Made by a program: the position numbers and the translations under genes. Of a stretch of DNA of 64,000 nucleotides, positions 1-64,000 are shown piece by piece. Position 1 is the stretch's first letter; each line of letters opens with the position of its first letter. The notes below the pieces were generated by a model that was given only the letters and a program-made list of their open reading frames with translations, did no database searches and had not been told where the DNA came from. The stretch is from Agelas oroides (lineage: Eukaryota; Porifera; Demospongiae; Agelasida; Agelasidae): the NCBI GenBank assembly GCA_949130485.1, contig OX422184.1, positions 5,312,655 to 5,376,654 of the forward strand, written 5' to 3'.

Positions 1-246
1 CATCCCAATATATCAATGGAATTGAACGAACAAGTGATAAGCGTCATGAGCCTAACGATGAACGTAATGTTAACAAAATTGTCTGTCTGCTGCCCACCAT
101 CCACAGAACCCTTCTACTAGTCTCATGCCTAGACCCCACCCACACGAGGAAAAATGGTCTGGTAAACAAGTCAAATTTTTGGGGCTAGCGTGCACTTTTG
201 GGACTAGTGCAACCTAGCAACATTAAAAACATTCACCAGACCTGCT
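1..246. other. No recognisable feature
   Basis: I see no coding region or clear repeat in this stretch. It is ordinary AT-rich spacer that ends at an inverted-repeat element. Confidence 0.4.
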
Positions 247-589
247 CAGGGTTTCATACAGGATTTTGAGTTTGGGGGGAGGGGGGGAAACAGGATGATA
301 GCAGCGTGCATAAGCGTGCGTGCCTACTAGGGGGGTCTGGGGCATGCCCCCCCAAGGAAAATTTTGAATTTAGATCCTCTCAGATTGCTTCTGACGGAAT
401 CTGGGACAAACTTTCCAAACAACATTTTGATGACACATACTTATGTCCAGTAACATGTAAAATTAAATAGCTAATATTGATGGCACCACAATAATAACTA
501 TACTCAATTTCAAGATTTCTGGGGGTGGAAAATTGTGGCTGGGGAGGGAAAATTCTGGCTGGGGAGGGAAAATTCTGTATGAAACCCTG
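247..589. mobile_element. MITE-like element, TIR CAGGGTTTCATACAG
   Basis: The left end reads CAGGGTTTCATACAGGATTTT and the right end (565-589) is its near-perfect inverted complement. Inside are a G-rich run and two tandem copies of a GGGGAGGGAAAATTCTG-type unit. There is no coding capacity, so it is a non-autonomous inverted-repeat element. No clear target duplication was found and the superfamily is not assigned. Confidence 0.6.
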
Positions 590-757
590 CCGCTCAAAAA
601 TGGCCAGATACTCGTGCAGAAAGGCACAATTTTACTAGTGTGAGAGAAGTCCTATGTAATACCTGCCTGCCCCACATTGTGTGCAGGGGAAGCACCTGAT
701 GAGAAACTAAAGATTAGGCTAAACCTGTTATGTCTAGCTTCCAAACCATACTGACAC

Positions 758-1030
758 TAGTCTCACAAGTCATACCCTTCACAGAGAGGAAGGGTCTGGT
801 CATGCTGCAACCATCGAGTTGTCGCCACGGTAGAAACTTGCTGTGACCAATGAGATCCGCACTCTTCGGAGATTGCATCCGTTACCATGGAGTAGCAATT
901 ACGTCACAGCGTATTTAGCGGATGTCTTCTCTAACCGTGCTGTTCAATAATTGTGTTCCTCAGTGACAAATCGTCAGCTGCAGCGTGACCAGACCCTTAC
1001 TCTCTGTGAAGGATGTGGCTTGCGAGACTA
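758..1030. mobile_element. TAGTCTC-family MITE
   Basis: Roughly 50-bp terminal inverted repeats start TAGTCTCACAAG on the left and end CTTGCGAGACTA on the right. Both arms carry a matching AGGGTCTGGTCA segment. The flanking 9-mers (749-757 and 1031-1039) share their last six bases TGACAC, consistent with a decayed 9-bp target duplication. This is the same terminal signature as the elements at 8241, 9490, 46690, 59653 and 60222. Non-coding. Confidence 0.75.
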
Positions 1031-1162
1031 GCATGACACTAGCACTGTATGCATGTATACTGAATTGCAGGAGGTTGCACATACAACCACTCTTAAACTT
1101 GTAGTATTGGCTCACCTAGCTTGGCTATATACACAAAACTGTACACTAATCCACTAACTCAC

Positions 1163-1457
1163 CACCTGGTTCTGGTAGTTTTTTTAGCAAGACTTGAAGA
1201 GTGCGGTACTTCTTGACAACACTGTAGAAGACTTGATACTTTGTTGGGTCTACCTTGACTTGAGTGATGACACATTGGATTAGGTCATTAGCTCTTTGAA
1301 GTGGAGGCGTTGCAGTGGTACTCACAATCCTGCTGTAGTCCAAGTCATCGAGCAGCTCTCTCAAGTCGTTAGCAATGAGAGTGAGGTTTCCTGAAATCAG
1401 CATAGCAATAATATTGGTATTCTGTTCAATAGATTTCACTTGAGGAGAGTCATCCAT
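1163..1457 (-). CDS. Partial gene: exon with death-fold (CARD-like) character
   Basis: On the minus strand an open frame starts at ATG 1457 (MDDSPQVKSIEQ...). It runs about 98 residues to a strong splice donor (GTGAGT reading from 1162 down), just before an in-frame TAG at 1146. The protein is almost all helical. Its pattern (NDLRELLDDLDYSRIV, then RANDLIQCV, then DPTKYQVFYSVV) resembles CARD/death-fold adaptors of sponges and cnidarians. This is pattern recognition, not a database match. The next exon should lie to the left and may be outside the window. An in-frame region upstream of the ATG (to 1538) could be further coding sequence or intron. The gene lies on the same strand as, and downstream of, the caspase-fold gene at 3635-5185, which is complete with its own stop. 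Confidence 0.45.
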
Positions 1458-1518
1458 TCTTTCCTGGAGATGTATTGTGTAGCTACAAGGCAAGACAAAA
1501 CATGAGACTACGTATTCT

Positions 1519-1665
1519 ATTAGTATAATTAATAGCATGGTTTCGAGTGCAATTTAGGCGAGTGAATGGCTATTAATTGCATGAGGCAAAGCCAAGTGCA
1601 ATTATGCCATTCATGAGTGCTATTAATTCCAAATTGTACGAGAAAACATGCTATTGATTGCTAAT
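1519..1665. repeat. Hairpin repeat with TAGCATGGTTT arms
   Basis: ATTAGTATAATTAATAGCATGG at the left end pairs with CATGCTATTGATTGCTAAT at the right, and an internal GAGTGCAATT...AATTGTAC pair continues the fold. The same arms occur in the hairpin at 58350-58510, inside the tyrosine-recombinase element. Confidence 0.6.
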
Positions 1666-1850
1666 CATAAACTTTGCCAAGTTGACAGGACACTACAATA
1701 AGTATGAGTATGTATGAGATAAGCATGTTTATGGTATACAAGTTTACAGTACACTGTATAGTTTACAGCAAATTGTTGTTACTTACAAGTTTACAAGTTT
1801 ATAGTACATCAGATAGTTTACAGCAAATTGTTGGTACTTACAAGTCACTG

Positions 1851-2026
1851 ACCAATCAGTGAGCTATTACACTTTTGCACTGTTGACAGTCTGTTTTTCA
1901 ACCAATCAGAGAGCTATTACACTTTTGCACTGTTGATAGTCCGTTTTTCAACCAATCAGAGAGCTATTACACTTTTTGCACTGTTGTTCAGCCAATCAGT
2001 GAGCTATTACACTTTTTTCACTGTTT
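1851..2026 (+). repeat. Tandem repeat, 50-bp unit, about 4 copies
   Basis: Units start at 1851, 1901, 1951 and 1991, each with CCAATCAG, GAGCTATTACAC and TTTTGCACTG. The third copy is shortened to about 40 bp. The CCAATCAG...ATTACACTTTTGCAC core recurs in the hairpin at 56627-56695, so the array may derive from the same mobile family. Confidence 0.8.
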
Positions 2027-3634
2027 ACATGTACAAGAAAAACATGTTGCAACACTATTTGGCATTTATTTCACTGGAGCTTAACTATGGACTGTGATAT
2101 AGTCATATGATTACTGTATATACTTTCTTAATCTTATTACCAGGTCAGTTCTCTGGCTGACATTTTATGAGGAGAGTAAATCTCAGAGTAAGGCTAACAT
2201 TTCCTGGGCCCAGACCAGTCCCCCCCAAATAAGTAGAGTTCCCACACTCATTAGTAGGGGTGTGGCCAGCGAGACTTGGACACTCACCAATCCTGGACCA
2301 CCTGATAGAGTGGTGGGCTATTGGACTGACGTTACCTATCACTGTTTTAATAGCCAGCGACAAGTACTGAGCTCACTCATCGTGATTACTACGAACAGCG
2401 AAGTCGGTCTCGCAAACCACACCCTTCGCAGAGTCCCCGAGACTATATATTTGTCTCGGGGGTTCCACAATGGTAAGGGGTCCAGGTGTCCCACATAGCA
2501 TCGGTGGTTTACAGTTTGTCTTCAGGAGTGACTGGGCGCGAGACTACAGATAGTACGTAGCTGGAAACGAGGCTACATCCCCTTGTGAGATTGTGCTTCT
2601 GTATGGTGGGTGAATCTAATAGAAGGTAGCCATGAGGGTGTCTGGGTGATGCAAAGTCGGAATATACGGCACCGGAAACGGTACAGGAAATCCTGTTCAC
2701 CTGCCCTGCCCTAACCCTTACATGCACAAACTAATCCGAATTTCCAGTGCTATGTATTTCAACTGGTCCAAAAGCTTATATACATGGAATATATTAGTAG
2801 AACACTTCAGTTAATATCAATTTTGAAAGTAGCTACTACACATTGAACGTGAAACCATGTGTTGCACCCTATCATGTTATGGTAACATTCTGGTATCTCA
2901 GAAAAAAAACTTTCAAAAACAGATGTCTCAGGTTTGACTATTACTGATAACAGCGACGATGGACAAAATGAGAAGACTGTTTTCTTTCTCAAAGCACTCT
3001 TTAAGTGAACCTGCATCATTTTTGGTCCTAGTCTTACCAACTACAACACTAAATGCATGCATTTGTATTGTACAGTCTGAATTCTTTCCTGTTTCTGCAC
3101 TCAATGCCTTTTTGTCCCCCCAAGACTGCTCCAAATCCTTTTTATGTTTTCTGTCAAAGTAGCCACATTGGATATTTCATCAAGTATAGTTGCATTGGGC
3201 CATAGAAGTCACCAAACATGACCTCAGAACACCTAATTTTTGGGAAGCCTCAATGCAATGGGCCTGCTCTGGAACATGTACATCTGACAGGCAAAAGCTC
3301 TTCCACTTCTGTGTATTATACTGAACGCAAACCGAAGAACAAAAATGGGGGAGGCCTGGGAACGAGGCTAGCTATGTGGCACAATATATTATGTTAGGCA
3401 CATGGGTATGTTTAATACAGTGCATACCTTTTTGGTAGATCTCCTAGCCTGTAGCAACAACTACAGGATCAAACTTGTATATAAAGCATCATCATATCTA
3501 TTATTGTAGTGTTTAATGGCATCTTAGAAAATCAGTCTCCCATATGTGTCAAAATGCTTACACAATTTTGGTACAATCAATTGCTAAATCCATAATCCAA
3601 ACCATACCTAGTAACACTCATTGAATGTACAAGT
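2027..3634. other. Intergenic spacer with isolated transposon ends
   Basis: No host exon was recognised. There are two orphan right ends of the TAGYCTCG family: ACTGGGCGCGAGACTA ending at 2545 and GCCTGGGAACGAGGCTA ending at 3370. I found no left partners. The remaining short open frames look random. Confidence 0.4.
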
Positions 3635-5185
3635 CTATTGTTTCATCAAATCAGAGTTAATTGTTTTCCACAAATCCTCAAGTTCAGGCATTTCCCAAAT
3701 TTTCATAAAATATTTTCCACGTTTCAGCGATATTATATAGTTCACAAGAGACCTCTCCAAGTGGTGAATAGAGAGTGAAATTGCCATTGTGCTTTCCCCC
3801 TGAGTAACTCGCTTGATAGTCTCTGCAATGTGATTGAAGGCTGTGAGGAATATATCTTTGTCTTTGGGGTCAGCATGCTGTTGTTGTTTCTGTTCAATCG
3901 TACCTATGGAGTATGCTATACAGCACACTGCTGCCATCAGGATGTCAGGAACATGAAGCAGCTTTTGTTTGTTAAGCCAGTGCAGTTGCTTTCCCTCAAC
4001 TTCCTCCAGCCACTTGATGCTTTCTGGATGAAGTGTCTTGCGCCACTTAGGGTCTTTCTCCTTGAAGTACGGTTCTAATAAATCATCTGGATTGGTGTAA
4101 ATCATGCAGTCAGCTGCAACTCGACATTGATCATTTGCTGTTTTGATCCTCAGCACAGGGCACATCCTTTCTGTTTTAGTCTTCTCTGACTGGGGATTTA
4201 AGCGGAGAGTAGAAAGTGCACGACAACATTTACTGCATCTCTCTGTGATGTTGGAAAGTGGAAGCTTTGAGAGTGAGCCAGGATGATTCATAAACCGATC
4301 AATACCTTTGATGCCATAATATTTGAGGGATAAAGAAAAGAGGGAATATGAACGTGGGGAGGATCCATACTCCAAATTTAGCTCAGTGGCAGTCTCATTT
4401 CTGCATGTTGCAGCAAAGATATAGGCATCATTAGCAATGCAGGCATCGGTGTCAGTCAACCCCTTGGACAGCCTGTCAGCATAACAACAGTCAAGGATGC
4501 ATATAACACCTGCAAGTTGATCACCACACTCGTGCAGCCATTCACTGAGTACCTCTGCAGTCAGCCAAGTAGAGTCATGGTTTGGTTGAAAATCTTTTGG
4601 TACAAGGGTGGACCTTTTGTTGAGACACTCAAGGTGTCCTGCGTAAAAGAAAATGATCAGCCCATTTTTGCCAGCCTTCTTGCCTACTTCACTCATGTTT
4701 TCCATCATCCCTTGAAGCGTACACTCTTTTGAATGTTCAGATGCAAAATAGCAGTGAGTGTTTTTCTTAGTGACCACACCTTCATCAATAAAAGCCTGAG
4801 AAATCAGAATTGCATCATCCTTCGCCCCTGGTAGACCATTCAATTCGGCATCATATACATCCATGCCATAGGCAATCATGTGCGTGTTCTTGGGGTCAAA
4901 TTCTATTTCTATTGGTGCTGCTGTACTTTTCAACTTTGTTATAGGTGTGCTTGCATTTTCTGTAGTTGGGTCTTCTTTAGATCCCAGCTTTTTAGGTAGG
5001 CTTGTAACTAATGGGCTGTCTACCTCATCCTGACCTCCTACCCTCGTAGCTTGTTCGTCCTTGGGCTTTACCAGGCTTGGATCTGAGGAAATTTTGTCTA
5101 TCACATTTTGACCTCCTCTAGTTTTGACTGGTGGGAAAAAATATACAGGGTCTGGTTCTCCGAGGGTGCTCTGTGTCTCTCCCAT
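3635..5185 (-). CDS. Caspase-fold (peptidase C14, metacaspase-like) protein
   Basis: A 516-residue single-exon frame; its ATG sits in a good context (CCACAATGG). Residues 1-95 are polar, with low-complexity Pro/Lys/Thr and no recognisable domain. Residues ~96-320 carry the C14 p20-like fold: MIAYGMDVYDAELNGLPGAKDD at the start, the His loop FFYAGH (H184) and the Cys loop ILDCCYAD (C233/C234). C234 aligns with the catalytic Cys of the metacaspase DCCHSG-type motif. The remaining ~190 residues are helical with a CxxCC cluster near 315 and no known domain. Both catalytic residues are present, so activity is plausible. The family cleaves after acidic or basic residues; specificity cannot be read here. 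No CARD or death domain is attached, but a death-fold-like exon follows on the same strand. No AATAAA was seen shortly after the stop. Confidence 0.8.
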   Translation of the reverse strand: MGETQSTLGEPDPVYFFPPVKTRGGQNVIDKISSDPSLVKPKDEQATRVGGQDEVDSPLVTSLPKKLGSKEDPTTENASTPITKLKSTAAPIEIEFDPKNTHMIAYGMDVYDAELNGLPGAKDDAILISQAFIDEGVVTKKNTHCYFASEHSKECTLQGMMENMSEVGKKAGKNGLIIFFYAGHLECLNKRSTLVPKDFQPNHDSTWLTAEVLSEWLHECGDQLAGVICILDCCYADRLSKGLTDTDACIANDAYIFAATCRNETATELNLEYGSSPRSYSLFSLSLKYYGIKGIDRFMNHPGSLSKLPLSNITERCSKCCRALSTLRLNPQSEKTKTERMCPVLRIKTANDQCRVAADCMIYTNPDDLLEPYFKEKDPKWRKTLHPESIKWLEEVEGKQLHWLNKQKLLHVPDILMAAVCCIAYSIGTIEQKQQQHADPKDKDIFLTAFNHIAETIKRVTQGESTMAISLSIHHLERSLVNYIISLKRGKYFMKIWEMPELEDLWKTINSDLMKQ

Positions 5186-5212
5186 TGTGGTATTCGGGTG
5201 CAGTTCTGTCTT

Positions 5213-6655
5213 GTAGGTGTACTATCAGTATGTATACTGTAGAAATTGAGTATTTCCTGCTTATACTTATACAGAGTTCTCTGAACCAGGAAACCAACCA
5301 CTGCTTGTGAACCTACGAAAACAGATACCAAAGATCAAAGTACAAATTACATACCAACAAACCAGGAAAGATGGCTACCACTGAAAGCTGATCTTGAACT
5401 GTACATACCCAAACATTTAATCTGTATTAATGTCTACCATTTGGTTTACCGAAGAGTCCAAGACACGGGTTATTACAGATGCCCAAGCTAATGACACAAC
5501 AATGCAGTGAAGCATGCATCGAGACTCATCCCGGTCAAGAAATTGACTCCAATACTGGAAAGAGAGCTACTTATAATGTGACTTTAAATAAGGGTTGGCA
5601 AATTTCTTTGTGACTTTGAATATTAGATACTTGTTAGCAGCAGTTTGCACTGTGTTGTGATGCCATTACAATGCAGTGCACACTAATGTGCTATTGTTAC
5701 CAGTCAATTTTTGTCTGTAACTACCTGTTGCTTATAGTTGTGACGTAGGTATATTGTATATAAGCAGTCTTGTATTCTTTGCACAAGGGATCATCATTAT
5801 TCTTCAATCAAGAATACACATGTACGTAAATGTATTAATGCAAATGCGTAAAGTGACCACCTGCCAGGGAGGGATGTAAATTACTGTAGAAGGCAGATAT
5901 GTATGAGCAATATTCTTAGATCTTATCTAAAGTCTTGCTGCACCCATGCATGTTGAGCTTGCTGCACCCATGTTAAGATACTGCACCACCTTTGTCTCAC
6001 AAGCCAGCAGCCCTTGTGGAAAGTGTGTCTGCTATTTCTATGGCTGTGAAGCCACATGCAGTAAACACATGATATGTGCTAAGTCCTTGATTGAATCAGC
6101 AAGAATTTCTATATTACAAGTGTCATCTGAGCAAGAAGTAGGTGACAGATAACAATAAATCACAAACGCAGTGTGGACTACAGTCATTCCCACAGCTGTA
6201 CTTTAAAACAATACACATAAATTAGATGGTTACATGGCAGCTTCTCTACACTTGTTTTTGTACCTGCTGCTGCTGCAGGAAAGGCAAGCTAAAGCTGCCA
6301 ATGTTAGTAAGGTCCATCTATACAGAATGTCACTGATTAGGTCCCATATCTTTGCATGCTTTTATGCCTAACTACTGCATTTTCCACTTGGGGTGTAATT
6401 ATTTTGTTGCATGCTATTATTAGCTACAAGTATACACACTATGCATTGTGGCTCAACCAACTTCTGCACTTCTCAATCGAAAGCTTTTCTCTATAGCTAT
6501 GTACAGACAGTCAATAGTCATTTGATTCATGATGAATGGGTATCAAAAATTGCTTGCTAGTCGGAGCTTTGCAGTTCACGGCAAGAAAGCGAGTTATTGG
6601 GGTAGTAGTAATGCGGTACGGGGACACAGAACGGATTCCAAATTCACCGAGTATA
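5213..6655. other. Spacer; possible solo-LTR-like promoter near 5577-5822
   Basis: No host gene was recognised. At 5740-5822 a TATA-like TATATAAGCAG is followed by a sequence ending in TACACA, which resembles the 3' half of an LTR. Neither the left LTR boundary nor a target duplication can be fixed, so this is only a suggestion. Confidence 0.25.
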
Positions 6656-6998
6656 AGGCCACTATTTGTTGCATATTAGTTTCTCATCCCCCGCCCGCAT
6701 GCTTTTTTGGGACCCGCTTCGCTGGCCATTATTGTATATTTTATCGATCTCGCGCTCTGTACGCGTCGATGCTGCTGATTTGCATGTTGATTTGCTTCTT
6801 AGTGAACTGCACAACAGCTAAAAGATGTCTCACTCCCTAAAATACCGTAGCGCTTACCCCCAGAGCGTGGCCTCGCGAGTCCAGGAGCCGAACTTTATTG
6901 CGTTTGGCGAATAATGGCATAATGGTAATGGCCGCCCGCCCGCACGAACTTTAGAGAAAGTTCCTGATGAGAAACTAATATGCAACGAATAGTGGCCT
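6656..6998. mobile_element. Inverted-repeat element, about 343 bp
   Basis: The left arm reads AGGCCACTATTTGTTGCATA and continues to about 6690. The right arm (6962-6998) is its inverted complement with one or two changes. The interior has a second imperfect pairing around CGGGCGGGCGGCC and GGCCGCCCGCCC. Non-coding; superfamily unknown. Confidence 0.65.
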
Positions 6999-7947
6999 AA
7001 ATGAACATCGTCCTTTACTCCCCCGTTCTACGTTATCCTAGTACCTTTGATAGCGCTCAGCTCTCGTCGATCGGCACTCACATATAGACACAGTATACAA
7101 TTCAGAACTTTCAGTCTTAGTGTCAGAGAACTTTGCTTTCGCTCAACCGCCAAAAGGCCCGCCTTCGTGTAATTAGCCAGATTTACGAAAACAAACAACC
7201 GCACTGGCAAGTAGATGACCATCAAATGCAGTCAATGCGCATGCGCAAAGTTGAACAGGCTCTTGATTTGGGACTGCGGACATACTAGAGGCCTGCAAGT
7301 GATGTCCAGATTGATGAATAGTCATGGCCAAGGAAGGAAGCCCTGTCCCCTCTGTGAGGACTGACCATTGAGTACGACTGCTGTTGTATATAGTTAAGTC
7401 CGGTGATCTGATTTCAGATGGATATTAAACTGTGTCTAGCTTATCATTATGGGAATGTCATTGTGGCATTAACTTGTAACCTGATTCACCCCCCCCCCCC
7501 CCATGGAACCTTGAGACCTCCTAGTATAGTAAGTAACTGGCATAAAATCACCTCTCGCTACAACTATGCAATGTAACCCCCTCCCCCCTCCCTCTCCTGA
7601 CTGAAAGTTAACTTAACCATGAGCAATCTACAGTACACAAACACACACTTAGATTGTGCAAATGAATCAACCATAAAATTAGTCAGATTTACGAAACAAA
7701 CAACCACGCGGCATTTAAGCATAGTTGCAATATAATGCATAAGCAGCGCCAAAGCTTTTGCAGCAGCAGCTTAACATTGTTAAATTATTTACAAAAAGTA
7801 TAAAACAGTTATTCTGTGAGCGCTGAATCGTAGCATATTGAGACAAATTGACATATAATATGCCAAAGCCTACTTTCTTCCCATTTGTAATTTAATAGAC
7901 TCCGTGGGATGTTAATGTATATGCTTGTGTAGCAGAGTTGATATTAC
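6999..7947. other. Spacer with a short dispersed duplication
   Basis: TTAGYCAGATTTACGAAA plus an A/C-rich tail occurs at about 7169 and again at about 7678. A run of 14 C lies at 7489-7502. No gene was recognised. Confidence 0.35.
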
Positions 7948-8758
7948 ACAAGTCACAAAAAAGTTTTCTGGATGAAAACAAGCGCATGTAGGGATGGAAC
8001 CCTCAAAAACCAACCAAACTAGATGGGAATGACACCACAACAATTTCACACCATCCCTACATCTTGTGCCATTTTGCCAACTATGCTTTGTGTTTGTTAG
8101 TTGTGTGCATAGAAGGGTTGTGGAAGGCAGTGGGGTGGGTAGTGCTGGGTGTGGTTAATGTGTATGGGGAGTGAGTTATGTTGTGGGTGGCTGCAATGTA
8201 GTTGCTATACTGAGCATGGCAGATATGGTCTGTCTTGAAGTAGTCTCGCAAGCCAGACCCTTTCCGCGCAGCGCTGATCACTTTCAGTATGCGGCACACG
8301 GAGGGAAGAAGTTTGATGTTTGGGTTTACAATTTCATTTTGGATTTATGACGATTCTTAGTTCCTCTGCGTGCCGATACTGAAAGCGATCGGTGTTGTGG
8401 AACGGAAAGGGTCTGGCTTGCGAGGCTAGTCTTGAATGTAGAAACTGTGGAGTGCATGAGCTGGGTCTGTATGGTATGTTAGGGTAAGTTATGTTGTGAA
8501 ATTTTATTGCTGCTGGACATGGCATATATGGATTGTCTTTTATGTAGAAGGCTGTATATTGTTCAGTGTTCATTTAGTGGGTGTGAATAGACTAAGTGCA
8601 TGTAGAGAGTTTTGTGGTGTGCATAGTTGGCAAAATGGCACAAGATGTAGGGATCGTGTGAAATTGTTGTGGTGTCATTCCCATCAGTTTGGTTGGTTTT
8701 TGAGGGTTCCATCCCTACATGCACTTGTTTTCATTCAGAAAACTTTTTTGTGACTTGT
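7948..8758. mobile_element. Long inverted-repeat (foldback) element
   Basis: Arms of about 140 bp (7948-8085 and 8620-8758) are inverted complements and contain the words GATGTAGGGAT and AACCAACCAAACT. The interior holds a diverged direct duplication (about 8165-8235 and 8478-8545) that was split by the nested MITE at 8241-8428. No transposase frame and no clear target duplication. Confidence 0.75.
8241..8428. mobile_element. TAGTCTCG-family MITE, nested
   Basis: 188 bp. The left end is TAGTCTCGCAAGCCAGACCC and the right end is GGGTCTGGCTTGCGAGGCTA. The flanking 9-mers are GTCTTGAAG (8232-8240) and GTCTTGAAT (8429-8437), an 8/9 match that gives a target duplication. It sits inside the foldback element 7948-8758, so it is the younger insertion. 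Confidence 0.85.
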
Positions 8759-9489
8759 TTCTGCTGTTTTTTTTTGTTTTTTTTTTGGTAGTTTATTAGG
8801 AATGGTAACAGAGAAGAGACGTGGAAGGGTAGGCCGAGGGGAAGATGCATGGTGTGTACAGTATGATAGTACAGAACTTTTTTGTTCACAAAGAACTAAG
8901 AATTGTCAAATGCTTCTAAGTGAAATTGTCAATTCAAACATCAAACTTCTTTATCTGGGGGGTTTAGAACCCCAAGCAAAGCCTCATAAAAACCAAGTGC
9001 AAAGCACGAGTTTAATGAGCCTTTGCATGCAAGCTTATAAATCCCGCGCTCACTTCATGTGGACTACTAATGGGTTCACCGAAAAACTCTCCATAGACTG
9101 TCACCACAGAGTATTGAGTCGTAAGACCCCATTACAGGAACGATTTGATGGTGAGTACCTATAGTCTAAATCTGTTTGAAACCACAGCATATAAGGGTCT
9201 ATGGAGCTGAACAACCACCAGTTTCTGTGGCCTCCTCCTCTAGTGCAAAAGTTTTTGAATGAAGCCATGCACTGTTGACTCAGTGCTACTAGCTGCACTA
9301 GAGCAGTTCGAGTATACCAAGCTACCAATAGGGTCCTACTTGCTGCGTTGGAGAAAACTCAGAGGCACAACACAAAAGGAGGATGTTAAGAAGACACCAG
9401 CCAAAATGTTACCATCAACTTTTTTTTCGGGGTCATCCCTACATATGGCGTACTACCGTACGCCATGATATTAGAAATCGTAGGTAATT
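8759..9489. other. No host gene recognised
   Basis: A T-rich tract follows the foldback element. A 120-codon open frame at 8802-9164 has no family resemblance and no gene-like context. A short palindrome ATGGCGTAC...GTACGCCAT lies at 9447-9465. Confidence 0.3.
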
Positions 9490-9815
9490 TAGTCTCGTGC
9501 CCAGCCGGATATAACCTACGGAAAATCCGTCTGGTAAGATAAGGCACATTTCTTGGGCTTTTGCACACGTCAGCAGGGTTTGAATGCGGCTGGCGCTGAC
9601 CATATATGGAAGTTCTCGCCTCTAAATGGCTTCAATTATCACCAATTAGCATCCACACAAGCACTAGTGAGCTAGTGGGCCGCTGGAGTAATTGGACATG
9701 CTACAATTTGATTGGCACGTTCAAATAACTCCGTCGAAATTAGAAAAGCCCAGGAATCCAGCCTTACCTTACCAGATGGACTTTCCGTAGGTATATCCGG
9801 CTGGTCATTAGACTA
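9490..9815. mobile_element. TAGTCTCGTG-family MITE, copy 1
   Basis: 326 bp with TIRs beginning TAGTCTCGTGCCCAGCCGG and an inner AACCTACGGAAAATCCGTCT segment. It is bounded by an exact 9-bp duplication TAGGTAATT (9481-9489 and 9816-9824). It is a close relative of the element at 60222-60548. No coding capacity. Confidence 0.9.
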
Positions 9816-10519
9816 TAGGTAATTAGAGTAGTGAGGTAGCTAATAGGTGTTGCAGTATCTTGACTGTGATGACGTTTAAGCCCTCATTTGTACATGTGGT
9901 TTTAGATTGGTTGTGATTTTCTTTGAGTTGGTGCCTAGCACCTTTGTGTTAACCCAGATTGTATTCAGAGGCTTCCTTCAGTACTGCCCAGTGTGTTCTT
10001 TGGCTGAAAGCCTAGGTCACTGTGTTATGCCTGTCACTTGTGAGGTTATCTGTACTAGTGGAGACAGTGGTTTATGTACATCCAGTTTTGTGTCTGTATA
10101 CTCTCCTTGTACCATCATGATTCTTCTTATTTCATCTCTAGCTACTTCATCGTCTATTACACTCAAGCTGTCCAACAACATCGCTCCGGCTAGTTCCACG
10201 CCGTGATATTTTACACTTGCATCACCTGTTACCTAACTGTTTGACATATCTAGTGTTGCCCTCAGTGCTGCATGGGTTTGCTGTCACCACACCCAGTGAG
10301 GCTTGGCAGCTCCACCCACAATCTATATTCTCTGGCTACCGGTTATTGACTTGGGTGAGACAGTGGGTGCCACCCCACTTAGCCCAGCACCTCCTGATCA
10401 CAGCATGACACTATAGTCACACTAGAGGACCCATCATTCCTACTCCCACTAAATTTCGAATGGGGGGGGGGGATGAAACTGCTGCTCCCTTAGCACTTCA
10501 CACTCACATGCATCTGACA
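9816..10519. other. Unassigned, probably transposon-derived
   Basis: A minus-strand frame at 10017-10199 (ELAGAMLLDSLSVIDDEVARDE) has protein-like composition, and similar quality continues past its stop. This hints at a decayed element protein, but I could not name a family. Confidence 0.25.
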
Positions 10520-10642
10520 CTCAACAGCACGAGTACGCATTGCCACGCCTACTGGAAATAACCTCCGAAATAACGAACGGCCTCTCTATTCTGGACCCGC
10601 AGTGGTGGTCCCTATGGTGTTCGCATTAAAGGGATTCCACTG
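10520..10642 (-). mobile_element. Truncated pogo/Tigger-like MITE
   Basis: Reverse complement of the left part of the element at 47193-47676. It shares ACGCATTGCCACGCCTAC and the terminus ATTCCACTG followed by TA. The other end is missing. Confidence 0.6.
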
Positions 10643-10984
10643 TATTTGCACATTAATACCAAGTCGCCACCATAACCTGAAACTGTGAATGTAATTATCT
10701 TCAAAATTGACAACTTCACCATGCATATATAACTTGATGGCTTGATGACGATGATGCGTGTTTTTTTTTTGATGGTGTATGAAAGACATCTTCCTCACAT
10801 GCGTGAGGCCTAAGAACACGTTTCTAACCACTGTAAGTCAGCAAAGGGTGGCAAGTGGGGATAAACTTTCATGGGAAAAATAAACTCTGGTGTCTAATTA
10901 TAATAATTAGTGTAGTATTTCACACTATGCATGTGATTGTTATTTTGACATAGTTTGTCGCATAGGTCACACTATCAAAAGAGC

Positions 10985-11110
10985 TCTATCAACTGCAGAT
11001 TCTGCAAAGATACAAGTAAAACCAGTCTTTATTGTTCCCAAGTTCAGACTTAGTTCCTACGAGTTTTCTTTATCTCCAAACACAATTCATTATGGAAAGT
11101 GACTAAAAGA
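10985..11110 (+). mobile_element. LINE 3'-end fragment (A)
   Basis: Translation contains KPVFIVPKFRLSSYEFSLSP, the same C-terminal motif as in fragment C (KPVFVVPKSRTSS at about 12730). It marks the far C-terminus of a non-LTR retrotransposon ORF2. Severely truncated. Confidence 0.5.
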
Positions 11111-11164
11111 AAGAAATGTATATAATAATGATGTGATGAATACTGTCCAATCTGCCCATTGGAG

Positions 11165-12460
11165 TATGCATCTAGATTTGAGCAAGGCGTTTGATTCCAT
11201 TGACCGTGAACTTCTCCTAGCTGAGTAAGCTTGAGTCGTACGGAATCTGACAAAACAGCCTCCACTGGTTCCCAAACTATCTGACTGGAAGAAGACCGAG
11301 AGTGTTGGTCAATGGTACTGTGTCAACCTGGAGGCCAGTGGAAGGAGGTGTTCCGCAAGGATCTATCCTGGGTCCACTTCTTTTTGGCATCTTTGTGAAC
11401 GATCTGCCTGTGAAGATCAATCAATGCTCAGTCAGCCTCTATGCCGATGACACTGCACTATATCACTCCAGCAGGGACAGTGCCAAGCTGAAGGATACTC
11501 TGGAGTCAGCCCTTGACGGAGTTGCAAGTTGGGTTGACAACAATGGTGAACGTTAAAAAGACCCAAGTCATGTTTTTAGGCAGAAGGAGTAGAGTAGAAG
11601 AAAGGAAGTGGAACATGCCTTGCTGGTTCATCAAGGGGTGACCTTAACTGCTGAACCCAAGTTCAAGTTCCTTGGTGTTATAGTAGACAAGGACCTGAAT
11701 TGGAGCGAACAAGTCACCAGCATAAGGAGGAAATGCCTGGCCAGCCTGGCACAGCTAAGACGAATATTCCCAGCAGTCCCTGGTATTATTGTACAGTACG
11801 CTGGTCCTTCCCCACTTGGATTATTGCAGTTGTGTCTGGGGTACATGTGGAGTGAACTTGCAAATGAAACTAGAGAGATTCATAATTATGCAATGAGGTT
11901 AATAACTTCTGCAAAACCTAGGACACCTAGTGCACAACTCCGATCTGAGCTGTCTTGGATGTCCCTACAGGACCGGCGAGAAATATGCAAATTTTATCGA
12001 AAGTCCATCTATTAGCTGTCTACATGGGAGAGCTCCTGCATATCTATGCTCCAAGTTTAGTAGGAACTGGTACCGCAACCTCACAGTGGCAATGGCGCTC
12101 CTCCCGTTCCCCCCCCCGTACCTACAGCAACAAATCATCACTTATGAATGGACGTCCACAACACACGGTTGCACCAATTAAGCCCATGCTTGAACACTGA
12201 ATATAGGGAAACTAGGGGCGCTAATAATATCTATCTACAATGTCCTCACATGAACTTCTACAGAAAGTCTTTTGAATTCAATGGGGCTTACCTATAGAGC
12301 AAACTTCCCAGGGCTCTCAAGTCAATCCGGACTAAAGAAACATTTAGGCAGGCTCTTTGGGAGCATCTGCTTCAATCTGCATAAACTCTACCTATTGTTT
12401 TGTTTTATTGTTTTGTAACCCACCCTGTTTTGTCTTATGCCTTGGAATTTGTGTTCTGTA
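11165..12460 (+). pseudogene. Decayed non-LTR retrotransposon reverse transcriptase (B)
   Basis: Broken pieces of ORF2 in changing frames: DLSKAFDSIDRELLL (about 11170), GVPQGSILGPLLFGIF then YADDTALY (YADD box at 11440-11451), then FKFLGVIVDKDLNWSEQV (11658-11720) typical of the Jockey/CR1/L2 side of LINE elements, and a C-terminal LPRALKSIRTKETFRQALW near 12305. Several frameshifts and stops make it inactive. Both ends are truncated; it lies between two other LINE 3' fragments. Confidence 0.8.
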
Positions 12461-12474
12461 AACTATGTGCAGGA

Positions 12475-12910
12475 CCCTCAGGTAGACCAGCACAAGTACT
12501 GATGAGGCAGTTCCTGTTTCAAATTTGCCCTTCGAGTCTGTCTCAAGCCCTGGGATTCAAACTACCAGCTGAACTTCTTGCAGCTGCTGATCTCCCATCT
12601 CTCCAAAAGAGACGCACCCAACTCAGCCTTGTTGTCACCTTTACAAGACTGTGAATGGTCTGACTGACTTTCCTGCTGTTCCAATATTTCCATCAGAACA
12701 TTTCCATGAGACCAGGTCAACTGATAAACCAGTCTTTGTTGTTCCCAAGTCTAGAACTAGTTCTTTTTTTTTTCTTCTTACATTTTTGTGTATTGCTCCT
12801 TTTACTCTTTTCAAAGATCTGTATTACTTTACTTATAACTTTTCCTTTTTGGGTACACATTGTATTAGCTCTCAGCTATTTGTGTATCCCTTGCTTCTGT
12901 ATAAACTAAT
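12475..12910 (+). mobile_element. LINE 3'-end fragment (C)
   Basis: Coding-like remnant with PSLQKRRTQLSLV, then GLTDFPAVPIFPSEHF and KPVFVVPKSRTSS, matching the end of ORF2 in the same family as fragment A. It ends in T-rich sequence and contains no reverse-transcriptase core. Confidence 0.5.
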
Positions 12911-13024
12911 ATAGAAACAAAAATCTCTGATGGCACATTGGGTACCAGGCGTGTGACTGAGGGCCAGTCTAGGGCTTTCAGTATCATCTGTATATGTAGT
13001 ATTGTATAGAAGATTGTAAGGGCA

Positions 13025-13090
13025 GGTGGTTGTAGCTCAGTGGTAGAGCGCTGCTGGCTCAAGTCAGGGGCCGTGGGTTTGATAACATAA
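13025..13090 (+). repeat. tRNA-like head, probably SINE remnant
   Basis: GGTTGTAGCTCAGTGGTAGAGCG is an intact tRNA D-arm/A-box, followed by an anticodon-arm-like hairpin and a poor B-box (GGGTTTGATA). The T-stem and acceptor stem do not pair, so this is more likely a tRNA-derived SINE fragment than a working tRNA. Confidence 0.5.
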
Positions 13091-13537
13091 AATGTGCCTT
13101 ATTTCCAAAAGCGTGAGTTTTGGTACTAATATGAGCAGACCATGAGAAGAAGATTCATAACATGAATCCTCTTCTCATTGTTGTTAAGCAAAGCACTTGG
13201 ATACCATTTAGAATGAAGTCTTGAGAAAACTAGGTGGGAGCTATACACAAAATACCACCCTTTACTACTCTTCCATTATAAATGAACCCTTGAAATGAAC
13301 TGAGTTGGAGCTATATACACGCGAATCTTTATTTAGCTCTCCCTGAACATTGTATTCTGCACTGCGGTCTAGCCCCACCCTCCCTGTGCATTCCTGTGGG
13401 GTTTCTGTGACGACGCTCGCAGGATAAAGTGACAGCGAAAAGTAGCACCTTACCGAAGTGTAAAGTTATTGCACTTGCAGCTTCTCATTGTGAGACATCA
13501 CTGTGGGACGGAGCTACAAAACACTGAGCCCACGAGA

Positions 13538-16500
13538 ATGAAGGCAATTCTCGTGGTATGTGCTGTGCTGCTGGCGATGCTAAGCGTACGCATGCGATGC
13601 AGCGCTCAGTCACAATCCACTACGTTGACGGGCCAAGGTGGGTCGCAGAACGGGAAGCTTGGTTGCGGTGAGAAGCAGCTAGCATTGGAACTGCATAACT
13701 TCTTGCGCGCCTCTCAGTGGGCCGCCAATATGAGACAGTTGGTGAGTGCCTAGTGCCGTGAAATAATTAGCTACCTATATATACCTTATTACACGAGTTA
13801 GCGTGCAATATCGCGAGTTATTGCACGAGTGGGCGTGGTATTTTCACGAGCCGAAGGCGAGTGAAAATGCAGTCCACGAGTGCAATAACCGCGATATGCA
13901 CGCTAACGAGTGTAATAAAATGTTTATTATCCATTACTACAACAGCGTCGTGTCTCAACTCACACAAACAACCGAGTAACTCGCTGTTCGAACGCACCGG
14001 TTCTAATTAAAGCACACCGTAGTTGCTAGGATACCGCGTAGTTCCAGCCGTGCAATAACACCCGTGCAATAACTACCCGTGCAATATCGTGTGATATTGC
14101 ACGGCACGGGAATAGGAAAATACTGTTGTAGAAATATCAACTGGATAATAAAGTTATTTATGTCACATGACTGCATTTTTCTGTACTCACTGGTAACAGT
14201 TCTAATCTGACAAACTTACGTACTATACATCTTCAACATTCAATAAGCATGCAGTAAATATATTTTTTACAGTGTACAGATTTTCCGTGTAGATCTAAAT
14301 GGTTTTGTCTTGATAAAATGTGCGAGTGTGTTACGTCGACAGTATCCATGGTAACATAACGCGGCGTGCAGCTTCTCGTGCACAACCATAGATAGTAGAG
14401 TGCAATGCAGCAATATATGGTAATTTCCAGGAAGAAGCAGCCCATAGTTCCATTGACTCCATTACTAATTTGTGGAAATGCTCTTGAAAGGGTGAACTCC
14501 TTCAAATATCTGGGGGTTTGGATCACTAAAGACCTCACTTGGTCGAGGCATATACATGTGACTGAAATCTGCACTAAAGCCAGGAGAGTTGTCGGCCTGA
14601 TCTACAGACAATATTACCAGTATTCCACTCCTGAAACTTTAAATCAGCTGTATGTTTCTTTCGTGAGACCGCATCTCGAATATGCTGCCCCTGTATGGGA
14701 TCCCCATCTTCAAAAGGACATTGACAAATTGGAGAAGGTACAAAAGTTTGCACTACGAATGTGCACAAAGAACTGGATGGCTGGCTATGACGATCTACTT
14801 ACTTGTTGTAATATCCCCTCTCTGAAAACCAGGCACTTATATCTCAAATTAGTTTTTTTGTACCCCAGTCATGGGGTCTCACATCGTAACTTATCTGTAA
14901 ATATTAGACATGGTCACCCAGCACTCTTATGTAGGCCCTTTTCTAGAACACAAGCTTATAACATGTCCTTCTTCCCCCACTCAATTTCTGTCTGGAATAC
15001 TTTGCCTGTAGATATTGTCACTTCACCTACACTTTGTTCGTTTAAGTCTCGTCTGAAATATGTACTATGATATTGAGTGTATCACCTTTAAGTTAGTGTA
15101 TTCTTCTGGGTGCATTACTTATTAGCTATACACGCTACTCTTGTACCCTTGCTCTTTAAGCAAAATTTTTATATACCAAAAAAAAAAAAGTACTCTACTA
15201 TCTATGGTGCAACCAAGGGGAAACGAGGTGTTATTCGCACCTGATCATTTTCTTGTTAACTTGCTAAACGCTTTATGAGCTAGCCGCCATGCATTCTAGT
15301 GTGACTCCAGTGGTATTAGTGAAGTTATTTCTCGGGTATTAACAACCATAATGTGCAACCATGCATTCTAGTGCTATTTATAGCGACTCCGGTGGTAATT
15401 AGTGAAGTTATTTCTCGGGTATTAACAACCATAATGTGCAACCATGCATTCTAGTGCTATTTATAGCGACTCCAGTGATAATTAGTGAGTTATTTCTCGG
15501 GTCATAACGTTTTGTCTTCATGCCATCATAGATAGTATAGCCCCAGGAACCTAGTATAGTATAGCCCTCCTCTACTATCTATGGTGCCATATACCTAGGG
15601 AACTAGGGAAAAACTTCATCATCGTCGGGCAAGCCTGAGCGAGCAGCACAATGATTTATGTCAATGCACACAAACCACAAAACAGCAGCAGTGTTTGTGT
15701 CTGCTGTCAGTCAGGGTAGCTACTATGGCTACACATGCGTGCACTAAGCTTCGCACCCAAATCATGAGCTGAATCTCTGCCGTTTACGTATGAGCGCTAC
15801 TAGTTTGTGCATGGCCCTCACTTGAAGCGACCTCAGCCACCATGCATACTGTCTGTGAGTATCGATAGCTAGTCTGCCGCAAAGTTTGTCTGTCATGGTC
15901 CGTATTTGAGGTAGCTTACACAATAAACCAGACGCAAGTTGCCATGCGTGCTTCAACTCGAGTCGCCTTCGCTCCGGGCCTCTTTCACGCCGACGCTGCA
16001 CTCTGGCAGTAGCTCTTCACTGTCGCTCGAACTCGTACTCTCGACTGAGCTCCCGAAGCAGTGCACATGGACGTTCAATCTTCATAAAACATTTTAAACG
16101 CGCTCGTTCGAAACTTACAGTAAGTGGCCACCAACAAGCATATATACACTCGCGTGTGCGCGCAATGCGGTCTAGTTAGTGTGGGCTCAGTGAGGCTCGC
16201 CCCAATATGTCTACTGTCTATAGCTCTTTCTGCGGAAAGGAACTGAGACTATTAGCATTGCTGCATTTGTCTTTTTTTAATTTAGGAATGGGATGAAGGG
16301 CTGGCCGACAAAGCCCAAGAGCATGCAAGAGCCTGTGTCTTCAAAAGCAATGAAAATGTGACAAGAAGCAATGGAGATCGTACAGGAGAGAACATTCATT
16401 ATATCCAAGATCCTATGGCTTCAAAGACATCAAGACAGGCAATAACAGAAGCTGTCCGAACATGGTATTATGATCTGCTAAGCCAGAATCATGTACAGGT

Positions 16501-19500
16501 GAGCAGATTGTTAACCACGTGCTATATAACTCACACCAATACATAGGTATAGTAAAAGAAAATACTGGTAATTATGACTAGCTAACTAAAAAATACAAAA
16601 ATGAAAATTTCAATCACAAGCTTTAACTGTCTTATAATTCAGGTGTAATGGGGGTTTACCTATATATGTCACTTTTATCCCAGTCACCGTCAACTTACGC
16701 ATGCGTAAGTTGACGGTGACTGGGATAAAAGTGATATCACTGGACTGAACTTCAAGTGGACTGGACTGGACTCACAAAAACGTGCAGGAACAAAATTAAG
16801 CACACACAAATACCAACCACAATGGAACATAAAATTTCTGTGTGTCTGCATGTATATTCCTGTCCTGCTGTATCAATGGGAGTCTGATGATTGAAATGCT
16901 ACTTGTTATGTGTAACCGACAGATCTCTGTGCTCGCCTCATTCCCAAGCCCCGCCCAGCTTTTTATTGCTTGCATTACGTGTGGTGAACATCTGGAAAGG
17001 AGGCTATCTCTGTCCGTTGCCTCTAACATTTTCATTTGAGTTTTGTGTACAAGGTTGGTTATATAGATTGTGTGCATGACGAGGGACTTGCATGAATCCT
17101 CTCCCCATTGTACTCCACTCGCTCGGTCAAGGGTTCAGACTACGTGGGTCACCCTGAATAGACTAGCTAAAGTAAGTATTTACTCATGGCCAGTTACAGG
17201 ATGTAAGTACAGGGCGAGTGCAAGGGTTTAGATGACATCCCACAAGTCCAGTACCGGTGGTGAGATCTGTTGTTGTCAACTGCTGATGTTTTTACGTATG
17301 CTCAATTTTGTTTCTGGTGGTTTAGTAACTTATTTCTGATGTTTTTAGGGGTCCAATCCAGTCCACTTCAATCCTGTGAATAGTGACATCTAGTAGAAAA
17401 CAAAAATAAAAACAACAACAATTGATTACTCTGTATTTGTTGTAACTTCTGTAGTTGGTGTGGGCTGATACCTATCTAGTGGGCTGTGGAAGCTACCGCT
17501 GTCCTCGGCTAGCACTGCCAGGGGGCCAAAGAACCAGTGCAATATTTGTCGTCTGCAACTACGATCCCTCCTATATCCAAGATGTAGAGACCTACATGTC
17601 AGGGATATGCTCAGAATCATCATGTCCTTCCAGTTCAAGCCACTGTGTTGATTTCACAGGCAGATCTAATCTGATCGAGGTGTTTGATGATGACACAACA
17701 GGTGGTGGCCAGTTGTGTGGTAAGTTTGCTTATCTGATTTCAGAAGGAGGATTCTGGGTGCGTAGCGCTGGTTCAGAGAATATACTGGAGAGCTGAGATG
17801 CTCAGTCAAGTGGTAGTATCAGCCTCATTCCAAAATATAAAGGGGCACTATATGCATGTATGCAACATTAGCATGTTTCGGTTTCATCATTTGAATCCTT
17901 AGTGTATGGACATGGGCATAGTACTTATGAGTTTATACGAAATCCGTTGAGGGAGTTGATACAAATTTCCTTCAACACATTACGGAACTGGAATGCATAA
18001 GTAATGTGTATACATTGGTGGTACTTGATATGATGAGATTTTAATTGCTGTTCTTCTGTATCCACCATAATTGAAACATTGTAACCATAGTTACTGTTAG
18101 CTCTACATAAATAGGTGCATGCATCTGTGCATAAGTACATGTATTACCCATATGTGGACTACATGTGCACATGCAGCGTGCATGAGAACGTGACCTTGTT
18201 TGTATTTCGTAGTTATGTCTAAGCGATCTATGTTTGTAAACAACTGAAACATACACAGTGTATGTTTAATACTGTGTTCACAGATACTTTTGCATCAAGG
18301 TAGAGTAACACAATACTGATTTGCATGTTTGTACAGTGCATGATTGTGTATAATCCATCCCATAATCTATTGTACTACTACAGCTACTTCAAACATGCCA
18401 CCAACAGTCACATGTGAAGATACAAAACCCCCCTCAGTCACTAGAAGTAAGTCGATCGATTATCACAGGGAATATATAATCAGAGTATGAAATGATATTA
18501 CTTGGATTTTTAGACTTTCAATTTTACAGTGAAGTAATATTATCGTAAGCTCCTGAAAAGTGGGGAAGGGGTGTTTGCTCGAATATTCATGCAGTCTCGT
18601 GCATACGCCCTCAACCCCACCTGGTTCCTCGCGATGTTACATGTGAGGTAGACAATCACGATGACTGCCACAGCTTTCTAGAAGAACGGAAGCTTCGCTG
18701 AACATGTACTGTGGGAAATCAGCTGCATTTGTGTTGATACTAAGCCGAGAGGGAACTTACAGTACTAGTACTAATCATATGACTATATCAAAGTCCATAG
18801 TTACTAACAGCAAGAAAGAGAAATGGGGCAATTTTTGGGTTGTACCACTATTTAGACATCTTGGGATGTGGTTTACACTTGCATTGGAGGGTGGGGAGTA
18901 TATCAACTGAATTATTGTATTATCTGTTCTTTATATATGTACTTTTAGGAGTGTACCACAGTACTCCCCGGTATGGCAGCTATGCTGGGGGGACCAGAGT
19001 TACCATCAAAGGACAAGGTATGGTTGATTTTATAATTCAATAAAATAAGATTGGTTTCCGTGTCGTTACTGAATGCTGAATGATATGGTTTTAGAAAAAC
19101 GTTTCTGTGTACTCACTAGCAGCAGACAACACCTACATACCACAAGCAACTGTCTAACCACCACATACACATAATGAATAGCACTGAAGTGCTTAACCCT
19201 CGGCGCATAATATTAATGCAGAGTCACAGGACATAGCTAAGTAGGTGAAGGAAATTCATGCGGTATGATGGTACACTAGATAGCTAGCTGAGACTACACA
19301 AAGTCGTACAGGATAACAGTGTCCCAAGTTGTCCTACTAGCCCTTTACCTTCCCCCAACAAACCCCTCCCTAATGTAGTGAGCATGTGTAGTGAGTAGGG
19401 AATCTGTGGGATACTCCCTGGTAATCCTGGATATGTACCATGCCTTACATACATATTGTAGCAGTATTGACCATGCCTGTACATACATATTGTAGCAGTA

Positions 19501-20313
19501 TTGAGCATGCATGTACATACATATTGTAGCAGTATTGAGCATGCATGTACATACATATTGTAGCAGTATTGAGCATGCATGAACGACCTTAATTGCGCGT
19601 GGGCGTACCCGAGACTCAGAACAGGAAAAAGAGCGAAGGTAGCGGCCAACTTATTACATGTATCTAGTTATCGGGGGTTGAATATCATACACACCGAGCG
19701 TTGAACGTATAGTTGGTTGAACAACGCGCAAAACGTTGCCTTTCTGTTTTAGTCCTATTTTGATTACGTCATGCTTACGTAGAAAATACGATACATATTC
19801 GCGTTCCGGGGGAGCCTGGGAACGAGGCTACAACTAGCGCTCGCCGTGGCAAACGAATCGCAGCATAACTCTTGAACGAAACGTTCTTGGCGAAATCGCG
19901 AAATTTAAACACATCCTCGTTCGGTTTGAAGCCTATCTGCGTCCAAACTTCAGAGATTTAGCCGCCAGGTGAGCCAAGCTAGTTGTAACAGACAGACAGA
20001 CAGACAAACGAAGTACTGTAACCCTCGCTGCGCATGCGCGCCGAGGGTTAATTATATAGACCCTATTTATCCGCAGGTTTCAGTTCCAACCAGTTTGATG
20101 GGGGGAATGAGGTGACCTTTGTGAGCACTGATGGGAGATTCAGGATGCCCTGTGATGTCATTCCTTACTCTTCTTCCAGTGACACTATCATCTGTGACAC
20201 TAGGTGATTGTCATACAGTTTTACCACACGTTTATTTGGAACTCATTAGCTAAATGTACCTACACACATGCACGCATGCACGTACATGCACACACACACA
20301 CACTCACACATAT

Positions 20314-20408
<95 letters not shown>

Positions 20409-20476
20409 CACAGACACACACACCTATGCACAGACAGACACACACACACACACACACACACATACACACACACATA

Positions 20477-20508
<32 letters not shown>

Positions 20509-21704
20509 TGCACATACACACTCTCTGAGTTCACATACGGTATAGCTGGAAATATTGGCGATCTTTAAATTTGGCGGTTTGGCCCCAAACTGACAGTAAA
20601 AATATTGGCGGAATTTAAATTTGGCGGTGGCGTCTCAGGTCCGTTTATCAAGGAGTGTTGTCGTCTCTCACTTGAGGTACTTGAACAAAGCCATGAGTTC
20701 GCAAATTTACAAGGAATAAAACTGACAGCGTGCTAGCGCCGAGCTAGCTACATGTACAGGCAGGCAGAGGGGTGCTGGATGGGGCTAAGAGCGCTACTGC
20801 ATGCATTACATCATTACGTGTTGCGTACAAAATAATATTGGCGTATTTTGATTTGGCGGTTTCAACCCCGACCGCCAAACCGCCAAATTTAATTCCCTGT
20901 CAAATTTTCTGGCTATACAGTAATAACATTAACCAAAATCAGATAAGTCTGCACAACTTGTAGACAACAATTAGTGATCAACACCCAACTAATTAGCAAA
21001 CATATCATAGCCTATGACATCATGAAAAAAGGTCAGTCACATGTAGAACATGCAGGGAAGAGATCAACTCAAGAGAAGGATCTAGCAGCATCAATTGCCT
21101 TCCTGAGAGACAAGTTATAGAGGTATACTTCTGGCATTGCTACTATATATACTTTCATTTTGCTGATCTGTTAGAAAAACAATAGTTCAAGTACTCAATT
21201 GATTCTCAGAGATTGAAATTAAAGGTCAAATAGCTGTGACAGCCTACAGTCATTTAGCTACCAAGAGACCAGTGACTTAAAGCATGTGTAAGATCACATG
21301 TAGTGAGCCTACATGTTCCAAGCCCACATGCAGCATGTCTCAACTGTACTACCAGACTGAGCTGGTAGTGGCTCCACCCTCTCTGTAGCCATCCACAGGT
21401 CGGGAGTTTAAGGAAGCCAAAACCTGTGTTTGTGTGATGATCAGCCTAAGAACTCCCCTGATGACCAGCAAATAAAGCCGTAATAATTTTAAAAGGAATA
21501 GCAAAACTGTGTTAAATGCATACTTGCACAATACTCAAATAGCAAGGTACTACGTAGCTCAGCTTGATAGTAGCTACTCTGTATAGTATATCACACACAA
21601 ACAAGCACCTCCAAAGAAGAATAAAAGAGAAAAACCAATGATTTTGTTTTCACTGACTCAAAGTGCAATGGACACGTTCCCTGCCACCCTCTTTAACAGG
21701 AAGA

Positions 21705-21737
<33 letters not shown>

Positions 21738-24700
21738 ACAACTTCTCAGACCTACTCCAGTACTTGGATATAGTGTATTCAATATGGAAATTACTTCTAA
21801 TGATGGCTCTGGAGCACAGGAAGTGGACACTCGATCATGTGGACGACACTGCAGATTCATTGTATGTACTCCGCGTTAAAACATAGAATAGGCTCTGCAC
21901 CAGCAGAAAGGGTGTGGCAGGGGAGGTGGGTGAGTTCATACACAGGGTGAAAAGTGCAGTAACTACTGTACTTGGCTGTAGAAAACCTTTGCTCAGCACT
22001 GGATGTGCCCTTTCTCTTCTCGGTTAGCAAATGCTCCTTTCATCTTGTAGGGTTCCATTTCTTGCACAGTAGATCAGTTTTCGGTCTGGACAAGCATTTG
22101 CTTATCAAGAGCCCTGACTTTTAAATTGCATCTTGCAAAATTTGGACAGATGTGTGAAGTCAAACTTGCCTGTTGTTGAGAGTTCAGACTGAGTACACTG
22201 GTACCGTTCATAGAAAATATTAGGCATAGTGTACTATGGGGAAAATGAAAGGTTTTGAAGGAAAGTTTATATATTAATCTTGTCTCCCTACAGTATCATG
22301 TTTGGTACACTCCTACCATTAGGATGATAGAGCCTTTGGCTTCAACACCTGGTAAGTGACTGTCTTTTAGCTAGTGTACCTTTTACGTAGTTTGCCTAGT
22401 TTGCCTCGTACTACGTACACAGCTCCCTGCAGTTTTTTTTCTCTCAAGCTATCTACTACAGTAAAGAATACCCATCACACTAGTCCTAGTCCCATCAAGT
22501 ATATTTTGTAGAGACATTTAGTGCATAAGATAGCAGTCCCCATTTCCCAGTCACCCCAGTGCAGCTGATGACGCCATGAGGCCTGGCATTGGCCAAAACA
22601 CTTCCTGCACAGTGTGTGACTTCACATAACATCTAGGCCTATTTTTTTTTAGGGAGATGTGGTTTGTTGATTGTTCATGCAGTACTAGATACATCTCTGT
22701 GTACTAGCGATGTGATTATGCATGTGTGTTTTATAGGAGAACTTGTGCAACTACAAGGGACACTGTTCACTGCTGCGTTTGAAGAGAGGAATGAAGACGG
22801 TGAAGTCAACCCAGACTACTTTACTCGTATTCTTGTGGGAGGAATGTTCTGCAATGCCATGGATGAAAATGGAACACTGTAAGTTATAGGTTTGTACAGT
22901 GCATCCTCAGTTGTACAAACACCTTCGTTTATGGTACTCTTGGGAAGTGTTTAGATAAGTGAATTTGTTCAGATAAGTGAAATTCATCCAGTAAACATCA
23001 CATTATATTGTGATTGTCCACTTCCGTAGCGCTCCGTATAGGATCTATCTGTAGCCATGAGCTTGCAAAGATCCAGCTTGTCTTCGATAATCAATACATT
23101 TGCAGCACTCTGCATTGCTTTGATGATTGGAAGGTGCCATTTTGCAAGAATCTGCAGTTGTCACAACCCACGTGGCTTTTGTAAATGTGGGTGTGGCTTG
23201 TGAAATTTTGGGTTCAGATAATCGAGGTGTCGGATAATCGGGACTCGGATAACCGAGGATGCACTGTATAAACTTAACAAAGAATATAGAACTGATGTAC
23301 TGAAAATCACACTTATTTTAACTAGTTTCAACATTGTTACACATTGTAGCTACCTAGCTACAACCTGCAATTTTCTAAATGCCATCTTTGTTACAGCTAG
23401 CTGCTCAATTAGTCTTGTTTCTCATAATGAAACAAAAGAGCAGAATTATCCTATCATTTCTTGATGAATCTATATGAACTACAAAGCATGCACTAACTAT
23501 GAGGGTTGAACCAACACATATTTTCTCAAGCGTTTGATGTTTTGCAGGCTAGCTTTCCAGTGTGTTATTACTCAACTACATACATTTATAGAGCTGCTCA
23601 AGGGTTGTCGGTGATTACTTCTGTTTTTGTTTCTTGCTGTGTTAAGGTTATTTTTGGGCTGAAAATGTGTTGTAGTGGTGGCAACAGTTTCTGTGTCTAT
23701 TTTCTATACCACAGTGATCTTTTGTACAGTGTTTTTATTGGGGTTAATTCACTGTGTTTCTGTGAAGTTTTCACTTTGTTGAGCTGCATGGCTTATACTA
23801 TATTTCCTCTGTCCAGATATGGCACCACTCTGACGGGCACAAATGTGGGTTATGTCACCTGTATGCCCACCACTGGAAACAGAATTGGTAAGGTTGATTT
23901 CACTCCTCCTAGCAACCTGTGTTCATGATATATAGATTCAAGCATTCATGGCAGTTCTCACAGCAAGGAAAAGGTTTGACTCATGTCTGAGAAGATGGCC
24001 CAAAACTGACTGACCCTTGACATTCCAAAATGTTTGAATCTCTATATTATCTACTGTTATTTAGTTAAACTTTTGTGTCAATGGAATATGCAGCATGCCT
24101 GTTTATGCTCTGTTTCTTTCAATCTCAGGTTCGATGAATACTAGTTTCATTTTGGCCAAACGTGGAGCGTAAGTAGTTGAGTCATTGTGTAGTTCAAACA
24201 AAGGCCACCTAGTGTGGCCTTTACACTTCATAGGTACTGTATATTTGACTGATGAGTATGAATGTAATGGGATGGATGTCTCTATACTATTGTTGCTGCT
24301 ACATGCAATGGAGTGTGCATGGGAGGATATTTGTTTTGACAATTTCAGTACTACGCCTGCATGTTATTTGTGCTATGTCTATTACATCAAGCATTTTTCA
24401 CTTTCACATTGTTTGTATACAGCTCCTACATTTCATTTGGTGAGAACCTCCTTGGCTTGGATAACAAGTTGCAGCCATACACCTTCCAGACACATGCAGG
24501 TGAGTACCTGTCCATATTTGCATGAAGTATGCAGCAAAATTATTATAGAGTATATATACGTACGTATGTATGTATGTACCGGTATGTATGTATGTAACTA
24601 TGTATGTATGTATGTATGTGTGTATGTCATCCCATGTGTGTCTGGCATATTCAGGTAGTATGTATAGTGTGGTATCAGGTAAGACAAATTGAGACATGCA

Positions 24701-27700
24701 AAAACAATTGACCGGTTGCTTCTATAGGTAATATTATGTAACTTTCTTTCTGTCAATTTACGACTGCACAGACATCCTTGATGTGTTCCCAAGAAATGGC
24801 AGCACTGAAGGAGGAACACAAATCAGCATCACCCTCAATGTGCCCATTTTCAACAACACTGACAACATCAAGGTCCTTGTGGGAGGTGAGTCTATTTCAC
24901 TGCATTTGTGTTAGTGTTATCCAGGGATGCTTAAGGTAACCCTCTCATGTGTCTGAGTGAGATTTTGTGGATAAGGATCACCAACAATATTGAAAGATTG
25001 ACTCAGCAACAGGTGAACAGGTGAACAGATGATTGCTATTGGATAGGAAGAAGTGTGACTTCCTTGAGGAGGATATACATGTCTCTGCCGTATAGAATCA
25101 TAGAGGAGAGAAATCAATTGTTAGTGTAGCAAGGTATAGAGGCAACATTCATTAGTGGAAGTGTAAATGTGTCATGTAGATTAGGTGAAGTAATACAGGA
25201 AAGGTATTTCATAGTAGTAAATGCAGCAAAAGTGTCAACATGTATGCGCGTAAGTGCAGTTAAGATGTCATCCTGCAATGTTACAGATTTCAGCAGTGAC
25301 AAAATGTCTGTTCTTTCACATGATTACTACCATGTTTATTGGAATAAAATGCATGCAAATTAAATAATTTGAGTGGGCATATGTTAAGTTAGATCCACCC
25401 ATAAATTCCAGGAATCGAATTTCTTGCATCAGATTAGATCGTGGTCGCAATCAATTCAAATGCAAAAATTTTATTGGTCAAACAGAAATGCTCCAGAAGT
25501 GAGGTTCTTGATAGGCAGTAGCAGCTGCAGCAACAAAAAGTCTTACAAACGCAAAGTAGAACATTTATGGCATAGCTCTTTCTCCTGGAGATTGTTCTTG
25601 ACCGCCCTTTGTTGTCACTGACTAGGACAACAGAAAGGCTTCATTCCTGGTGTTGCGCTAAATTGGATCAACCCCAAATTAATTAGTGACAGCTTGTGCT
25701 AAGTTGGATCCACCCATAAATTTCCAAAATTAAATTTCTTGTGCTAGATTGGATCATGCGTTTTATTTGAATAAATATGGTACCATAGATTGGGAAATTT
25801 TTATGTTGAATTCATGTACAAAATTTTAATGGGTCCAGATTACATTATAAAAAAGCCCTTAGAGCGTACTGTGTGTTGGGTTCATGGCTCTGGTTCTCAT
25901 ATTTACCACCACAATATTTTGGCTGACGATTTCTTTCATGTGAAAGAGAACCCAATGGGTAGAAGCTACATATTAGCATGATCAATGTTCAAAGGCTGTT
26001 GCAATTTACTATTCATGTGTTGAAAATAATTTATTTTTAACCACGAATTTTTTTTTTTAAATCTAGCTACTATACAATTTTGGGGGAAATTGTGCTATCA
26101 GGCATGTGGTGCTTCATTAGTGTAACACGATTCTGCATGCATTATTCCAATACAACGGTAGATCCAATCCAGCGGTCAATTCTTGCGACTTTTGTTTATC
26201 CAATTTAGCGGAAGAACCCGTAGCAGTAGACACCACAAAACGTTCTTAGCAAAACAAAATGGCGAAGTCACGGGCAGAACGGGTGCTGTGTATTGCACCA
26301 GGAAGCGTTCTTATCAATACAGCACTTGTGAAGTCATGCACCCAAACCGTGTTCTTATGAAAACTAGTACGGACAATAGCCGCGCTGGTAGACAGAACGA
26401 TGCTCAGACGATCGAAGTTCCGGGAGCCTATATACTTCTGGGAAAGCCTATGGTAGCTAATTTAGTACTGCAAGCTACACTCCCAGGGGCGAAGAGGCCT
26501 CCTTGATTGGCTAGTGCTTTTCTTGGAAAATGTGCTTCCATTGCAGTGGTGAATCTAATCCAGCAGAAGGAAATGGGTTCCTGGAAGTTTTCGTGTCAGA
26601 GCCATATTTGAAATTATGTAATTTCCTACCGTTCTAATGGTGGTATGCACTGATACCACATTACTTTGTAGCTATTATGTTTCAATTGATGAAAAAACAA
26701 AAAAAATAATAATAAATGATGCTCTGTGTGTTTACACCAACTGCTACTCTTCACCTCTCCTTGCAGGTGTTCCATGTCGAGATGTGACAGTGGAAGACTC
26801 AAATGTGGTGAAGTGTGTAACAGGACCCCAACCATCCAGGTCAACCTACTACCCAGGTATGGATGTAGCCAGGAAGTAGTGGGTGATTGAGTGTACTAGT
26901 TATATAGCCACGTGTGTGTGTAAAGGGGGTGGTGGGAGGGCTAAGTTGCAAGATAGTCTCTTGAAGTCTGGTCTTATAATAAAGCTTAAAGCCTGATTGT
27001 ACTCAGAATGAGCCTCAGATTCAGAGAATATAATTTTTCTATGGGAGCATACCTAGAGTGAATGTGTGAGCTTCAGACACCAGGTAAATTCGAACGCTCT
27101 TATGCGGAGATGAACAGTCGCAAAGACAAGGCACTTCTGCCAGACTGTAGAGGAGGTTTGTAAACTTAGGCGTATCAAAAATGACAGCCGCACATTGTTT
27201 CCTGTTTGCACTAGAAGGCTTCAAGACAGTTACTAATCTGAATAAATTGACATGAATTTGTTTTTATTTCAGACAGCGATGTCTACGCCTTCCCTAATGC
27301 TTTGAGCACTTTGGGGTGCCACTGGATATCGACTGGGGTTAGAATCAATAATTCGCTAGGGAGATATTAGTGATATCTCACTCTTTTTGCTGTGCGTTGC
27401 TACAAAGGTTGCAGTCCTTACAATATTGACATTGTTGGAATTTGCAGGCCATAAGCAACATGCTGGTACAATTCCGGTGTTTATAGGTTGTGTAGTTCGG
27501 AGATATTACAAAATATCTTCCAAAGTCACCAATCTGAAATGTCCAAACCATTTCCTAAAAGGAAACTAGAAAAGCAGATGTATCTTGAGAATTACACAAT
27601 GTACGTACAAGCACCAAACTTGTACCAGAGTATTGGTGATGACCTGTGGATTCGAACGATACCAATATCACAAGGACTGCAACCTGTATAGTGACAACGA

Positions 27701-30700
27701 AGTTTGCAAACCTCCTCTACAGTCCGGCGGAATTACCTCATCTTTGCGACTGTTCATCTCCACGTAAGAGCGTCCGAATTTACTTGGTGTCCGAAGCCCC
27801 TCACCCACACACAGAAATGCATGTCTTTTGGTGCCTCTGGTACATCAAGAACATTGCAATACTTGCTCGAAATAAAGCAGACAGCATTTAGTTTTGTAGT
27901 GCCTTTGGACAGAATTGTCTCAGGCAAATAAATATTCAGAGATACTTTGGTTCATGTTATGTGTAGACATACCGCCAGTCTGGTTTGCGGTATGCTAGTA
28001 GGTGTCTCAACCTAGATTGTGTGAGTAGATTTCACCAATCCACCTGGGGCATGCATATCACTGTATAGGTTGGCAGTTTTGTATGGAGGCTCCTTGATGG
28101 TTGATTGTTGACTACAATCAAAAATCATTGGCAGTCAGTTCATGTTATTTGCTTCCTCCATCCAGGTGGGCGTGGTCTACTTCGTGAAGTGTGGACTAGT
28201 GGATCACTTGATTTGGATGATGTAGAACAGCGGCCACGTGCAGAGAACACTTCTCCACAAGAGAGTTTATATCGTGACCATAGATTCCCAAGGGAATTTG
28301 GAGAAAGAAGGAATTTTGTCCAACGACTCAGCGGATTCTTTGTACCCCCACTTACAAGCCTCTATACCTTTTCAATTCGATCTGATGACCAGAGTCGACT
28401 GTATCTGAGCCCAAATATGTCAGCTGAGCACAAACAACTGATAGCATATGCCACACAATGGGCAAGAGGTCGTTGGAATTATTGGCCTACTCAGACAGCA
28501 GATCCTGTTCTTCTTGAAGCTGGTAAAGCTTACTACATTGAGTCTCTTCTCAATCAATTTGGTTATGGATGGGACATAGGTATCTCGGCTAAGATACACA
28601 ACCTCAGTTGGAACTCGTACCCTTTCAATGGAGACAATGAGGTGCAGAGGATCAACATCTCTTCTCTTGTCGTCAAGGAGGAACATGTAAGCAATAGTAT
28701 GTTGTGGTTAACAAAGAGCTCACTGGTTTCTGCACAAAATACGGTTATCAAGAATAGGAGTAGAATTAAACTAGCTGTTTCAGAGTGACTTACTGTTGGC
28801 TTACAACTGATCACTTCCATCTCTCCATAAGCCACTATTGCAGAAGAGGGATGGATTACATAACTAGAACAGAAGTGTGTGATATCCAGTTCTCAGGTTC
28901 TCAGTATAGCAGAACAGTTTAAAGCCAAATTGAAAACAAAGCACAGTGTCATAGATTTATCTGTGGTGTGGCTTTAGTAATCACTGTGGTATGATGTTGT
29001 ATGATAATTATACAGTACCTATTGTGTGGCTTTTATCACTCATTATGACATTGTGTACCTACAGGAAATCATTGTTAGTGCTCTCCCAGCTGTAAGAAAG
29101 ATTATTGTCAGCCAGCTTGGTGAAATGGACCAAATCAACTGTGAAATATCTGTCAACATATCCAATGAAGCCATCTTTTTAATGCCAGAGTCTACAGCCA
29201 ATGATGTTGCAGAAATGCTGAATAGTCTGCAGAGCATACAACGAGTTGGACGTGTATTAGTTCAAAGAGAAGACAACAGAAATGAAACAGGGGTGATTAC
29301 AGTTACTATCATTTTTCTGACAAAATTTGGAACTGCCGAATCTGATATACCAGAAATAACTGTCAACCCTACTCCAGCTTCATGTGGGAACACTAGTCAG
29401 ACTGTGGAAATTGAATTGGTCCAGGAACTCACAGTTCCTGAATCATTCAAAGTAGGCTTCAATGACAGCAATCGTCAACAAAGGTTTACTAATTCCTTGC
29501 CACTAAATGTCTCTGCAGAAGAAGTGGAAGCTGAAATCACCGACTTGTTTACATGGCAGTGTGAAACAACCCCTCCTCGAGGTGCTGTACTTTACAATGC
29601 TACTTATGAAACTAGCTCAGAAAGTACACGAGACAATATGACCTCATTCTGTGGACACTACTCCTTGAAGAATCCTGGAATTATTTGGCCTGGGGATAAT
29701 AATGAGGATTCAACTGTTGCAGTCAGTAGGAATGGATACGTAAGTGTCTTTGCTGTCAATTCATTAGCTTAGCAACACTTTTGATTTTAAGTAGCAAGAT
29801 GCATGTAGAGAGGCCAGGGTAGAGGACTGGAGGTAACCATGGAGTGTATTATGTTTTTAGGGTAACAGACAACAGTTATTTTTGGCAAATGCAAAGGTCA
29901 CAAGAAACATCAGCTAACTGTAGTGTACCTAAAGCTAATGTACATAAATGTAGTGGCTTTTCACATTTGTCATATACTGAGTGTAGTGGATTGGTTGATA
30001 ATATGTTTGTACCTTCCCTCTCTATAGATCTGCTTGGCTTACAGAGGTAATATTCCTCGGCTATGGGCTCGGACCGTATTTTATGCTGAAGGTTCTGCAT
30101 CTAGACTTCAACAGAAAGGCCCACAAGATATTGACCTTCGTGAATGCCCTAATTGGCCTGCAAACGAGGGCTACAGTAACTGGCAGCATGTCTGCATCAA
30201 TCTTCAGTCTTGCCTTAACACTATTGCACAAGGAATATCTCATGAGATCTCCAGGATTTGGTTTGACAACACAGAAAACAGTTTCTGGATTGACGAGTTC
30301 ACAGTTTCTCAAGCACAGGTTTCTGGTGAGTGTTTATCAGCCACAGAGACTCACAGCCACATATAAAAAATGTCTGGGAGCATGTGCATGCAAGTTGGAA
30401 ATTTTGTTTCAGAACTGAGGAAAACTAACATTACATATTGGGGTGCTCTAAACCACAGCATCATGAATGGATCCAATAACGTCATTCCAAGACCTCCCCT
30501 ATTTTGCTATCCTTTTGCATTTACAATAATGCATAAAAACAGAAGAGGTGCAAATAAATAAACCAACAAGCAAACAAACAAACAAACAAACAAACAAACA
30601 AAAAAGAGAAGGCCTGGTCTCATTTGTCATGTGAATATATGTAACGTGGACTTAGGGTGAGAGGCGCTAGCCTGAGAGTAAGTTTCTTACTAGTCAAGAT

Positions 30701-33700
30701 GAGTACTTTCAACCTTGCGTACATCTAAAGCCCAGCCCAGCAGTGGAGTGCTCAAACAGTGCATTATACCCCACTTCCCCAATGTCATGTCCACCTTGCA
30801 TCCACCTGACACCAAATGAGAACAGGCCTTCTTCATTTGTCGCCACACTTCTGCTTCTGTAAAAACTAGGCTTCTGCTACTAGGCTTCAGTTTTGGGGTC
30901 ACTGGTTCGCAAAGCTAAGCATATACCATAGATCTGGAAAATTTCGTTGCAAAAATGTTTTCGTGGTTTGCGTAAATATTTTAAAATGGATAGTTATTAC
31001 GGTCAGCACATTTCGTACACACGGTTTCACAGCACAGCTAGCTAGTTATTTTGTGTGAGACGGCCTCTTCTTTGATAACTGCAGGTGACTTGTGGCTAAC
31101 ACGTGACAACTTTCTTAGTGTCCGATAAATCATTCGTCTTTACTGCCACAGCACTTACCTACAATGTTCCCCGGTTCTCTTCCACACACAAGTAGTTCGC
31201 CAACAGCTGCGTGGTGGCCTTGAACGCAGCAAGCTGTTTGTTCTCCATGTTTTCTTGGCATGTGTAGTCTTGTTCATGATCACTAAACCTGGGAATGTAG
31301 AGTAATACTGTTAAAAAATTTCATGGGTATCCGAGACCACGAAAATATTTCTACACAAAATATTAAAACATGAAAATTTTATAAAACGAAAATTTCCAGA
31401 TGCATTTTAGTATATATATATCAGACTAAATACTTGTACATTTAGTTCAATTCTACTGACATATTTTTGTTCTTTTCAGTCACTCAGACAGCATCTCCTG
31501 CTAGACCAGGTTCAGTCACTGTAAACTATGTTAATGTGATGGGAGGACTCCTTGATCAACCAGTACTCAGCAACTCCTCAAGGCCAAATCAACTTGAGCT
31601 TGAGCCAACAGAGTCTGGGTCTGGCTCAGGTTTGAAACCTAAAGCTGTGGACTCCTCTTCTGACCCAGATTATGTCATGATCTGGGGGAGATACCGAGTC
31701 ATCTACACCGTCCATGACTGTGGAAACGGAATGTCTCTGTTACAAGGCTTGTACCAGCTACAAGAACGTGATTCCCAAATTGCACGAGTTAGAACTAAAC
31801 GAATCGCAATGGGATCTCCACCTGTATCTGGTACGTTTGGACTGAGATTTGGTGGCCAGAGAATTCGAAATATTCCGTTTGATGCGTCTGCTGATACTCT
31901 GGAAATGCTGTTGGAAAACAACTTTGTTGATGAAGGAGGTAATTACATATTTACTTATAGATATAGATATCTATAGGTTTATGATAATGCTGTTATATTT
32001 ACTTAAGGTGTCTTCAACAGAGGTTGTGTATAGTGCATGATGGCCATCTAGAGCGGCAAAGAGTTGTATAGCATATCGCTTAAATCTTACAGTACACTTG
32101 AGCTCTTTGTAAATGACCCATCAGAGAGTACAAACACATTCTCCTCCTATGCCAGGTTTTGAAGTTACCTCCACTGGTGCATGCGATGGATACCAGTGGG
32201 AGGTGGCATGGGAAACCAAGGGTGGAGACCGCCCTGCAATGCAAGCCAGTGGAGAGGACCTGAGGGGGTCAGAACCACAGATAAATGTTGAGAATGTGGT
32301 TGATGGTGGAGTGTGGCTCAGACCAATAAGAGGTGACATGCTGCGATTGCCCGAGTATAAACCACAGGCAAGTATTGAGCTATATGTGTGTTGGTGTACT
32401 GCCTCATTGAAATCCTGTGATTCTGTAATGTTTCACAAGTGAGAAAGTTTTGTGGTATTAATTAAGTACTTTGTAATCTTATGGTTGAGCATGGGTTTAA
32501 CACCATCCTCAGTTTTCATAGTCATCACTGTACTTAGGATAATTAAGTGTCCCTGAAGTTCTTCTCATTATACTGTTGCAGTTGTTCCCTGTCATTATGC
32601 TGGTTTAGAAGTCGTATAGCCTTGAATTTGAATCATACACTTTCACATTCCAGGTTGAGGTGATTCTTGATGACATTCCCTCTTCCTGTTGTGGCGGCAA
32701 CTGTGCCTTCAATTTCATTGAAGAAGCAACTGTTAACTCCATTGAACCCGATGAAGGACAAGGTGGTACCGAGGTTATCATAAGTGGAAGTGATTTTACT
32801 ACCACAGTTGGTGACATTACTGTAGCAATTGGTAGTGCTAACTGCATGGTCACATATGCAAATGAGTCTCACATTGTATGTACAGCTGGTGGTCATCCTG
32901 CTGGACAATACAAAGTCTCGGTTCACATTCAAGGCAGAGGGTATGCATCCATGAATGAATCAGTCTGCTTCCACTACCTGCTGAGCATTGATTCTGTATC
33001 ACCACAAGTGCTGTCAATTGGTGGCAGTGAGAGAGTAGTCATTTCAGGCAATGGCTTCATCGATTTTGTCCGTTTTGATGTTGGTGAACCATACAGCACA
33101 TTCCCCTGGTTTGAATCTGGCTTTGGCATACCAGACACTAAGCTTGAAGACATATGCCCTTACTTCGAAGGTGGCATCAACTTTCAGTTTCCAGAAAACT
33201 TTGCCAACAGAAATAGAACTTTGAACTTTACAAGGTTTAATATAGATGGTATGAACCAAATGAATTTCAATCGAGTTAATGACAGTGATAGGGATTTTTC
33301 TTCACAGACTGCCAATAGTAGAGATATATCATTTGAGACAAATAGATTCCATTCCTTTCTTCGATCCCTCTACTCAAGATTTCCTGCATTTGCTGAGATA
33401 GGAGGTGCCCCTTGCATTATTGTTGCTGCTAACCTAACACAAATTGAATGTGTAACAGCAACAATCAGCCTGCCAACCAGATCCAATCTAACTGTTACTG
33501 TATTGACAGAAATGAACACACTCGAAGATGCAATAGAGTTTTCAGTAAATGAAACTGCTCTTATTCACATGATTGACCCGCTTACTGGCCCTACATTTGG
33601 TGGTACACTTCTCACCATATATGGCTCAAACTTTCTGAACGATCCGAGTGAGGAAGATCGGGTCAAGGTTACAGTTGGCAATGAGGAATGCATGATTCAA

Positions 33701-36700
33701 AATGTGAATGACACTCACATCCAATGCCTTACATCTCCACATGAACCTGGTTATGTTTCCATATTGGTATCAACAGCAAATGGGGTTGCAGTCTCTCAAC
33801 CAGCACTTACTGCCCAGCTACAGCAGAACACACCACAATCAGGGATGAGAACTGTTTACCTTGGTTCAAGTGACGGTACTATGCCAGATTCAAGTGCTAG
33901 TGGTGATGGAACTGGGAGTGGTAGTGGAAATGTTTCTCAAAGAGGCAGTGGTGATACCTCTGTAAGTGACAATGGTTATGCTTCTGCAAGTGGTAGTGGT
34001 GGTGACGACGGAAGTGGGGAAACATCTGACAGAGATCTGCCCCCATTTCAAGTTTTTCACTATCAGCTTGAAGTAACTGAGATCCAACCTGTGACGGGCT
34101 CTGTCCTCGGTGGAACTGTCATCAGAATCTTTGGCTCGGGTTTTAGCAGGAAACACACTGCTGTTTACATTGGAGTCCACTCTGCTACACTGCTGAATGT
34201 GAATGCTACCTTGATTGAGTGTGATACACCAACCTCTACACAAACTCACACCGTGTACTTTCAGAATCGAGGATTTGGAGGTGATTTTCAGCTAAATAAA
34301 CATTACACAATCTTGTACTGACGGCAGCAACTATGGCCATAATGCTCTGTTTTAGAAGATTCACCATGCACCTGAGTGCTTAGTATTATCTCTAGTCAAA
34401 AACACTGGTAGCTGTAGCTGTCAATACAGGACCTTGTAGTTTCAATATGAGGCTAGTTTAAGTTGGTTGTCTTGAACATAAAGGGTATTTAAACATATGG
34501 TTGATATTTTTACTTCAGTGGTTATTCTCAACAAATTCAAAGTCTTATGCAATAATGGATGTGCTTTTATAGTCAGCCAGCTTCTCCTTACTCCTAATAC
34601 CCCTTAATTGCTCCAAAACACAATGTAAATTTGCCTTGCATATGTACATGTTTATTATGTTGTCTATTGTTTCTCCCCTGCAGTCGGTGGCTATGATTTT
34701 GCTTGGAGCTCAAGAGAGCTTACAATTGAAGTTGGGGACACAGTTCAGTGGGAGTGGTCTATCAACTTCCAAGGAGTAGCCCTGCATCTCTTCCAAACTC
34801 TCAGCAACTTTGAAAGTGATCGATTACAAGGTGGATTCCAAAGTGAACCAATTTCTACTGGATCATTTTCAAATACATTCACACAACAAGGTACCTACTA
34901 CTATGCAGCTGAGCTTGCTCCTACTTTACCTGTGATTCGAGGCACAGTATATGTGCTGAACCTACAATCAAGTGTGGCTAGAATTCAAGTTTTTGTGGCA
35001 GGCTTTGAAGCTCAATACAACATTATTGATGCAGGAGCTGCTTCAGTTTCAGGTTCTGAAAGGAACAGATTAGCTAACAGTTCATCACAAGCCACTCGAA
35101 TCTGTAGTGACATTGAGCTAGATGCAGATTTTTTACATCTCTGTCTGCAACAGTCACCATCTTATGTGTTTTCAGTCTGTCGCACACCCATAGTAAACTC
35201 TGTATCTCCCCGAGAAGTAGAACTTGAAACCCTCATCACAATCTCAGGCATTGGGTTTAGCCAGACTGAAGCACAAAATGTTGTGAGATTTGGAAATCAC
35301 TCGTGTGATGTAGTAAGCAGCTGTGAGACTCAGATTCAGTGCCGGCTAGATGACTCCAATTTTCCACCTGCTTTTATTGAGTTACCCCTGAGTGTGAATG
35401 TAGATGAGCTGGGAAATGCACATGTGCAGAGACCAGATGAAGCCTCTATAACTATCATACCTACCATCACTGATATCAGTCCAACACAGGGCTCAATTTT
35501 CGGAGGTACTGATATAGCCATAGTTGGAACAACGTTTCCTGATAGTGGACTACAAGTATGGATTGGAAGTTATGCTTGTGAGATCAGGTCAATCAGCTAT
35601 ACTCAGATCTGCTGCACTAGTCCTCAGCTAGATTCAAGTTCAAATCTAGACCTGAATGTCACTGTTTACCAGAACAATGCCTCCAGAATAGCTGCATGCA
35701 ACATAACAAGTGGTTGCATTTTCCAGTACTCTCAAAATCATACGCCTGCCATTAGTAGTGTCTCTCCAACTACCCTAAGAGACCCAGGAATCATTACACT
35801 TGATATATACGGAACAGGATTTTCAGCTACCCCAAGTGAAAACGAAGTCTATGTTGGGCAACACATTTGTGAAGCAACCGATTCAAACTCAACCTATGTG
35901 ACATGTGAACTTGACCCTCTACCAGCTGGTGAATATGACCTCTCACTACAAATATGCATGCAGATTTCCAACTGTACCCGGTGCCAAGGAAATGCTAGCA
36001 GCAGCCACATACTCACAAGTGTAAGTGAAGTCTACAATGTGACACCGTCCACTGGCAGTGTATTGGGAGGTACTGAGCTAACAATCAATGGTGTAGGATT
36101 TCACACAGACACTCAAATCAGTATTGGTGGCAGCTCTTGTGTGGCAACATTCACCAACTACACAACAACTATTTGCACAACCTCTGCTCAACAGTCTGGA
36201 ATGTACACAATTGCACTTACCTCTGGTGGCATATCATTTCCACAGACACTATCATTTGAGTACTCCCAAAGCAGCACTCCTCAGGTAACTGCAATAGCAC
36301 CTTCCAGAGGTCAACAGGGACAAATGGTTACGATTTCTGGAACCGGGTTTTCCTCAATTTCTGGAGACAACATTGTTAGAGTTGGTGGATCACAATGTGA
36401 AGTAGATTCATTCAATGAAACCACTATTCAATGCGCACTTGGAGCAAACTTTGTTGGAAACCATGAAGTGCAAGTCACTGTTAGTGGGGTGGGAAATGCA
36501 GAGGGTGATGTCTCCTTCTTTTATACATTAGAAGTTTTCTCCATTAGTCCGGTGAAAGGTAGCTTAGCTGGACTCAATACAATGACAGTCAGTGGAGTGG
36601 GATTCAACCCAAACCAAATATCCATTACAATCTGCAATCGTGAATGTCGACTCTCCACAACCGTACCAACTTTGAATGAGGTTCAATGTATAGTTCCCTC

Positions 36701-39700
36701 ACTTAGTGACATAGCATCCATTGTGAATGATTTTGAAGAATGTAATGTGAGTATCGAGAGTCTTGGCCAAAGTATAACCCTACCCAATGCCTACACATTC
36801 CCAAAAAATCTGACTGCTGTGGTTCATAGTATCAATCGCACCAGAGGTGGAACACAAGGTGGATCAAGACTTTACATATCAGGTGAAGGTTTCACAAATA
36901 CCGCCAATGTTACGATAGCAGATATTGAATGTGAAGTTCTTGAACAAGATGTTCAGTATATAGTGTGTGAAACTGGTGCAAGTGGAAGAACTGTAAGAGC
37001 CCAAGTACTGGTTTACATTGAAGGTAAAGGTTATGCCTTGTCAGAAGGGGTCAGCTTTTGGTACGTTGACCTATGGAGCTCAAGATTTACATGGGGAGGA
37101 GGCCCTTTGCCTAGAGAAGGTGATTTTGTGGTAATTCCTGAAGGGCAGACTCTAGTCCTAGATACAACAACACCAGTTTTAGCGTACCTCTTGATTCAGG
37201 GAGGTGAATTGATTTTTGATGATGAGCAAGAGGACAATGTGGTCCAGCTTCACACAGAAGGTGCCTTGATTGTTGACAATGGAAGACTTCAGGTCGGCAC
37301 CAATGAAAGTCCTTTTCAACATAAGACCCAAATTGTACTTTATGGCCATGTCCTTTCAACTGAAATTCCAGTGTATGGAGCCAAGACCTTGGCTGTTAGA
37401 AAGGGAGAGCTTGATCTTCATGGAAAACCACTAAATGTAACTTGGACAAAATTAAGTCAAACTGCATACCCCGGTAATACCACCCTTCATCTCCAACAAT
37501 CTGTTGACTGGGAAGTTGGGGGGAAGATAGTGATTGCCTCAACCAGTTTCAGCCAAAGGGAGAATGAAGAGTTGGAAATCACTGCAGTTGATGAGACAGG
37601 GACCATATTGTCTGTCTCACCCCTAATTCAGTATGAACATATATCAATGCAGCAGGTTATTGAAGGCAGATACATTGATACAAGTGCAGAGGTTGGGTAC
37701 CTCACCAGAAATGTTATTGTGCGTGGAAATCAAAATAACGACACTGTTCGACAAGTTGAAGCCTGTGAGGAAGAGTTCAGACCAGGTCAGTTTGAAGTTC
37801 AGACTTGCTTTTTGGGACGTTTCGGAGCAGAAACTGTTGATGATCAGTTTGGGTCACAGATCATGATTCATGCTGCTGAACAGAATACTGGAGATGTGAT
37901 TGGAAGATTAGAGTATATAGAGGTTACCCATGCAGGTCAGGCTTTCAGACTAGGGCGCTACCCAATTCATTTTCATTTGAATGGAAATGTTAGCGGGTCC
38001 TACGTTCGAGGTTGTGGAATTCACCACACTTTTAATCGAGCTGTGACCATACACGCAGTCGACTACCTACTTGTTGAGAAGAATGTTGCCTACAACATTC
38101 TAGGTCATGCATATTTCCTTGAAGATGGAATTGAGCAGTACAACATCATTCAAGACAATCTCGGAATATTTGTTCGAGCATCGAGCAGTCTTCTGAATGT
38201 AGACATTACACCAGCCACTTTCTGGATTGTTAACCCAAACAACATTGTCAGGCGAAATGCAGCTGCAGGTGGCACACACTTTGGCTTTTGGTATCGCCTT
38301 CCCCAAAATCCTACTGGTCCCTCTGCAACAACATCTGTTTGTCCACGAAACCTTCCACTGGGAGAGTTTGCAAACAATACAGCTCATTCCTTTGGCTGGT
38401 ATGGACTGTGGGTGTTTCCAACCTACACCCCTAGAGTTAGTGGCAGATGCAATGATGAAGAACACACTCCAGCTGTGTTTGAAAGCTTTATAGCATGGCG
38501 ATCTGATCGAGGTGTAGAATTTGCAGATTCGGGATCACTACAACTCAGAGGCAGTGTTATGTTGGACAACAAGCTAGCTGGTGTTGAAATAACTCAACTT
38601 GAGGGTGTTTGGGGTGAGAATGGTCCCTTGATTTCTGACACACTCATAGTTGGACACAGTGAACTCAGTTCAAATGATAACATCTGTACCGAGTCAGGTA
38701 TCAAAACTCCACACAGCTACTTCCTCACCATATCTGGAGTCACTTTTGTCAATTTTGATAGATCAGGATGCTTTGTAATCCAAGCTTGCTCTCACTGCAA
38801 GGTATTCCAAGGAGGATTTGAGACAAGATATAATAACATCAGATTGGTGAATTCCAGTTCCCAGCTGACAAAATGGCAGTGGCACTCTGAGCACGTACAC
38901 AGGGACATGGATGGTACCCTTACGGGAAGACAGCAACCTAGTCTACTTATCCCTAGCTACGATCTCTTGCCCCCAGAACATTGCCAAATTCACCCTGCTT
39001 CAAGTTTTGGAGCTGTCAATGGAAGTGTATGTAATGGGCTACTTGAATATGGCAGGTTTGCACTTTTTGACCCACTTCCAAGCAGTTTGGAGTTTGCCAA
39101 TGCCAATTTATCAAATGAACATGGCACTATCATTCTGGAATATGTGGTAAAACGCTTACTTGGTACAGGAGCAGGCTATATGTCATTAGTACAACTGAAT
39201 CAAACCTATCATCTACTCTGGCCTGATGGACAGCACTTTACAAACATCTCTTACAGTGAACTGTTCTCAGGATTCATGTCAAATGATTACATTATACTGA
39301 GCCAACCATTTCCCAGATCTCTTGATTTTGTCAACATTGGTGGTGTCACCACCCCATCCAATGCAACTGCATTAGATGACCCTACCACTGCTAGACGGGG
39401 TGACTGGTACATCAACCAAAACAACACAGTTTTCTATATAATAAAGAGGCAAACGGATGACCCCCTGAACTTTCCTGTTGGATTCAGCTCATACACTTGC
39501 TTCTATGAAAACTGCATCCCTCCAGCACCCCCAACACCTCCTCCACCAAGACCATCAGGCAGACCAAATGTCACGTACAACTGGTCTGATGTGACAATTT
39601 GGCCGGGAGAGCAACTCCCACGAGCTGGCGAAGATGTCTATATCAACTGTAGCTTATATGTTCTAGTCAACAGACAAATCCCTCGTCTGGGCACCTTAAC

Positions 39701-42700
39701 AATCTGTGGAGTGCTAGAATTCCCCGACACAATGAACCACGTCATTGAGGTAGACCTGATCATCATCCAGGGAGGGAGGCTAGTGGCTGGCTACCTTGAG
39801 ACACCTTTTACCAGCAGTTTGAGAATTGTGCTCCATGGGAATCTAAGTTCACCTGAGTTTTATTTTGCCAGGGGTCCTCCTCTTGGTGCAAAAGCAATTG
39901 GTGTGTTTGGAGAGCTGATCCTCCATGGTAGACATAGATCACACACCTGGACTAAACTAGCTGCAACAGCTATGGCTGGAAGGAATCAAATTACAGTCAT
40001 TGATTCTGTCGATTGGCAGCCTGAAGAAGAGATTGTCATAACTTCTACTTCTTTTGAAGCAGGTGAAACTGAAGTGCTCAAAATCCAGAGTGTATCAGGA
40101 ACTCGGATTACTCTGAATGCCACCCTGGCGTATACCCATTCAGGAGAATCACAGACACTTGGGTCTTATACCTATTCCATCCAAGCTGAAGTTGGATTGT
40201 TGACCAGAAACATAGTGATTGAAAGTGGGGATCCTATCCTCACTGATGAAGAAGATTTCGGATGCAGGGTTCTTATCAGCAACTTTATTGATGAAGAGAC
40301 TTCTCAGCAATATGTTGGTTCAGCACAAATTGGAGGTGTGGAGTTTAAACACTGTGGCCAGTTAGGGTATACAGATTCTTTTGATCCAAGGTTTGCCTTA
40401 GCTTTTCTCAACCAAGGACCAATATCAAACTACAGCACGTACGTCCAGAACTCAAGCTTCCATGATGGATACAACACTGCAATTGGTGTGTTTGGAACCC
40501 GTGGACTTCTCCTTGACAACAACGTAATCCACAGCACAGTTGGCACTTCAGTATGGGTAACTGGCTCTCACCACATTGTGAACCGAAATTTAGCATCCCT
40601 TGCAATCTTCCTAGGGACTTACAAGGACAGAAATGAACCACTTAATTCACTTTGGACAGCCAACTTTGAAGTCACTGAAGCAGTGAACTTGATTCTAACT
40701 GGCAATGTTGCTTCAGGTGGAGCTAGAGCAGGCTTCCACACAAATGGAGAAGAGTGTACAACTGCTTCGGATGGCACACAGATAGCTGACAATGTTGCTC
40801 ACTCAACACTCCATGGTATACATCTGGGGTATAGAGACGGCTATGCATCTGGCTGTTCAAAGTTGTCCCGTTTCACACTCTTTAGCTGCTACCATTATGG
40901 CATATTCAGCTATGGCATTGCTGGAATCTGGGTCACAGAGGTCAAAGTGATCAACAGCTTTGTTGGGGTATTTGCAAGTGTTATTGGCCCATCATCTCTT
41001 TCCCACACAGTGGGCAACAAGGAGGTGCGCATTGAAAACTCCCTCATTTTATCAGCAAGCAATGAATTCAGCTGTAGTCAAGATGTTGTTGTTCCAAGCA
41101 TTGCTGAACATCCACGGTCCCACAGAGGTCTCAGATCACCAACTGGAGGTCATGTAGGGGCTGTAATACCAAGCTTTGTGTCTGGTCGTGGGCTCTTTCC
41201 AAAGCAACCATGGTTCAATGTTGATGCATACCCTGCAGTGAATGGTTCAACTACCATACAAAACGTCACTTTTGCCAACTTCAGGCAGCGATGCAATGCT
41301 AAGAACGATGTTGTATTAATGACCAACACTCAGTCAGAGGACTGCAACTATCCAGTTCATCTTAAAGAGGTTCATTTAGTGAATGTCACCTCTGATTCCA
41401 AGTTATTCAATCACAATCCACACCTGAGAAGTGTCAATCCATCTGACTGTGTAGATATGGACTGTGATGGTCTAAAGCATGTTCTTCTTCGAGATGAAGA
41501 TGGCAGTTTCTCAGAAACCTCAGGCCCAAGAACATTCATATCCAGGGCTGAATTTGAATGGGATGGTGATCCACGACGTGGACTAGGAGACTACCGAATA
41601 CCCCGCACTATACTCACCTACGCCAATGGAAGCAGCATCAATGTTAATCAGATATATCCCAAAAAAGGAATTGTCCGAGGAAATGAATTTGGAAATGATT
41701 CTCAGTGCACATTCAACGATACATGGAACATGTACCACTGTGAGGGAATAGATCATCTCATGCTGGTTATGGAGAGTCTTGATGCTGACACTGAAGTGAG
41801 ACGTTTGTCACCGATCACGCTTGCATCAAGTGGGTTTATTGACTTGCTTAATGGTCCTCAAGACTTTGGTTGGTGTGGTGGGTATACCTGCCAAGAGAGA
41901 ATCTCAACTTTTTACGGAATTGTGGCTTCAGAACACATGTACACAGTTGCACTCACAAGCACCAATCCACAGAACATGGCTTTGCACCTACTCCACTCCA
42001 ATGAATCTCAAGTAATCGTTGTTGGGATTGTATACACCAATCCTCAGCGGCTAGATGTTATTTATAATGGCGACTATGTGATACCAAACAATGCAGAACA
42101 AACATCAAATGGTAACTTGCGATACTTGCAAGGAAGTCCTGATATGTTTACACCTTCACTATCTGACAGTGCAGGGTCAAACTATTACGATCGTGACCTG
42201 AAGAGGCTGTATATCACAATCAGAGGAAAGTTGCCTTACAGAATTGAAACCACCCCTGTGATTCAAGTCTCACTCACTCTTGAAGTTACAGTTGATGAGT
42301 TCTTTGGTGAACGTCTTGTACAGAACTTAGCTTTCTTACTAGGCATAGACCAAAGCAGAATCAGGATAGTCAATGTTGTGAGAGAAACCACACGTAGGAA
42401 AAGACAAACCAGTTCACAGGGTGCCACTTTCGACATTGAGATTGGCAACCCACCTCCAATTCCAGCAAATGAAACAGCAGTTCAAACAAATGGCACTGAA
42501 AATGCTACAACACTGAATGTAACAACTGCACTCACCTTTGAAATGCTTGAAGAAGTAGCAACAACAGTAGCCACAGTAATTCAAAATGGAGAACTGGCCC
42601 AGGATTTAAATGCCACTGTGACTTCAGCTGCTATAACAAGTCCAGAACCACCTCGAATGGACCCAACAAATGGAGTCAGAGCCACAAACATGACAGGTGG

Positions 42701-44435
42701 ACCGCAGCCTGAAGATGTTGGCAACGATACATCCATACCAACGTACTATGATCAACAAATCATGATGGAAAATGAAGAACAGAATGAAACACCTGCTGTT
42801 GTTCTTCAGGTTGCAAGTCATTTAGGGATTGCACAGCAGCCTGGAGGAGCAGTTGAGGGGCTAACATTTTCACGTCCACCATGTGTTCAGATGTATGACA
42901 GGAACAACCAAATTATTCGAACCCTAGGTGTTGGAGCCCCATGGGTGCTCACAGCAACCATTGCATCTGGTCCTGAGAGAGCCTTTCTTTCAGGAACAAG
43001 TGCCAACATTGTAAATGGCACAGCAGATTTTACAAACTTGACAGTCAGCCATCCTGGCTCATACGTCCTAACCTTCACAGTAACTTACCCACTTAATTCA
43101 GATTTTAGTGTGATGACTGAGAGGTTTACTGCAGAAAGCAGGCAGCTTGCACTTCGTGTTTCAACCCAACCAAGGGATGGCAACACAACATTCATACTCT
43201 ATCCCTACCCAGCAGTGCAACTTGTTCATCCTCAAACAAATGAAGTAGTCACTGAACACACATGGAGAAACAGAAGGTGGTATGTTACTGCAGATGTCCA
43301 ACATTCAATAACACTCCAATCACTCAGATCTTGGAATGTACCACTGATGAATGGTGAGGCAAGATTTACAGAAATTCTTGTACCTAATGCTGGGACTTAC
43401 AGAATTGTTTTCATTATCAACACTGAACCAACCTCCTCCTCCTCAGAACTTCCACAAAGTGTGGCATCCAACACATTTACTGTCAGCATATTACCAGTCA
43501 CGAGAATCATTGTGACATATGATGTAGATTTCCGTACTGTGGTAGGCAGTGATAGTACATCCTTTATTACGCAATTTACGGAAGCTTTGTACGGCGAATA
43601 TCCCACCATTGAAATTTACAACACCACACTCACAGAAGGAAGCATCATTGTTTCATTCTTTGCCACCACTCAGCAGGCCCAAGACCTGGCCAGATTTGTG
43701 AGTGAAGTCACATCCAACTTTCAACCTCTTAGCTTTACTTTCAGTGGACAGATATTGGTACCATCCAACATCACTCAAGACCCAGCATACTACATTATAG
43801 TCCCAACACTGCTCCCTGCTACTGTGAATCATCTTGTCCTCATACTTGCAACAACGATACCAAGTGGAACCATCCTAATCGCAACAATCTTACTCATTGT
43901 CATGGTCGTTCTGTGTCGTAACCATCACAAGAGAAGTAAAGTTGCTAGAATCCAAGTTAAACCAGTTGTTTCTAACCCAGCCTTTGAAGAACGCTATGTT
44001 GAACGCAAAGAGATGCAACATACTATGGGAGAAACTGGCGGATACTTTCCTATTTCCAGCCACAAGCTTGAAGATCCCGAAGCACAATCATCCGAAGGGT
44101 ATGACATGGCTGACCTCAATTTACCAGACATCAAGAAGCCAGAGGGTGAAGTAGTTGTTAGTCAAGAGATCAAGGTATCAGGAACTACATTTTCCAACCC
44201 CTATGCTGCTGCTGCAGACAAAGTGGCTCAACTGGACATTGAAAACAACATTAATGAGACCTGGAATGCAAACTCCAATCAGAACAACAATATGGAAGAT
44301 GACCAAGATCACAATAGCCAGGCATTCATGCACCTGCCAAATGTAGTTGTGCATCCTTGGGAAGAAGCAGAGCTAGCTACACAACTGAGCTCTCGTGCAG
44401 CCAGTGCACACTCATCTAATAACCAAGAACAGTGA
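13538..44435 (+). CDS. CAP-domain fibrocystin-L-like giant membrane protein, 21 exons
   Basis: Exons: 13538-13741, 16286-16498, 17455-17719, 18384-18446, 18949-19017, 20077-20203, 21750-21861, 22294-22351, 22737-22878, 23817-23887, 24129-24168, 24423-24499, 24772-24885, 26767-26856, 28166-28686, 29065-29739, 30028-30325, 31480-31938, 32156-32367, 32654-34280, 34684-44435. All phases match; the sum is 15,189 nt (5,062 residues). Domains: signal peptide 1-24 (MKAILVVCAVLLAML), CAP ~35-227, at least 13 IPT/TIG repeats from 250 onward, PA14 ~549-722, cupredoxin-like ~1813-1900, G8 ~2605-2735 and ~3440-3570, each followed by beta-helix repeats, RRKR at 4383, membrane span ~4860-4889, tail ~170 residues. 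The order from TIG onward matches the PKHD1L1/fibrocystin-L family (human about 4,240 residues), cell-surface proteins of cilia and stereocilia. The start is the ATG opening the signal peptide; an in-frame ATG 69 nt upstream is less likely. A missed exon of length divisible by three cannot be excluded. Confidence 0.88.
13787..13918. repeat. Hairpin repeat with GAGCCGAAGGCGAG centre
   Basis: TTATTACACGAGTTAGCGTG at the left pairs with CACGCTAACGAGTGTAATAA at the right. The arms continue through TATTTTCAC/GTGAAAAT to a central GCCGAAGGC loop. It lies 45 bp after the first exon and belongs to the hairpin class also seen at 47085, 55151 and 58350. Confidence 0.75.
13924..14152. mobile_element. 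Inverted-repeat element in intron 1
   Basis: TTATTATCCATTACTACAACAG at the left and the inverted form CTGTTGTAGAAAT...GGATAATAA at the right bound about 229 bp. Several GTGCAATAAC direct repeats lie inside. Non-coding. Confidence 0.5.
14387..15206 (+). mobile_element. 5'-truncated LINE inserted in a CATAGATAGTAGAGTG palindrome
   Basis: Left arm CATAGATAGTAGAGTG (14387-14402) and right arm ACTCTACTATCTATG (15192-15206) are inverted copies. Between them is an intact 221-codon frame (14405-15070) covering the end of a LINE ORF2: FKYLGVWITKDLTWSRHI, LYVSFVRPHLEYAAPVWDP, VQKFALRMC and ISVWNTLPVDIV. A poly(A) tract lies at 15178-15189. The reverse-transcriptase catalytic core is absent. The frame is unbroken, which suggests a young insertion in intron 1. 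Confidence 0.8.
15288..15502 (+). repeat. Tandem repeat, 72-83 bp unit, about 3 copies
   Basis: CATGCATTCTAGTG begins at 15288, 15360 and 15443, each followed by GACTCCRGTG and AGTTATTTCTCGGGT. The first copy lacks the CTATTTATAGC segment, which explains the shorter spacing. Confidence 0.85.
15527..15583. repeat. Small CATAGATAGTA inverted repeat
   Basis: CATAGATAGTATAG and the inverted TACTATCTATG enclose about 30 bp. Same terminal word as the palindromes at 14387/15192 and 47696. Confidence 0.6.
16669..16734. repeat. Perfect 66-bp palindrome
   Basis: TCACTTTTATCCCAGTCACC and onward is exactly self-complementary around the centre ACGCA|TGCGT, without any loop. It lies in intron 2 and abuts the inverted-repeat element that follows. 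Confidence 0.9.
16733..17390. mobile_element. Inverted-repeat element in intron 2
   Basis: The left end GATATCACTGGACTGAACTT and the right end (inverted GATGTCACTATTCACAGGAT) share GAAGTGGACTGGAYTGGAC inward. 658 bp with no recognisable protein. Confidence 0.6.
19197..20047. mobile_element. piggyBac-like non-autonomous element
   Basis: Flanked by TTAA on both sides (19193-19196 and 20048-20051), with termini CCCTCGGCGC and GCGCCGAGGG. TTAA duplication plus a CCC-start terminus is the piggyBac hallmark. The interior carries a 34-bp minisatellite (19446-19581) and an orphan TAGYCTCG-type end at 19830. It fills most of intron 5. No transposase. Confidence 0.75.
19446..19581 (+). repeat. 34-bp minisatellite, 4 copies
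   Basis: The unit TACATACATATTGTAGCAGT plus ATTGAGCATGCATG repeats four times with few changes; the first copy differs at CCATGCCTG. Confidence 0.9.
20271..20521. repeat. (CA)n microsatellite
   Basis: About 250 bp of CA/TG dinucleotides with ATGCACAGA interruptions, 67 bp after the donor of exon 6. The open frames across it are artefacts of the repeat. Confidence 0.98.
20538..20920. mobile_element. MITE with TA duplication
   Basis: TIRs CGGTATAGCTGGAAA and the inverted CTGTATAGCCAGAAAA, flanked by TA on both sides. The interior repeats AATTTGGCGGT in both orientations. Lies in intron 6. The TA target suggests the Tc1/mariner-pogo group. Confidence 0.7.
21711..21740. repeat. (CA)15 beside splice acceptor
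   Basis: CTCTCT followed by a CA run ends 9 bp before the CAG acceptor of exon 7 (exon begins 21750), so it occupies the polypyrimidine region. Confidence 0.95.
22897..23266. mobile_element. pogo-like MITE in intron 9
   Basis: Ends CAGTGCATCCTCAGTTGT and (inverted) CAGTGCATCCTCGGTTATCC, both flanked by TA. 370 bp, starting 18 bp after the donor of exon 9. CAGTG termini with TA targets are typical of pogo/Tigger derivatives. Confidence 0.75.
24548..24626. repeat. (GTAT)n microsatellite
   Basis: Tetranucleotide ATGT/GTAT repeats with small interruptions, in intron 12. Confidence 0.9.
25370..26600. repeat. Repeat-derived block in intron 13
   Basis: Several copies of a motif near TTGGATCCACCCATAAATT (about 25392, 25701), and inverted versions near GATCCAATCCAGCGG (about 26161) and AATCTAATCCAGCAG (about 26553), suggest a foldback element with later rearrangement. 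No exon was recognised inside. Confidence 0.45.
27041..27830. repeat. Inverted duplication with a shared coding-like core, intron 14
   Basis: The minus strand of 27045-27180 and the plus strand of 27700-27830 translate to near-identical blocks (NLLYSLAEVPCLCDCSSP versus NLLYSPAELPHLCDCSSP, then KSVRIYLVSEA). GGTTGCAGTCCTTACAATAT near 27410 also has an inverted partner near 27665. Probably a foldback element or two opposed fragments of one transposon gene. Confidence 0.5.
28166..28686 (+). other. PA14-domain exon (exon 15)
   Basis: Residues ~549-722. Contains SGFFVPPLTSLYTFSIRSDD and LYLSP, then EAGKAYYIESL, the typical PA14 beta-barrel pattern found in fibrocystin-L. In-frame acceptor TCCAG before 28166 and donor GTAAGC at 28687. 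Confidence 0.8.
30568..30605. repeat. (CAAA)n microsatellite
   Basis: Nine or so CAAA units followed by an A-run in intron 17. Confidence 0.9.
30921..31421. mobile_element. MITE-like element in intron 17
   Basis: ATACCATAGATCTGGAAAAT plus TTCG at the left pairs with inverted CGAAAATTTCCAGATGC at the right. Internal CACGAAAATATT also pairs with AATGTTTTCGTGG. 500 bp, no protein. Confidence 0.6.
42393..42404 (+). other. Furin-like site RRKR in the giant protein
   Basis: Codons CGT AGG AAA AGA encode RRKR followed by QTSS, about 480 residues before the membrane span. It matches the R-X-K/R-R proprotein-convertase consensus. Fibrocystin relatives are known to be processed; cleavage here is inferred only. 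Confidence 0.55.
43829..43917 (+). other. Predicted membrane span
   Basis: Hydrophobic run LVLILATTIPSGTILIATIL and on to VVLC, stopped by RNHHKRSK. It gives a type I orientation with a cytoplasmic tail of about 170 residues. Confidence 0.85.
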
Positions 44436-45191
44436 AACTTGAGATGTCACTAAATTAACTGGGTTATTCTTTAGTTAGTTTGACTGCTTATGTAGCGTAC
44501 TAGCTATTGTCATTGGTTGCTGTAAAACAATAACAAATGTTGTAGCTAGATACATATTAGTAGCAGTGTTGCAGAAATAGTGGAATTAACTTCGTATGAC
44601 TTGTGATTATAGTTTGACTGCTGATTAGTTTAACTGCTGTAAAATATTATCAAGTGTTGTAGCTAGCTACTTACTAGAATGTAATTAGTGTTGCAGAAGT
44701 AGTGGAATTGGTATAGAGTGTTTTAGTAATTAGAGTGTTATTTTGAACAGAAACTGAGTTAACATTTATAGTCGATGAAGGGATCAAAAACCTTAGTGCA
44801 TTAACCCACCTGTCATAAACTTTGATGGGAATTTTAGCAGCATAGTGAAAGAAGTCACCAGGTAGAATCATGGAGTTGCAATTAGCTACAATCATATCTA
44901 CTAATTGCTTGCAAATCTCAAAACCAAAGAGCTTGGTGAGATAATGTTAGAGTGTACAGTTTACTACAATCATGTTTCCTTCAGAATAGGGTGTATTGCC
45001 TGTTCCCAGCTTCAGATGTCATGTGCATAGTTTCAATGACTGAGGCAACCTGACTTTCAGCACTGCAGAATTCACTACATCAGGAGTTCATGTTTGGTAG
45101 AATGTTAATCTACTTATTTACATCAGTTGTACCAGAACAGCCAAATTTGAGGGTTTTTTTTTTGTAGAATTTACAGAAGCTATAGCTAGCT
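44436..45191. other. 3' flank of the giant gene
   Basis: No canonical AATAAA was seen in the first 700 bp after the stop. A ~100-bp direct duplication with TTGACTGCT...GTAGCTAG...GCAGAAATAGTGGAATT motifs occurs at about 44478-44590 and 44613-44710. Confidence 0.45.
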
Positions 45192-45586
45192 CACTGTAAA
45201 CACATTTAGGTTACTTCAACTATATTACAGTTATCTCAGTTGCATATGTGTGGTGTACACATCATGAAGTTCAAGGAATGCTTCCAAACAAGTCTTCTGA
45301 AGACCTTGAAATCAAGATGTTGAGAAGCTTCTCTTTTAATTAAAACCCAGTCTTCTTTTCAGAACACCTATCAATTAAAAAGGTTTGGTTTTGGTAGAAA
45401 TGCCAATAATGTAGCCAAATAGGACTTCTGAAAGAAGAAAAAAATTTAACTAAAGAAGAAGCTCTTGGATGGAATTTCAAGAAACCTTTTTTAGAAGCAT
45501 TCCTGAGACTTCTGATAATGACACCACTCTGGTGCAACTGAGATAACCAGAAATATGATTAAAGTAACCTCATTTTTTTTACAGTG
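45192..45586. mobile_element. TIR element, CACTGTAAA...GGTTACTT family, copy 1
   Basis: Ends CACTGTAAACACATTTAGGT plus TACTT and the inverted counterpart CACTGTAAAAAAAATGAGGT. The interior shares CTTGGATGGAATTTCAAGAA with the element at 55948-56286, in opposite orientation. About 395 bp, non-coding. Possibly hAT-like from the CACTG terminus, but no 8-bp duplication was seen. Confidence 0.75.
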
Positions 45587-46689
45587 ACATATATATACTG
45601 CCTTTAATATGGTATACTGTTTTATATGCACAGCATGGTTCAGAGGGTATACAGATGGGCACCAAAGTATAAATACATTTAGCTACTTAAACTATGACAT
45701 AATCCAAACTTCAAGTAGCTACATAGTCTGTAGTAACTATGTGTATAGCTGTACCCGTACCATAAATAAATCAACAACTGGTTTGTGTATTAATTTTAGT
45801 CTTCCTTTGCTGCTTTGGAGCTACATTCCAAACAGGAAGGAAGAATGAATGTTTCCCCTGTCCACATGCATAACCTGTAACAGAGATGGCACAAGATGCT
45901 ATAAGTCTCCCCCCCCCCAATGATGGTAGCTATAGGGCTATAGGGGAGAGTATATGGGTGGCTAGAGTAACAGCGTGTAAATCGTTGGAATTTACTTGCT
46001 ATACTAAAAATAGAAACACGTATGCGCCGGTGTTCTATTTTTAGTACAGTTTGATCGGACTACGAGCGTCTATTGGAGTTACACACTCTTACTCAAGCCG
46101 CCCGTTCTTATGCGCTCTTGCTGTAGGAGAGAGCAGAATATATAGTGTGCACATCTCCATGGTAAATTATTTGCGATTGGATTAACATAATTATACATGT
46201 ACATAATACAGACTGCATGCTGTACAGAAGAGGGGTGCATGAAGTAAGTGATAGTGTAGACCCCCACAAACAAAATAAATCATAGCTAGTTTCCCTGTGT
46301 GCTGTTAGCATCACCATTTCTTAAATATAATTTATCATTCCAATTAAGTATGCCTATAATATATCGAGTGAGCCAGTGCTATGTAGTCTAGAGCAATTTC
46401 TCTTGCTCGTCAGAGCAAGAAAAACGGTCTAGCTCAATAGACTAGATGCTACAATCCCATGCACCATTGATTTCACTTTGTGAATGTGAAGCATAAGCAT
46501 ACATGGTCAATACTCATGTAGCTATAGGTAGCAAGTCTTGCAATTGTAGCTACAAGGTGTAGCTATACAAGACGATGTGATCACTTCATATTATTCAACA
46601 GGCTTAGCCTATTGAGTAGTGAAGTATAAACACTTGTCTGGCTCCTTCTTGCCGAGAGTGAAGCTTGTTTGATAATGCCTTATATGTAT
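45587..46689. other. Intergenic spacer
   Basis: A short inverted repeat ACTAAAAATAGAAACACG...CCGGTGTTCTATTTTTAGT lies at 46003-46047, and a small hairpin GCAATTTCTCTTGCTC/GAGCAAGAAAAAC at about 46394-46425. Nothing coding was recognised. Confidence 0.4.
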
Positions 46690-47028
46690 TAGTCTCGCGT
46701 GGCCACACCCCGTTCCGCAAGAGAGGGGAAGGGATCTGGTAACCTTTGTTGCAGCCGCTCGTAGCACAGGAATTTCATTTACTCGCATTGCGCAAGCGCT
46801 AAGGCTGATAATTATCTCGCGAAGACTGACAAAGCAGCTGCTTGTGGTTTCACAGTTTGTTTCACACTTGTAATTTCCTATTGAAGGTTGTGATAACAGC
46901 ACTCACGTGACCGAATACTGCGCTGTGATTGGAACGCACTCCACAGTGCGGGGCAACAAACTGCTGTAATGGAAGTTACCAGACCCCTTCCCCTCTCTTG
47001 CGGAACGGGGTGTGGCCACGCGAGACTA
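46690..47028. mobile_element. TAGTCTCG-family MITE
   Basis: 339 bp with TIRs of about 55 bp starting TAGTCTCGCGTGGCCACACC. The flanking 9-mers TATATGTAT (46681-46689) and GTTTTGTAT (47029-47037) share six positions, a decayed 9-bp duplication. Confidence 0.85.
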
Positions 47029-47084
47029 GTTTTGTATAGCACTATATAGCTACTTGAGATCTTGGTGCTGCTAAATCACAGTAG

Positions 47085-47181
47085 TATATATTATTGCACG
47101 AGTGTGCTGTATTTTCACTCGCCTGCGGCTCGTGAAAATACGGCCGCACACTATTGCCTTCTCACCCATCAAATAATATAT
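47085..47181. repeat. Hairpin repeat with GCCTGCGGC centre
   Basis: TATATTATTGCACGAGTGTG pairs imperfectly with CACACTATTGCC...AATAATATA. The inner arms TATTTTCAC/GTGAAAATA enclose CGCCTGCGGCTC. Same class as the repeat at 13787-13918. Confidence 0.65.
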
Positions 47182-47192
47182 ATATATGTATA

Positions 47193-47676
47193 CAGTGGAA
47201 CCTCTATAATGTGGACACCATTGGTGCCATCTAAAGTGTCCTGAGTAAAGAGGTGTCCCAACTTCGGGGGCTTCCGGTATTTTTCCGGTAGGCGTGGCAA
47301 TGCGTACTTGTGCCGTTGAGCGCTACGAAGGCGCGTTCCGGAGCTCTCCCTTGCTGTACGATGGCAAGAAACGATAACCAGAGGCTAGAACTATGCGTAC
47401 CAGTGTTAGTGTAATGTTCAATTGGTGAATCAATCAGCGGTGCAGGACAATCTTGTGCGAGAGGCCTGCCAGCGTCCGCATTATCGAGTGAATTTCGTAC
47501 AGTCCATGTACTAGCGGGACCGCAAAATCTATCCGCTTTACGGAATAGCGAGGTGTCCGCATTTCGGAGAGCTCTAAAGTATTACGCGTAATACAAATTC
47601 AATCCGGACCGCAACATTTAGTCCTGTATAATGAGGTGTCCGCTATAGAGAATGTCCGTTAAGGGAGGTTCCACTG
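47193..47676. mobile_element. pogo/Tigger-like MITE
   Basis: TIRs CAGTGGAACCTCTATAATGT and inverted CAGTGGAACCTCCCTTAACG, both flanked by TA (47191-47192, 47677-47678). 484 bp without a transposase. A truncated relative lies at 10520-10642. Confidence 0.85.
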
Positions 47677-47695
47677 TATATTATTTTGGTTTACG

Positions 47696-47728
47696 CATAG
47701 ATAGTAGAGTGTCACTCTACTATCTATG
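47696..47728. repeat. 33-bp CATAGATAGTAGAGTG palindrome
   Basis: Two perfect 16-base inverted arms around a single T. The flanks GGTTTACG and GTTTGCGC are similar, so this may be a minimal inserted element with a 7-8 bp duplication. Confidence 0.8.
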
Positions 47729-48137
47729 GTTTGCGCAATGCACCGGTCATACAAAAAATAGCTATATTGATAGCTAATATAAATCTTGCATGTGGTATTT
47801 ATGTTGATTCTTTATTGCGCAGCTTGGGGAGTATAATATGCAATGCCTTATCAGTCCTTGTACCACATTCAGTTGCATGCTGTACTCCAAAACAGCAGTG
47901 CGTTTCATTTTGCAACAGTTTAGCTGTGACACTAAAATGTATACTCATAAATCTCCCCCCCCCCCCCCCTCCGTCAAAGTATGCACAGACCAAATAGCTC
48001 CATCTAAGGCATGCTTCAATATAACTTGCATGTATTGAAAGTTTGAAGACAAACATGTTACAATTATCAACATCTGGTGTTGATTCCAGTTTATGCATAC
48101 AATTATGCACAGTTCTGTTCTACCAACATATACATAT

Positions 48138-48905
48138 TTAGGAGGATGGGGTCGTTTTGATGGAGATCTGAGCTATGAGAAGCGCCTCCTCGGAACCTGC
48201 ACAAACCACAGTCCGGCCTAGTGGATTTGATAAGTGGCTAAGTCCTATATATGGCCCCCCTACATAGTTCGTATAGGCAAGGTACAGCTGGTTCTCCAAG
48301 GCTTTTGCTGGAACAACAATTTTGGAAATATTGTCATACATCATATCAGCTGTAGCTGTTAAGACAGGAACAAACTTGGCCCCCTTCTGTGCCAAACTTC
48401 GTAGTGCTTCTGGAAAGTCCAGGTCATAGCAGATTAGTAGTCCTACTTTGATTCCATTCCAGTTTAGCACAGGAGATTCGTTACCAGGGGTAAAGCTTTT
48501 TCCTTCAGTGGGAGCCCAAAGATGCACTTTGCGATAATTTAATAATGAGGAGCCGTTTTTGTCCACAAAGTGGGCGGAATTGTAGTATTTCTCTTCACCC
48601 GACGACCTGTCCACTTCTGGATAGCCATAGATCACAGCAATACCGTTTTCCTTTGCCGCAGCTGATATCTTCATGAAGGAGGCTCCACATTTCTCTTCCG
48701 CCACTATTTTCAGATTACCGGCAGTATCAGCACCAGCAACAGAGCTATATTCGGAGAGGAAGAGCTCGCCGAAGATGACTAGGTCAGCGCCCGCCCCAGC
48801 CGCTCTCTTAATTCCCTCTGTTATCTTGCCGAGATTGTGAACCACGTCCAACGGTTTTGCTGCTGCTTGGCAGAGTGCAACGGTGCATTGAGTACTCCCT
48901 GCCAT
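48138..48905 (-). CDS. Nitrilase-superfamily amidohydrolase, intronless
   Basis: 255 residues from ATG 48905 (MAGSTQCTVALCQAAAKPLD). The carbon-nitrogen hydrolase triad is present: Glu in VIFGELFL, Lys in NYRKVHL and Cys in LLICYDLDFPE (E47, K126, C159 from this start). The family hydrolyses nitriles or amides through a Cys thioester; the compact single-domain size suits an aliphatic amidase or carbamoylase-like enzyme, but the substrate cannot be read. No introns, no signal peptide from this start. An in-frame hydrophobic extension upstream has no ATG. It is divergent from the methyltransferase, with 890 bp between start codons. A TTTATT (AATAAA on this strand) lies at 47811, rather far away. 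Confidence 0.85.
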   Translation of the reverse strand: MAGSTQCTVALCQAAAKPLDVVHNLGKITEGIKRAAGAGADLVIFGELFLSEYSSVAGADTAGNLKIVAEEKCGASFMKISAAAKENGIAVIYGYPEVDRSSGEEKYYNSAHFVDKNGSSLLNYRKVHLWAPTEGKSFTPGNESPVLNWNGIKVGLLICYDLDFPEALRSLAQKGAKFVPVLTATADMMYDNISKIVVPAKALENQLYLAYTNYVGGPYIGLSHLSNPLGRTVVCAGSEEALLIAQISIKTTPSS

Positions 48906-49795
48906 ACTACTCACGGACAAGAGGAAGACAACAGCCACAATATCATACGATTTCTAGCGATCAGCTGCACGAGCAACTGAAACTGAGCTGACTGCAGTCT
49001 GGACGCAGCGGAGCGCTAGTTAAAGGTCAAGAATGGCCCATCAGCGTAAGCGCGGCGCAGAAGTCACGTGATGGGTAGGGCATAGATTATCTAGGGGGAT
49101 GCGCGGCGCGCGGCGAGGCGCAAGCGATTGACCGATTCAGGCCAAACTCAACTGCTCTGTGATTACTACTCTACTGTATGAACGATGGTCTCATGTGTTT
49201 GTTGTTACAAGTCTTGAAGAAATGCGTCCAATTAGACTCTGGGGTGGCTCGGGTGGTGCCGTCCCGGCGCTTCCTTAACCGTTAGCTATTGTAGGCTCTT
49301 TAGCTGCCAAGATTCTTCTTTTCTGTAACCTCTCTTTCCTGTTTGTCTATTGAAGACGTAAACAGGTGCTTGTTCCACGATCGCATGCAACATACACACG
49401 TGTCACAGTCACAGTGCACGGTCTGACAATTTTTTTTTGTTCGTGCTCGGCGTGCAAATCAATCGTGCAATGCAACAAACGTAAGTTATGTTGATTTTGC
49501 AACAGCTCAGAACAGTATGAGAAAAGAGCCACAGTTCTGTAAATAAGAGGTAGTCGGAGGTTAAATCCTGAGGCTGTACTTCGTCGCTCGCTTGAAGATT
49601 TTGCAAGCTGTTTCTTAATAAGTCTATGCACAGTGATGTGTCCGTAGCCTCGTCCCCATGCATGCGTACGACTGGGAATGAGGCTAATATATCCGTATAC
49701 GACAATAAATTTGCACATATGCGGAAGGTGATATCACGCATAAAACGAAATGAGCTCTTGGGCTGATACAATATTTTCCTCTAGCATGCACGACC
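48906..49795. promoter_or_regulatory. Shared divergent 5' region, nitrilase / methyltransferase
   Basis: 890 bp separate two outward-facing start codons. The nitrilase-proximal part (49020-49130) is CpG-rich (GCGCGGCGCGCGGCG), as in a CpG-type promoter. A 42-bp micro-transposon lies at 49645-49686. Promoter elements were not mapped. Confidence 0.4.
49645..49686. mobile_element. 42-bp micro-element of the TAGCCTCG family
   Basis: TAGCCTCGTCCC and inverted TAGCCTCATTCCC enclose 17 bp. The flanking 9-mers ATGTGTCCG and ATATATCCG match at seven positions, like the larger members. Confidence 0.65.
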
Positions 49796-50848
49796 ATGGA
49801 GCAGACAAACGTATTCAAGCATTTTAAGGAAGTAGCTAATCGCTACGATGAACTGTATGGATTTGTATACGAAGAACTGTCGCAATTGACCGTCAAGCAC
49901 TTGCAGTTAAAACCCAACGATCTTTTGGCCGACATAGGGGCAGGCACTGGTGCTATCTCCCAGCTCATTTGGAAGAAAGCCGGTTTGTTTTTCAACAGTG
50001 TAGTGCTATTACTTCTACTCAACCGCAATGCGTAGTTTTCTGGTAATAATGTAAGAAAGGATGCTTGCAGTATTACGGGAGCGTATAAACTCAGTTCCGG
50101 AAAATTGGGGGTACACAGGAGATTTAACCTTAGAATTTCTGCACGCAAGATGAATAGCGAGTCTAAAATAAATTTTATTTGTGGAAAAATGATAGCCTAA
50201 GAGGAGAGTTCAATACTGAAATTTAGAGGAGTATGTCAAAAGACTTTGCAAAGTCACATTATTTTTTTTTCCATCTATATTTTAGGACTCAAAAATCCTG
50301 TTTTGTGCGTTGAACCCAATGCTGAAATGCTGCTCATTGCTGAGAAGAGGGAAGGCTGCACACCTTATCTGGCCACAGCAGATGCCTTTCTCACAAGTGA
50401 TTTAAAAGAAAAGTACAACAAGATCCTCATGAATGAAAGTGCCCATCTCTTTCCTGATCCTCTTGGTACCTTTCGAAAAGCTGCTGAGTACCTACCTCAA
50501 GATGGCCTGCTGGTTTTAATTGTTCGAGCTCGTACAAGCACGTTTCCCATGTGGAAAAGCATGCAAGAAAAGTTTACCGTCTTTGAAGAAGATGTCTTCC
50601 AAGAGTTCTTGGAGAAAGCTGGTTTCACTGTTACAATCACTTCAGAAGTGTATACAGTTGCAATGACAAAAGGAGAATGGTATGATAAGCTCCGAAGAAG
50701 GGTCTTCAGCACTCTTTATGAGTTCAGTAATGAAGAGATAGAAAAAGGTTTGGAAGAAATTGATCGAGATTGGTTTCCTGACAAGAATGAAGCTGATATT
50801 GTGGATATCAAGGACACTTTAGTTTACTATCATGCAACCAAACAGTAA
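49796..50848 (+). CDS. Class I SAM-dependent methyltransferase, two exons
   Basis: Exons 49796-49982 and 50286-50848 join in phase (249 residues). Motif I is ADIGAGTGAIS (residues 45-55). After the intron come the acidic-end motif LCVEPNAEML and the motif IV-like region KYNKILMNESAHLF. The fold is the ordinary Rossmann methyltransferase (type 11/25), with a helical C-terminal ~100 residues. The substrate is unknown. The intron (303 bp, GTTTGT...TTTTAG) separates motif I from the next strand. The start ATG follows ACGACC and is the first in frame. No close AATAAA was seen. Divergent neighbour: nitrilase. Confidence 0.82.
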
Positions 50849-51525
50849 CACTTGCACTGAAGCTGTTAAAACTGAGTGTGTGAAACTTGTCTAAAGTTGG
50901 CTTTATAAATCCATCTGCATAAGGTTCATTGTCGCGGTAAAGTCATAAAGATATATTTGCGCTTTAATGTCACTTTGCGTGGGCTGGGGTGGGTGGAGGG
51001 GAGGGGGGGGGGGGGGGGGGGGTGGTAGGGGGGTGAAAGGTGTATTTTTCCTTGCGTTTTTATACTGGTACGGAAAGCTGATGACCAAAGATAGAAATAA
51101 TGAACATGTGTAAAGTTTGCGTATATATCAGTTCAGGTCGAAACCTGGCTCTCAGCAAAGGCCATGCAGGTCAACTAAACCAGACAGTTCATGGTTGATT
51201 ACCAGAGTTAGCAGCGGTGCGCACATCCGGGGTCTATACTAAAGACTCGTATACGGCCAGCAACACTGTACGCAGTGACACTTTAATGGTTATAAAATTT
51301 GTACTGTTATACGTACTGTAGCGCTTTCGAAGCCTCTACTATATAGTCTTGCAGAGTGATTACTATCCGTACGCGGCGCGCGGTTGCGTTGAATTACAAT
51401 CGCGCGGAATGCTTACGACGGATATAAAGGAAATCTACCGTTCAACTCGCTAGTGTGGGGCTCGCTCAGGCTTGCCCCAATTACGCAGTAGTCAAACGAC
51501 TTGCGCCTCGCTAAAGTCCGTAGCT
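50849..51525. other. Spacer and P450 5' region
   Basis: A G-run of over 20 bases (about 51003-51022) could form a G-quadruplex. Just upstream of the P450 start, GGGGCTCGCTCAGGCTTGCCCC (51456-51477) is an inverted repeat; a relative lies near 16180. Confidence 0.5.
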
Positions 51526-52950
51526 ATGTTGGAGTTACTCGTGGCGGCTCTCTTGGGAGTGTTTGCTGTGTTGGTAGCGTTCTACCTACGCCCAAAATGG
51601 GCAAAAAAGGGAAAAACAATCCCAGGATGGAATAAGGATCCTGCTGATCCCGTGATGGGTGATCTCCGCAAAGCCAGTTCGTTCGGGAGCCTTCACGACT
51701 ACTTAATGCAGCTACACAAAGGCGGGCGCTGTCCAGTAACCTCTTTCTGGTGGCAGAATCAGCATGTTGTCAGTGTGTGCAGTCCCGAAGCATTCAAAGA
51801 TACGGAGAATGTGTACAACAAGCCGAAGGAACTATTTGCGCAGTTTACGGAACCACTCCATGGTACCAATAGCATTCAAAGTGTAAATGATACCGAATGG
51901 AAAGAGCGAAAGAAACTTCTTCATGGCAATATTAGAGGTGAAAAGTTAGAGTCTTTTTTTGGTGATTTCGTTCAAATTGCTCGAGAAGCTGAAATACTTT
52001 GGTCTCCTGCAAAGCCAATAAAGCTAACAAAAGAAATGTTTAGAATGATACTCAAAGCCATCCTCACCACATCGCTTGGAAATATATTTGAGGATAACAG
52101 TGGCATTGAAGAGCTTGCCAACATTTACCACCTGTGTAAAAGTGAAATGAACAAGCGTATTCTGGATGTTCCACCTAGTCCGAACAGTCAACGGGAATTG
52201 GAATTTCAGCAGAACCTAGAGCACTTACAGTCCTACTTCAGGCAAATGATACAGGCTCGTAAGGAACAAAATGGTGGGAGGAAGTTGCCTTTGTTGGATA
52301 CACTTCTTGAGTCAGGAGCCTCAGAAGATCAGCTGATAGCTGACATAACTACCTACATGGGTGGTTTCCATACTGCTGCTTTCTTTGCAACTTGGTGTTT
52401 CTACTACCTTGCTCAAAATCGTGATGTACAAGAAAAGCTGTTCAGAGAAATCGAGGACAGAGTTAAGGGGGAGTACGGTGAGAAACTGAAGGCTTACACT
52501 CTTACATCTAACTCCTACTTGCGGCAATTTATTGATGAGTCCTTACGTGTAAGTGCCACTGCCTCCTTTGATGGCCACTGTTCTGACCAGGACATAATAA
52601 TAGATGGCTACCATGTGCCTGCCAAGACCCCAATCATCCAGGCTATTGGAGTTGCACTGAACAGTGAAGCTATATGGGAGAATCCCGAAAGTTTCAATCC
52701 TGAACGATTTTCTCCTGGATCAAAGCATGCTAAGAGGGGTCCTGAGTTTCGCCCTTTTGGTGTCCCACATGTTCGACGTTGCCCTGCTAATCGTTTTATC
52801 TACTTTGTTGTTTCCATATACATCACTGTTCTTCTGCAACGTTTCACATTTTTGACAGTCGACGAGCAGGCTCCAGAAATGGACTACGGTATTGCAACAT
52901 CACCCAAAGACGAGGTCTACATTCAGGTCATGCTCAGGAAGCAGGAGTAA
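51526..52950 (+). CDS. Cytochrome P450, CYP20 type, intronless
   Basis: 474 residues from ATG 51526 (MLELLVAALLGVFAVLV, an N-terminal ER anchor). Landmarks of CYP20: FGSLHDYLMQLHKGG and VTSFWWQNQHVVSV. The K-helix ESLR lies near residue 338. The heme loop is FRPFGVPHVRRCPANRF with C419 as axial ligand; the usual Gly after Cys-X is Ala and the loop is longer than FxxGxRxCxG. The I-helix has GGFHTA instead of AGxDT, the same kind of departure that makes vertebrate CYP20A1 an orphan enzyme. Length is close to the human protein (462). Single exon, unlike the multi-exon vertebrate gene. AATAAA at 53081, 131 bp after the stop. Confidence 0.85.
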   Translation: MLELLVAALLGVFAVLVAFYLRPKWAKKGKTIPGWNKDPADPVMGDLRKASSFGSLHDYLMQLHKGGRCPVTSFWWQNQHVVSVCSPEAFKDTENVYNKPKELFAQFTEPLHGTNSIQSVNDTEWKERKKLLHGNIRGEKLESFFGDFVQIAREAEILWSPAKPIKLTKEMFRMILKAILTTSLGNIFEDNSGIEELANIYHLCKSEMNKRILDVPPSPNSQRELEFQQNLEHLQSYFRQMIQARKEQNGGRKLPLLDTLLESGASEDQLIADITTYMGGFHTAAFFATWCFYYLAQNRDVQEKLFREIEDRVKGEYGEKLKAYTLTSNSYLRQFIDESLRVSATASFDGHCSDQDIIIDGYHVPAKTPIIQAIGVALNSEAIWENPESFNPERFSPGSKHAKRGPEFRPFGVPHVRRCPANRFIYFVVSIYITVLLQRFTFLTVDEQAPEMDYGIATSPKDEVYIQVMLRKQE

Positions 52951-53080
52951 ACTGCTGTGTAGAATAGGTATACCTCAGGCTGATAAGTGTGTACTATCAA
53001 CGTGTTGAAGTAACAAATGCCTTAACAATGGTTTTTGTTAGGTATGTAGCAACATGTTTTTGATATCAATATAATTGCAA

Positions 53081-53086
53081 AATAAA
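53081..53086 (+). terminator. Poly(A) signal of the P450 gene
   Basis: AATAAA followed by T/G-rich sequence (TTTGTGACACC), 131 bp after the stop codon. Confidence 0.7.
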
Positions 53087-53327
53087 AAATTTGTGACACC
53101 GTTAAAAGGCACATATGCCTACCATATTCAGTGGAAAACAACTACGCATTTATTATCAATATGCACTTATTAACTTGGTACATTTTTGGATCGAGTGTAA
53201 ATTATTTATTTAAAACTTTTCCCTGTGTTAGCCTGGTGCACAGGTCCAAGGTTAATACATCATTATATAGTGGCAAAACACAGTGAAGTTGTGCACGACA
53301 TTTTAGATTATATAATGTTGTTTTGGT

Positions 53328-53579
53328 CCAGAGGAGGTTGGACATGGTTGACCTTTGCTAATTAAAACAACTGAGGTCACACTAATTGATCTTGGATATT
53401 GCAAGGTAGAAGTTTTTTAGCTTTTCTATGACTGGATCCAGCCTTGAATCCTGATTTGAAAACTGGGGCCCACCTCAGTGAAAGTCGAGAGAGCTTGTCT
53501 GTTGAGATACGAAAAATCAATTAGTGTGACCTCAGCCATTTTAATTAGTAAAGTTCAACCATGTCCAACCTCCTCTGGT
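53328..53579. mobile_element. Inverted-repeat element CCAGAGGAGG family
   Basis: Arms of about 62 bp start CCAGAGGAGGTTGGACATGG. TTTTGGT occurs on both flanks (53321-53327 and 53580-53586), a 7-bp duplication. A shortened, almost loop-free relative lies at 60561-60650. Confidence 0.8.
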
Positions 53580-55947
53580 TTTGGTCCACCCCTCCCAATA
53601 CACCTTGGCCCCCCAATCCAAAATTGGTTCCTTCTCCATAGTATGGCAGCATCATAGCCCTCATTTCCAGGCCACTGCTCAACCTTTCGTCACTTGGTTT
53701 GCGTGTGTGGGGAGAGGTTGGATGTGAGATTAGCAGCATCATTATTGCCAAAATGGGAGCTGCATGCGGTCATTAGAAGTTGGCTCCCATAGAAAGAAAG
53801 CACAGACATTCACAAGCCAGTACCTGGATGGAGTATTGTGAACAGGGAATTTAAAAAGTTGAGCTCTTTCAAATATTGGATGCATGTAAAAAGTAAACAC
53901 AATTTTACTCTCCCTGAAGCTAACGTTAGGTGCCATGTGTATCATGCCACTGATTTATACACATAGATCACTTAATTTAACAGTTACTGTGAAATCACCA
54001 ATGTGATGAGATTTGACAAACTATAGTGCTGAGTCAAGACTGTTATGCAATTTGTTTACGCAGGTACACAATAGAGGAATGAGTATGTTCATTGTTGAAG
54101 ATCTGATGCAGACAATGGTGTGAAGTATACACAGTCTCCTTGACAACACGCAAGTTGCATGCTTGCTAAGATTATAGATGCGTTAGGGATAAACTATATA
54201 AGGGCTGAAAACAAACAATAGTCAAAAGGTCAACTGAATTCTAGATTAGCTAAACCAAACGCTGGGCCAAATCACCTAAGAAATTGATGAAATTGAAGAG
54301 CATATAGAGGCAAGTACACACTAATATATATCAATGGTCAATGCCTCAACCCAATCATACTGTGACTTAAAAACAATATTGGCTGACTCTGAGTAACCCT
54401 AAACACGGTGTTTACATCTCATAAACAACATCTGGTCATAATGCCAAGCCTTGTGATTACTTGATAATGGAGCAATATGTGAGATCATAGGGTTACACTG
54501 GTAGGTTTTCCCATTGTCTAGATGCCTCTGGTACCACACAAAATTCTACTTGTGCTCTGCAAAACCTAGTTGAATGCCAACACCCTCCAAAGAAGAAAAG
54601 AGTGTCTGATGATTTTATACCTCCAAGAAATTTCAGCAGCGGAATCTGATTGGCTGACATGACAATAGGTACGTACTTGGCTTCCAAGCCCAGAAACATA
54701 GGCGGTTCCAGACACGGGCAAGCCCGGGCATTGCCCGGGTAAAATTCTGGTCACTATATTGTGCGGAAACTCGGCTGTAACATAGCGGCTCCGCCACGAG
54801 TGTCGCCTGCCCAGGTAACCTGGCAGCTCTGCAACTGCCACTGCCCATAAAGCAACTTCAATAGCTTAGCTTTTTACCATATTAGTTAGTTGTGGTGTGA
54901 GAGATTCACCAGACACTTTAGGAGAGTCTGAATACAAGTCTATTCTGAACCCTAGCCAACCCCAAATCTCTTTGTATCATACTGCGTGGGAAGTTGAAAG
55001 AAGCCGCCACGGGGTACAAATCCCATGTACACCGTGGCGGCACCTGTGATCCTAGTTGTCTCATATGGTACAACTAGGTTGCTAAGCAACAGTCCAGCCC
55101 ATTCACATAGCAGAAGCCTCACACCAGACTAATTATGATACAAGCCAGCTGTACCATGGCTTCTTAATGGGTATGGGTTGTACCATCCTCGGGTTATTGA
55201 TGTCCTTCCTCGGGCTTCGCCCTCAGAAGTACATCATCAACCCTCAGATGGTACAATCCCCATACCCATTAAGAAGCCATGGTACAACTATAACTTGTAC
55301 AATTTCCATTCCATGTGCATAAATTTTTGTGACTCCTGCTAGCTACTAACATTCCCAGTGGCAGAACATACGTGTTTTACTATCATATCTTGTGTGCGTT
55401 CCACTGTTGAACGCACTTGCTATTCATAGTCTATTACAATTGAATTAGCAAAACATGCTTGTATGGCAGGCTGTCTACACCTTATTGAACAATTATATTG
55501 TGTGCCGACGTGCCTGTGGTTTATCCAGCATGCTTTTAGAGGGTACTATGTTACTCATATCTAACCTTTGTTTGCAGTTATCATGTAACCACTGGTAGTC
55601 TATTAAGCTAGACCATCCCTCACCCTAGACCATCAATCAAGAAAATTGAGTGAATGTCTAGCGAATGTCATTAGTACCGTATATGTGAGGAGAGTGAGAG
55701 ATGGCCTAAATTCTAAATCACATGCAAATCAACGTTAGCTAAATCAAGTCCAATAAAAAAAAAAAGAACTGCTGGAATGAGAATCTACTTTGCATTAAAG
55801 GCCACTAGGCCCTATTGTTTAACATGCACTTATAATGCAGAGTAACAGAGTTGGTGCCATCACTACCACATCCTTTGTATAAGACATGCATTCATGGGCA
55901 TAGCACTAACCAATTATTTATGTCAGATTGAATATCGAGTGCTTTAA
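53580..55947. other. Intergenic spacer with hairpins
   Basis: Contains hairpin GCCGCCACGG...CCGTGGCGGC (55003-55041), CCTAGTTGT...ACAACTAGG (55051-55078) and GCCCGGGCATTGCCCGGG near 54722. I recognise no gene. Confidence 0.5.
55151..55285. repeat. Hairpin repeat with CTCGGGCTTCGCCCTC centre
   Basis: GTACCATGGCTTCTTAATGG pairs with CCATTAAGAAGCCATGGTAC. The arms continue through GTACCAT/ATGGTAC to a GGGCTTCGCCC loop. Confidence 0.85.
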
Positions 55948-56286
55948 CACTGTAAAAAAATTAGGTTACTTTAACTATTAGCTTATCTCAGTTGCACCAG
56001 AGTGGTATCATTAGAAGTGCTTCTAAAAAAGGTTTCTTGAAATTCCATCCAAGAGCTTCTTCTTTAGTTAAATTAGTTTCTTCTTTCAGAAATCCTATTT
56101 CACTGCATTACTGGTATTTCTACCATAACTATGTAACCACATTAAAGAAGAAGCTTTTCAAAGTTGTGGTTTCAAGGTCTTCAGAAGACTTAGCATTCCT
56201 TGAACTTCATGATGTGTACACCACATACATGCAACTGAGATAACTGAAATAGCTATGGTTGAAGTAACCCAAATGTTTTTACTGTG
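55948..56286. mobile_element. TIR element, CACTGTAAA family, copy 2
   Basis: Ends CACTGTAAAAAAATTAGGTT and inverted CACAGTAAAAACATTTGGGT. The interior matches the element at 45192-45586 in opposite orientation, including AGCATTCCTTGAACTTCATG. Ends 25 bp before the tyrosine-recombinase element. Confidence 0.75.
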
Positions 56287-56626
56287 TTGTGCATAGTATA
56301 GTAGCCATAGGTTGACTCTGAAAGCAGAGTTTGAGGACAGGGGTGGTTATTGTAATCCTGTAGCTGCCATGTATTATGTGTTATAATCTCCAACCTGGTT
56401 GGCCGATGTTTAGTTATTAGTAAACATGAAAGATAATTTACATTGTAAATAAGGTAGTTTATAGAAAAACATATTTACAGAATCTATGAAAAATATTTTT
56501 TGACAATGTATAAATTACCTTGCATGTTTACTAATAACAATAATAATCATATGGTAATAACAAGTTTCTATACAAAGCTTCTATACCGCGGGAATGCAAT
56601 ATTTCTGTAACCTGCACTGTTTTCAA

Positions 56627-56695
56627 CCAATCAGATGCTGATTACACTTTTTTGCACCGGTACGAGTGCAAAAAGTGTAATCGCGACCTGATTGG
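56627..56695. repeat. Hairpin CCAATCAG...ATTACAC
   Basis: CCAATCAGATGCTGATTACA and onward to GCAC is inverted as GTGC...TGTAATCGCGACCTGATTGG around CGGTACGA. It lies 80 bp before the recombinase ATG and may be a binding or folding site; the same words form the tandem array at 1851-2026. Confidence 0.8.
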
Positions 56696-56774
56696 TTACT
56701 GCCGTAACGGTTTCTACGCGCGAACGTAAAAGTAAACAAACGGGCTACGGAGCGCACAATGGTAACCAAGCGCC

Positions 56775-58244
56775 ATGGCGGAAGGTAGCTACTGTGCGAG
56801 TGAATTTTTCTGCCCTTCTATTGCCGAATTTCTCAATACGACCGACGTGTTCGAAAACACCGAAGAAGACGAACTCGAGGAGTTCTTCGCCCGTATACCG
56901 CTCGAAGTACTGCAGGGCGACGCTGCCCCACCCACTTCTCCGCCCCCTACGAGCTCCACCCTCTGCTTACCTGGTCCTAGCAACGCCCACGAGCTGCAGC
57001 GCTTGAAGGACAAGAACCGCAACAAGAACACCGATAGAAGCACCAGCAACTGGGCGCGGAGGTTTGAGACATGGCAAAAACAGCGTGGCATTACAGTGCC
57101 ATTATGTGACGCTAGTGCTAGTGAGCTAGACGTGGTTCTACAAAATTTCTTTGCTGAATTGAAGAAGAAGGATGGGACAGATTACGAACCAGAGTCCCTT
57201 CGGACCATGCTAGCTGCACTGGACAGATTCTTTCGGAGCAGTGGCTGCAAATACAGCATAGCAAAGGACAAGGAGTTTAGTGAAAGCAGGAAGGTGCTAA
57301 ATGGGAAAGCGATTGAACTCCGAGAACAAGGCAAAGGGAAGCGAAAGAACAGAGCAGACCCATTAAATGAGGAAGAGGAAGAGCTCCTGTGGAAGAAGGG
57401 TGTACTAGGGGATGCCAGTCCTGTGAGCCTCAACCACACAGTGTTTTATGTGTTGAGCCAACATTTTGGAACAAGGGGAAGACAGGAACACCACCAGATC
57501 CGAGTTGAAGAGCTGAAGTTTGTGAAGAATGCAGTGACTGGTGAAGCAGATTATGTTGAATGGGTCGAAGGAGTTACAAAGACACGCCAAGGAGGGTTGG
57601 TTAAAAAGGAGAGATGAGTCCCCCAACAAGCCTATGCTACTGGTGGTAGTAGATGTCCAGTTCGCCTCCTGCAGAAACTGGTATCAAAACGACCAGAAAA
57701 AATGAAAACATCTGGACCATTGTACTTGAATCCCCTTCGCAGTTTCCAGGCCGACAGAGAGATTTGGTATACCACTACACCTGTGGGAGTGAACACCATT
57801 AACAACTACATGAAGAGTATGGCAAATGCAGCAGGACTTGATGCTACTGGGAAGAAGCTCACAAACCACAGTGTTCAGAAAACAACTGTGAGAAAGCTGC
57901 AGAAGCAGGGTATTCCTAACAGTGACATTGCTGCCATCACAGGACATCGCAATGTACAGAGTTTGCAGCAGTACGCGGAGATGGAGCAGGAAAACCACGC
58001 CCAGATAAGCAAGGTGTTGAGCAGTGGCCATCAGTGTGCTGTGACCAGGCCTCCTCTACATGACTGCAACCCAAATGTCCCAGTAACACCGTCATATTCA
58101 GTTCCACATCAGTACAACTTCAGCAACTGTACTGTATTCTTTGGCAATACACAATCAAGCAGTACATCCACACAGTATCAAGTACCTGTTGTGACTCCAA
58201 GGAAGCGGCCTCGTGCCTACATAATAGACTCTGATGAGGATTGA
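56775..58244 (+). pseudogene. Crypton-like tyrosine recombinase (DUF3504 type) with in-frame TGA
   Basis: One frame of 490 codons, interrupted only by TGA at 57615-57617 (codon 281). Residues 1-75 are acidic and Pro-rich. An N-terminal SAM-like DNA-binding region follows (SNWARRFETWQKQRG ... LDRFFRSSG). The catalytic half has FGTRGRQEHH (first Arg), NHSVQKTTVRKL (the H-x-x-R block, with Gln where Arg is expected) and ITGHRNVQSLQQYAEM (His and the Tyr region). The C-tail ends RKRPRAYIIDSDED. The architecture matches the Crypton-derived DUF3504 group (ZMYM/QRICH1 relatives). Two defects, a nonsense codon and a lost catalytic Arg, suggest a recently inactivated copy. Confidence 0.8.
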
Positions 58245-58349
58245 CTCACTTAACATGGTATAATACCCCTGCAATTATGTGTATACAGTATCTAAACACA
58301 TGTGTTTGATTCAGCTACATGAATGATGGTAAATTATCAGTGTTGTTAT

Positions 58350-58510
58350 GATTAATATGTAATAGCATGGTTTTGTAGTGCAATTTTGGGAATTAATTGC
58401 ATTCGTAAGGTTAGTAATTTCACTCGGCTTCGCCTCGTGAAATTACAAACCTTACTCATGCAATTAATTCCCAAATTGCACTACAAACCATGCTGTTACA
58501 TATACTAATC
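58350..58510. repeat. Hairpin repeat with CTCGGCTTCGCCTCG centre
   Basis: GATTAATATGTAATAGCATG pairs with CATGCTGTTACATATACTAATC. The arms continue (GTGCAATTTTGGGAATTAAT) to CACTCGGCTTCGCCTCGTG. It follows the recombinase stop. Confidence 0.85.
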
Positions 58511-58588
58511 AATAAGGTTGGAGATTATTACAACTACAGGATTTAAAATAACCACCCTTGTCCTTGGGCTCTGCCCTTGGAGTTGGGT

Positions 58589-59652
58589 GGTTATTAATCA
58601 TAAATGCCTGGCTATCCATTACTTAGTATCTGTTTACATTGTACTTGGAGCTTAAGCACCTAGTGATCTCTCAGTCATCACAGCATTTTCAGGGAGAACA
58701 TGCACTAAAGCTATCATAGCTCATATGATGAGCATGCACATATGTAGCTAGCATGTGATGTTGTCAACGAACACATATCTTGCATGCATTACATGTGTCA
58801 AATATGGTTGCTAGGTCATGCAGTATCTATGCATGATGGAGTAGCTAGCTATACTATAGTTCAGTCGCTACTGTACCTGAAGTGCACACTTACAGCTGTT
58901 ACATAATTAACTGTGCACTATGCAAGAGCTATCAAATAAAGGAAAGTGAAAAGGCCAGCAGTATCCTCTATATGTACTGCACAGATGGGGCTGAAATGCC
59001 TTAGTCGTATACCCGACAGCCACTCACAGTGTGTGCCATCAGAACCCTGTTAGGGTTGACCGCTCCGGCAATTGCTGGTCTTTCCATTTTCGCTTTAAAA
59101 CATCTAAATTCCAATGTGAGGCAAGAGTTCCAATAGTTTGCATACAAAGGCAAGTGCCCATGCACTGCCATAGCCTTGTACCCAATGTATACATGGTTTG
59201 GGGTATGAGGCTATAGCTGCCATTTCCTCTGGAGCTAGTGCTGTTAGTGACTTGTTCCCAAAATGAAATGACAAATTCTGGTAAGTCTCATGGCACCTAG
59301 TCTTGGTGAACGATAATAATCTTAGTAAAACGGACAGTAGACGAAGCATCCCGCGATACGTATACTTAATTCTAATATCCTAGTACCGCAAATTTTCCGT
59401 GGGTTTTCACTGAAATTGTTCTGCAAGGAAGAACTCGAGCAAACATGTTTAGAATCTCAGCGTAATCCACGTCGTACAGTTTGTGCGAGTGTTCCGTTGC
59501 AGAACATGGTTACTATGCATGTGAAGCCTATGAAATGCGCGGCGGACTGCAACCCGCATACACCAGTTTTGATTCTGACGTATATAGTGTGAGGGTGATT
59601 TCACTTACTTGGCTGGGGAAGTCGCTATTCATGAAGTGATGTAGCTAAATCC
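58589..59652. other. Intergenic spacer
   Basis: AT-rich with GCATG and TAGCTAGC words. The only clear structure is the 43-bp element at 59171-59213. No exon was recognised. Confidence 0.4.
59171..59213. mobile_element. 43-bp micro-element of the TAGCCTCG family
   Basis: TAGCCTTGTACCCAA and inverted TAGCCTCATACCCCAAA face each other with about 10 bp between. The flanking 9-mers GCACTGCCA and TAGCTGCCA share their last six bases. Confidence 0.6.
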
Positions 59653-60221
59653 TAGCCTCGTACCCAGTCCTCCACCACAGCTATCGTCGCTTGCAGTACG
59701 AATAACGCGGAGAAGGCCTGGTAAAAATTATCACGTGATGTATGCCACTGACGTAATAACATAATCGCTACGTCACGAGGTAACTGCACAAAGCCGACTT
59801 AGACGGACTGGAGCTCGTGCAGGACTTTTATCTAACGAATGTCATGTTCAAACAAAGACGAACAAAAATAGAACGCGAGAAAAAGGACGCTCGAATGGAA
59901 ATAAGAGCGAAAGTTGACGGTTGCAGAGCGCTAGAAGCTGTATGACAAACCTGGAGCGCGACCAGCCGTTGCCAACGGCTCCAGCGGTTGGTTTTGAAGT
60001 CGCTATGACACTAGCTTGCTCTTGGAACATCGCGCTTCACATATATTGCTTCTATCTACACGCTATCGATCGATATCGTGGCTACTGCTCCATAATAATT
60101 CCAGTCTTGTTCCCAAGATACCGTCTGCCTGGGTACGGGGCTAAAAAATTTTAGAACTAACGTGTGTGACGTAGACGGTGGCATACATCACGTGATAATT
60201 TTTACCAGGCCTATCTGGTCT

Positions 60222-60548
60222 TAGTCTCGTGACCAGCCGGAAACAACCTACGGAAAATCCGTCTGGTAACATTGCGCGCCTTTCTGGGGCTTTTGCACAC
60301 GTCAGCAGGGTTTGAACACGGCCGGCGCTGACCATATATGGACGTTCTCACCACTACATGGCTTCAATTATCACCAATTAGCATCCGCACAAGCGCTAGA
60401 GCGCTAGTGGGCCGCCCGAGTAATTGGAAATGCTACAATTTGATTGGTACGTTCAAATAACTCCGTCGTAAGTAGAAAAGCCCCAGAATCGAGCCCAACG
60501 TTACCAGACGGATTTTCCGTAGGTTGTTTCCGGCTGGTCACGAGACTA
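60222..60548. mobile_element. TAGTCTCGTG-family MITE, copy 2
   Basis: 327 bp, TIR TAGTCTCGTGACCAGCCGG, with an exact 9-bp duplication ATCTGGTCT (60213-60221 and 60549-60557). Closely similar to the element at 9490-9815. Confidence 0.92.
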
Positions 60549-60560
60549 ATCTGGTCTCGT

Positions 60561-60650
60561 CCAGAGGAGGTCGGACACGGTTGAACTTTACTAATTAAAA
60601 TGGCTCAGCCATTTTAATTAGTAAAGTTCAACCGTGTCCGACATCCTCTG
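60561..60650. mobile_element. Near-perfect palindromic element CCAGAGGAGG
   Basis: CCAGAGGAGGTCGGACACGG through to CATCCTCTG folds almost completely around GGCTCAGCC. It corresponds to the terminal arms of 53328-53579 with the loop lost. Confidence 0.8.
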
Positions 60651-61022
60651 AGTCTCGTCCCCAGACCTAATTTTTCGCGCGCGCCCTGCGGACTCGTCGA
60701 AAAATAGGGTCTGGACACTTTCACCACGAAAACTGGGGCAAGTTTACTTACAGCGGTCAGTAAATTGGGTAATTGTAGGTGTTAATTACATTATCAGCTA
60801 CCGGCAGCGTTTGCTTTGGCGCCAAAAAATTTGCAAGCTGGCTAGCTATTTGTGATGACGCATAACGCAATTTACTTTACCTGGACAATCTGATTGGTGC
60901 GACAACATGCCAATACGCTCGTATGATTACGCCCCAGTTTTACCAGTGAACGTGTCCAGACCCTATTTTTCGACAAGGCCGCAGGGCGCGCGCGAAAAAT
61001 TTGGTGTCTGGGGACGAGACTA
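60650..61022. mobile_element. TAGTCTCGTCCCC-family MITE
   Basis: Left AGTCTCGTCCCCAGACC and right inverted TAGTCTCGTCCCCAGACACC. The inner arms carry GCGCGCGCCCTGCGG and AAAATAGGGTCTGGACAC. 373 bp. No clean 9-bp duplication, because its left flank is another element and its right flank is the host TIR. Confidence 0.75.
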
Positions 61023-61116
61023 GCCTTCTCCGCGTTATTCGTACTGCAAGTGTCAATAGCTGTGGTGGAGGACTGGGTACGAGGCTAGCTAAATCCCACG
61101 TGGAGCACTCCGCCCA

Positions 61117-61565
61117 GTAACCAGGGGGGCGGGGGTAGGACAAGCTCTAAGAAGCACGTGAACAAATTACATTCCATTCTTAGGTATGCGGAAAGTTTAC
61201 GGGGATTTACAGAGATTAAACAAGTAAGCGCTCGTAGCATCCAAGTTTTCCGGGGTATGGGGTTCAATGGGGTTCAGTGCTTGGAACACTTTTGTTCTAA
61301 AGGCAGAACATCCCTACATTGTCAGAAAGTCGGAGAAATCCCTGGATATGGGTGAGCTCACCTTCCATGCCGAGAAAACTCCATGCTGCCGATTGCAGCT
61401 GGAAACCAAAGTACATGTTTAGCTTTAGTGCGGCAAACTACTCTCTAAAACTGCACAAAAAGTACTCAATAAAGGCTGTAGTGCATGGAATCAGACGATT
61501 TCACTAGGCATTACATCATCAGATATCTGAGTGCACGTGAGCTTGTCCTACCCCTGCCCAGTAAC
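61117..61565. mobile_element. Inverted-repeat element upstream of the PP-loop gene
   Basis: Both arms carry GGGGTAGGACAAGCTC and CACGTG in opposite orientation (left from 61117, right ending 61565). 449 bp; the short open frames inside show no known family. Confidence 0.6.
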
Positions 61566-61698
61566 GTTTCTTCCTCTTTGTATTAAGTATCTAACATAAT
61601 GAGCCTTTGGTGAACAATTCAGCTACCTGTTTAACCATCTTTCCTTGTAGCGAAGTGGATGTTTGACTATCCTGTCTTATACCTGATGTACAGAAAAC

Positions 61699-63135
61699 AT
61701 GGCAAGTACTCAGCGTGTACTAACCTTGGAGTCAATCCGAACCGCGGGATCGCAACTAAGTGTGCGGTACAGCTATGACAATTATTGTTTCTCCAAATCA
61801 TACTGGTACGATTTCGACCTGCAGTCATTGGACACGATTTATGGCTCGCAGTTTATGGAGAAGGTGTACTTTCATTGTGCTGCATTTGCAATGTTCCAGG
61901 TGTGCAGCTTGAAGCCTGACGTCGTGGACTGGGGACCGTATGCTCAGTGGCACACATCTGAATTTGAGCGTGTGTGGAAGACGGCGTGGAAAAAACTGTC
62001 GGGACAGTGGCGTTACGAGAACAACCTACCACACGTGAAGGAACCTCGCTTTGCATCAAAACCAGCGTCGCCGACAGCAAATCTGGTTGAGATTGGGCAG
62101 ATAAGCGACGAAATTAGTACGTTAGTTTTCTTTGGAGGAGGAAAGGATAGCCTAGCTATGTCAGAGCTTCTTTCTAAGGCTGATATTCCTTTTTCTACCC
62201 TTTCCTACTCGCATAGCCTTTACGGTCGCTCGGCAGTCCAGCATCAACTCAACGATGCAGTTATAGACTTCATCTCCCGCAAAGCATGCCACCACAAGCT
62301 AAGCATTTTCGATGATCTCCTCGACAGTCCAGTTTTGGAAAGTTTAGGAAAAAGTCTTGGAATCAAGTCCTTTGCAGAAGCTGAAACAACATCTTCTGTT
62401 GTCGTAGCCATGCCTATCTTGTTGTATTACCGCTACACAGCAATCGCCATTGCAAACGAACGCAGTGCCAACGTTGGTAATTTGGTATGGGAGTGTACAG
62501 GGGAGGAGATTAACCACCAGTGGGTTAAGTCAAAGGAGGCAGAACTTCTTCTAGGTAGTTATCTACGGGAAGCTCTAGTTTCCAATTTTCACTATTTCAG
62601 TGTTTTGCAGCCAATTCACGATGTGGTGATCTTTAACGTAGCGGCAAACCGTCTTGATGCTATAGTTCATACCCACTCGTGCAATCTTATTATGCCATGG
62701 TGTAAGCGCTGTTCCAAGTGCTGCTATGTTTGGCTCAGCTTCATGGCCTACCTTCCTTGTGATCTAGTGAATGAAATGTTCCAAAATGAAAATCTCCTTG
62801 ATGTTAGAGAAAATGAAACACACTTTACACAGATGATTGGGCTGGGCAAAATGAGGCCTTTCGAGTGTATTGGGGATTTTGATGAGGCCAGGCTAGCTTT
62901 TGAGCTTTGTCGACGTAAAGGGATACAAGGACGTGCAATGAAGATATATGAAGAGAAGGTGTTACCTACCCTCAACCGCACAGAACTTAGCAGAATTGTG
63001 GACAAGTACACAACAGTATATCCAACGGAATCATCGAATGTCCCACACAAAATCTGGGATCGTCTCCTGCCAGTTCTCAAGCGAGCTGGAACAGATGCAA
63101 GGGAAAGAGTTGAAACTGTATTACTACAGGAATGA
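61699..63135 (+). CDS. PP-loop (HUP-fold) protein, MurL-like
   Basis: 478 residues, single exon, start MASTQRVLTLESIRTAG. Residues 142-155 are TLVFFGGGKDSLAM, a PP-loop (SGGxDS-type) nucleotide-binding motif, preceded by a ~130-residue N-terminal region. Later features are GEEINHQWVKSKEAELL (~268-284) and a Cys cluster MPWCKRCSKCCYVW (C335, C338, C341, C342) that could bind metal. The arrangement recalls MurL, the bacterial epimerase acting on the L-Glu of UDP-MurNAc-L-Ala-L-Glu. This is recalled similarity, not a search result; an ATP-pyrophosphatase of another kind is the alternative. The intronless structure and bacterial-type enzyme raise the possibility of horizontal transfer. A poly(A) signal follows, so it appears to be transcribed from the host genome. 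Confidence 0.7.
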   Translation: MASTQRVLTLESIRTAGSQLSVRYSYDNYCFSKSYWYDFDLQSLDTIYGSQFMEKVYFHCAAFAMFQVCSLKPDVVDWGPYAQWHTSEFERVWKTAWKKLSGQWRYENNLPHVKEPRFASKPASPTANLVEIGQISDEISTLVFFGGGKDSLAMSELLSKADIPFSTLSYSHSLYGRSAVQHQLNDAVIDFISRKACHHKLSIFDDLLDSPVLESLGKSLGIKSFAEAETTSSVVVAMPILLYYRYTAIAIANERSANVGNLVWECTGEEINHQWVKSKEAELLLGSYLREALVSNFHYFSVLQPIHDVVIFNVAANRLDAIVHTHSCNLIMPWCKRCSKCCYVWLSFMAYLPCDLVNEMFQNENLLDVRENETHFTQMIGLGKMRPFECIGDFDEARLAFELCRRKGIQGRAMKIYEEKVLPTLNRTELSRIVDKYTTVYPTESSNVPHKIWDRLLPVLKRAGTDARERVETVLLQE

Positions 63136-63266
63136 TCATCCTATAGTTGGCTAACTGCATGAATGCATGCAGACTCATGCAACATGCATATAGATATATA
63201 TAGCTAGTATAGAAGGTTTGTTTGAGTATTGTTTGTGTAAGATGAATTTCAAGCATTGTATGCACA

Positions 63267-63272
63267 AATAAA
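63267..63272 (+). terminator. Poly(A) signal of the PP-loop gene
   Basis: AATAAA 131 bp after the stop codon, in an AT-rich context. Confidence 0.7.
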
Positions 63273-64000
63273 TATACCGACATTTGCTTTTGTCACCAGA
63301 TTTGTATGGCATATATAGTTTACTAAGTGAAGTTCTGGCATCTTCTCACACATGTTGTCCAAGTTGTTGTGATCTAGGTGGTATATACCCAGCAGACATG
63401 CAGGGCTGAGCCTGCAGGGTAATGAGTATACATACATCATGCACCTTAATTAGCATCTGTCTACCACCCAAGCACAACTTCCCCAGCCCTTGTAGCAATT
63501 TGAACTGTCAACAAAATGACAGGACTTGAACCTGCAAACTATCATGTTTTCAATTTGGCCCGGAAGCCTTTTAACCATGCAGCAGCTTTGTAACCTTGTT
63601 CAACAATTCCAGGTGATTCTGCCATGTAGCTATAAACCTTGATAATTTACTGCATGCTGGCGGCTAATCCAGAATTCTCCCAAAGTTGAAAATCACCCAC
63701 TGTAACAGTCTTATTACTATATGAGCTAACAACAATGAGGCAGCAGGATGCAGTGCCCACGGTGTCCTGGACACTGAAAAACATAGTTACTAACTCTTCC
63801 ACAATAGTTTGATTGCAGATACTAAATTTATAAGTGGTACTGCATTGGGTAACAACTTAATTCCCCTTCAACCTATCTGCTTCAGGACTTGACTTTCAGT
63901 GTGGTATAGCTATTACGTAGTTCATGAAGCTAGCTGTTACATCATGCAGTACAACTTGTGAACTCAGTATCTGCAGGCACACCTTTCTGGTACAGTAGCT
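63273..64000. other. 3' spacer to window end
   Basis: Besides the tRNA-like repeat I see no gene or clear element here. Confidence 0.35.
63505..63605 (-). repeat. tRNA-like (SINE-type) sequence
   Basis: On the minus strand GCAGGTTCAAGTCCTGTCA is a good B-box/T-arm, and GCATGGTTAAAAGGC resembles a class II (Leu/Ser) D-arm. The acceptor stem does not close, so a tRNA-derived SINE is more likely than a tRNA gene. Confidence 0.45.

What the first reader, a model, noticed from the sequence alone, without database searches (positions are those of the whole stretch)
13538..20203. CAP/SCP domain fused to the N-terminus of a fibrocystin-L-type receptor
Exons 1-3 encode a signal peptide and a full CAP domain. 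They join in phase (0, 0, 1) through a short linker exon to the first TIG exons, and the whole 21-exon model closes exactly at 15,189 nt. No second signal peptide or start codon context exists at the TIG exons, so the TIG part has no independent beginning. Fibrocystin-L proteins as I know them start with TIG repeats; CAP proteins are normally small secreted molecules. This would be a new receptor architecture.
Basis: partly seen in the sequence, partly recalled or inferred. Interest (0 to 1): 0.88.

Follow-up and report, generated by a model that had tools for sequence, protein, structure and literature searches.

The report
CAP domain on a fibrocystin-L receptor
In this animal genome a giant cell-surface protein related to the hearing-loss protein PKHD1L1 appears to carry, at its outermost tip, an extra CAP domain of the kind usually found on small secreted proteins; two intact copies of this combined gene, and a third gene of the same family without the CAP domain, lie in the same genome.

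Summary
The 21-exon model was rebuilt: 15,189 nt, 5,062 aa, no internal stop. Exons 1-3 encode a hydrophobic, signal-like start and a full-length CAP domain (Pfam E 1.3e-14), joined in phase 1 through a 63-nt linker exon to TIG-1. (1) A head-to-head second copy, 19 kb upstream, keeps all 21 exons, 20 junctions and phases, a 5,065-aa open frame and exon-length changes of 3n only, while introns have diverged strongly. (2) The third fibrocystin-L-type gene found (C6; 10 of 12 aligned stretches 29-40% identical) starts with its own signal-like exon, joined in phase 1 straight to TIG-1, without CAP. In the window gene the CAP exons sit where that exon should be, and no alternative start shared by both copies was found; copy B alone has in-frame ATGs just before exon 5. 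The fusion is very probably real and probably a gain in this gene's lineage. Both zinc-binding histidines of the CAP cavity are replaced. No transcript, second species or functional test was available; the role (a binding head on a coat protein) is inference. New variant of a known kind.

The parts
13383..13537 (+). 5' flank shared with copy B (probable promoter/5'UTR of the CAP-first transcript)
   Evidence: 83% identity over a 163-column alignment to the 5' flank of copy B; one other block (7796-7906) also matches
13538..13741 (+). exon 1: signal-like start and first part of the CAP domain
   Evidence: ORF from ATG, phase 0 at end; max 8-mer Kyte-Doolittle 3.62; no signal-peptide program was run
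16286..16498 (+). exon 2: middle of CAP domain (GEN motif)
   Evidence: Pfam CAP over residues 50-175
17455..17719 (+). exon 3: end of CAP domain and Cys-rich hinge, ends in phase 1
18384..18446 (+). exon 4: 63-nt symmetric (1-1) linker exon
   Evidence: 57 of 63 bases identical to copy B without gap; 0 of 689 63-column windows of the intron-3 alignment reach this
18949..19017 (+). exon 5: start of TIG-1
   Evidence: no in-frame ATG upstream in A, four in B
20077..20203 (+). exon 6: TIG-1
21750..21861 (+). exon 7: end of the TIG-1 match and following residues
   Evidence: 3 nt longer in copy B
22294..26856 (+). exons 8-14 (22294-22351, 22737-22878, 23817-23887, 24129-24168, 24423-24499, 24772-24885, 26767-26856): TIG region
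   Evidence: the first 1,270 aa hold 2 Pfam TIG stretches, of which only the best is located
28166..28686 (+). exon 15: PA14 domain
   Evidence: Pfam PA14 residues 568-674, E 1.1e-8
29065..32367 (+). exons 16-19 (29065-29739, 30028-30325, 31480-31938, 32156-32367); intron 19 is GC-AG
32654..34280 (+). exon 20: four TIG stretches
   Evidence: Pfam TIG E 5.1e-47, 4 stretches
34684..44435 (+). exon 21: seven TIG stretches, two G8 domains, CEMIP-like beta-helices, transmembrane segment, 172-aa cytoplasmic tail
   Evidence: Pfam: TIG 7 stretches, G8 2, CEMIP_beta-hel 2; transmembrane segment and tail by hydropathy

Best explanation
The feature is one gene for a giant single-pass cell-surface protein of the fibrocystin-L (PKHD1L1) family whose extracellular tip carries a CAP domain. 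Shown: gene structure, domain order, an intact duplicate with the same structure, and a CAP-less paralogue in the same genome with a signal-like exon joined in the same phase to TIG-1. Inferred: CAP exons of an ordinary secreted-CAP gene were joined upstream of a fibrocystin-L gene and took over the role of its signal-peptide exon, the 1-1 linker exon keeping the frame open. The protein would reach the surface by the CAP signal peptide, stand on the cell as a stalk of TIG, PA14, G8 and beta-helix modules, and present the CAP domain furthest from the membrane, where it most likely acts as a binding head without zinc for a protein, glycan or lipid (this functional step: about 0.35). The stated confidence is for the single fused gene; it was lowered from 0.88 to 0.86 after the in-frame ATGs of copy B were recognised.
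For: Open model of 21 exons, 15,189 nt. Copy B, C2:5273854-5307230 minus strand: 21 of 21 exons, 20 of 20 junctions in the same phases, 5,065 aa, one terminal stop; 5 of 21 exons differ in length, each by a multiple of 3. Exons 1-6, CAP and linker included, have equal length in both copies, whereas intron 3 shows 18 indel events in 751 columns. Linker exon 4: 57/63 identical, reached by 0 of 689 intron-3 windows. Homology runs from about 155 bp before the CAP ATG to 152 bp after the receptor stop (98.7% there), and four neighbouring ORFs tested are absent from the 60 kb holding copy B. Exon-3 read-through gives different tails in A and B. G8 search: 6 matches, two in A, two in B, and two parts of one G8 in a third gene on C6, which starts with a 24-residue signal-like exon ending in phase 1, 167 bp before a TIG-1 exon; TIG matches at C6:598266-599525 link its two ends. 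Neither CAP search lists a match on C6. An AG acceptor lies at the position of A's exon-3 start in 7 of 7 ordinary CAP matches examined; in C23a the exon-1/2 border also corresponds, phase 0 (by eye).
Against: No transcript. Duplication of a two-gene segment would also carry both parts. Copy B has four in-frame ATGs in the open stretch just before exon 5, moderately hydrophobic, so a CAP-less start there is not excluded. dN/dS of the CAP exons is 0.66, not significantly below 1 (Fisher P 0.26); exon 4 is too short to test (4 N, 2 S). Exon 4 is symmetric, so exon 3 to exon 5 splicing is also in frame. Signal peptides were judged by hydropathy only. Copy B has poly(A)-like hexamers in introns 3 (2) and 4 (4), copy A none; the same scan finds none in the 600 bp after the receptor stop in either copy, so it says little. 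No processed cDNA copy was found. The Pfam CAP search of the genome lists exon 2 of copy B but not the exons of copy A, so exon-level absence of CAP is weak evidence. Gene C was not read between C6:592901 and 605999.
Confidence: 0.86

Rival explanations
1. Two neighbouring genes: a secreted CAP protein (exons 1-3, perhaps 4) and a separate fibrocystin-L gene starting near exon 5; the open junction is accidental.
For: Segmental duplication would copy both; CAP exons show weak codon-level constraint; copy B has in-frame ATGs just before exon 5 and poly(A)-like hexamers in introns 3 and 4.
Against: The CAP gene would have no conserved end; no in-frame ATG before exon 5 in A and the matching ATG is out of frame; no shared spliced alternative first exon in the scan of introns 1-4; the paralogue shows what a normal signal exon looks like; exon 4 is conserved as an exon.
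Confidence: 0.08
2. Both forms are made from one gene: the full-length receptor and a short secreted CAP protein by termination or intron retention after exon 3.
For: Exon 3 read-through gives a short open tail in both copies; many splice forms in fibrocystin-family genes are recalled, not from a call.
Against: The tail is not conserved, and copy A has no AATAAA or ATTAAA in introns 3 or 4; the hexamer scan is weak evidence.
Confidence: 0.12
3. Assembly artefact: misjoined contigs or two haplotypes placed side by side.
For: Head-to-head copies can arise from assembly errors (recalled).
Against: One 26-Mb contig; dS 0.09 and strongly diverged introns look larger than ordinary allelic difference (judgement); four neighbouring ORFs tested are not duplicated. 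The order CAP-linker-TIG would have to arise twice.
Confidence: 0.02

Closest known systems
PKHD1L1 / fibrocystin-L of vertebrates
   Same: TIG/IPT array (13 Pfam stretches here: 2 + 4 + 7; 13 IPT domains stated for the vertebrate protein, PMC6707252 passages), two G8 domains, beta-helix repeats, one transmembrane segment near the C-terminus
   Different: CAP domain and linker before TIG-1; cytoplasmic tail 172 aa (A) or 176 aa (B) instead of 8 aa
Gene C, fibrocystin-L-type paralogue on C6 of the same genome
   Same: TIG, PA14-like, beta-helix and G8 parts; 10 of 12 aligned stretches 29-40% identical, two short ones 55% and 68%
   Different: Signal-like exon joined directly to TIG-1, no CAP found; the G8 half is split into several exons; only one G8 detected; part of the gene not read
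GLIPR1 and other CAP-superfamily proteins
   Same: Full-length Pfam CAP match; best solved relative GLIPR1, E 2.2e-9, alignment reaching into the Cys-rich hinge; HNxxR and GEN[ILV] motifs
   Different: His79 and His137 of GLIPR1 (zinc ligands, PMC6900432 passages; positions matched to the printed chain by a 15-residue offset worked out here) align to Ser and Asn in A, and B has Ser and Asn at the matching places; attached to a receptor of about 4,800 aa
SmVAL4 (PMC4118828, abstract and passages)
   Same: CAP domain lacking the zinc histidines
   Different: Small stand-alone protein; shows that loss of the histidines need not abolish sterol binding

Membership tests
fibrocystin-L (PKHD1L1) | array of IPT/TIG domains | tested here: met
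   Pfam TIG: 2 stretches in the first 1,270 aa and 7 in exon 21, 4 in exon 20
fibrocystin-L (PKHD1L1) | two G8 domains | tested here: met
   2 stretches, E 1.3e-62; genome search
fibrocystin-L (PKHD1L1) | parallel beta-helix repeats | tested here: met
   CEMIP_beta-hel, 2 stretches, E 5e-66
fibrocystin-L (PKHD1L1) | single transmembrane segment near the C-terminus | tested here: met
   hydropathy peak 2.62 at residue 4871 of 5062; next peaks 2.15 at residue 3 and 1.97 at 4850, just before it
fibrocystin-L (PKHD1L1) | signal sequence followed directly by IPT1 (usual form, partly recalled; passages) | tested here: not met
   CAP and linker lie between; met in paralogue C
fibrocystin-L (PKHD1L1) | very short cytoplasmic tail (8 aa) | tested here: not met
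   172 aa in A, 176 aa in B
CAP superfamily | CAP domain profile | tested here: met
   PF00188 positions 1-117 of 117, 55.5 bits against cut-off 21.1; the fold was not modelled
CAP superfamily | HNxxR and G(E/Q)N(I/L/V) motifs (PMC4118828) | tested here: met
   HNFLR and GENI in A
CAP superfamily | two cavity histidines that bind zinc | tested here: not met
   Ser and Asn against GLIPR1 in A and at the same places in B; FRH and HYTQ present in an ordinary CAP gene of this genome
CAP superfamily | small stand-alone secreted protein (usual, not defining) | tested here: inconclusive
   one reading frame with the receptor in both copies, but no RNA evidence

The most novel reading that the evidence does not exclude
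The CAP domain is a fast-evolving, zinc-free recognition head on a membrane-anchored giant receptor with a long cytoplasmic tail; the head-to-head pair makes two receptor variants whose amino-acid divergence per site is highest in CAP exon 2 and the linker (dN 0.108 and 0.092 against 0.032 overall), used for recognising microbes, symbionts or other cells.
Probability: 0.12. Interest if true: 0.78.

Novelty: new variant of a known kind. Interest (0 to 1): 0.55.

Why it matters
It would show that a CAP domain, usually a small secreted protein, can be captured as the outermost module of a cell-surface coat protein family tied to human hearing loss. The same genome holds both the fused pair and a CAP-less paralogue, so the exon gain, its phase logic and its consequences can be compared within one organism.

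Tried and rejected
An ATG in exon 4 of copy A was considered as a start and set aside: it is valine in copy B, and residues 229-330 of A have no strongly hydrophobic stretch (max 1.36). The ATGs before exon 5 of copy B cannot be set aside in the same way. The first exon models lacked exon 7 or had wrong ends at exons 20-21; the final one is. My notebook entry 2 wrongly says that neither copy has an in-frame ATG before exon 5; entry 3 corrects it.

Full report
What was checked. The window is part of a 26-Mb contig (C2) of a 259-Mb assembly in 141 contigs. The final CDS of 21 exons is 15,189 nt with one terminal stop, 5,062 aa (the attempts lacked an exon or had wrong ends). In each of the two copies 19 of 20 introns are GT-AG and intron 19 is GC-AG.

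Domains. In a call with seven proteins the first 1,270 aa gave Pfam CAP (residues 50-175, E 1.3e-14), TIG (2 stretches), PA14 and a GLEYA match below its cut-off; exon 21 gave TIG (7), G8 (2), CEMIP beta-helix (2) and three further families, of which two are above their cut-offs by whole-protein score. Exon 20 gave TIG (4 stretches) and two matches below their cut-offs. Against solved structures the CAP part finds GLIPR1 first (E 2.2e-9; 10 sequences at E up to 0.001). Hydropathy shows the strongest segment at residue 4871 of 5062 and a tail of 172 aa.

A second copy. A protein search with the CAP region found 13 matches, among them a set on the opposite strand upstream of the window. The fetched region holds a complete second gene, head to head with the first: exon 1 at C2:5307027-5307230 down to exon 21 at 5273854-5283629, leaving 18,961 bp to exon 1 of A (one search was a first pass with wrong ends for several B exons). 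All 21 exons, 20 junctions and phases are kept; the ORF is 5,065 aa; exons 7, 16, 18, 20 and 21 differ in length by +3, +3, -3, -18 and +24 nt. Over the whole gene dS is 0.090 and dN/dS 0.36. By part, dN/dS is: CAP exons 0.66 (exon 1 0.79, exon 2 0.86, exon 3 0.39), linker 0.70 (6 differences), exons 5-7 0.39, exons 8-14 0.18, exon 15 0.51, exons 16-19 0.34, exon 20 0.60, exon 21 0.31. The CAP value is not significantly below 1 (P 0.26), and the N:S ratio in CAP against the rest gives P 0.057, so codon-level constraint on CAP is not shown. Of 20 introns, 4 gave no alignment at E 1e-5, introns 3, 12 and 20 aligned along most of their length in A, and the others in part; in the five introns aligned globally (3, 7, 11, 12, 20) ungapped identity is 0.66-0.83. 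Against that background 745 nt of exons 1-4 of equal length in both copies are notable. The linker exon is 57/63 identical, reached by 0 of 689 windows in the intron-3 alignment.

Is it one gene? Reading exon 3 through its donor gives different short tails in A and B. Before exon 4 neither copy has an in-frame ATG in the open stretch. Before exon 5 copy A has none, but copy B has four in a 47-codon stretch, with maximal 8-residue hydropathy 2.0 (exon 1: 3.62; gene C: 3.56); the matching ATG of A is out of frame and soon stopped. A scan for spliced alternative first exons (ATG, hydropathy at least 2.0, phase-1 donor scoring 7 of 9) in introns 1-4 found 0 in A and 1 in B without counterpart in A. 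The comparable 5' flanks match over about 155 bp upstream of the CAP ATG, plus one separate 117-column block, and the 3' flanks over 152 bp after the receptor stop; the four neighbouring ORFs tested were not found in the 60 kb that hold copy B. A duplicated two-gene segment is not excluded by this alone. Poly(A)-like hexamers occur in introns 3 and 4 of B and not of A, but the scan also finds none in the 600 bp after either receptor stop, so it has little weight.

The CAP-less paralogue. A G8 search gave six matches: two in A, two in B, and two on C6 that together cover one G8 (profile positions 1-58 and 54-112). The C6 gene aligns to A in 12 stretches, 10 of them 29-40% identical and two short ones 55% and 68%. 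Its N-terminal part has TIG and PA14-like matches. Its first exon, C6:589911-589983, reads a 24-residue hydrophobic peptide ending in phase 1, with an in-frame stop 12 codons upstream, and is followed 167 bp later by the TIG-1 exon (exons called by eye). C6:592901-605999 was not read, but TIG matches at 598266-599525 lie there on the same strand, so that one gene running through is likely, not proven. Neither CAP search listed a match on C6 (7 matches, 13); one search also failed to list the CAP exons of copy A, so the direct junction of signal exon and TIG-1 is the better evidence. The genome thus shows a plain form, signal exon to TIG-1 in phase 1, and the modified form, CAP exons 1-3 plus linker to TIG-1 in phase 1. 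That CAP was gained rather than lost in C is inferred from the usual form of PKHD1L1 (signal sequence and IPT domains, PMC6707252 passages; IPT1 as the N-terminal repeat, PMC11043200 passages; absence of CAP there is recalled).

Origin of the CAP part. In an ordinary CAP gene on C23 the exons break in phase 0 just before the [I/E]W motif and just after HYTQ, as in A (by eye). In 7 of 7 ordinary CAP matches whose contexts were printed, an AG acceptor lies at the position of A's exon-3 start. The 3' part of exon 3, with the Cys-rich hinge, differs from C23a. The zinc-binding histidines of GLIPR1 (His79, His137; PMC6900432 passages) correspond to FRH and HYTQ of that C23 gene and to Ser and Asn in A and B. 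SmVAL4 also lacks these histidines and still binds sterols (PMC4118828, abstract and passages), so a binding role remains possible.

What is in print. Keyword searches: fibrocystin-L with sponge (2 papers, listing only), PKHD1L1 with domain architecture (1, passages of PMC13424714), CAP domain with TIG domain and sponge (0), fibrocystin with SCP domain (0), CAP superfamily with architecture terms (1,052 papers, 12 listed), fibrocystin with Porifera (1, passages of PMC3390340), fibrocystin with CAP domain (0) and a loose four-term search (22,589 papers, 15 listed). None of the rows or passages shown reports this fusion. This covers open-access papers only and no protein database.

Verdict. The fusion is very probably real at the level of gene structure. 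It is a new N-terminal variant of a known receptor family. Function is open; a binding head at the tip of a surface coat protein is the most likely reading.

Noticed in passing
window 14399-15070 (+): Open frame in intron 1 that looks like the end of a LINE-type reverse transcriptase (by eye); intron 1 is 2,544 bp in A and 556 bp in B.
   Followed up: partly
window 11100-12000: Further reverse-transcriptase-like fragments upstream of the gene (by eye).
   Followed up: no
window 34684-44435 and copy B: Cytoplasmic tails of 172 and 176 aa, against 8 aa in PKHD1L1; the tail contains NPAF and NPY sequences (by eye).
   Followed up: partly
window 32368 (intron 19): GC-AG intron conserved in both copies.
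   Followed up: no
C2:5300305-5304920 (intron 4 of copy B): Intron 4 is 4.6 kb in B and 0.5 kb in A; four in-frame ATGs lie in B directly before exon 5. Content of the extra sequence not examined.
   Followed up: partly
window 3635-5221 (-): Long ORF with a caspase domain (Peptidase_C14, E 1e-6).
   Followed up: no
window 48138-52950: Neighbouring ORFs: carbon-nitrogen hydrolase (-), methyltransferase (+), cytochrome P450 (+).
   Followed up: no
C23:5566992-5585313: Cluster of four CAP-type genes or fragments.
   Followed up: partly
C6:607053-612521 and 615695-619829: Long stretches open in several frames at once within the span of gene C, probably tandem-repeat DNA.
   Followed up: no
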